From Pseudomonadota bacterium (GTDB lineage: Bacteria > Pseudomonadota > Alphaproteobacteria > Micavibrionales > UBA2020), in NCBI GenBank assembly GCA_021805245.1, contig JAJZFS010000064.1, positions 1 through 37,635 on the forward strand: DNA of 37,635 nt, read 5' to 3'. Shown piece after piece: positions 1 to 37,635 of this stretch; position 1 is the stretch's first letter, and the number at the start of each line of letters is the position of its first letter. Under the pieces are notes generated by a model. It was given only the letters and a program-made list of their open reading frames with translations. It made no database searches and was not told the origin of the DNA. The translations under genes were made by a program, and so were the position numbers.

Positions 1-33
1 AAAACAGTATTATAAAGCACGATAGGCTATATT

Positions 34-110
34 CTCCCCGTAGCTCAGCAGGATAGAGCGGCAGTTTCCTAAACTGCAGGCCACTGGTTCGAATCCAGTC
101 GGGGAGGCCA
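34..110 (+). tRNA. tRNA-Arg (anticodon CCU)
   Basis: A full cloverleaf can be drawn. The 7-bp acceptor stem pairs CTCCCCG (34-40) with CGGGGAG (100-106), followed by discriminator G107 and an encoded CCA (108-110). The anticodon stem GCAGT/ACTGC encloses the loop TTCCTAA, which gives anticodon CCU and so arginine (AGG codons). The T arm carries the usual GGTTCGAATCC core. A second, different tRNA-Arg(CCU) lies about 290 bases downstream. Confidence 0.95.
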
Positions 111-132
111 AATGCCCCGAATCACGCAAAAT

Positions 133-155
133 TTACACACTTTCTTACACACTTT
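133..155. repeat. tandem direct repeat beside the tRNA
   Basis: The 11-mer TTACACACTTT occurs twice, at 133-143 and 145-155, separated by one C, just after the first tRNA-Arg in an AT-rich stretch. Short tandem direct repeats next to a tRNA could be arm-type binding sites for a tyrosine integrase; the integrase remnant at 813-1535 makes this reasonable, but it is inference. Confidence 0.55.
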
Positions 156-210
156 AAGAAAAAATAAAATATTTTATATTAATATCAAATAGATATAGAT
201 AGTACTTGTT

Positions 211-237
211 GTTTCCTAAACTTAAGGTCTGACGCTT
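211..237 (+). other. partial tRNA-Arg-like sequence, possible attachment-site remnant
   Basis: GTTTCCTAAAC at 211-221 is identical to the anticodon loop and flanking stem of the tRNA at 403-476. It is followed by AGGTC (225-229), which matches the start of that tRNA's variable region, and by GACGCTT (231-237), which matches the end of that tRNA and its first flanking bases. The intervening T arm is missing. It cannot fold as a tRNA. A degraded att site or tRNA copy left by an integrative element is the simplest reading; chance similarity of parts of it cannot be excluded. Confidence 0.4.
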
Positions 238-264
238 CAGTCTGTTTTGCAGGCTGGTTTTTTT
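237..264 (+). terminator. probable rho-independent terminator after the first tRNA
   Basis: The stem CAGTCTG (238-244) pairs with CAGGCTG (250-256), with one G-U wobble, around a TTTTG loop, and is followed by a run of seven T (258-264). It is placed to end the transcript of the upstream tRNA-Arg. Confidence 0.6.
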
Positions 265-402
265 ATCAATAAGTTCATGTTGTTAGGCGACAAAAACCCT
301 TGTGCGGAAAGGGCTTTGACGGGTCTGCATATGTTCCGGGGGAGCGCCGGGGAGGCCGTTTCTTGACCGCCCCCGGTTTCGGTGTTATTCAAAATCTGAG
401 CT

Positions 403-476
403 GTCTCCGTAGCTCAGCTGGATAGAGCAAGTGTTTCCTAAACACTAGGTCGTAGGTTCGAATCCTATCGGAGACG
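403..476 (+). tRNA. tRNA-Arg (anticodon CCU), second gene
   Basis: The acceptor stem pairs GTCTCCG (403-409) with CGGAGAC (469-475), with discriminator G476. The anticodon stem AGTGT/ACACT encloses loop TTCCTAA, so the anticodon is CCU, as in the tRNA at 34-110. The stems differ in sequence from that gene, and no CCA is encoded here. tRNA-Arg(CCU) genes are common integration sites, and this one directly precedes the remains of an integrative element. Two tRNAs for one rare codon so close together may mean that one arrived with the element. Confidence 0.95.
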
Positions 477-588
477 CTTTATCTAATGAAATCAAATATA
501 TAATTCACCTCCATTTTTTTCTTTCTTGTAAGAGAACCCTGACGCTTTACTTATTAAATGCTATAAAGACCTACTTCGTGAGGTGAAA

Positions 589-849
589 ATGAAAATTTTT
601 TTAGAAAAGGCGGTGTTCATCAATCGAGCGCCCTTTGACGAGCTGAAATTAGACTTTTGTGAAAATGAAATTGCCGTACTCACGGCAGTAAATGGACGAG
701 GAAAAACCACTATACTTTCTCATATAGTTGATGCCTTTCATGAAATGGCCAGGCCTCACTTTAGAGACTATGAGGATAGCAGGGATCAATATTACAGAGT
801 TTCAAGTTCAATTTATAATATAGACCAAACTAAGCCGTCGCTCGTATAG
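589..849 (+). pseudogene. AAA-type ATPase, N-terminal fragment
   Basis: 86 residues starting at ATG 589 with a GAGG Shine-Dalgarno sequence at 580-583. The fragment is the start of an ABC/AAA_23-like ATPase: a first beta strand, then a Walker A loop NGRGKTT in the first half. The Walker B, signature and coiled-coil parts expected of a several-hundred-residue protein are absent. The frame ends at TAG 847-849, just where the antisense integrase also loses its homology, so both genes were probably cut by one deletion with its junction near 835-850. Such ATPases are frequent in phage-defence modules, but the fragment is too short to assign a family. Not expected to be functional. Confidence 0.6.
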
Positions 850-1535
850 CCAATATCACCGCAGGCGTTCCACATAACCCTGATCTCTTCTTTCGTGAGA
901 ACTCTTTCGCGCTCTGGTGTTGGGACGGGCTTTTTGATGACATGACAGGGGTTAAAGTCCAGCTCATCACGTTCTATGGCCCAATTGTACATCTTCCGCA
1001 ATGCTACAAGAACTTGGTTGGCGGCATGTGGATGCTTCGAGGACTTGAGCTTGTCGATAAGCCGCACAACATCCTTGCGTTGAACTTCTTTCGCGGGCAT
1101 GGCCCCCAAAGCCGGATTGATGTGGTTTTTGAATGATCGCTGTACTTGCTTCCAGCTTCTGTTGCGCGGCTTCGCGTACTTCTCGATAAACTCCTCGGAC
1201 ATTTCTTCCACGGTCACAAACTGCTGCTCAAGGACACGCCGCGCTTCTATTTTTTCTTTACGCTTTGCCATGGGGTCGATGCCTACGGCGAGGTCTGCTC
1301 TCGCTTCTTTTACGATCTCACGGGCTCTGGTGACTGTGATTTCGGGGAAAGGACCAAAACTCATGCGCTGTTGCCCGCGCATGCCTTTCTGGCGGTAGGC
1401 GAAGCACCATGACTTATGGCCTGAGGGCATCACACGCAGCACAAGGCCGGGGATGATTTTATCCCAGTATTCTACTCTGCTCCCCGTAGGGGACAGGCGT
1501 TGGACAGCGACCTCAGTTAATCTCATTTTGGGCAT
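813..1535 (-). pseudogene. P4-type tyrosine integrase, truncated before the catalytic domain
   Basis: 240 residues. The N-terminus is the arm-DNA-binding domain of phage P4-like integrases (pattern LTEVAVQRLSP..G..EYWD...PGLVLRV), followed by the SAM-like core-binding domain (about 100-200) with NHINPALG and the start of the catalytic domain (LTKEEIRVMW). The normal length is about 400 residues. The R-H-R-Y catalytic residues are all missing, and after GDIGY the last residues read out of frame through the ATPase fragment on the other strand. The start is firm: AAAGGAG stands just upstream of ATG 1535. The protein could at most bind DNA. It marks this stretch as the remains of an integrative element targeted to a tRNA gene. 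Confidence 0.8.
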
Positions 1536-1703
1536 CTTATTCTCCTTTTAGTGTTGGATTAATATTTGTCATAACTATATATAAAAAGTATATAACGCCC
1601 TTAGTTCAAAAGTAAACAAGTCATTGTTATTGCTGGTGTATTAATTGGATTCGTTGACTAAAAAAGACTTAAGTAGCCTTAACTTGACCATCATCTTAAA
1701 TAA

Positions 1704-1718
1704 GAACAAAATAGGAAC
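1704..1718 (+). promoter_or_regulatory. LexA (SOS) box at the promoter of the Y-family polymerase gene
   Basis: GAAC (1704-1707), seven bases, then GAAC (1715-1718). This is the exact reverse complement of GTTC-N7-GTTC, the established LexA-binding direct repeat of Alphaproteobacteria. It overlaps a probable promoter with -35 TTGACC (1684-1689) and a -10 near CAAAAT (1707-1712, 17-bp spacer), and lies 19 bases before the start codon. Position, spacing and the downstream gene class all fit SOS repression. Confidence 0.75.
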
Positions 1719-1736
1719 GATAAAGGGCAGAATCCT

Positions 1737-3035
1737 ATGTCTTCCACAACACAAAATCCCCTCGCTCCGCCGAAAAGCCTGCAATGGCTCTATGTGGATT
1801 TTAATTCGTACTTCGCCAGCGTTGAGCAGCAGCTTGATCCGCGCTTGCGTGGAAAGCCTGTAGCTGTCATTCCCGTTGAAACCGGATCCACTTGCGCGAT
1901 CGCTGCCAGCTACGAGGCTAAAGCCTATGGCGTTAAGACTGGCACACCTGTCTGGGAAGCGAGGAAGATGTGTCCTGGCTTGATCTGCGTACTTGGACGG
2001 CATAACCACTATGTCGAGTTCCATGAGCGCATTCTAGACGAGATTGATCGCCACATCCCTATCACCGCCGTTTGTTCCATCGATGAAATGGCCTGCAAGC
2101 TCATGAAGAATGAAATGTCGGTCAAGCGCGTGACAGAGATTGCTCAATCCATCAAATCCGGCATCGCAAAGAACATTGGCGAATATGTGCGCTGCTCCAT
2201 CGGCGTCGCGACCAGTAAATATCTCGCCAAAGTTGCAACCGATATGCAGAAACCGGATGGCTTTACCATTCTTAATCCTGAAAATGTTCTAGAGAGGCTT
2301 GTCGAACTGGAACTCCGTGATCTGCCCGGCATCGGGGCTAACATGGAATTGCGCTTGAATAAAGCGGGCATCTACGACATGAAAAAGCTTCTAACCTTGC
2401 AGCCCAAGCACCTCCGTTCTGTCTGGGGCAGTATCTGGGGCGAAAAGATGTGGTATTATCTTCGTGGCTATGATCTGCCGGACGGTGAAACGGAGCGTAA
2501 TAGCGTTGGTCACAGTCATGTGCTTTCACCGGAGATGCGTCCGCCCGCGCAGGCCTACACCATCGCCCGCCGCCTCACCATGAAAGCGGCGGCGCGGCTC
2601 CGGCGCATGGGGCTTTATGCGGGCGCGTTTTCTATTTCGTACCGGGTTGAGAATGGGTCGCGCCTTGGCCTTGAGGCCCGCTGTGAACCATCACAGGACA
2701 GCTTTACCTTCCAACAGCTTCTGGATGAGCTGTGGCGCGAGCTGCAGAAAGAATCCAAAGGCGCACGTATCAAGAAAGTCAATGTCGTGCTGCATAGGCT
2801 GACTGAAACGAAAGACTTACAGGTTCAGCCTGACTTATTCGACACATTGAAGCCCAAATCAGAAAACAAACAGCGTGTCAGAAACGAGAAACTCTCTGCC
2901 GCCATGGATGCGCTCAATCATAAATTTGGGCGTGATACAGTTCTGTTAGGCATGACGGCAGGCAAGGCCAGTACGGACACTGGAACCAAGATAGCCTTCA
3001 CCCGGATTCCTGATATGGAAGAGTTTTTAGAGTAG
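1737..3035 (+). CDS. Y-family (DinB/UmuC-like) translesion DNA polymerase
   Basis: 432 residues. It inserts nucleotides opposite damaged template bases. Domains in order: palm with the first catalytic Asp21 in YVDFNSYFASVE, fingers, second palm motif SIDE with Asp116 and Glu117, a helix-hairpin-helix-like thumb (DLPGIG, about 195-200), and a little-finger domain (about 255-360). QPDLF at 364-368 fits a beta-clamp-binding peptide. All three metal ligands are present, so it should be active. AAAGGG at 1722-1727 is the ribosome site. A LexA box covers the promoter. It belongs to the accessory region next to integrase remains, and no ImuA/ImuB or UmuD partner is visible here. It could be a mobile-element paralogue of dinB rather than the housekeeping copy. 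Confidence 0.92.
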   Translation: MSSTTQNPLAPPKSLQWLYVDFNSYFASVEQQLDPRLRGKPVAVIPVETGSTCAIAASYEAKAYGVKTGTPVWEARKMCPGLICVLGRHNHYVEFHERILDEIDRHIPITAVCSIDEMACKLMKNEMSVKRVTEIAQSIKSGIAKNIGEYVRCSIGVATSKYLAKVATDMQKPDGFTILNPENVLERLVELELRDLPGIGANMELRLNKAGIYDMKKLLTLQPKHLRSVWGSIWGEKMWYYLRGYDLPDGETERNSVGHSHVLSPEMRPPAQAYTIARRLTMKAAARLRRMGLYAGAFSISYRVENGSRLGLEARCEPSQDSFTFQQLLDELWRELQKESKGARIKKVNVVLHRLTETKDLQVQPDLFDTLKPKSENKQRVRNEKLSAAMDALNHKFGRDTVLLGMTAGKASTDTGTKIAFTRIPDMEEFLE

Positions 3036-3065
3036 TCAAACCAGTATCTAGAATGGTAATAAAAT

Positions 3066-3938
3066 ATGGATATGCTCCCCACCGAAAAAAGAAAATACAA
3101 GTTTTGTTCTTATTATTGGATATTTGAGCCGATAGGTGGAGATGTGATAGACGGGCCACATCGTCAGCCCGTGTTTGATATCCCCGTTTCTTATGAAGGG
3201 AAGGATTATAATTTTTCTCTCTTCTGCAAAGACAGTGGCGTTATTGAGTATGCACGATTAATCATTCCAAATTTAGAAAAGGAGGAAATTCCCGAGAAAA
3301 TATTGCCGTTCCTTCAGATTCTTAAAGAACATCTACTATCGGTTATACGGCTACTTTTGGGTAAGAGTGTACAATTGTGTACGGTAATATGGGTGTTCCT
3401 CGAAATGAACGAATCCCCTCGACTACATATTAATATTACCGAAGAGTTAGAGAGAAAAAGCATAGACGTAGTGGCCATTCGTAACTTATTCACATCAACT
3501 ATAAATTGCCGTGAAGATATACGGTTATTTGTAGATGGGATAGATGAAAGAATACCTATGCAATATAGATTTTTGTCATTGTATAAAATTATCGAGAATG
3601 AGTATAGGACAAAGGGGAAATGGAAAAGGCAGCTTAACGACTTGTTATTGAAGCATGAGGGGTTATTCGCTGAAGCTGGTTTTACCTCTAAACCGTCCTC
3701 TCTTTTGCACGAGGTTAGAGATAGGTGTGCCCACATCAAGACCGGGACGAAAAGAGAAGTTTTGGGCGTTACGCATTTGAATCATAAGGAGGCGGTGCGT
3801 GTAAATCTATTGCTACCCATCCTTAAAAAAATTTGTATTGAAATTATCAATAAAAAGGCCAGGGGGCAGTTTGTTTTTAGCGACATCCCGCTAACGCCAG
3901 AGCAGGTTAATGCAGCCAAAATCGCGATATCCAGTTAA
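3066..3938 (+). CDS. hypothetical protein with a C-terminal HEPN-like domain
   Basis: 290 residues, not assigned to a named family. The C-terminal third has features of HEPN proteins of the ApeA/MauJ-like type: a helix containing RFLSLYKIIE (about 168-177) and then RDRCAH (218-223), which fits the RX4-6H motif used by HEPN ribonucleases, followed by another helix. The N-terminal half (about 1-130) is mostly beta-like and unrecognised. The gene begins 30 bases after the polymerase stop, with no terminator between, so it is probably co-transcribed and SOS-controlled. The Shine-Dalgarno sequence is weak; ATG 3072 is an alternative start. It is clearly AT-richer than its neighbours, which suggests transfer. 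RNase or toxin activity is inference from the motif only. Confidence 0.75.
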   Translation: MDMLPTEKRKYKFCSYYWIFEPIGGDVIDGPHRQPVFDIPVSYEGKDYNFSLFCKDSGVIEYARLIIPNLEKEEIPEKILPFLQILKEHLLSVIRLLLGKSVQLCTVIWVFLEMNESPRLHINITEELERKSIDVVAIRNLFTSTINCREDIRLFVDGIDERIPMQYRFLSLYKIIENEYRTKGKWKRQLNDLLLKHEGLFAEAGFTSKPSSLLHEVRDRCAHIKTGTKREVLGVTHLNHKEAVRVNLLLPILKKICIEIINKKARGQFVFSDIPLTPEQVNAAKIAISS

Positions 3939-4034
3939 GTTTCTAAATTTCGAGCACCCGATTTAAATCTGACCTTAGCCTGATTTCAGATCCCTGCATT
4001 GCGTGCGCCGGAACTTGGCAAACCTCAGTTAAGA

Positions 4035-4172
4035 TCAGGTGCCTATGCCTGTGAATTGCAGAGCCCATTTCACAATATCCATGCCGAAAAACTCTGCAAT
4101 AGCAAGGATCGATAAAACATAAGGGACAACGTATTCAGAAAAGCTGTGCTTTTTAATGGCTATCGGAAGCAT
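4035..4172 (-). CDS. possible small membrane protein or gene remnant
   Basis: From ATG 4172 the frame reads 45 residues with one hydrophobic segment (VVPYVLSILAIAEFFG, about 15-30) and stops at 4035-4037. The same frame is open back to a stop at 4323-4325 and reads sensibly there too, including NPFGTGTEFFFRGRLIWY, but contains no ATG. An ATG with a good AGAGGG site near 4285 lies in another frame and ends after seven codons. This looks like the 3' part of a gene broken by a frameshift or lost start. Function unknown. The rest of the 440-base gap (3939-4379) shows no other gene. Confidence 0.35.
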   Translation of the reverse strand: MLPIAIKKHSFSEYVVPYVLSILAIAEFFGMDIVKWALQFTGIGT

Positions 4173-4370
4173 GGATAGAACCCGATACCAGATCAAGCGG
4201 CCTCTGAAAAAAAATTCTGTTCCTGTCCCAAATGGATTATCTTCATCAAAGTCTTCGGCTCTAATTCGTAAGGTAAGTGTGCATTTACCCTCTCTCTTTA
4301 AAAAACCGGCAGCCTGTGTTCTTCACGTTCTTTTAATGCCCCTGATATAGCATGGGAATGATGTAAGTAC

Positions 4371-4378
4371 GGGGGGGG
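4371..4378 (+). repeat. G8 homopolymer at the ribosome-binding position of the M48 gene
   Basis: Eight consecutive G residues end one base before ATG 4380. The run replaces a normal AGGAGG and is the only purine-rich stretch in the right place. Mononucleotide tracts are prone to slippage, so the spacing and strength of the ribosome site could vary between cells; this is inference. Confidence 0.5.
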
Positions 4379-4379
4379 T

Positions 4380-5354
4380 ATGAAGAATCTGGTCTATTCA
4401 AACGAGACTATACTGTTTCCCATCCTTCTCGTCCTGTCGGCGTTATTTTGGTTTTTCCTTGCCGAGGTCGCTACAGGCCCCATTGTGACATTTCTGCCTG
4501 TCGCGTTTTTGCTCTATCTTTTTCTTCAGTCTGCCATGATCTGTCATATCCGCGGCAGCGGCGTCCTAGTGGACGAACAACAGTTTCCTGACCTGAATGA
4601 CCGCATTCGGGATTGCGCTCAAAAAGCCGGTCTGAGCCAAGTGCCGAAAGTGTATATTCTGAACGGCAACGGTGTTCTCAACGCCTTTGCGACGCATTTT
4701 CTACGCACGCATTACGTTGTTCTGCTATCGAGCGTTCTCGACGCGCTGGAAGATCACCCCGACGCCATCAACTTTTATATCGGGCATGAAATGGGCCATG
4801 TCGCCCGCCGGCATGTTTTCTGGCAGCCGATCCTCACGCCCGGGATGTCCCTGCCACTGCTGGGTGCGGCCTATTCCCGCGCCCGCGAATACACGGCCGA
4901 TATGTACGGCGCCCTTTGCTGCACGACGCCGGAAGCCCCGCGGCAGGCTCTGTCCGTGCTGGCCGCAGGCGCAACGCGGTACAAGACCCTGAACGCCGAG
5001 GCCTATCATGCGCAGGTCAAAAGCACGTCGGGTTTTTGGATGTCGTTTCACGAGCTGACGGCCGGTTATCCATGGCTTGTCAAGCGGAGCCTGCGCGTCT
5101 CCCCCAATTTCACGGGCGATGTTCCGCGGCGCAATTTCTTCGCCTATCTCTTTGCTCTTTTCGTGCCGCGGCTCAATATCATCACCATCTCGCTCCTGTA
5201 CTTCTTTATCATTGCGGTGGCCTTTCATCCCGGATCCGGCGGTCTCTTCAGTAAACTTGCGCAGCGGAACGCGGCCATGCAGTCCGGCGCGCCGCAGCCG
5301 GCAGCAGCGCGCAGCGGTCATCATGCCGTGAACGGTTTGCGCGGCGGAGACTAG
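4380..5354 (+). CDS. M48-family membrane metalloprotease (HtpX/Ste24-like)
   Basis: 324 residues. It is a zinc endopeptidase of the inner membrane. Two transmembrane segments lie at about 11-29 and 33-55, the HExxH motif is HEMGH at 136-140, and the third zinc ligand is Glu170 in SRAREYTAD. A further hydrophobic segment is at about 255-280, and a polar Ala/Gly-rich tail ends the protein. Members of the family degrade misfolded membrane proteins or act in envelope maintenance; this one's substrate is unknown. It stands alone, reading away from the accessory region, and is the first gene with the GC-rich composition of the backbone. The start follows a G8 tract. Confidence 0.9.
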   Translation: MKNLVYSNETILFPILLVLSALFWFFLAEVATGPIVTFLPVAFLLYLFLQSAMICHIRGSGVLVDEQQFPDLNDRIRDCAQKAGLSQVPKVYILNGNGVLNAFATHFLRTHYVVLLSSVLDALEDHPDAINFYIGHEMGHVARRHVFWQPILTPGMSLPLLGAAYSRAREYTADMYGALCCTTPEAPRQALSVLAAGATRYKTLNAEAYHAQVKSTSGFWMSFHELTAGYPWLVKRSLRVSPNFTGDVPRRNFFAYLFALFVPRLNIITISLLYFFIIAVAFHPGSGGLFSKLAQRNAAMQSGAPQPAAARSGHHAVNGLRGGD

Positions 5355-5376
5355 GCCCTTGCGCCAGCCCTGCGGC

Positions 5377-5395
5377 GGCAGGCCCCGGGCCTGCC
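5377..5395 (+). other. strong GC hairpin after the M48 gene
   Basis: GGCAGGCC (5377-5384) pairs perfectly with GGCCTGCC (5388-5395) around a CCG loop, 22 bases after the protease stop codon. There is no T tract, so it is not a classical terminator; it may protect the 3' end of the mRNA or act with Rho. Confidence 0.4.
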
Positions 5396-5568
5396 CCGGA
5401 ACCGGTCTGTCTCTATCACCCCTGTCTTTGTCTTTGGGCATGTCTTGCCGATTGTTTTATTGGCGGCTTCAGGTATCATGCCAGAAGTTGCCAACACATT
5501 TTCAGAGACGTCCGCCGCATGTTTCTCTCTCCTACCGCCGCCCGTTTGCCAGACCTCGCGAGTGATGC

Positions 5569-6927
5569 ATGAACGACACCCTCAAGGCTGATTCGCTCGG
5601 CATCGTGGAATCGATCGTCATGGGCATCGCCGGCACGGCGCCCGCCTACAGCATCGAGATCACGACCTCGACCATCGTCGGCACGGCGGGGACCCTGTCG
5701 CCGGCCAGCATTCTGGTGTGCGGGCTGGTCATGTTCGGCATCGCCTTCGCGTTCATCAACCTCAACCGCGAATTCGCCAGCGCCGGCACGTCCTATACCT
5801 GGGTGAGCATGGTGTTCGGGCGGACGCTCGGCTTCTTTGCCGGCTGGGCGCTGCTGGTGCTGTGCTGCGTCTTCATGGTCTCGGCGATGATCCCCGCGGC
5901 CAACGCCACGCTGCTGATTTTCAGGCCCGCCCTGATGAACGACGTGCACTGGGTCACGATCATCGCCGCGCTCTGGCTCACCTTCGTGAGCGCCGTCGTC
6001 GTGAAGGGCATCAAGCTCACCAGCTACGTGCAGGTGGCGATGACGCTCGCCGAGGCGCTGATCCTGCTGGTCGTCATCGTGGCGTCGTTCATGACCTTTC
6101 CCGCCCATCCGGTGCATCCGTTCAGCTGGAACTGGTACAACCCCTTCAAATTCACGCCGCGGCTCTTCGCCGACGGCGCGCTGGTGGCGATCTTCTTCTA
6201 CTACGGCTGGGACGTGACGATGAACCTGAGCGAAGAAACCAAGGACCGCAACCGCACGCCGGGGAGGGCGGCGTTCTGGTCCATGGCGTTCCTGATGGCG
6301 TTCTTCCTGATCTTCATCACGATCACCCTGCTGGGGCTGACGGACGGGGAAATCCAGCACTACAACACCAACATCATCTTCGCCATCGCGCGCAAGATCC
6401 TCGGGCCCACGTGGGGCTATGTGGCGATCGTCGCCGTGCTGCTCTCGACCGTCGGCACCGTGGAAACGCAGATCCTGCAGTTCACGCGCACGCTGTTCGT
6501 CAAGGCGCGCGACGGCGTGCTGCATCCGCGCTACGCGCTGTTGCACCCGCGCTGGAAAACGCCGCATGTCGCCATCTTCTTCATCTGGGCGAGCGGTCTT
6601 GTCTTGCTGTTTGTCTCCTCGTACCTGCCGACGATCAACGTGATCCTGCAGGATTCGATCACGGCGCTCGGCTTCCAGATCTGCTTCTACCTCGGGCTGA
6701 CCGGCCTCGCCTGCGCGTGGCATTACCGCCGCAGCCTGTCGGCGGGCCCCGTGACCGCGGTCACGCACATTATCTGGCCGGCGGCGAGCGGCTTTTTCAT
6801 GTTCTTCATCATGCTCTACAGCATTCCCACGTTCGACTGGGTCACCAACGCCGTGGGGCTGGGCGGCATCGCCATCGGCGTCATTCCTTTCTGGCTCAAC
6901 CGCAAACGCGCGCGGACCGGACAATAG
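5569..6927 (+). CDS. APC-superfamily amino acid permease
   Basis: 452 residues, almost wholly hydrophobic, with about 12 membrane helices. The N-terminal SIVMGIAGTAPAYSI region matches the unwound first helix of APC transporters (the G-x-G substrate-binding stretch), and FFYYGWDVTMNLSEETKD (about 206-224) is the conserved segment around helix 6 and the following loop. It should take up an amino acid or related amine by proton or sodium symport, or exchange; the substrate cannot be read from sequence. The Shine-Dalgarno sequence is weak (GAGTG). It is the only gene in its transcription unit and ends at a strong bidirectional terminator. Confidence 0.88.
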   Translation: MNDTLKADSLGIVESIVMGIAGTAPAYSIEITTSTIVGTAGTLSPASILVCGLVMFGIAFAFINLNREFASAGTSYTWVSMVFGRTLGFFAGWALLVLCCVFMVSAMIPAANATLLIFRPALMNDVHWVTIIAALWLTFVSAVVVKGIKLTSYVQVAMTLAEALILLVVIVASFMTFPAHPVHPFSWNWYNPFKFTPRLFADGALVAIFFYYGWDVTMNLSEETKDRNRTPGRAAFWSMAFLMAFFLIFITITLLGLTDGEIQHYNTNIIFAIARKILGPTWGYVAIVAVLLSTVGTVETQILQFTRTLFVKARDGVLHPRYALLHPRWKTPHVAIFFIWASGLVLLFVSSYLPTINVILQDSITALGFQICFYLGLTGLACAWHYRRSLSAGPVTAVTHIIWPAASGFFMFFIMLYSIPTFDWVTNAVGLGGIAIGVIPFWLNRKRARTGQ

Positions 6928-6974
6928 GGCGGGCTGCAAGCGCGGCGGTCAGGCGCAGGACGATAGGGACGCGG

Positions 6975-7018
6975 AAAAAAAACGCCGGCTCTCATGCACG
7001 AGAGCCGGCGTTTTTTTA
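6975..7018. terminator. bidirectional rho-independent terminator
   Basis: An 11-bp GC-rich stem, CGCCGGCTCTC (6983-6993) with GAGAGCCGGCG (7000-7010), has a six-base loop and is flanked by A8 on the left and T7 on the right. It therefore works in both directions, and lies between the convergent permease gene and the small secreted-protein gene. Confidence 0.9.
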
Positions 7019-7029
7019 ATTATACGCGC

Positions 7030-7305
7030 TTAGTGACGGTGGCCGTCGCGATGCTTGTCGTCGTGATGTTTATCATATTCAAGAGCCTGATGGAGTTCGG
7101 ACAGAGCGGCATCGATGTGCTGTATCGCAGCGACACGGTGGCCGCCAAAGTCATGCGCGCCCTTGTTCAGGTTTGTCTTCGCATGCTCCAGCTTGTGAAT
7201 TGCGCCATTGATCTCCGGATGTCTTTCTCCCGCATGTGCGTAAGGCACCGATGTCAAGCCAAGCGCAAAAACAGTCGCAATAGCTGCGGCAGTCAGTTTA
7301 TTCAT
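7030..7305 (-). CDS. small secreted helical protein with a His-rich tail
   Basis: 91 residues from ATG 7305, preceded by GGGAG. A Sec signal peptide covers about 1-24 (MNKL, hydrophobic core, then YAHA as the likely cleavage site). The mature part is predicted to be two helices (residues about 27-80), with the pattern AIHKLEHAK...HDFGGHR.AAI.HIDAAL.ELHQAL that I recognise from other small uncharacterised secreted bacterial proteins. The tail is HHDDKHRDGHRH, which could bind metal ions. A longer reading from 7476 lacks a signal peptide and is rejected. The function is unknown; a periplasmic metal-binding or stress role is a guess. Confidence 0.75.
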   Translation of the reverse strand: MNKLTAAAIATVFALGLTSVPYAHAGERHPEINGAIHKLEHAKTNLNKGAHDFGGHRVAAIQHIDAALSELHQALEYDKHHDDKHRDGHRH

Positions 7306-7882
7306 GATAGTCTCCCTTGCAAAATATTTGTCCGCCGCGAAATGCCGCGGACAAGGCAACTCTATGACGCCGGCATGTCCTGTCAAGAGAGTAAAGGAAT
7401 ATACATAGAGCGGTTCTGCAGGCCGCTCCGCCGGCGGTTTCCGCCGCCGCTGCGAAGAGCGGAAGAGAACTTCCACAGCTGCGTCATGACATTATGCCGT
7501 GCGCGCAAATTGCGACGCAATTTATCCGGAGCGCAGGGCGGCAAAGGAACAGTCGCCATCATCCCGATCATTTCGTCAGGGGCTGGCGGCTTCATATTCA
7601 ATGCATCGGGCATAAGCCTGTGGCGGTAGCGCGTCAGCCGCCGATTATCGGCAGTCAGTTCCTGCAAGCCGTCACTGTGCAATGACGCGAAGGTTTCAAA
7701 GGCGATTTTGGGTTGTTTGAGTCCTGAATGTAAAATGCATTCATCTTCAGGCGGTTGCCGCGGCGCCTGCGGCCAGTTGACCCATATCAAAAGAACAGTG
7801 AGCCGGAGCCGTTACAATATAAATATGGCTACACCGGACTTTACTGGATTAGTTTTTTGCTTTTTAAGAGGAGGGGAATTTC
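7306..7882. other. 577-base stretch without a convincing gene
   Basis: It contains upstream signals of the two flanking genes and a perfect hairpin CGGCGG-TTT-CCGCCG (7432-7446). A minus-strand frame (7383-7790) has only a TTG start without a clear ribosome site. Near 7820 a TACAAT/TATAAA-like stretch could be the -10 of the gene at 7883. Nothing else is seen. Confidence 0.5.
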
Positions 7883-8143
7883 ATGACCGTTGTCCACTCT
7901 TTTGAACATGCCGTGACGCATACGGAACTTTCGGACCTTCTGGCGGAAACGTTCGAAGACGTGTACGGGGATATACACGACATCGGCGCCACCTCTACGG
8001 AGGTCCTGCAAGCCAGGGCCTGCGTGGAAGACATCGGGCATGTCGGCCTCGCGCCGGAGAAAAGCCTGAACCGGCGCGCCTTCCGCGTCTATGAAATTTT
8101 GCAGGACGAGTTCGAGCGCCGGAACACTTACGAAGCCGGCTGA
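7883..8143 (+). CDS. small acidic hypothetical protein
   Basis: 86 residues, starting at ATG 7883 behind a strong GAGGAGGGG ribosome site. It is predicted to be soluble and helical, rich in Glu and Asp, with no signal peptide, membrane segment or known motif. The C-terminal part (RRAFRVYEILQDEFERR) is probably an amphipathic helix. It converges on korB with only 10 bases between the stop codons and no terminator between them. Family not recognised; the clean start and the coding-like composition support a real gene. Confidence 0.65.
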   Translation: MTVVHSFEHAVTHTELSDLLAETFEDVYGDIHDIGATSTEVLQARACVEDIGHVGLAPEKSLNRRAFRVYEILQDEFERRNTYEAG

Positions 8144-8153
8144 AGAAGCCAAT

Positions 8154-9194
8154 CTAGCGGGCGTTCCTGTTGACCGCGTCCAGCGCCCTGGCGCCGGGGC
8201 AGAGCGCTTTTTCGTCGAGCGCGCGCAGGGGCGTCTCCGTCGTTTCCAGCATGGCGTGCAGGTCCGGACGGCCGGTATCGATGTAGATCAGGCCGGTCAG
8301 CACCTCGCCGCGTTCCTGCGCCGCCAGCACCGCCGCCGCCGCCGCCGCCCTGTTGCGCGGATCGTGGTGATCGGGCAGGCGGCGCAGCTTCACCGTCGCG
8401 CCGTCGGGCATCTTCACGTCGATGGCGCCGTCCGCGCCGTACTTTGCCGCCGCGGGAACGAAATCGACGACATCCGCCGCCGTCATGTGCTCCCGCGTGT
8501 AGGTGTAGGACTTGGTCGAGGCCGGAATGTTGTTGAAGGTGACGCAAGGGGAAATCACGTCGATCAGCGCGAAGCCGGGATGGTGCAGCCCCGCCTTGAT
8601 CAGCGGCACCAGCTGCGCCTTGTCGCCGGAAAAGCTGCGCGCCACGAAGGTCGCGCCGATGTTGAGCGCCAGCCCCGCGGGGTCGATGGGGGAAAACACG
8701 TTCGCCTGCCCGTGCTTGGTTTTGGAGCCGACGTCCGCCGTGGCGGAATCCTGCCCCTTGGTCAGCCCGTAGCAGCCGTTGTTCTCGATGATGTAGAGCA
8801 TGTTGAGGTTGCGGCGCATGACGTGGGCGAACTGGCCGAGGCCGATCGAGGCCGTATCGCCGTCGCCGGAGACGCCGAGGTAGGTCAGGTCGCGGTTGGC
8901 GAGGTAGGCGCCGGTCGCGACCGACGGCATGCGCCCGTGCACCGAGTTGAAGCCGTGCGACTGGCGGAGGAAATAGGCGGGCGTCTTCGACGAGCAGCCG
9001 ATGCCGGAGAGCTTGGCGACCAGGTGCGGCGCGACCGACATCTCGTAGCAGGCCTGCACGAGGGCGGCGCTGATGGAATCGTGCCCGCAGCCCGCGCAGA
9101 GGGTGGAGAGAGCGCCTTCGTAATCCTGCCGCGTATAGCCGATGTCGTTGGGAACCGTGCAGGGGTGGCGGAAACGCGGAATGATGTAGCTCAT
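8154..9194 (-). CDS. korB: 2-oxoacid:acceptor oxidoreductase, beta subunit (thiamine-diphosphate-binding)
   Basis: 346 residues. This subunit binds thiamine diphosphate and an iron-sulfur cluster and, with KorA, oxidatively decarboxylates a 2-oxoacid (probably 2-oxoglutarate) to the acyl-CoA, passing on low-potential electrons. The cofactor motif is GDGD...NNGCYGLTKGQ, and LCAGCGH plus GIGCS supply conserved cysteines near the cluster. The length is typical of fused-subunit KorB partners. GGGAG lies seven bases before ATG 9194. It is the last gene of korC-korA-korB, 12 bases after korA. Substrate choice among 2-oxoglutarate, pyruvate and branched oxoacids is inferred from the operon type. Confidence 0.92.
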   Translation of the reverse strand: MSYIIPRFRHPCTVPNDIGYTRQDYEGALSTLCAGCGHDSISAALVQACYEMSVAPHLVAKLSGIGCSSKTPAYFLRQSHGFNSVHGRMPSVATGAYLANRDLTYLGVSGDGDTASIGLGQFAHVMRRNLNMLYIIENNGCYGLTKGQDSATADVGSKTKHGQANVFSPIDPAGLALNIGATFVARSFSGDKAQLVPLIKAGLHHPGFALIDVISPCVTFNNIPASTKSYTYTREHMTAADVVDFVPAAAKYGADGAIDVKMPDGATVKLRRLPDHHDPRNRAAAAAAVLAAQERGEVLTGLIYIDTGRPDLHAMLETTETPLRALDEKALCPGARALDAVNRNAR

Positions 9195-9206
9195 GGTTTT
9201 CTCCCT

Positions 9207-11042
9207 TCAGGCCACGTGCTGGCTTCGCTTGCCGTCTTTCAGATGGCGGGCGATCTTGTCATGGATGTCGTGCGCGGTGATCGGCTTGCCGCCGTAGTAG
9301 AGGATTTTGACCAGCTTGTCCGGATTGACGCCGAACTCGTTGATCAGCAGGCTGCGCATCTGCGCGTCGCGGTTCTGCTCGATGACGAAAACCTCGTCGT
9401 GCGCGGCGATGAAATCCTCCACCTCCTGCGGAAACGGAAAGGCGCGCAGGCGCATGGCGTCCAGCTCCGTGCCCTCTGCGGCGAGCCGGTCGAGCGCCTC
9501 GCGCGCGGCGTGCATGGTGGTGCCGTAGTAAAGCGCGCCGCGCTTGCCGCCCTTGCCCGTGCGCTCGGTTTCCGCCGCCGGCACGAGCGTGCGCGCGGTC
9601 TGCCATTTCTTGTCGAGCCGGTGCATGGACTCGAGATAGATGTCGCTGTTTTCGGTGTAAGCGGCGTAAGAGTCGTGCGAGGTGCCGCGGGTGAAATAGG
9701 AGCCCTTGGTCGGGTGCGTGCCGGGATAGGTGCGCCAGCCGATGCCGTCGCCGTCGACGTCGAGATAGCGGCCGAATTTTTCCTTCATATTCTCCAGATC
9801 TTCCGCCGTCAGCACTTTGCCGCGGTCGTATTTGCGGTTGTCGTCCCAGGTCAGGGGCGGCGACATGTTGTCGTTCATGCCGAGGTCGAGATCGCTCAGG
9901 ACCATCACCGGCGTCTGCAGGCGGTCGGCAAGGTCGAAGGCGTCGGCGGCGAAGTCGAAGGCCTCCTTCGGCGTCGAGGGGAACAGCAGCACATGCTTGG
10001 TGTCGCCGTGCGAGGCATAGGCGCAGAGCAGCACGTCGCCCTGCTGCGTGCGCGTCGGCATGCCGGTGGAAGGCCCGCAGCGCTGCACGTTGTAGAGCAC
10101 GGCCGGTATTTCGGCGAAATAGGCAAGGCCGAGGAACTCGCTCATCAGCGACACGCCGGGGCCGCTGGTCGCGGTGAAAGAGCGCGCGCCGTTCCACGAC
10201 GCGCCGATGACGATGCCGATGGCGGCGAGTTCGTCTTCCGCCTGCACCACGGCGAAATTGTTTTTGCCGGTTTCCGGGTCTTGCCGCGTTGCGGCGGCAT
10301 AGTTGCGGAAGGTGTCGATCACCGAGGTCGACGGCGTGATCGGATACCAGCCGACCACCGTCGCGCCGCCGTAAACCGCGCCGAGGCCGAGCGCGGTGTT
10401 GCCGTCGAGCAGGATGCTGTCGCCGGTCTTGTCGCAGGCTTTGAGCCGCAAACCGAGCGGGCAGGTGAAATGTTCGCGGGCGTAATTATAGCCGAGCTCG
10501 AGGGCGTGCACGTTGGGTCCGATGAGTTTTTTCTTTTCCTCGAACTGGTCGGCGACAAGGCCTTTCAGCACCGCGAAGTCGATGTCGACGAGCGCCGCGA
10601 GCGCGCCGACGTAAATGACGTTTTTGAACAGCTGGCGCAGGCGCGGCTCCTTGTATTCGCGGTTGCAGATCTCCGTCAGCGGCAGGCCGAGAATGGTGAT
10701 GTCGCCGCGCGCGAGATCGGCGGGCAGAGGCTTGATGTCGTCGTAGACGAAATAGCCGCCGGGCGCGACGCTGGCGATGTCCTGCGCGAGGCTTTGCGCG
10801 TTGACGCAGATCATGAGGTCGACGCCGCCGCCGCGCGCGCCGATATAGCCCTTTTCGCTGACGCGCACTTCGTACCACGTCGGCAGGCCCTGAATGTTGG
10901 AGGGGAAGATGTTCTTGGCGCCGATCGGAATGCCCATGCGGAACGCCGCCTTGGCGAACAGCAGGTTGGCGCTCGCCGAGCCGGTGCCGTTGACGTTGGC
11001 GAAGCGGACGACGAACTCGTTGACGGATTCAAGCGGCTTCAT
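9207..11042 (-). CDS. korA: 2-oxoacid:acceptor oxidoreductase, fused gamma-alpha subunit
   Basis: 611 residues. The gamma domain comes first (about 1-190, starting VRFANVNGTGSASANLLFAKAA), followed by the alpha pyrimidine-binding domain (about 200-450, with GWYPITPSTSVID and QAEDELAAIGIVIGASWNGAR) and the C-terminal alpha domain II. The TSGPGVSLMSEF and GPSTGMPTRTQQGD motifs are those of this family. Gamma-alpha fusion is standard for KorA. It overlaps the end of korC by 14 bases, so translation is probably coupled. It works with KorB and KorC in the cytoplasm and is expected to be oxygen-sensitive. Confidence 0.93.
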   Translation of the reverse strand: MKPLESVNEFVVRFANVNGTGSASANLLFAKAAFRMGIPIGAKNIFPSNIQGLPTWYEVRVSEKGYIGARGGGVDLMICVNAQSLAQDIASVAPGGYFVYDDIKPLPADLARGDITILGLPLTEICNREYKEPRLRQLFKNVIYVGALAALVDIDFAVLKGLVADQFEEKKKLIGPNVHALELGYNYAREHFTCPLGLRLKACDKTGDSILLDGNTALGLGAVYGGATVVGWYPITPSTSVIDTFRNYAAATRQDPETGKNNFAVVQAEDELAAIGIVIGASWNGARSFTATSGPGVSLMSEFLGLAYFAEIPAVLYNVQRCGPSTGMPTRTQQGDVLLCAYASHGDTKHVLLFPSTPKEAFDFAADAFDLADRLQTPVMVLSDLDLGMNDNMSPPLTWDDNRKYDRGKVLTAEDLENMKEKFGRYLDVDGDGIGWRTYPGTHPTKGSYFTRGTSHDSYAAYTENSDIYLESMHRLDKKWQTARTLVPAAETERTGKGGKRGALYYGTTMHAAREALDRLAAEGTELDAMRLRAFPFPQEVEDFIAAHDEVFVIEQNRDAQMRSLLINEFGVNPDKLVKILYYGGKPITAHDIHDKIARHLKDGKRSQHVA

Positions 11043-12843
11043 TTTCGGGCGTCTCCGTTTTTTTGAAACAGGCCGTTTTCGGCGCGGTGTAGAGGAATTT
11101 TTTCATGTCCCAGGCTTCGGTCGGGCAGCGCTCGGCGCAGAGGCCGCAGTGCAGGCACACGTCTTCGTCCTTGACCAGCACGCGTCCGGTGGGCAGCGCG
11201 GGCGACACGAAAAGAGTCTGCCCGCGGTTGTCCGATACCGCATTGAGCCGGCCGCGCAAATCGTCCTCCGCGCCGTTTTCGGCGAAGGTGATGGCGGACA
11301 TCGGGCAGACGTCGGCGCAGGCGTCGCACTCGATGCAGCGGCCGCTCTCGAACACCGTCTGCACATCGCAGTTGAGGCAGCGCGACGCTTCGGCGCAGGC
11401 GGCTTTGACGTCAAACCCGAGTTCCACCTCCATTTTCATGTCCTTCAGCGTCTTTTTCCTGTCGGCGTGCGGCACGGCGAAACGGTCCGCGCCGGAAACA
11501 TCGTTGCTGTAGCTCCATTCGTGCACGTTCATCTTCTGGCTGACGAGCGTGACGGCGGGATGCGGGCGGTCGCTGAGGTTTTTTCCGCGGCAGAAGATGT
11601 CGATGGAAATGGCGGCCTGATGCCCGTGGGCCACGGCGGTGATGATGTTGGCGGGGCCGAAGGCCGCGTCGCCGCCGAAAAAGACCTTGGGCAGCGTCGA
11701 CTGAAAGGTCTTTTTGTCCAGCACCGGCAGGTCCCACTTGCCGAAGTCGATGCCGATGTCGCGCTCGATCCACGGAAAGGCGTTGTCCTGCCCGATCGCC
11801 ATCAGCACGTCGTCGCACTCCATGACCACCGGCGCCTCGCCGGCCGGCACCAGCGTGCGCTTGCCCTTGTCGTCATAAACGGCGCGCACTTTCTCGAACA
11901 TGACGGCGACGACCTTGCCGTCTTTCATCTTGAATTCTTTGGGCACGTGGTTTTCGAACATCGGAATGTCCTCGGCTTCGGCGTCCTCGCGCTCCCACGG
12001 CGAGGCCTTCATGTCCTTGAACGGGCTGCGCACGACGACGCGCACGTCTTCCCCGCCCAGCCGCCGCGCGGTGCGGCAGCAGTCCATGGCGGTGTTGCCG
12101 CCGCCCAGCACGATCACGCGCTTGCCGATGGAGGCGATATGGCCGAACGCCACGCTGGCCAGCCAGTCGATGCCGATGTGAATCTGCTTATCCGCTTCCT
12201 GGCGGCCCGGAATGTCGAGATCGCGCCCGCGCGGCGCGCCGGTGCCGACGAAAACGGCGTCGAAGTCGCGCGCCAGCATCTCTTTCATGCTGGTGACGTC
12301 CTGATTGAAGTGCGCATCGACGCCCATATCGGTTATATAGCCCACTTCCTCATCCAGCACCTTTTCGGGCAGGCGGAAAGAGGGGATCTGGCTGCGCATC
12401 ATGCCGCCGCCGCGTTTCTGGTTGTCGAACAAAATGCAGGTATAGCCGAGCGGCATCAAATCGCGCGCCACCGTCAGCGATGCGGGCCCGCCGCCGATCA
12501 GCGCGACGCGCCGGCCGTTTTTCTTCTTGGGGATTTCGGGCATCAAGGATTTGACATCGCCCTTAAGATCGGCGCAGACGCGCTTCAGGCGGCAAACCGC
12601 CACCGGCTCCTCGTCTTTCTCGATGCGGCCCCTGCGGCAGGCCGGCTCGCACGGGCGGTCGCAGGTGCGGCCGAGCACGCCCGGAAAGACGTTCGCTTCC
12701 CAGTTGATCATGTAGGCTTCGGTGTGCCGTCCGGCGGCGATCAGCCGGATATAGGCCGGCACCGGCGTATGCGCGGGACAGGCGTACTGGCAGTTGACGA
12801 CTTTGTGAAAATATTCCGGATCTTCCGTTACCGTCGGCTCCAA
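11029..12843 (-). CDS. korC: NAD(P)H-linked FAD/iron-sulfur electron-transfer subunit of the 2-oxoacid oxidoreductase (GltD-like)
   Basis: 604 residues. An N-terminal GltD-type iron-sulfur domain (CQYACPAH, CDRPCEPACRRG; about 15-75) is followed by the FAD fold (RRVALIGGGPASLTVARDL), the NAD(P)H fold (GKRVIVLGGGNTAMDCCRTARRLGG), and a C-terminal bacterial ferredoxin domain with two 4Fe-4S motifs, CIECDACADVCP and CLHCGLCAERCP. It should connect KorAB to NAD(P)H. The three predicted sizes fit the Azoarcus evansii 2-oxoglutarate:NADP+ oxidoreductase (KorABC), as I recall it. The start is a TTG, with GGAG seven bases upstream and an in-frame stop a few codons further up, so no ATG start is possible nearby. 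An FNR-type box precedes it. Confidence 0.88.
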   Translation of the reverse strand: MEPTVTEDPEYFHKVVNCQYACPAHTPVPAYIRLIAAGRHTEAYMINWEANVFPGVLGRTCDRPCEPACRRGRIEKDEEPVAVCRLKRVCADLKGDVKSLMPEIPKKKNGRRVALIGGGPASLTVARDLMPLGYTCILFDNQKRGGGMMRSQIPSFRLPEKVLDEEVGYITDMGVDAHFNQDVTSMKEMLARDFDAVFVGTGAPRGRDLDIPGRQEADKQIHIGIDWLASVAFGHIASIGKRVIVLGGGNTAMDCCRTARRLGGEDVRVVVRSPFKDMKASPWEREDAEAEDIPMFENHVPKEFKMKDGKVVAVMFEKVRAVYDDKGKRTLVPAGEAPVVMECDDVLMAIGQDNAFPWIERDIGIDFGKWDLPVLDKKTFQSTLPKVFFGGDAAFGPANIITAVAHGHQAAISIDIFCRGKNLSDRPHPAVTLVSQKMNVHEWSYSNDVSGADRFAVPHADRKKTLKDMKMEVELGFDVKAACAEASRCLNCDVQTVFESGRCIECDACADVCPMSAITFAENGAEDDLRGRLNAVSDNRGQTLFVSPALPTGRVLVKDEDVCLHCGLCAERCPTEAWDMKKFLYTAPKTACFKKTETPENEAA

Positions 12844-12917
12844 GGGGCTCTCCGTCAGGTTAGAAACAGCATAAAAGCGGTCTATTTTCTATTATTGCAC
12901 CCCGCCATTCCCCCCGC

Positions 12918-12931
12918 TTGACCTGGATCAA
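12918..12931 (-). promoter_or_regulatory. FNR/FixK-type box upstream of korCAB
   Basis: TTGACCTGGATCAA fits the TTGAY-N4-RTCAA consensus of CRP/FNR-family oxygen regulators. On the minus strand it is followed 22-23 bases later by an ATAATA/TAATAG -10-like sequence (about 12889-12895). That puts the box centre close to -41.5, the position of a class II activator site, about 80 bases before the korC start. Which regulator binds (FNR, FixK or Dnr type) cannot be told. Confidence 0.6.
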
Positions 12932-13005
12932 GTGGGGCAAAATTGACTTAGCGCGGCAGCGTTGCTGTCCGCCGGCAATTTATGAATAAGAAGGATATGC
13001 TGTGG

Positions 13006-14430
13006 CTATGACGTTTTCTTCTTCAGATGAAAGCTCTTGGGACGGGTCAGGGCTTCGAAGCCGACCACGGAGAGGCTGGCACCGCGGCCCGTGTCCTTCA
13101 CGCCCGTCCAGGCGAGGCCGGGGTCGAGATAGTCGCAGCGGTTCATGAACACCGTGCCGGTTTCGATCTCGGCGCCGATTTTTTCCGCCGCGTCGAGGTC
13201 TTGCGTCCAGAGGCTGGCGGTGAGGCCGTAGGGGCTGTCGTTCATCAGGTGCAGCGCCTCCGCGTCCGACTTGACCTTCATGATGCCGACGACGGGGCCG
13301 AAACTTTCCTCCATCATCACATCCATGGAATGGTCGACGTTCACCAGCACCTGCGGCGCGAGATAGGGCGTGCCTTGCTTGCTGGCGGTGAAGCTGCTTT
13401 CGTCGATCAGCGCCTTCGCGCCTTTTTTGACCGCCGCGGCGGTTTGCGCGCGCACGAAGTCCGCCGCCGCCGTGCGCACCATAGGGCCGAGCGTGGCGGC
13501 GGGATCGGTCGGATTATCGAGATTGTATTTGTTGGTGAGGGCGACGAAACCGTCCACGAACGGCTTGTAAAGTTTTTCATCGACGTAGATGCGCTCGATG
13601 CCGCAGCAGCACTGGCCGGAGTTGAAAAACGCGCCGTCGACAAGGTTTTCCACCGCCGCCGCGAGATCGGCGTCGGCGCGCACGTAGGCGGGGTCTTTGC
13701 CGCCGAGCTCAAGTCCCGCGACGATGAACTTGCCGCTGATGGCCTTTTGCACGGCGTGGCCGCCCTTGACCGAGCCGGTGAAATTGACGTAGTCGACGCG
13801 CGGGTCGGCCATCAGCTTTTCCGTGTCTTGATGGCTGAGGTCGAGAAACTGGAAGACGCCCTCGGGCAGGCCCGCCGCCTTGAAGCCTTCGGCGTAGCGG
13901 TCGGCGACCAGCGGCGTCTGGTGCGAATGTTTGAGCACCACCACGTTGCCCGCCAGCAGCGCCGGCACGATGGCGTTGACCGAGGTGAGATAAGGATAAT
14001 TCCACGGCGCGATCACCGCGACGGTGCCGAGCGGCGCGCGGCGGATGTAGCGTTTGAAGCCTTCCCGCGCATCGTCAGGCACGACGTCGGCCAGCGCGCG
14101 TGGCGCGAGATCGACGGCGTATTTCACGCGCTCCTGAAAGCCGCGCAGGATTTCGCCCGCGGCCTGCGACACCGGACGGCCCATCTGCCAGGTGATCTCT
14201 TCGCCGATCGCCTGGGCGTTTTTGAGCATATGGTCGAGAAACTTCAGCATGTATTTCTGCCGTTCGGCAAGCGGGGTCGCCTGCCACAGCTTCTGCGCCT
14301 GTTTGGCCCTGTCGAGCGCGGCGTCGATGTCGGCGGGCGCATCGAGCGGACGCTCCACATAGACGCGCCCGTCGACGGGGGAGATGCACTGCAGCAGGCC
14401 GGTGTTGGTTTTCGGCATCGGGTTACCCAT
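13006..14430 (-). CDS. NAD(P)-dependent aldehyde dehydrogenase
   Basis: 474 residues, full family length. It oxidises an aldehyde to the acid. The Rossmann cofactor segment is APWNYPY (141-147), FTGS (217-220) is the usual turn, the general base is Glu241 in ELGGKD, and the catalytic Cys is Cys275 in the FxNxGQxC pattern (FFNSGQCC, 268-275), inside a run of three cysteines. AAAGGA upstream of ATG 14430 is the ribosome site. It reads toward the kor operon but ends about 160 bases before korC. Similarity to the succinate-semialdehyde/betaine-type group seems likely, but the substrate is not readable. Confidence 0.88.
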   Translation of the reverse strand: MGNPMPKTNTGLLQCISPVDGRVYVERPLDAPADIDAALDRAKQAQKLWQATPLAERQKYMLKFLDHMLKNAQAIGEEITWQMGRPVSQAAGEILRGFQERVKYAVDLAPRALADVVPDDAREGFKRYIRRAPLGTVAVIAPWNYPYLTSVNAIVPALLAGNVVVLKHSHQTPLVADRYAEGFKAAGLPEGVFQFLDLSHQDTEKLMADPRVDYVNFTGSVKGGHAVQKAISGKFIVAGLELGGKDPAYVRADADLAAAVENLVDGAFFNSGQCCCGIERIYVDEKLYKPFVDGFVALTNKYNLDNPTDPAATLGPMVRTAAADFVRAQTAAAVKKGAKALIDESSFTASKQGTPYLAPQVLVNVDHSMDVMMEESFGPVVGIMKVKSDAEALHLMNDSPYGLTASLWTQDLDAAEKIGAEIETGTVFMNRCDYLDPGLAWTGVKDTGRGASLSVVGFEALTRPKSFHLKKKTS

Positions 14431-14661
14431 GGCTCATGTCCTTTTCATCAGATGATTTCGAGGTCTCCCGCCCGCCGGAGTTTTTTGCCCGATTCTTTGG
14501 CGCTTATGCGGTCCGCTTGCCTTAAAAATGTAGCGTAAAACGGAACATTGTAAATCTATCGGTAAAAACTGAACAAATGATGAAAAATACGTGTCGGAAA
14601 CCTATTCCATATAATAACAATGACTTAATAAAAAGACCAGGCTGGATCAATATGTAATTCA

Positions 14662-14690
14662 TTGACATTATTCATAATATTAGCTATCCT
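14662..14690 (+). promoter_or_regulatory. sigma70-like promoter of the prolyl oligopeptidase gene
   Basis: Perfect -35 TTGACA (14662-14667), a 17-bp spacer and -10 TATCCT (14685-14690, four of six), 43 bases before the ATG. The surrounding intergenic DNA is AT-rich. Confidence 0.6.
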
Positions 14691-14733
14691 TAATGCTAGC
14701 CGCCGATCTTGATCCGCCTCTTGAGGGACGTTC

Positions 14734-17022
14734 ATGAAAAAAGCAGACCAATCTTCGCTCCGCGCCGCCCTTTCCAAGTCTTTCGTCATTCTCGATCCGG
14801 ACGTGCCGCTCAATCTGCAGAATATCAATGTCAAAAATCTTGGCATCTCCAAGGAGCGGCTGGCGCGCGCGCTGAACCCGCCCTATGCGCCCAAGGGCAT
14901 GGTGATGCACGACGTCTTCGTCAAATCGCCCTTCGCGCCGCTGGAAAGACTGGACGCGCCGGAAACGGCCGCCTGGGTGGACAGGCAAACGCAAAGATTC
15001 AAGGATTACCTCGCGGGCGCCGCCGCCGCAGAAGCGGCGACCAAAGCCAAGCTCACGGCGGCCATGAAATACGATTTCCACACGCTGCCGCGCTGCCATG
15101 GTGGCAGCTATTTCCGCCTGTTTCAGGCGCCGGACGAACTGCAGGCGCATATCGAAATGTCGGGGAGCGAAAACGGCCCGTGGAAGACGATCGTCGACCC
15201 CAACAAGATGAATGAAGAAGGGATCGTCTCCATATCGGACTGGGTGGTCAGTCCAAACGGCAAGCGCGTCGCCTATTTTCTCTCCAAGGCGGGCAGCGAC
15301 GTCACGGCGCTGCATGTGTTCAATGTCGAAAGCGGACAGGACATGCCGGAAGTCCTGACCGCCAGCACCATGACGGCCGCCTTGCAGAACAAGGTGCCTA
15401 CCGTTTTGTGGGACAAGGACAGCCATGACGGCTTTCTTTACAGCGACAACAGGTTCGGCGTCGTGCGGCATCACACCGTCGGCGCGGCCGCCGACGACGA
15501 CTATAATGTTTTCGCCGCCCGTCCCACGGCCTATGCGCGCCCGCAGCGGCTCGCCGCCGGCAAATACGAATGGATGTACGAGGGGGCGGGCACGGACAGA
15601 AACACGGGTCTGTCCTACCGCCCCTTCGGCAGCGGCGGCGCCTTCACGGAAATCGTCGCGCCGCAGGTCTACGCCCTGCATCCGGTCGCGGAGCTGGAAG
15701 ACGGCAGCGTGCTCGCCATCACCAACAAGGACGCGCCGCGCAGCAAGCTGGTCTCTTTCCGCCCCGGCGATCCGGCGCCGGAAAAATGGCGGACGGTCGT
15801 CCCCGAGAGCGACACGGACGTTTTGAAGAGCGTCACCTTGCATACAGGCAAGCTGGTCGCCACCTATACGCATGACGCGGCGGACGCGGTGAAAGTCTTC
15901 ACCGAAGACGGCAAACACCTGCACGACATGCCTCTGCCGGTGCAAAGCCTTGCCGTTTTCGGGCAGGGCGAGAGGCCGGACGGCAAGCTCGGCCTGAAAA
16001 TCTGCGGCTTCAAGAGCATGGGCGACTTTTATACCTACGACCCCGCCACCAACGATCTGGCTTTCGACAAAAAAGGCCCGGGAAAAGTAAACCTCGACGA
16101 CTGCATCGTCGAGCGCCTTTACGCGACGTCGAAGGACGGCACCCGGGTGCCGATGACGGTGATCCGCCGCCCCGATACCGTTCTTGACGGCACGGCCGCG
16201 GTGAAACTGACGGGCTATGGCGGGTTCAACATTTCGCGCGGCCCGCGTTTTGACGAGGCGATGTGGAACTTCGTCAACTCCGGCGGCATTTACGTGCAGA
16301 CGAATTTGCGCGGCGGCGGCGAGTTCGGGCAGGCGTGGTACGATCAGGGACGCCTGCTCAACAAGCAAAACGTCTTCGACGACTTCGCCGCCTGCGCTCA
16401 AAAGCTGATCGCGGACAAATACACGCAATCGAAAAGGCTGGTGATCGAGGGCGGCAGCAACGGCGGATTGCTGACCTCGGCGACGATGCTGCAGCATCCC
16501 AAGCTTTTCGGCGCGGTCGTGACCCATGTGCCGGTGACCGACATGCTGGGTCTGAGGGGGGCATGGGCGTCGGACTACGGCCGGCCGGACAAAATCAAGG
16601 AAGATTTCAATGCCGCGGCGCGCTATTCGCCGGTGCACAACGTGAAGAAGGGCGTGAAATATCCGCCCCACCTGATCATCACCGGCGATCACGACGACCG
16701 CGTCAATCCGTGGCATGCCTACAAGCTGGCCGCCGCCTTGCAGTCCCAGTCACATAAGGACAATATTACCCTGCTCAACGTCGAGAAAGACGCCGGCCAC
16801 GGCGCGGGAAAATCGACGGCGCAAATCATTCGGGAGGACGCCGAGGTCTTCGCCTTCATCGAAAAAGCCATCGGCCCCGTCAATCAGCAGGCTTATAAAG
16901 AAAAGCTGTCGCAAGACCAAAAAACCGACTTCAATGCGACCGGCAAGCGCAAGACGCTTCCCGCGCCGCCCGCCGCGACCGACCGCGCCGCGCATCGTCC
17001 GCAGTCTCCGCGCGCGCAATAG
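14734..17022 (+). CDS. prolyl oligopeptidase family serine peptidase (S9A)
   Basis: 762 residues. It cleaves short peptides after proline. A seven-bladed propeller domain (about 110-500) is followed by the alpha/beta-hydrolase domain with the S9 signature: Ser575 in GGSNGG, an Asp in the DHDDRV motif (652-657) and His689 in DAGHGAG. PYAPKG and the region up to YDFHTLPRCHGGSYFRLFQA match the family N-terminus. There are about 45 extra N-terminal residues and a Pro/Ala-rich C-terminal tail (about 735-762) beyond the usual 690-720. No signal peptide is visible, so it is likely cytoplasmic. GAGGG precedes the ATG. It converges on the DUF2207 gene. Confidence 0.92.
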   Translation: MKKADQSSLRAALSKSFVILDPDVPLNLQNINVKNLGISKERLARALNPPYAPKGMVMHDVFVKSPFAPLERLDAPETAAWVDRQTQRFKDYLAGAAAAEAATKAKLTAAMKYDFHTLPRCHGGSYFRLFQAPDELQAHIEMSGSENGPWKTIVDPNKMNEEGIVSISDWVVSPNGKRVAYFLSKAGSDVTALHVFNVESGQDMPEVLTASTMTAALQNKVPTVLWDKDSHDGFLYSDNRFGVVRHHTVGAAADDDYNVFAARPTAYARPQRLAAGKYEWMYEGAGTDRNTGLSYRPFGSGGAFTEIVAPQVYALHPVAELEDGSVLAITNKDAPRSKLVSFRPGDPAPEKWRTVVPESDTDVLKSVTLHTGKLVATYTHDAADAVKVFTEDGKHLHDMPLPVQSLAVFGQGERPDGKLGLKICGFKSMGDFYTYDPATNDLAFDKKGPGKVNLDDCIVERLYATSKDGTRVPMTVIRRPDTVLDGTAAVKLTGYGGFNISRGPRFDEAMWNFVNSGGIYVQTNLRGGGEFGQAWYDQGRLLNKQNVFDDFAACAQKLIADKYTQSKRLVIEGGSNGGLLTSATMLQHPKLFGAVVTHVPVTDMLGLRGAWASDYGRPDKIKEDFNAAARYSPVHNVKKGVKYPPHLIITGDHDDRVNPWHAYKLAAALQSQSHKDNITLLNVEKDAGHGAGKSTAQIIREDAEVFAFIEKAIGPVNQQAYKEKLSQDQKTDFNATGKRKTLPAPPAATDRAAHRPQSPRAQ

Positions 17023-17040
17023 AGCGGGTTTTATCTGCCG

Positions 17041-18720
17041 TCAGAAACCACCGCCGCCGCCGCCGCCGCCCCCGCCGCCCGCGCCGCCGCCCCCGCCGCC
17101 CGGCGGCGAGGAGGCCGAGGAAATGGCCTGCGACAGGCCGCCGCACAGTCCCGACGAGAACTGGCCCATATTGGTGAAGTTGCCGCCATACCAGACCGGT
17201 TGGTAGGAAGATATGGATTGCCCGGCCGCCTCCAGCTGCTTGCCGAATTTGTCGGCCCAGTTGCTTTCCACTTTCAGCGCGACGGCGTAAGGCAGGTATT
17301 TTTCGAAGATCTCCGGCGTGACGTCCGGCGGCGATAAATGCGCGAAGTGGTTTCGGTCGGTGACGGAGAGGAACATCTTGAACCCGTCGATGTTCGCGCG
17401 CAGGTCGCGGCCTTTTTGCGTGTAGGTCTTGAGCGGCGGGGTGAAGAGCAAGTTCAGGAAGGCCGTCGCGGCGGTCGGCAGGAGGGCCGCCCCCCTGGCT
17501 GCGGCGGTGGCGAAAAGGTAAGCGGATCCGCAGGTGATGATGGTGAAAATCCATCCGGCGTAAATATACCGCTTGTTTTCGAGGTAATTGCCGTCTTCGT
17601 AGAACGAGAGCTGCCACCGCAGTTCGTCCGAGGCGGCCTGGAAAACCTGATACTGGCTGTTTTCAAGCGTGAGGGACTGGCGGCCCGCAAAGAGGATATT
17701 GCTGATGGCTGTTTCGATCTCCGTCAATCCGGCCTCCGTGCCGGTGAGCGTCAGCGTATAAACGTCGTGGCCGAGCAGATGCTTTTCTTTGGTAATCTTC
17801 AGGTAGCCCTTGACGGCGAGGTCGATGATCAGCGCGGTCATCTGTTCCCTGCCCGCCCCCTTGTCTTTGATATAGGAGACGGCCGACGCGGAGTATCCCG
17901 CCGGCGGCTCGAAGCGGGGAAAAGAGCTTTCCTTCGGCTCCCGCGACTTCACCACCCCCCAGACGATGAGGTAATATATCAGCAGCAGAACGCCCGCCGC
18001 GGCGGGGATCACGAAGCCGAAATTGTCCCCGATGAAGAACATGAGCTTTTGCGCGGGCGTGGGCTCGTGCACGGCGCCTTTCGGCCAGTCGACGGCGACG
18101 CTCAGCCCCTGACGCGGCGCGAGGGGCTTTGTCGTCTCGAACAGGGCGATATTGCTGTTTTCCCCGCTGGTGAAGTCCTGCCCGTACGCGCCCTGATAGC
18201 CCGTATAGGCTTTGGTGCCGAGGATTTTCGCGCCTTTCGGCAGCGTGACGTCGGCTTCCGCCTTGTCGATCGGGAAGCCCCAGCCGTTGCCCGTGACGTT
18301 CCAGAAAAGCTCGTCATGGTCTTTGAAAAAGCCCAGCTCTCTGTCGACCTCGTAGCTCAGCGTAAAGGTGTAGGGGCCCGGCGGGATCGGAACGTGCTTG
18401 CTGCCCATATAGATCCGGTCGCCGTTTTCCAGCGGCACGACGGAATAAGGGATGGATCTTCCGTCGCGCAAGACCCGCAAGACGCGGAACCCGACGTTGG
18501 TCACGATGCCGTTGACGTTGTAGGAGGTCGGAAAATCGCGGTAAATGCCGTGTCTGATGCGGTTGCCCGCGGCGATGACGGAGATTTGCTCGGTGACATC
18601 GAGGCGCGAATCCTTGCGCACGGTGATGTAACTGTGGAAATCGGTGATTTGCTCCTGCGCGAAAGCATGGGTGGGAAAAAACAGCACGAGGGCGACAACC
18701 GCCCAAAAACGTTTCGTCAT
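17041..18720 (-). CDS. DUF2207 membrane protein with a glycine-rich tail
   Basis: 559 residues. A signal peptide (about 1-21, ending AFA) leads into an extracytoplasmic DUF2207 beta domain ([22 protein letters not shown]; about 25-220). A membrane helix follows at about 237-262 ([20 protein letters not shown]), then a cytoplasmic region and two helices at about 390-430. The end is almost pure Gly (about 540-558) before Phe, as in many members of this family. It overlaps the lemA stop by four bases (ATGA). LemA-DUF2207 pairs are widespread; their role in the envelope is not settled. Confidence 0.88.
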
Positions 18721-19274
18721 GGAGCGGATACCTCCGGCACATTACGATCTGCCGGATTTTCAAGCTCGAAGAAATGCATCTGCTGAAACCCGAACGCCCC
18801 CGCCAGCAGATTGTTGGGGAACGACTGGACCTTGATGTTCAGGTCGCGCACGGTGCCGTTGTAATAGCGGCGGGCGAGCTGAATCTGGTCTTCCGTGCCG
18901 GTCAGGTCCTTTTGCAACTGCTGGAAATTCTGGCTGGCCTTGAGGTCGGGATAATTTTCGGCGACCAGCATCATTTTGCCGAGCGCCGCGGAAAGCCGGC
19001 CTTCCGCCTGCCCGCGCGCGTCAGGGCCTTCGGCCTGCGTGGCTTTCGCGCGCAGCGCGGCGACATCCTCGAACAGATCCTTTTCGTGCGCGGCATAGCC
19101 TTTGACCGCCGCGACGAGATTGGGGATCAGGTCGGCGCGGCGCTCGAGCTGGACGGCGATGCCGCTCCAGCCCTCCTGCGCCATGTTTCGGGCCTGCACC
19201 AGCCCGTTGTAAATGACAATGACCGCGATAAAGAGAACAACAATTAACGCGACAAGGATCCACATCGCCAGCAT
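18717..19274 (-). CDS. lemA: LemA family protein
   Basis: 185 residues. One N-terminal membrane helix (about 4-22) is followed by the family pattern [33 protein letters not shown] and a helical bundle ending in the typical [28 protein letters not shown]. It is predicted to be anchored in the membrane with a short outer end and a long helical domain. It forms an operon with the DUF2207 gene and overlaps it by four bases. ATG 19274 has a GGGGA sequence 10-11 bases upstream; ATG 19265 is a possible alternative. Confidence 0.93.
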
Positions 19275-19322
19275 AATCTTCGTCCCCTGACTGTTAAAAT
19301 AAATAAAACGGAATAAACTCCC

Positions 19323-19347
19323 CCAGCCCCAGTCTACAGAGGGCTGG
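19323..19347 (-). terminator. possible terminator of the purine operon
   Basis: CCAGCCC (19323-19329) pairs with GGGCTGG (19341-19347) around an 11-base loop. Read on the minus strand, it is followed by GGGAG and then a T-rich stretch, about 60 bases after the purM stop. The T run is interrupted and does not follow the stem directly, so it is only a candidate. Confidence 0.4.
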
Positions 19348-19407
19348 TTAGAGAATAATTAAGTTTCCCGATATTTTCAGTTATGGAACGGCGCGGCGTG
19401 CTGCCGT

Positions 19408-20391
19408 TTAGCCCTGCAGCGCAAAGGCCGTTTTTTCTGTCGCGACGCGGACCTGCCCGCCGCCCGCTGCGACACGGCCGATTTTTACCGCGCCGGTTTT
19501 TGCCGTGACTGCGTCCGGCTTGTCGGTCGCGATGACGAAACCGATGCCCATATTGAATGTTTCATAAAGCTCTTTGCCGGCGAGGCCGGAGCGTTCCGCC
19601 AGCATGCCGAAAATCTCCTGCGGCTCCGGCAGATGGTCGATCAGGTAATCGAACGCGCCGTTCATACGCGGAATGTTGCCGAGGCCCCCGCCGGTGATAT
19701 GCGCCATGCCGTGGATGAGCGGGCGGATGTCTTTGATGTCCTGCCAGTAAAGCCGCGTCGGGACGAGGGCTGCGGCGAGCAGGTCCTGCTCTTCCGGCTT
19801 GATGAGCTTGCGCACCAGCGAAAAGCCGTTGGAATGGATGCCGGAGGAGGGCAGCGCCAGCAGCGTGTCGCCCGCCTTGACGCGTGAGCCGTCGATGATG
19901 TCGGCTTCATCCGCTTCGCCGACCGCGAAACCGGCGAGGTCGTATTCACCCTTGGCGTAAACATCCGGCATCTCCGCCGTCTCGCCGCCGATCAGCGCCA
20001 TGCCGCAATCTTTGCAGGCCGAGGTTATCCCCGCTATGATGGGGTCGAGCACGGCCAGGTCGATCTTCGCCATGGCAAGATAATCGAGGAAGAACAGCGG
20101 CGTCGCACCGGTGCAGATGATGTCGTTCGCGCACATCGCCACAAGGTCGATGCCGATGGTGTCATGTTTGTTCAGAGCTTGCGCGATCTTGACCTTGGTG
20201 CCGACGCCGTCCGTGCCCGCGGCGAGGATTTTTCCGCCGGCGGATTTATACAGCGCGGCAAACCCGCCGACGCCGGAGACGACGTTGTCGCCGTAGGTCG
20301 ATTGCACCCGTGCCTTGATTTTGTCGACGAGCGCGTCGGCGACCGCGAGATCGACCCCTGCGTCCTTGTAGGATATTTTCTGCGCCTGCAT
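19408..20391 (-). CDS. purM: phosphoribosylformylglycinamidine cyclo-ligase (AIR synthetase)
   Basis: 327 residues. Step 5 of purine synthesis: FGAM + ATP gives AIR. The N-terminal SYKDAGVDL is typical, followed by the ATP/phosphate loop AGTDGVGTKVKIA, the dimer-core strand with FFLDYLAM, GGETAEMPDVY, and the C-terminal SSGIHSNGFSLVRKL and HITGGGLGNIPR segments. It is the last gene of the pur operon, 10 bases after purH, with AGGAG six bases before its ATG. Length is normal. Confidence 0.97.
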   Translation of the reverse strand: MQAQKISYKDAGVDLAVADALVDKIKARVQSTYGDNVVSGVGGFAALYKSAGGKILAAGTDGVGTKVKIAQALNKHDTIGIDLVAMCANDIICTGATPLFFLDYLAMAKIDLAVLDPIIAGITSACKDCGMALIGGETAEMPDVYAKGEYDLAGFAVGEADEADIIDGSRVKAGDTLLALPSSGIHSNGFSLVRKLIKPEEQDLLAAALVPTRLYWQDIKDIRPLIHGMAHITGGGLGNIPRMNGAFDYLIDHLPEPQEIFGMLAERSGLAGKELYETFNMGIGFVIATDKPDAVTAKTGAVKIGRVAAGGGQVRVATEKTAFALQG

Positions 20392-20400
20392 GTGTTGCTC

Positions 20401-21941
<1,541 letters not shown>

Positions 21942-21961
<20 letters not shown>

Positions 21962-22721
21962 AGCTTTTCTCCTTTTGGGTTTCGGTGAGATAGGTGACGA
22001 TGTTCCTGAAGATTTGCGCGCCCGCCCCCGCGGCCATAAAGTCGCGTTGCGGCGCAAAGTTGGTTGCCTGATAAACAAAAGCTTCCGGATGCGGCATCAG
22101 GCCGAAGATCAGGCCGGAGGGGTCGCACAATCCGGCGATGTGTTGATGCGAGCCGTTGACGTCTTCGCGGTAGGTGAGGGCGATCTGCCCGTTTTCTTTG
22201 AGTTCGTCGTAAACTGCATCGTCGCCGAACACCACGCGCCCTTCGCCGTGGCGGATGGGCAGGTCGAAAGCCTCCATCCCCTCAGTCCACTTGCAAATGC
22301 TGTTTTGCGCCGGCTGCAGCGTGACCCAGCGGTCGATAAACCCGCCCTGCAGGTTGGGGGCGAGCGCCATGACGCGTTTTTGCGTTGCGGGGTAGGGGAG
22401 CAGACCGAGCTTCACCAGCACTTGAAAGCCGTTGCAAATGCCGATGATCGGTTTTTGCGCGGCGACGAAATCGAAAAACGCATCCCCAAGGGCGTGGCGG
22501 ATCTTGAGCGCGAGGATTTGCCCGCTGCCCAGCTCGTCGCCGAAGGAAAATCCGCCGGGGATGGCCATGCCGTCGAACCGCGCCAGCGTGTCCGGCTTGG
22601 CGGCGAGATCGTTGATGTGCAAAATTTCAGCGTTCGCGCCCGCGTCGCGCAACGCCGCCGCCGTTTCGCGCTCGCAATTGATGCCGTCGCCGGAGAGGAC
22701 AAGAAAAGCCGGTTGCATCAT
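21942..22721 (-). CDS. purQ: FGAM synthase, glutaminase subunit PurQ
   Basis: 259 residues. It supplies ammonia from glutamine to PurSL for step 4. Class I glutamine amidotransferase: GGFSFGDELGSGQI (57-70), nucleophile Cys96 in GICNGFQVL, and the His/Glu pair in MPHPEAF near the C-terminus. It is somewhat longer than the 220-230 residues of the classical separate PurQ, which seems to go with the fused PurSL partner. Two adjacent ATGs (22721 and 22718) follow AAAGGA. The gene starts one base after the purSL stop and runs 20 bases into purH. Confidence 0.95.
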
Positions 22722-22722
22722 G

Positions 22723-25599
22723 TCAAAATCCTTTCTCCCATGCGGCGCTGATCGCCTCCAGGGGCAAAGATATATCGTTGAACGAAAGTTTTGCATCGTC
22801 CGTCACGGTACCGATCGCTTTCGCGCCGAAAATCTTCTCGAACGCTTCGCGCTTCGCCGCAGGCACGGAAACGACGAACCGGCCCGGCGCTTCGCTGAAG
22901 GCTGTTTCGGCATCCAGCGTGCCGGAAAGCTGCGCGCCGTTCCTGCCGCCGATCATGCTCTCGGAGAGCGCAACCATCATCCCGCCCTCCGATATGTCAT
23001 GCAGCGATGAAAAGAGCGGCAGGGCCGCGTGGATCTTGCGGTAAAGCGCGATGTTGCGCGCAAGGTCGATGGCGGGCGTTTTTGCGCAGGCATTATATAT
23101 ATGCGCGTATTCCGAGCCGCCCAATCCACTCCCTTTGCCGCCGAGCAGATAAATCAAATCACCCGCGGTGTTGAAATGGCTCGCGGGCACGCTGCCCATC
23201 TTCACCCGCGCCATTGCTGTCACCAGTAGCGTCGGCAGCACGCCGAAGGAAATATCGCGCCCGCCCTTGTCTTTGCCTTTGAAGTCGTTCTTCATGCTGT
23301 CTTTGCCGCTGACCAGCGGCATGCCGTAATTTATGCAGGCGTCGTGCAACCCCTGACAGGCGCGCACCAGTTGGCCGAGGCGGTATTCGCCGTCGGGATT
23401 TTTCGCGGATTGCACGGGGTCGGGCCAGCAGAAATTGTCGAGCAGGCAGCACATATCGGGGTCGCCGCCCGCGGCGACGACATTGCGCACCGCTTCATCG
23501 ACCGCGCATTGCGCCATCAGGTAGGGATCGTGCAAACTCAGGCGCGGCGCGAGACCGCAGCCGATCGTCACGCCGTTGTCCTCCGCACCGCCGTGCGGCT
23601 TCAGCCAGATCGCGCCGCCATCGGCAAACGGCTTCACGTGCGTCGCCGCCTGCACTTCGTGATCATAAGCGCGGACCCATTTTTCCTTCGAGGTGATGTT
23701 GGGCGATTGCAGCAGTTGCAGCAGCGCGGCGTCGAGGCCCTCGGCTTGGCGCGTGCGGGCTTGCAAATTTGTTTCCGCCGACCATGCGGCGCGTTCACGC
23801 CCGCCGTCCCATGCCGCTTTGAGCTTCATCTGCGGCAGGCTGTCGTGCAAAAAGTCGAGCGGCAGGCTGGCGACCGTTGCTTGATTATAAAGAACCTCGA
23901 GATTGCCGCTGGCGGTGAAGCAGCCGATGTCGGTGGCCGTCACGCCATGCCGCGCGGCGCGTTCCAGAAACGCCGCCGTGTGTTGGGGCGGCACGGCGAC
24001 GGTCATGCGCTCCTGGCTTTCGCTGACCATCAGTTCCCACGGCTTGAGGCCGGGATATTTGACGGGACACAGGGCGAGATCGATCAACGCGCCGTTGGTC
24101 ATCTGCGCCATTTCTCCGACGCTGGAGGAAAGCCCGCCCGCGCCGTTGTCGGTGATGGCGGAATAAAGCCCCAAGTCGCGCGTCTCGAGCAGAAAGTCCG
24201 TCATGCGTTTTTGGGTGAGCGGGTCGCCGATCTGCACCGCCGTGGCGGGCGCGTTCTCGTCGATCTCCATCGAGCTGAAGGTCGCGCCGTGAATGCCGTC
24301 GGCGCCGATCGCCCCGCCGACCATGAAGACGCGGTCGCCGACATGGGCCTGTTTTTCCGCCGCCTTGCGTCCGTCCGGCAAGGCGTGCGGCAACACGCCG
24401 ACCGTGCCGACGAAGACCAGCGGCTTGCCCGCGTAATCGCGGTCGAAGAAGAACGCGCCGTTGACGGTGGGGATGCCGCTTTTGTTGCCGCCGTCCTCGA
24501 CGCCCTTGTGCACGCCTTCGAGCATGCGGCGCGGGGATTTCACGCCCTGTGGCATGAATTCTTCTTCAGTGCGCGCCGGCATGTCGGGCGGCGCAAAGCA
24601 GAAAACGTCGGTATTGGCGATCGGCCGCGCACCGAGACCCGCGCCGAGGATGTCGCGGTTGACGCCGAGGATGCCGGTGAGCGCTCCGCCGTAAGGGTCG
24701 AGCGCGGAAGGGCTGTTGTGCGTTTCGACCTTGATGCAGAGGTCGATATGGTCGTCGAAACGCACGATGCCCGCGTTGTCGCTGAAGACGGAGACCAGCC
24801 AGTCGAGCTTGCGCGCCTTCTTCACCTCTTCGGTGGCGCGTTTCACGCAGGTTTTATAAAGGCTGTTGATTTTTTCGCCGTTATAGTCGATCTCGGCGCC
24901 GAAGATCTTGTGGCGGCAGTGTTCGCTCCAGCTTTGGGCGATGATTTCGAGTTCGACGTCGGTGAGGTCGGCTTTAAATGCGGCGCGGACGTGCTTCAGC
25001 TCGTCAACGGAGAGCGCGAGGCAGCGATCGCGGCTTAAGGCCTCGAGTCCGGCGTCCGCAAGGTCGAGGGAAATCGTTTCGGGTCTGGCTTTCGTCGTGC
25101 GCGCGGCTTCCGGCAGGGAGACGTTTTTAAATCTGTCATGCGCGTAAAAATCATTGGCGGGATAAACGTCCGCTTTCTGGATCAGGTCGTTGGCGAGCAG
25201 TTCCCTGGCCACCTTTTCCGCGCCGGATTTGTCGAGCGCGCCGAATAGAAAATAGAGCGACCCGCTGGCCACGCGCGCGGAGATGCCGGAAAGCGCGAGC
25301 GCCTCGGCGGCGGCGTGCCCGGGATTGTCGGTCACGCCTGCGCGAAACCCGACATCGACGACGAAGGCGGGCGCGCCGTGGGGAAACTTATATTCTTTAT
25401 TGTCGAAGTGCGCCTGCTGCAGCACGGGATCGGCGAAGACCGGCGCGAGATTTTCCGTTGTGCCAGCGGTGGTTTTGTATACTTTCACTTCCTCGATCGC
25501 CGCGAGCGGCACGCCCAGCGCGTCACGCGCCTCCGCCGCCCATTTTTCCAGACGCCTGTCGGGGATGGTGTTTTCGATTTCGATGCGGATGGCAGTCAT
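22723..25599 (-). CDS. purSL: FGAM synthase, fused PurS-PurL subunit
   Basis: 958 residues. Step 4: FGAR + glutamine-derived ammonia + ATP gives FGAM. Residues about 1-145 form a PurS-like region, apparently two PurS-type halves (IRIEIENTIPD...VYKTTAG and VVDVGFRAGVTDNPG...LYFLFG). The PurL synthase follows, with SEHCRHKIFGAEI (225 onward), KVETHNSPSAL.PYGGA.TG, and a second AIR-synthetase-like repeat with LVSGKDSMKND. The glutaminase domain of the long E. coli PurL is absent and is supplied by PurQ. ATG 25599 has AAAGGG eight bases upstream and overlaps the purN stop by four bases. Alphaproteobacteria normally have separate purS, purQ and purL. Confidence 0.93.
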   Translation of the reverse strand: MTAIRIEIENTIPDRRLEKWAAEARDALGVPLAAIEEVKVYKTTAGTTENLAPVFADPVLQQAHFDNKEYKFPHGAPAFVVDVGFRAGVTDNPGHAAAEALALSGISARVASGSLYFLFGALDKSGAEKVARELLANDLIQKADVYPANDFYAHDRFKNVSLPEAARTTKARPETISLDLADAGLEALSRDRCLALSVDELKHVRAAFKADLTDVELEIIAQSWSEHCRHKIFGAEIDYNGEKINSLYKTCVKRATEEVKKARKLDWLVSVFSDNAGIVRFDDHIDLCIKVETHNSPSALDPYGGALTGILGVNRDILGAGLGARPIANTDVFCFAPPDMPARTEEEFMPQGVKSPRRMLEGVHKGVEDGGNKSGIPTVNGAFFFDRDYAGKPLVFVGTVGVLPHALPDGRKAAEKQAHVGDRVFMVGGAIGADGIHGATFSSMEIDENAPATAVQIGDPLTQKRMTDFLLETRDLGLYSAITDNGAGGLSSSVGEMAQMTNGALIDLALCPVKYPGLKPWELMVSESQERMTVAVPPQHTAAFLERAARHGVTATDIGCFTASGNLEVLYNQATVASLPLDFLHDSLPQMKLKAAWDGGRERAAWSAETNLQARTRQAEGLDAALLQLLQSPNITSKEKWVRAYDHEVQAATHVKPFADGGAIWLKPHGGAEDNGVTIGCGLAPRLSLHDPYLMAQCAVDEAVRNVVAAGGDPDMCCLLDNFCWPDPVQSAKNPDGEYRLGQLVRACQGLHDACINYGMPLVSGKDSMKNDFKGKDKGGRDISFGVLPTLLVTAMARVKMGSVPASHFNTAGDLIYLLGGKGSGLGGSEYAHIYNACAKTPAIDLARNIALYRKIHAALPLFSSLHDISEGGMMVALSESMIGGRNGAQLSGTLDAETAFSEAPGRFVVSVPAAKREAFEKIFGAKAIGTVTDDAKLSFNDISLPLEAISAAWEKGF

Positions 25600-26198
25600 G
25601 CAGCGGCCCTTTGTACGAGGATGTCGATAAATTCGCGGTAGAGTTCGTATTCCAGTTCCATCCCGCGCGCGCGGAAGGTTTCCAGCGTGTCGTCTTTTTC
25701 GCGGGGGAAAGTCCTTTGCGCGATGATCGGGCCGGTGTCGATGCCGTCGTCGACGTAATGCAGCGTGACGCCGGAGACCGGCACGTTGGCGCGGAAGGCG
25801 TCGCCGTAGCCGTCCTTGCCGGGGAAGTGCGGCAGGAGCGATGGGTGGATGTTGACGATGCGGTCTTTGTAGGCGGCGACAAAGTCGGGGCTGAGAATCG
25901 CCATGAAGCCGGCAAGGAAAATCCACTCTATATGGTGTTCTTCAAGCGCGGCGATGATGGCGGCCTCCTGTCGGGCCTTGCTGCCGGTGCGCTCGATGAC
26001 CTTGCACGGCACGCCCAGTTTTTCCGCGCGGGCGATGACGGGCGCGCCCGCCTTGTTGCAGATGACCAGCGGGATGGAAATGCGCTCGGCGCGGGTTTGC
26101 GTGTGACGCAGAATGTTTTCGGCATTCGAGCCGCTGCCCGAGGCGAAGACGGCGGCGGTAATGATGTTTGTCGGAGGAATTTTTTTACTGTCCGCCAA
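25596..26198 (-). CDS. purN: phosphoribosylglycinamide formyltransferase
   Basis: 200 residues from TTG 26198. It transfers the formyl group from 10-formyl-tetrahydrofolate to GAR (step 3). AVFASGSGSNAENIL is the phosphate-binding start of the family, NIHPSLLP carries the catalytic Asn and His, and GVTLHYVDDGIDTGPII carries the catalytic Asp. The TTG has GGAGG seven bases upstream and gives the usual N-terminal length, so I prefer it to ATG 26249, which lies deeper inside purD. It overlaps purD by 14 bases and purSL by four. Confidence 0.93.
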   Translation of the reverse strand: MADSKKIPPTNIITAAVFASGSGSNAENILRHTQTRAERISIPLVICNKAGAPVIARAEKLGVPCKVIERTGSKARQEAAIIAALEEHHIEWIFLAGFMAILSPDFVAAYKDRIVNIHPSLLPHFPGKDGYGDAFRANVPVSGVTLHYVDDGIDTGPIIAQRTFPREKDDTLETFRARGMELEYELYREFIDILVQRAAA

Positions 26199-27456
26199 TA
26201 TCCCGCCTCCAGTGTGCGCCTTTGAAAGAGATGTTGTCGATCCGCGCATAAGCCTGTTTGCGCGCCGTTTCCAACGTCGCGCCGCGCGCCGTCACGCCGA
26301 GCACGCGCCCGCCGCTGTTGACGAAGCTGCCGTCTTTGGCCGCGATGCCCGCGAAGAACACCTGTGTGTTGTCGTTCGTGATGGGGTTAAGGATGATCGT
26401 TTCGCCGAGCTTCATGTTCTGCGAAGGATAGCCCGCCGAGGTCATGACGACATGCACGGTTGTTTCGTCGGCGATGTGCGGCGCGGAACAGTTCGAGAGA
26501 TCGCCCTTCGCGGCGGCAAGGAACAGCGGCACGAGGTCGCTTTCGATCAGCGGCAGCAGCGCCTGCGTTTCCGGATCGCCGAGGCGGACGTTGAACTCGA
26601 TCACGTTGACATCGTCGCCATCGACCATCAATCCCGCGAACAGGACCCCCTTGAACGGCGTGCCGCGCTTATTCATGCCGCGCAGGGTGGCGGCGAAAAT
26701 ATTCTCGCTGATAAAAGCGCGGGCGGCGGGTGAGGGCCAGTCTTGGGACGAAAACGCGCCCATGCCGCCGGTGTTGGGGCCCCGGTTGCCGTCGAAGACG
26801 CGCTTGTGGTCGCAGATATAGCCGAAGGGCAGAAAGCGCATCCCGTCGCACAAGGCGAAAGCGGAAACCTCGCGGCCGTGCAGCGTTTCCTCGAGCAACA
26901 CGCGCTCCGCCTTGACGGGGTGGCCCGCGTCGACCATGAAATCGTGCAGGGTCTGTTCGGCTTCCGCGCGGTCTTTTGTCACCACCACGCCTTTGCCGGC
27001 GGCGAGGCCGTCGGCCTTGATGACCACGCCTTTATTTTCGACGTCCCATGTTTTCAGCGCGGCGCGCGCGGCGGCGTAGCCGTTGCAGGTCACGGCGCGC
27101 GCGGTCGGGATGTCTTCCGCCTGCATGAATTCCTTGGAGAAGATTTTGGAAGATTCCAGTTGCGCCGCCGCGCGGCTGGCGCCGAGAACGGTGAAGCGCG
27201 CGGCTTCGAGGCGGTCGACAACGCCGTCCGCCATCGGCTTCTCCGGCCCGATGACGATAAGATCCGGCTTTAGTTCTTGCGCGATCTTGCCGATATCTCC
27301 CGAAACGCAAACGATGCGGCCGTCTTGTGTCGCCATGCCGGGGTTGCCGGGCAGGACATGGACTTTTTCGACCAGCGGAGACTGCGCCATCTTCCAGGCC
27401 AGCGCGTGCTCGCGCCCGCCGGAACCGAGAAGCAGGACTGTCAGCCGCTTGCTCAT
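26185..27456 (-). CDS. purD: phosphoribosylamine-glycine ligase (GAR synthetase)
   Basis: 423 residues, normal length. Step 2: phosphoribosylamine + glycine + ATP gives GAR. ATP-grasp enzyme: N-terminal LLLGSGGREHALAWK and VLPGNPGMA, then KADGLAAGKGVVV, the GGMGAFSS segment, and NVRLGDPETQALLP, which supplies the metal ligands. It overlaps purC by four bases (27453-27456) and purN by 14. No sign of decay. Confidence 0.97.
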   Translation of the reverse strand: MSKRLTVLLLGSGGREHALAWKMAQSPLVEKVHVLPGNPGMATQDGRIVCVSGDIGKIAQELKPDLIVIGPEKPMADGVVDRLEAARFTVLGASRAAAQLESSKIFSKEFMQAEDIPTARAVTCNGYAAARAALKTWDVENKGVVIKADGLAAGKGVVVTKDRAEAEQTLHDFMVDAGHPVKAERVLLEETLHGREVSAFALCDGMRFLPFGYICDHKRVFDGNRGPNTGGMGAFSSQDWPSPAARAFISENIFAATLRGMNKRGTPFKGVLFAGLMVDGDDVNVIEFNVRLGDPETQALLPLIESDLVPLFLAAAKGDLSNCSAPHIADETTVHVVMTSAGYPSQNMKLGETIILNPITNDNTQVFFAGIAAKDGSFVNSGGRVLGVTARGATLETARKQAYARIDNISFKGAHWRRDIGGQ

Positions 27457-28511
27457 GCCGCCGCCTTTTGCCGCAGGTCTTTTAAGGCCGCGCTTAAATC
27501 ATCGAGCGGCCAGGCGTCCTTATAAACCGTGGTGCCGAGATATTTTTGGGCGAGAGCCTCGGCGAGGCTCATGTAGATCATCTCCGCCTTTTCCTTGGCG
27601 TCGGCAGGCAGAGGCGCTGGCGTTTGTCCGAACTCTTCGCGGCAGATTTTCTTCCAGTCCTTTTCGCCGCGGACGTCGGCGATGATTTTGGCCTTTTCCA
27701 GCGCGTCGAGCCACGGCGTGCCCTTATAGTGGGCGCGCAGCATTTCCTTGGACAGGTGCGTGCCGTCCAGCGTCAGCCGCAGCTCGTCCGGGCCGATGGA
27801 GTCGACCAGCATAAAGCCGCGCGCGCCGTTTTCCTCCTCGGTGAAGGCGAACTCGAACTTGCCGTCCCACAAAGTGACGCCGATGCCGTCAAAGCAGTCT
27901 TTGAGGTGCGCCGCCGCGTCCGCGGCGAGTTTGAAAAGGTTTTGCAGTTCCGCTTCATTGAGCCCCGCGATGGCGGCGGCTTCGGCGCGGCCGATGTAGC
28001 GGTCCTTGTTTTCGAGCTTGGTGGAGCATTCGATGACAGGATGCGCGAACAGGTCACCGGTTTTGGGCGCGTGATCGAGGCCGATCTCCTTGCGGTAGGC
28101 GGCGCTGGCGGTGCGTTTTAAAAGCGAGCTGCCCTCCGGCACGCCGAAGCGGAAGATGACCTCCAGCGGCACGAGCGCGTTGGCGGGGCGTTTTTGATAG
28201 GCCGCATAATCCCACACCAGCTTGCCGTCCTTGTTCCCGCTTGCGGGCTTGAACACGTCCACCGGCTGCACGCACAGCAGGCGGCCCTCCGGTTTGCCGA
28301 GCAGATGATGCCTGACGCCTGTCTTGTCGAGATAATCGAAGAAGAACCACGCCAGAAACGCGAGGCATTCGCCCTTGTGCTCCAGAAGGTCGGGCATCTG
28401 GCCCCAGTCATAGATGGAATAACGGTCGGAATATTCGAAGATATAGGGCGCAACGCCTCTCTTGCCGCGCACGTCCTTGACCGATCCGCGATAAAGAATG
28501 TCAGGCAGCAT
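27453..28511 (-). CDS. purC: SAICAR synthetase
   Basis: 352 residues. It joins CAIR and aspartate to give SAICAR. Motifs: YRGSVKDVRG, EYSDRYSIYDWGQMPD, PLEVIFRFGVPEGSSL (the family's P-E-V-R-G-like segment), KFEFAF, LVDSIGPDELRL. It is longer than the usual 235-300 residues, with extra sequence after the DELR motif and at the C-terminus. GGAGAA precedes ATG 28511. The start lies 11 bases inside purE; a longer frame upstream only reads purE sequence. The pairing with purE next to it recalls the fused PAICS of animals, but here they are separate. Confidence 0.94.
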   Translation of the reverse strand: MLPDILYRGSVKDVRGKRGVAPYIFEYSDRYSIYDWGQMPDLLEHKGECLAFLAWFFFDYLDKTGVRHHLLGKPEGRLLCVQPVDVFKPASGNKDGKLVWDYAAYQKRPANALVPLEVIFRFGVPEGSSLLKRTASAAYRKEIGLDHAPKTGDLFAHPVIECSTKLENKDRYIGRAEAAAIAGLNEAELQNLFKLAADAAAHLKDCFDGIGVTLWDGKFEFAFTEEENGARGFMLVDSIGPDELRLTLDGTHLSKEMLRAHYKGTPWLDALEKAKIIADVRGEKDWKKICREEFGQTPAPLPADAKEKAEMIYMSLAEALAQKYLGTTVYKDAWPLDDLSAALKDLRQKAAA

Positions 28512-29244
28512 TGCGTTCTCCTTCCGATTTGCGGTGTTGTTGCAGGCGCGCCGCCGCGTGGACGGCGTTGCGCGTGTTGTTGGCGCCGACCCAGAGGCCG
28601 CCGCGCGCCGCCCAGTCGAGGACGGTGAGATAGTTTTTCGCGTCTGCGGCGTCTTCTGTTTTGAAGAACGGCACATGGAGGCCGTAAGCTGCGGGGCGGA
28701 TGTCTTCCGTCCTGGCGACGAGATAGACGTTAAATGCGGCCTTGTCCGGAGCGCCGGACGAGGCGACCGTCAGGCCTTTGTCCTTGGCGGCGGCGCGGGC
28801 TTTGTCGATGATCTCCGCGGCGTCGGCGCCGTCCGGAACGACGAAATGGACGATGGAGGTTGCTTTCGCCGCCTTCCACTGGCCGAGGAAGGTGACGATC
28901 GCGTCCGTCTTGTCCGGCCCGCAGGCGAGAACCGGCACGCCCGGGGGCATTTGCGCGATGGAGGCGAGGCTGTCCAGCCCGCCGAACTGCGAGTTGACCG
29001 GCACGCCGAACACCGGCAAAGGCGTGAGCGCGGCGACGACTCCCGGCAGCGCGGCGGCGAGGCCGGCGCCGGCGATGATCGCGTCGCCCTGCCAGTTTTT
29101 GATGCGCTCGTGCAAAAGGTCGATGTTGCGGTGCGCGGAGATGACCTGAAATTCAACGTTGTCGCAGACGGGCTTCAGGCTCTCGACCAGCGGTTGGGAG
29201 ACGTTATTGTCGGACGCGCTGCCGAAGACGACGAAAATTTTCAT
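28501..29244 (-). CDS. purE: AIR carboxylase / N5-CAIR mutase-like protein with a C-terminal extension
   Basis: 247 residues against 160-175 for ordinary PurE. The first about 150 residues are the PurE fold: VVFGSASDNN (GSxSD motif), ISAHRNIDLL with the catalytic His, AGAGLAAALPGVVAA, VFGVPVNSQFGGLDSLASIAQMPPGVPV. The glycine-rich loop differs from the E. coli GGAAHLPG form. The last about 95 residues are an extension that I do not recognise, with an Ala-rich helix and a PAAYGLHVPFF segment. No purK is near, so it may carboxylate AIR directly with CO2 (class II-like); that is inference. AGGAGG lies before ATG 29244, which overlaps purF by four bases. Confidence 0.85.
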   Translation of the reverse strand: MKIFVVFGSASDNNVSQPLVESLKPVCDNVEFQVISAHRNIDLLHERIKNWQGDAIIAGAGLAAALPGVVAALTPLPVFGVPVNSQFGGLDSLASIAQMPPGVPVLACGPDKTDAIVTFLGQWKAAKATSIVHFVVPDGADAAEIIDKARAAAKDKGLTVASSGAPDKAAFNVYLVARTEDIRPAAYGLHVPFFKTEDAADAKNYLTVLDWAARGGLWVGANNTRNAVHAAARLQQHRKSEGERNAA

Positions 29245-30785
29245 GGCTTTCCTCCTGCAAGGTGGCGTTGCGCCGAGAAGGCGGCGCTTTCTTCGATTTC
29301 CGTGGGGTATTTGCCGTCGAGGCAGGCCATGCACATGTCCTCAAGCCCGATGGCCTGACGCAGGTCTTCGGCGTCGAGATAGATCACTTTGTCCACGCCG
29401 AGCCAGCTGGCGATCTCGCCCGCGCTCTTGCCGTTGGCGAGGAGTTGGCCGGCGTTGGGAAAATCGATGCCGTAATAGCAGGCGTAGCGGTGCGGCGGGC
29501 AGGTGATGCCGATGGTGATGCTCTTCGCGCCGTAGCGTTTGAGCATGGCGACGATCTTCTTGGCGGTGGTGCCGCGCACGATGCTGTCGTCGACGAGGAA
29601 GATGTTCTTGCCTTCGATCTCGCTGCGGATCGGGCTGAGTTTCAGCTCCACCGCCTTCTCGCGCTTTTCCTGCGTGCCGAGGATGAAGCTGCGCTGCACG
29701 TAGCGGTTTTTGATCAGTCCCTCGCGGTAGGGCAGCTTCAGCGCGTCGGCGACGGAAATCGCCGCGGGGCGGCTGGTGTCGGGCACCGGCATGACGACGT
29801 CGGGCGCGATCTCGCCGCGCATGATGGCTTCGCGGGCGTGCATGCCCAATCTGCTGCCGAGGCCCAGCCGCGCGGCATAGACCGATTTGCCGCCCTGCGC
29901 GCCTTCCGCGCCGGAGAAATAGACCCACTCGAACATGCAGGGGGCGATTTTTTTCTCTTTGCGGACGACGGCGCTCATCAATGTGCCGTCTTTGGAGACG
30001 AACACCGCTTCGCCGGGTTCGACGTCGCGCAGGTAGTCGTAGCCGAGATAGGTGAGGGCGATGGTCTCCGAGGCGAAGCAATAGGTTTTCTGTCCGTCTT
30101 CGTCTGCGCGCACGCCGAGGACCAGCGGGCGCAGGCCCTTCGGGTCGCGGAAGGCGACGAGGCCTTCGTTGGCGATCAGCGAGACGACGGCGTAGCCGCC
30201 GACCATGGTGTCGAAGATTTGCCCGACGGCAGATTTGATGTTGCCGAAGGTGAAGGTCTGCTGATCGGGGATGCCGCCGGATTTCTCCGTGAGAAAGTGC
30301 GCGAAATAATGGATCAGCACTTCGAGGTCGTTATGGGTCAGCAGCTGGCGGCGGAACTCTTTGTTGAGCCTCTGCGCCAGCGAGAAGTAATTGAGGATAT
30401 TGCCGTTGTGCGCCATGGCGAGGCCGAAGGGGATGCCGGTCATCATCGGCTGGATGTCGTTGGCGCCGTCGGTGCCGATGGTGGCGTAGCGCGTATGGCC
30501 GATCGCCATGTAGCCGGAGAGCTTTTCAATGCGCGGCTGGTCAAACACTTGCGCGACGAGGCCGTGGTCTTTCTCGGCGGCGAACATATGCGTCGCGTTG
30601 TCGTAAGAGACGATGCCGGCGGCGTCCTGCCCGCGGTGCTGCAAAACAAGAAGCCCGCGGTAGCATTCTAGCGCGGGGGTGTTGATGGGCGGTGTTTTTA
30701 TGGTCGGTGTTTTCGCAGGTTGCGGGGCGGGCGGCATTCGAGTCTGGAAATCTTCCGGACCAATAATGCCTATGATGCCGCACAT
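29241..30785 (-). CDS. purF: amidophosphoribosyltransferase
   Basis: 514 residues. It makes phosphoribosylamine from PRPP and glutamine, the first committed step. Cys2 of MCGIIGIIG is the glutaminase nucleophile, so the start at 30785 is certain. A Pro/Thr-rich stretch at about 11-40 adds roughly 24 residues before LQHRGQDAAGI compared with the E. coli enzyme. The PRPP loop is FLVDDSIVRGTT. CACLDGKYP near the end is typical; I see no complete cysteine set for an iron-sulfur cluster. It is the first gene of the operon, with about 170 bases of leader without an obvious riboswitch fold. Confidence 0.96.
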   Translation of the reverse strand: MCGIIGIIGPEDFQTRMPPAPQPAKTPTIKTPPINTPALECYRGLLVLQHRGQDAAGIVSYDNATHMFAAEKDHGLVAQVFDQPRIEKLSGYMAIGHTRYATIGTDGANDIQPMMTGIPFGLAMAHNGNILNYFSLAQRLNKEFRRQLLTHNDLEVLIHYFAHFLTEKSGGIPDQQTFTFGNIKSAVGQIFDTMVGGYAVVSLIANEGLVAFRDPKGLRPLVLGVRADEDGQKTYCFASETIALTYLGYDYLRDVEPGEAVFVSKDGTLMSAVVRKEKKIAPCMFEWVYFSGAEGAQGGKSVYAARLGLGSRLGMHAREAIMRGEIAPDVVMPVPDTSRPAAISVADALKLPYREGLIKNRYVQRSFILGTQEKREKAVELKLSPIRSEIEGKNIFLVDDSIVRGTTAKKIVAMLKRYGAKSITIGITCPPHRYACYYGIDFPNAGQLLANGKSAGEIASWLGVDKVIYLDAEDLRQAIGLEDMCMACLDGKYPTEIEESAAFSAQRHLAGGKP

Positions 30786-30954
30786 AATGCAGACCCCGAT
30801 TCTTCCTTGAAAGGATGACACACGGTTACATAGGTTTGCCGGCACATTCAAACATTTTTTTTTGATTTCGCGCGCGCAGCGGCATCAAAGATAGAAAATG
30901 TCTTTTTTTTACAACAGACGATAATTCTCGGTCGGCCGGAGCAACCCATAATCC

Positions 30955-30982
30955 TTGACACATACTCTGAAAACGGAATAAT
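30955..30982 (+). promoter_or_regulatory. sigma70-like promoter of the Lcl/DUF1566-like gene
   Basis: Perfect -35 TTGACA (30955-30960), a 16-bp spacer and -10 AATAAT (30977-30982, five of six). The -10 overlaps ATG 30981, so that codon cannot be the start of the gene and ATG 31026 must be used. Confidence 0.65.
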
Positions 30983-31025
30983 GGCGGCCTTGCAGGCACA
31001 TTTTTATTTAAAAGGATTTCAACCC

Positions 31026-31406
31026 ATGACCGGAACACCCGAACCCCCAAAAGAGATCGGCGACAAGGATGCGGACGGCTGGACGTACATCGGCCCTTCC
31101 GTCGATACCGGCAAGCCGCTCTATGTCGCGCCCGCCGATGAAGGCGTGATGCAATGGAAGGAGGCCAAGGACGCGGCGGACAAAAAAGGCGCGCGGCTGC
31201 CCTCGGTCGGCGAGCTGCGGCAGATTTTCAACAACAAAGCCAAGGTGCCCGACCTCAAGACCAAGGGCTATCCCGCCGGCTGGTACTGGACGTCCTCGCC
31301 GAAGCTGATCCCGCACGGCTATGCGCGCACCCGCCGCATGAGCGACGGCGCCGTGACCAGTGCCGTCCTCCACGCGAAACTGAACGCCCGTCTGGTGCGG
31401 AGCTAG
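31026..31406 (+). CDS. Lcl/DUF1566-like small protein
   Basis: 126 residues, no signal peptide. The arrangement EAKDAADKKGARLPSVGELRQIFNN, then GYPAGWYWTSSP, then ARLVR at the end is that of DUF1566/Lcl domains, which have a C-type-lectin-like fold: Leu-Pro-x-x-x-Glu-Leu-x-x-hydrophobic, Tyr-Trp-Ser/Thr-Ser, final Arg. The N-terminal half (GWTYIGPSVDTGKPLYVAP) is a short beta segment. Start ATG 31026 follows AAAAGG and is fixed by the promoter position. Many such domains bind sugars or other proteins on the cell surface, but this copy looks cytoplasmic. Single-gene unit. Confidence 0.7.
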   Translation: MTGTPEPPKEIGDKDADGWTYIGPSVDTGKPLYVAPADEGVMQWKEAKDAADKKGARLPSVGELRQIFNNKAKVPDLKTKGYPAGWYWTSSPKLIPHGYARTRRMSDGAVTSAVLHAKLNARLVRS

Positions 31407-31414
31407 CGCGAAGC

Positions 31415-31436
31415 CCGCGCGCGGAATCACGCGCGG
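31415..31436. terminator. GC hairpin between convergent genes, possible terminator
   Basis: CCGCGCG (31415-31421) pairs with CGCGCGG (31430-31436) around an eight-base loop, between the two stop codons at 31406 and 31463. There is no T tract on either side, so activity is uncertain. Confidence 0.35.
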
Positions 31437-31462
31437 CAACGGTTTGTGCGAAAAACAATCGG

Positions 31463-32548
31463 TTAGGAAGCCTTGGCCATCAGCGGATAATCCGTATAGC
31501 CATGCGCGTCGTGGGTATAAAACGTGCTTTCGTCCGCCGGATTGAGCGGCGCGCCGGTCCTGAAGCGGTGCACGAGGTCGGGGTTGGCGATGAACGGCAC
31601 GCCGAAGGCGATCGCGTCGGCCTCGCCCGTTGCCAGTGCTTTTTCCGCCAGATCCTGCGTATAGCCGCCGTTGGCGATAAAGGTGCCTTTGAAAATCCTG
31701 CGCATGACGGGCGAGACGCGCTCGCCTTCCGCCGCGAGGCGGTGGCCGGGCAGCGGCTCCATGCTGTGCAGATAGGCAAGGCCGTAAGGATTGAGCTTTT
31801 CAACGGCGACGCTGAAGGTATGGACGGGGTCGCTATCGCTCATGCCCTTGTAGGGGTTGCGCGGCGACAGGCGCACGCCGACGCGGTCGCCGCCCCAGAT
31901 GCCGGTGACGGCTTCCGTCACCTGTTGCAGCAGGCGCGCGCGGTTTTCGGCGCTGCCGCCGTAAATGTCGCTGCGGGCGTTGGCGCCGTCGCGCAGGAAC
32001 TCGTCGAGCAAATAGCCGTTGGCGCTGTGGATCTCGACGCCGTCGAAACCTGCGTCTTTCGCCAGCGTTGCGCCGCGGCGGTAATCGGCGATGGTGGTTT
32101 TGATCTCGTCAAGGTCGAGCGCGTGCGGCACGACGTAGTCCTTGACCCCGAGCGGCGTGGTGGTGTGGCCCGTGGCGGCGATCGCCGAGGGCGCGACCGG
32201 CAGTTGCCCGTTCAGAAAGTCCGGATGCGAGGCGCGGCCCATGTGCCAGAGCTGCAGGACGATCTTGCCGCCCGCTTTGTGCACGGCATCGGTCACGATC
32301 TGCCAGCCCTTGACCTGCGCGGGGGTGAAAATGCCCGGCGCCTGCACCCAGCCGTAGCCGCGCTTGGAGACGGCGGTCGCCTCGGCGACGATCAGCCCCG
32401 CCGCCGCGCGCTGGGTGTAATATTCGGCCATCAGCTTGGTCGGCACGCCGTCCACGTCGGCACGGCCACGGGTCAGCGGCGCCATCACGATGCGGTTGTC
32501 GAGGTTGAGCGCGCCTGCTTTTAAGGATTTGAAAAGCTGTTTTTCCAT
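31463..32548 (-). CDS. Old Yellow Enzyme family alkene reductase (NemA-like)
   Basis: 361 residues, full length. FMN-dependent NADPH reductase of activated C=C bonds, also known to act on nitro-esters. MAPLTRGRA (22-30) is the FMN-binding start of the barrel, LQLWHMGR (98-105) the second segment, and His174 and Asn177 in HSANGYLLDEFL are the substrate-binding pair. DIYGG(S)AENRARLL follows, and a C-terminal IANGGYT...GEADAIAFGVPFIANPDL binds the FMN phosphate. Start ATG 32548 has GGAG about nine bases upstream; the longer frame has no family sequence. Divergent from the BTLCP gene. Confidence 0.93.
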   Translation of the reverse strand: MEKQLFKSLKAGALNLDNRIVMAPLTRGRADVDGVPTKLMAEYYTQRAAAGLIVAEATAVSKRGYGWVQAPGIFTPAQVKGWQIVTDAVHKAGGKIVLQLWHMGRASHPDFLNGQLPVAPSAIAATGHTTTPLGVKDYVVPHALDLDEIKTTIADYRRGATLAKDAGFDGVEIHSANGYLLDEFLRDGANARSDIYGGSAENRARLLQQVTEAVTGIWGGDRVGVRLSPRNPYKGMSDSDPVHTFSVAVEKLNPYGLAYLHSMEPLPGHRLAAEGERVSPVMRRIFKGTFIANGGYTQDLAEKALATGEADAIAFGVPFIANPDLVHRFRTGAPLNPADESTFYTHDAHGYTDYPLMAKAS

Positions 32549-32654
32549 TTTTTGCGACTCCGGTGCGTTTTCGCCAGAATTTTGGAAGCTTCTGAAACTA
32601 ATGAATAAAATAGGGAATGTCATCCGAAAATCGGTATTAAGGGGAATTCTTTTA

Positions 32655-32683
32655 TTGACATAATAAAATTAGCGGTCAATAAT
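32655..32683 (+). promoter_or_regulatory. sigma70-like promoter of the BTLCP gene
   Basis: Perfect -35 TTGACA (32655-32660), a 17-bp spacer and -10 AATAAT (32678-32683, five of six). It excludes the ATG at 32682 as a start and supports ATG 32784. Confidence 0.65.
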
Positions 32684-32783
32684 GCTCTTCTTGTTAAGTA
32701 AAATAAAAACGATGGCAGCTAAAATGATGAATGAAAACAACGATCATTCGTCCGCAAAAGGACAGCAGGGAAAAAAGGCGCAC

Positions 32784-33665
32784 ATGAAAAAGCGCCTGAA
32801 GGGGACACTCTGCGCGGCGTTCGCGGCGGCGGGGTTCGCCTGCGACGGCTGCAGCACGATGAACGCTTTTGCGCACGGCGTCCCGAACAGGGATGCCCCC
32901 GCGGTGACCAGGCCTGCCCCGCAGGGCCTGTCGCGAAATCAGGACGCGCTGACTTTAATCAAGTCGAGACAGAAATCTTTCGCGCCGCGGAGCATCCATG
33001 CCTTCGGCGCGGTGGCCACGCCGCGCTACGTGAATTACACCAACTGGGACGATATGCTGCAGCATCAGAAGCGCGAGATGCAAGACCCGGCAAAGGTGCA
33101 GACGTACCGCACGTTTCTCGATGGCTTCAACGTCTATGCGCACGAGCCGCTGCGGCAAATGGCGCAGGACGTCAACGGCAAGGTTTTGAAGAACATCTCC
33201 TATTACTCGGGATTCCATTCCAAAAAATTTCCCGATACGGGCAATTACTGGGCACCGCCCATCCAGACTATTCTGGCGAAAAAAGGCGACTGCAAGGCTT
33301 ACGCCATTTTGCAATACGCCATCATGCGCCACCTCGGCGTGCCGGAAAACCGTCTGGCCGTCGCCATCGTCAACTCGTCGGGGAGGAGCGATGTCACGAA
33401 CCATGCCTTTTTGATGTTGAACGTGGCGCCGGCCGGCAAGCCGCAGGATTTCCTGGTGATGAACGACAACGGCCCCGTCCTGGACGCCAGCCTTTACACC
33501 CGCCCGAACGGCGCGAACAGCACATGGTTCTTGCCTTACGTCTTTTTCGACGCCATGAACCGGGACAACGTCTGGACGACGCCCCTGGAAAACAAGCTCC
33601 TCTCCCATCCGAAACCGGCCAAAAAACCCGTGCCGAAAATCCTCAAGGATATGCCGATCACGTGA
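32784..33665 (+). CDS. transglutaminase-like cysteine peptidase (BTLCP, DUF920)
   Basis: 293 residues from ATG 32784, which follows AAGG and gives a clean signal peptide: MKKRLKG, hydrophobic Ala-rich core, likely cleavage after AFA at about 30. An uncommon pair of cysteines (20 and 23) lies in the signal region; a lipoprotein site is possible but does not fit the consensus well. The catalytic triad of the family is visible: Cys170 in KKGDCKAYAIL, His207 in TNHAFLML and Asp234 in PVLDASLY. Family members are periplasmic proteins; in Pseudomonas LapG a related enzyme releases an adhesin. No adhesin or LapD is seen here, so the target is unknown. Confidence 0.85.
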   Translation: MKKRLKGTLCAAFAAAGFACDGCSTMNAFAHGVPNRDAPAVTRPAPQGLSRNQDALTLIKSRQKSFAPRSIHAFGAVATPRYVNYTNWDDMLQHQKREMQDPAKVQTYRTFLDGFNVYAHEPLRQMAQDVNGKVLKNISYYSGFHSKKFPDTGNYWAPPIQTILAKKGDCKAYAILQYAIMRHLGVPENRLAVAIVNSSGRSDVTNHAFLMLNVAPAGKPQDFLVMNDNGPVLDASLYTRPNGANSTWFLPYVFFDAMNRDNVWTTPLENKLLSHPKPAKKPVPKILKDMPIT

Positions 33666-33675
33666 TGCACGCCGG

Positions 33676-33704
33676 TTGACTCCCCCTGCTTTGTGGGCGA
33701 AAAT
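33676..33704 (+). promoter_or_regulatory. possible folE promoter
   Basis: -35 TTGACT (33676-33681), a 17-bp spacer and -10 GAAAAT (33699-33704, four of six), about 45 bases before the folE start. Moderate match only. Confidence 0.4.
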
Positions 33705-33750
33705 GGTGCTGTTTTCAGGTCACAGAGCAGCGATAAGGATTTTTCCGCCC

Positions 33751-34347
33751 ATGAAAAAGAAGCTCGACGTCGTTTCCGGAGGCAAGCCGTCACGCGCTGA
33801 GGCTGAACAGGCCGTGCGCACGCTGATCGAATATATCGGCGAAAATCCGGAGCGCGAGGGCGTGCGCGAAACGCCCAAGCGCGTCGTTCGGGCGTTCGAC
33901 GAATATTTCCAGGGCTACAGTCTGGATGCGGGCGAGATTCTCTCCAAGACCTTCAGCGAGGTCGGCGATTACGACGGGCCGGTGCTGGTGAAGAACATCG
34001 CGGTGGAATCGCGCTGCGAGCATCACCTCGCGCCCTTCATCGGTCATGCGCACATCGCCTACGTGCCGGACGGGCGCGTCGTCGGCCTCTCCAAACTGTC
34101 GCGGCTGGTCGGCGTGTACGCCAGCCGCATGCAGACGCAGGAGCGTCTCACCGCCGAGATCGCCGCCGCGCTCGAAAAACACCTCAAGCCCAAAGGCGTC
34201 GCGGTGATGATCGAGGCGGAGCATTTCTGCATGAAGCTGCGCGGCGTCGGTGAAGCCCACGCCGTGACCGTCACGACGCGCTTTGGCGGGCTCTACAAAA
34301 AAGACGCCGCCGAGCGCGAAGATTTTCTTAAAATGGTGCAGGCTTAA
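33751..34347 (+). CDS. folE: GTP cyclohydrolase I
   Basis: 198 residues. It converts GTP to dihydroneopterin triphosphate, the first step of folate synthesis. Cys89 and His92 (SRCEHHLAPF) and Cys160 (EHFCMKLRG) are the zinc ligands, and His91 is the catalytic partner. SKLSRLVGVYASRMQTQERLT is the conserved helix region. The start at ATG 33751 gives the usual N-terminus; AAGGA is 12 bases upstream, rather far. It overlaps the convergent hypothetical gene by four bases at the stop codons. Confidence 0.97.
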   Translation: MKKKLDVVSGGKPSRAEAEQAVRTLIEYIGENPEREGVRETPKRVVRAFDEYFQGYSLDAGEILSKTFSEVGDYDGPVLVKNIAVESRCEHHLAPFIGHAHIAYVPDGRVVGLSKLSRLVGVYASRMQTQERLTAEIAAALEKHLKPKGVAVMIEAEHFCMKLRGVGEAHAVTVTTRFGGLYKKDAAEREDFLKMVQA

Positions 34348-34871
34348 GGCTTCGGCGGCGGTGGTGGCGGCGGCGTAAACCCCAATAACGTCTCACGGTC
34401 TTTCGGCGGCGGAGGCGGGACGTTCGGCAGCGTGTCCGCGCCGTTGACGTCGGCGCCTTTGTCGATCAGCATTTTCACGATTTTTGCATCCGGCGTCGCT
34501 TCCGGTTTTCCGGCGGCGTTTTCCGGCGGTCTTTCGCCGCGCTCGGCGGCGGCCTTGCGGTTGAACAGGTCGCGCACGGTCTCCATCAGTACCAGACGGG
34601 GATCCTTGCCGTGCAGCGCGGCTTCTTTGGCGAGGATGCGGGCTTTGGCCGCGGCCTTCATTTCCGCTTTGGCGGCCTGGACGTCCTCGGCCTTTTTCTT
34701 GTCCCGTGCGGCGGTTTCGGCCGGATCTTCCGGTGCCAGACCCTGCAGCTTGTCGTGCATCTTGTGCCACTTGGACAGCCAGTCAGGCAGAGTCTTCTCC
34801 GGCTTGTCTTGCGCGGAGTCGCCCCTTTCCGATGATGTCTGGCGCTGCGGGTCCATATTGTTCATTCCCAT
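34344..34871 (-). CDS. hypothetical protein with Ala/Lys-rich helix, ankyrin-like piece and polyproline tail
   Basis: 175 residues if started at ATG 34871. There is no signal peptide. The middle (about 55-90) is a charged Ala/Lys-rich helix that may be coiled. KIVKMLIDKGADVNGAD (about 130-146) resembles the second half of an ankyrin repeat, and the end has two proline runs (PPPPP and PPPPPPP). The promoter (34884-34912) would give a leader of only a few bases for ATG 34871, so internal ATG 34856, with GGGAA upstream, may be used instead. It shares four bases with the folE stop. Function unknown. Confidence 0.65.
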   Translation of the reverse strand: MGMNNMDPQRQTSSERGDSAQDKPEKTLPDWLSKWHKMHDKLQGLAPEDPAETAARDKKKAEDVQAAKAEMKAAAKARILAKEAALHGKDPRLVLMETVRDLFNRKAAAERGERPPENAAGKPEATPDAKIVKMLIDKGADVNGADTLPNVPPPPPKDRETLLGFTPPPPPPPKP

Positions 34872-34883
34872 GAAATACAGTGC

Positions 34884-34912
34884 ATCCTATCCCGCCTTGT
34901 ATTATATGTCAA
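34884..34912 (-). promoter_or_regulatory. sigma70-like promoter of the polyproline-tailed gene
   Basis: On the minus strand: -35 TTGACA (34912-34907), a 17-bp spacer and -10 TAGGAT (34889-34884, four of six). A TATAAT also lies inside the spacer and could be the -10 of another start site. Confidence 0.5.
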
Positions 34913-34989
34913 ATACAAAGGTAATATGCGACTGAAAATAAAAGGAAAAAATATGAATTGCAAGCCCAAAAAGGGATCGAAAACCGCTT

Positions 34990-35748
34990 TTAGGGCATAA
35001 ATTGCTCTTTGATGATCCGTTCGGCGAGGTTCATATCGGGATCGAAGAGCAGGGAGATCTCGATGGCCTTGTCGCGCCAGATCTCGACGCTGTCGACGTC
35101 GCGCACTTCGGTGAAGTCGGCGACGGCGGCGACGGGGCGGTTTTGGGCATCGATGACCTCGAGGCGGATGCGCGAGGAGAGCGGCAACAGCGCGCCGCGC
35201 CAGCGGCGGGGGCGGAAGGGGCTGAGCGGGGTCAAGGCCATGATGCCCGCGCCGAGCGGGATGATCGGCCCGTGGGCGGCGAGGTTGTAGGCGGTCGAGC
35301 CCGCGGGCGTGGCGGCGATGATGCCGTCGCAGGTGAGTTCGTCGAGCCGCACCGTGCCGTCGACCTTGATGCGCAGCTTCGCCGTCTGGTGCGTTTCGCG
35401 CAGCAGCGAGACTTCGTTGATGGCGAGCGCGGCGTGGGTTTTCCCGTCGACGCTCTGCGCGCGCATGTGCAGCGGATTGATGCGCACGGTTTGCGCCCTG
35501 GCGAGACGCTCCACCAGGCCGTCCGCGCTGTATTCGTTGAGCAGAAAGCCGACCGAGCCGCGGTTCATGCCGAAGACGGGCTTTCTGTGGCGGATGCTGT
35601 CGTGCAGCGCGCGCAGCATCAGCCCGTCGCCGCCGCAGGCGACGATGACGTCGGCCTCTTCGAGCGGCGTGTCGCCGTGTTCCGCGGCGAGCGGGTCGCG
35701 TCCGGCTGTGGCCTTGGGCGTGTCGGCGGGATAAAAGTGAATTTTCAT
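34990..35748 (-). CDS. nadK: NAD kinase
   Basis: 252 residues. It phosphorylates NAD to NADP. GGDG (39-42) is the family ATP-binding motif, FGMNRGSVGFL the following segment, AINEVSLLR the NE/D motif, and TPAGSTAYNLAAHGPIIP the glycine-rich loop. The N-terminus is short, as in other alphaproteobacterial enzymes. The ribosome site is weak (AGAGAA). The gene begins 13 bases after thiD and is the last of the glmM-thiD-nadK series. Confidence 0.94.
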   Translation of the reverse strand: MKIHFYPADTPKATAGRDPLAAEHGDTPLEEADVIVACGGDGLMLRALHDSIRHRKPVFGMNRGSVGFLLNEYSADGLVERLARAQTVRINPLHMRAQSVDGKTHAALAINEVSLLRETHQTAKLRIKVDGTVRLDELTCDGIIAATPAGSTAYNLAAHGPIIPLGAGIMALTPLSPFRPRRWRGALLPLSSRIRLEVIDAQNRPVAAVADFTEVRDVDSVEIWRDKAIEISLLFDPDMNLAERIIKEQFMP

Positions 35749-35761
35749 GTTCTCTATAATG

Positions 35762-36631
35762 TCAGGCTTTCGCCGCTTTGGAAAGGGCGGCGTTTTCAAT
35801 CGCAAAGGCGTGATTGAGCGGTCTTGCGGCTGTGCCTTTGCTGCCAAAGGCATGATCCGCCGCACCGTGCAGGAAGTTGATGCCGCGCCCGACGGCGAAG
35901 GGCAGGTCCAGGCCCTGCGCGAGGCTGACGGCGACGGCGGAGGCGAGCGTCGAGCCGAGGCCGAGCGTGCGTTGGGGGTCGAGGGCGGGCAGTTCGTAGA
36001 CTTTTTCGCCGTTGTCCATCGCCAGCAGGTAGAGGGTTTTTTCGCCGCCGGCAAGCGCGACCGCGCCCGCTTTCAGCAGCACGGCTTCCGCGCCGAGCGT
36101 GCGCATCATGCCGGTGGCGTGGCGCATGTCGTTCTGGTCGCGGATCTTCATGCCGGTGAGCAGCTCCGCCTCGCGCAACGACGGGGTCAGCACGGCGGCG
36201 CGGATAAACAGGCGGCGCTTGAGCAGCGCGATCGATTCCTCGTCCATGATCTGCTCGCGCACCGACGCGCTGCCGCTGCGCACGATGATCGAAGGATCGA
36301 TGACGACGGGAATGTCCGCGTTGCGGTATTTGTCGAGGACGTTGGCGACGGCGTCGATGACGCCCGCGTTGACCAGCGTGCCGACCTTGACCGCGCCGCC
36401 TCCCTCCGCCATGCCGAGGCCGGCATCCTCGAGCACGACGCGCATCTGCTGTTCGACGAACCACGGCTCCAGCGTTTCGATATGCGCGATGCCTTTGGTG
36501 TTTTGCGCCGCGACGGCGGCGGTGGCGGTCATCGCGTAGCCGCCAAGCGCGAGAACGGTCTTGATGTCGGCCTGCAGGCCGCCTGCGCCGCTGGAATCGG
36601 ATTTGCCGATGGTCAGTACTTTTCCCGCCAT
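35762..36631 (-). CDS. thiD: ThiD-like phosphomethylpyrimidine kinase family protein with altered active site
   Basis: 289 residues. Ribokinase-like fold: LTIGKSDSSGAGGLQADIKT (6-25) corresponds to the pyrimidine-binding GTDPSGGAG region, AAQNTKGI (41-48) is well conserved, and VVIDPSII and AVLTPSLREAELLTG are the family's core strands. In known ThiD the anion-hole signature is THGTGCTLS with a catalytic Cys; here it is TLGLGSTLA (222-230), so His and Cys are replaced by Leu and Ser. The fold is clear, but HMP-P kinase activity is uncertain. It may act on another small alcohol such as pyridoxal. It lies 23 bases after glmM and no other thi gene is near. Confidence 0.82.
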   Translation of the reverse strand: MAGKVLTIGKSDSSGAGGLQADIKTVLALGGYAMTATAAVAAQNTKGIAHIETLEPWFVEQQMRVVLEDAGLGMAEGGGAVKVGTLVNAGVIDAVANVLDKYRNADIPVVIDPSIIVRSGSASVREQIMDEESIALLKRRLFIRAAVLTPSLREAELLTGMKIRDQNDMRHATGMMRTLGAEAVLLKAGAVALAGGEKTLYLLAMDNGEKVYELPALDPQRTLGLGSTLASAVAVSLAQGLDLPFAVGRGINFLHGAADHAFGSKGTAARPLNHAFAIENAALSKAAKA

Positions 36632-36654
36632 TGTCTTAAGCCTTTCGCCGGAGC

Positions 36655-37635
36655 TCAGGCGCGCGCCGCCGCGCCCTGCGGGGTTTCGTGCGCCGTGCCG
36701 TCCTGCAATTCTACAAACGCGCGCAGCTCCTGCACAACCTCTTTGACGCGGTTTTCATCGTCGCCTTCGGCCATGATGCGGATGACGGGCTCGGTGCCGG
36801 ACTTGCGCACGAGAATGCGCCCCGCCGCGCCGATCTTGTCCTCCGCTCTGCGGATGGCGGCCTGCATCGGTCCGCTATCGAGCGCGAGCGGCGCTTTGGT
36901 CTTGACGCTGACCAGCAATTGCGGCACGGGGCTGAAAACGCGGCAGATCTCGCTGGTTTTCCCGCCTTCGGACTGGCAGACGACCGCGAGCACCTGCAGC
37001 GCGGCGATCAGCCCGTCGCCGGTGGTGGCGTAATCGCCGAGAATGATGTGGCCGGACTGCTCGCCGCCGACGTTATAGCCGTTGGCGCGCATGTGATCGA
37101 CGACGTAGCGGTCGCCGACCGGCATGCGCTTGAGATCGAGGCCGAGGCCGTCGAGAAATCTTTCGAAGCCGAGGTTGGACATTACGGTCGCGACCACGCC
37201 GCCGCCCTTGATCTGTCCGGACTTCTGCCACGATTGCGCGATGAGCGCCATGATCTGGTCGCCGTCGACGATCTCGCCTTTTTCGTCGGCGATGATCAGG
37301 CGGTCGGCATCGCCGTCGAGCGCGAGGCCGATGTCGGCGCCGTTTTCAATCACCGCCTGACGCATGCGCGCGGGCGCCGTCGCGCCGCAATCGCGGTTGA
37401 TGTTGGTGCCGTCCGGCGCGACGCCGACGGGCACGACCTCCGCGCCGAGTTCGTACAAGATGCGCGGCGCGACTTTATAGGCGGCGCCGTTGGCGCAGTC
37501 GACGACGATCTTGAGCCCTTCGAGGCGCAGGCCCTTGGGAAAAGTGTTCTTGACGAATTCGATGTAGCGGCCCTTTTCGTCGTCGAGACGCGCGGCGCGG
37601 CCGAGGTCGGCGGCGGGCACCAGCTTGTACGAACT
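36655..37635 (-). CDS. glmM: phosphoglucosamine mutase, C-terminal part (cut by window end)
   Basis: About 327 residues are present; the frame runs off the end of the window, so the first about 120 residues with the phosphorylated Ser are outside. It interconverts glucosamine-6-phosphate and glucosamine-1-phosphate for peptidoglycan and LPS. Visible: ALDGDADRLI (the metal-binding D-x-D-x-D loop), GGEQSGHIILGDYATTGDG (sugar-binding), and RKSGTEPVIRIM (phosphate-binding). The tail after residue VELQDG is short and Ala-rich. It is the first visible gene of the glmM-thiD-nadK cluster. Confidence 0.95.
   Translation of the reverse strand, partial: SSYKLVPAADLGRAARLDDEKGRYIEFVKNTFPKGLRLEGLKIVVDCANGAAYKVAPRILYELGAEVVPVGVAPDGTNINRDCGATAPARMRQAVIENGADIGLALDGDADRLIIADEKGEIVDGDQIMALIAQSWQKSGQIKGGGVVATVMSNLGFERFLDGLGLDLKRMPVGDRYVVDHMRANGYNVGGEQSGHIILGDYATTGDGLIAALQVLAVVCQSEGGKTSEICRVFSPVPQLLVSVKTKAPLALDSGPMQAAIRRAEDKIGAAGRILVRKSGTEPVIRIMAEGDDENRVKEVVQELRAFVELQDGTAHETPQGAAARA

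Follow-up and report, generated by a model that had tools for sequence, protein, structure and literature searches.

A glmM-linked ThiD Relative without the Active-site Cysteine in an Alphaproteobacterial Order

RESULTS

The thiD-like Gene and Its Neighbors

The window analyzed here is the whole 37,635-nucleotide stretch of contig JAJZFS010000064.1 (assembly GCA_021805245.1), from a bacterium of the order Micavibrionales. Close to its end, a thiD-like gene that we call thiD* lies between glmM and a NAD kinase gene (nadK). These genes and the motif changes within thiD* are as follows.

34990..35748, minus strand: NAD kinase gene, directly downstream of thiD*; likely start at MKIHFY, inside a longer ORF (34990-36054)
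35762..36631, minus strand: thiD*, an intact ORF of 289 amino acids plus stop
35951..35965, minus strand: LGLGS (residues 223-227), replacing HGTGC (H209-C213 of E. coli ThiD)
36062..36073, minus strand: KAGA (residues 187-190), replacing KGGH
36170..36187, minus strand: TPSLRE (residues 149-154), replacing TPNxxE; the Asn of NxxE is gone and the Glu retained
36602..36607, minus strand: GK (residues 9-10), replacing AG at the start of the substrate-side AGSDxSGGAG motif
36655..37635, minus strand: glmM (phosphoglucosamine mutase), directly upstream of thiD* and truncated by the contig end

Elsewhere in the window, a row of purine synthesis genes (PurL-, PurD-, SAICAR synthetase-, and PurF-like) spans 22723-30851. 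A transglutaminase-like cysteine peptidase gene of the BTLCP type lies at 32682-33665; it has two tandem tblastn matches beside folE in G002 and G005 and diverges fast, with 72% identity in a pair where glmM has 92%. The proline-rich ORF at 34344-34871 (175 amino acids) has no Pfam match, and its position is conserved in G002 and G005 and partly in G004. Two long ORFs at 8091-11066 (991 amino acids) and 14680-16716 (678 amino acids), without a Pfam match at E 1e-8, are overlapped by long ORFs on the opposite strand and are putative reading frames.

Fold of the Protein and Residues Kept and Changed

The thiD* protein scores 181 bits against PF08543 (cut-off 27), and its AlphaFold model, built on 35 sequences with a mean pLDDT of 90, is predicted to have a ribokinase fold. 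The solved structures that match the model best are the ThiD-type proteins 8g1h, 1ub0, 7r8y, and 1jxi, with the ThiD-like B6 kinases of B. subtilis and S. aureus close behind. The domain score and the nearest structures, which are ThiD/HMP-P kinases, bear out the first-pass annotation of the protein as ThiD-like, and it is a variant of a known family, not a new system. Its score with TIGR00097, the NCBIfam equivalog model for HMP-P kinase, is 182.5 bits, which is below the cut-off of 204.95.

The same annotation had read the active-site loop as GLGS in place of GTGC, preceded by Leu in place of His, and residues 221-229 (RTLGLGSTL) confirm this. A frame slip, chance, or an assembly or sequencing error at the motif is ruled out, because relatives in the window's genus have it too: the nearest of them (G005) also reads GLGS, and the others read GLGA, GAGA, or GAGC. 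The further claim that all other core motifs are intact proved wrong. Using 51 near-invariant positions defined on 39 ThiDs (17 from the order, 21 from named genomes, and that of E. coli), we found 19 to be changed in thiD* and 32 kept. In E. coli numbering, the changes include A10-G11 to GK, M80 to Thr, V107 to Ser, N139 of NxxE to Ser, G177 and H179 of KGGH both to Ala, D187 to Tyr, H209 and T211 both to Leu, and C213 to Ser, leaving LGLGS, KAGA, and SxxE where ThiD has HGTGC with its catalytic Cys, KGGH, and NxxE. D13, D23, Q44, K77, G79, D105, E142, K176, and both glycines of GxG (G210 and G212) are among the residues kept. Going by ThiD structures, we place several of the changed residues in the HMP pocket and the kept ones on the ATP-Mg side. 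The derived residues G177A, D187Y, and H209L are common to all seven members from the window's genus, six of which have also lost the Asn of NxxE.

Vitamin B1 and B6 Genes in the Genome of the Window

The genome to which the window belongs (G000) comprises 2.25 Mb in 115 contigs and is 97% complete; absences from it are likely rather than certain. The first-pass annotation had proposed looking for a second thiD, and no second full-length PF08543 protein was found in this 97%-complete genome, its two other, partial matches being HldE-like and NAD(P)H-hydrate dehydratase-like proteins. Neither ThiC nor TMP-TENI/ThiE, one or both of which would mark a thiamin pathway for the product of ThiD, had a match in G000, and no TPP riboswitch was found there under strict filters. 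Because none of the three was found, HMP-PP is without visible use in this genome, and thiamin salvage via ThiE was rejected for it on the same search for ThiE. A thiamin pyrophosphokinase (TPK)-like protein of G000 lies above the Pfam cut-off but below that of NCBIfam (59.4 versus 76.4 bits). This bacterium seems to have lost the remainder of the vitamin B1 pathway. For vitamin B6, PdxH is present and neither PdxJ nor PdxS was found in G000, the combination that marks B6 salvage. Nine of the ten sister-genus genomes (G008-G017) have PdxH as well, with PdxJ/PdxS and a full-length PF08543 kinase absent.

Two Sets of ThiD Genes in the Order

A search of 142 genomes of the order gave a match at E 1e-10 in 59. 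Five weak matches (G090, G104, G105, G106, and G129), which tblastn with the window protein missed, were left out; G106 and G129 score as PdxY, and G090, G104, and G105 resemble these two by sequence only. The 57 ThiD genes that remain consist of 34 canonical ones and 23 of the thiD* type, including that of the window. Among the canonical genes, 29 of 34 adjoin thiE and none adjoins glmM on the stretches read, HGTGC is found in all 33 that are readable (the gene of G077 is split), and ThiE is present in all 34 genomes. Among the thiD* genes, 20 of 23 adjoin glmM (the exceptions being G030, G039, and G026, the last on a short contig), 10 adjoin nadK, and none adjoins thiE. The Cys position of these 23 holds Ala (10), Thr (7), Ser (3), or Cys (3), and the His position (H209) holds His (11), Leu (7), Tyr (2), or one of three others; the His of KGGH is retained in none. 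The PdxY-type kinases of the order, found in three genomes scanned, have Asp in the loop (GSGD or GAGD).

ThiE is strong in seven of the 23 thiD* genomes, weak in G022 and G037, and without a match at E 0.001 in the other 14. A strict tie between loss of the Cys and loss of ThiE within the thiD* set was rejected, as three genes that keep the Cys are in genomes without ThiE and seven without it are in genomes with ThiE. Of the genomes with strong ThiE, G032, G073, and G078 also carry a canonical ThiD, and G001 has a fragment of one at a contig edge; the GC content and 4-mer profiles of the ThiC and ThiE contigs of G001 are compatible both with contamination and with its absence. In G131-G133 (thiD* loci L263, L266, and L267, with the ThiE of G132 in L272), ThiE is strong and the sole ThiD relative is a thiD* reading THGAGT, the Thr form. 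The ThiE gene of G132 lies beside a thiL-like gene, as judged by eye; in G029, another member of the genus of G131-G133, ThiC and ThiE are present without any ThiD relative. The presence of ThiE is no proof of a ThiD, since ten genomes in which ThiE is strong, G029 among them, contain none of the 57 ThiD genes.

Linkage to glmM and Trees

For comparison with named genomes, we used the best 80 of 587 homologous loci, which are 33-41% identical to the window protein and include no member of the window's genus. By the first-pass annotation, the same substitution in a proven ThiD would count against its reading. We found no such ThiD: the Cys is present in all of these best 80 of 587 (the His in 79), as it is in the 33 readable canonical genes of the order. 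The gene lies directly downstream of glmM in 12 of the best 80, with the Cys normal; seven of the 12 are from Pelagibacteraceae, one from Rhizobium, three from alphaproteobacteria, and one from a "Proteobacteria bacterium." Because Cys-bearing ThiD can be glmM-linked in named genomes too, the linkage looks old and ancestral, and the Cys looks ancestral with it. We found no paper on Cys-less ThiD or on glmM-thiD linkage in a literature search that took in few subscription journals.

In a quick tree of 62 rows, the 23 thiD* rows fall on one side of a branch with an SH-aLRT support of 95, at which two long rows meet. A more careful tree of 32 rows, made without the two long rows and without the motif columns, gives the thiD* group moderate support (86/82). 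The Cys state changes at least three times on this tree, or four times, counted by hand, if loss alone is allowed.

Presence and Selection

The gene is found in seven of the eight genomes of the window's genus, the eighth being 77% complete, and in none of 10 genomes from three sister genera, so that thiD* is dispensable in the family. All seven copies in the genus are open, with no stop, whereas under simulated neutral evolution 85-90% of runs acquired one or more stops at a dS of 0.16, and at least 98% did so from a dS of 0.41 upward. Six pairs from the genus gave dN/dS values for thiD* of 0.75, 0.51, 0.46, 0.41, 0.34, and 0.26, with bootstrap intervals below 1 in all but the nearest pair, G000/G005, whose value of 0.75 (0.48-1.22) is indistinguishable from neutrality; in that pair the neighboring genes give 0.20 (glmM), 0.28 (nadK), and 0.18 (folE). 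Over the same six pairs, glmM ranges from 0.15 to 0.42 and nadK from 0.18 to 0.28, and thiD* exceeds both in five, the G004/G002 pair being equal (glmM 0.42, thiD* 0.41). In the window's genus, thiD* is thus constrained over the longer term, less so than its neighbors, and the constraint may have lapsed recently in the G000/G005 branch. Three f3 pairs of Cys-less thiD* genes have pairwise values of 0.067-0.079, with 0.078-0.114 for their glmM, and canonical ThiD gives 0.029-0.207 in five pairs. The strong purifying selection on the three f3 members, which have Thr, shows that Cys-less thiD* is a genuine type of protein.

DISCUSSION

We tentatively favor the reading, though with less than even confidence, that thiD* represents a glmM-linked ThiD lineage uncoupled from thiamin, in which the ATP side has largely been kept and the acceptor side has changed. 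It would have been inherited vertically as the glmM-linked ThiD of its lineage (probably the Alphaproteobacteria), released from the phosphorylation of HMP and HMP-P for thiamin and surviving as a ribokinase-fold kinase that binds ATP-Mg (D105, E142, K176, and GxG are kept and N139 is lost). The acceptor pocket would be altered and the transfer site would have no thiol, and the acceptor may be another small alcohol or an already phosphorylated compound, for which a strong base is unnecessary. The first candidate is a B6 vitamer destined for the PdxH of G000. Most likely, the gene either has moved to a different function or is undergoing slow decay and, because constraint is relaxed in the window's genus, its function there is probably minor. 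Several observations count against the favored reading: a G000/G005 dN/dS that cannot be told from neutral, the lack of the gene in all 10 sister-genus genomes, the Thr form of G131-G133 that may still serve thiamin, the mismatch between Cys and ThiE within the thiD* set, the weakness of the B6 idea, and the moderate tree support for thiD* as one group. The first-pass annotation had suggested that the protein may phosphorylate a different substrate or be a regulatory relative; the evidence points roughly in that direction, but the change is wider than the Cys and His, and decay is a serious rival.

Indeed, decay is the strongest rival, and we regard it as possible, if doubtful: a ThiD left idle after the loss of ThiC and ThiE would be eroding slowly while held in place between glmM and nadK. 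The neutral-like value of the G000/G005 pair, the ratios above those of glmM and nadK in five of six genus pairs, the joint loss of several near-invariant residues (the Asn of NxxE in six of seven genus members), and the missing gene in the sister genera all argue for it. Against this, all seven genus copies remain open and five of six pairs lie below 1, when neutral drift gives stops in 85-99% of simulations; moreover, strong constraint acts on Cys-less genes of this type in the three f3 pairs measured, and G177A, D187Y, and H209L are common to every member from the genus. One form of the favored reading, itself unlikely in our estimate, makes thiD* a kinase of pyridoxal, pyridoxine, or pyridoxamine that feeds PdxH, as do the ThiD-like B6 kinases of Bacillus and Staphylococcus. 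Known ThiD-like B6 kinases retain the Cys, however, and the PdxY-type kinases of the order have Asp. In favor of a B6 role, G000 has PdxH with neither PdxJ nor PdxS and no other PF08543 kinase found, 13 of the 16 thiD* genomes in a 55-genome set are without both de novo routes, and ThiD matches the predicted fold only slightly better than do the B6 kinases of B. subtilis and S. aureus. Dual HMP/B6 kinases exist in this protein family, according to PMC7093009. Yet G024, G032, and G037 carry both thiD* and PdxS, four of the 16 thiD* genomes have no PdxH match, and a need for a B6 kinase is not shown, because nine of the 10 sister-genus genomes have PdxH with neither B6 synthesis nor a full-length PF08543 kinase. 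A tie between thiD* and missing B6 synthesis was likewise rejected, since many genomes without thiD* also lack B6 synthesis. A role in B6 salvage is therefore possible but weakly supported.

That thiD* is still a working ThiD, specialized for the step from HMP-P to HMP-PP and with no need of a thiol base, we consider improbable. On general chemical grounds, phosphoryl transfer onto a phosphate would not require a strong base, and G131-G133, with ThiE present and canonical ThiD absent, have only the strongly constrained Thr form, so thiD* may still be serving thiamin in those three genomes. The 10 genomes that combine strong ThiE with none of the 57 ThiD genes weaken this argument, and in G000, where neither ThiE nor ThiC was found, the product would have no visible use; an HMP-P-only kinase fits G131-G133, not the window. 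It is just as improbable that thiD* acts as a pseudokinase, controlling GlmM or NAD kinase through protein contact. The conserved linkage (glmM at 20 and nadK at 10 of 23 thiD* loci) would suit such a role, but the ATP-side Lys, Glu, Asp, and GxG are kept, and the linkage to glmM needs no functional cause because it is ancestral and found with Cys-bearing ThiD too.

Beyond the favored reading for the window, it is conceivable, although rather unlikely, that the glmM-linked ThiD branch as a whole is a distinct thiol-free kinase, whose transfer site has Thr or Ala and whose acceptor lies outside thiamin synthesis. If so, a vitamin- or sugar-type kinase has gone unrecognized under the annotation of ThiD throughout a bacterial order. 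With their high PF08543 scores, genes of the thiD* type could be taken for ThiD, and hence for a sign of thiamin or HMP use. If the f3 form is active, the thiol would be dispensable for some members of the family, and these proteins would offer natural variants with which to probe its role.

Among known systems, the PdxY/PdxK pyridoxal kinases (PRK05756, TIGR00687) have the ribokinase fold in common with thiD* but carry a catalytic Asp in GSGD or GAGD where thiD* has GLGS, and a classic PdxK/PdxY identity was rejected on a TIGR00687 score of 26.7 bits (cut-off 144.5) and the lack of a GxGD loop. The ThiD-like B6 kinases (B. subtilis PdxK, 2i5b; S. aureus pyridoxal kinase, 4c5j-n) are closer, being of the same family and predicted fold (TM ∼0.8), although thiD* is only 25-28% identical to them. 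These kinases, the CC type, use the Cys of GTGC, a position at which thiD* has Ser. The nearest system is ThiD itself, the bifunctional HMP/HMP-P kinase (TIGR00097, PF08543; 1jxh/1jxi, 1ub0, and 8g1h). Unlike ThiD, thiD* has Ser for Cys-213, Leu for His-209, KAGA for KGGH, SxxE for NxxE, Lys for Gly-11, and Thr for Met-80, scores below the equivalog cut-off, and has no thiamin pathway found around it; like ThiD, it has the length and the predicted fold (TM 0.79-0.83 by query length against 8g1h, 1ub0, and 1jxi), the ATP-side Lys, Glu, Asp, and GxG, and the substrate-side Asp-23 and Gln-44.
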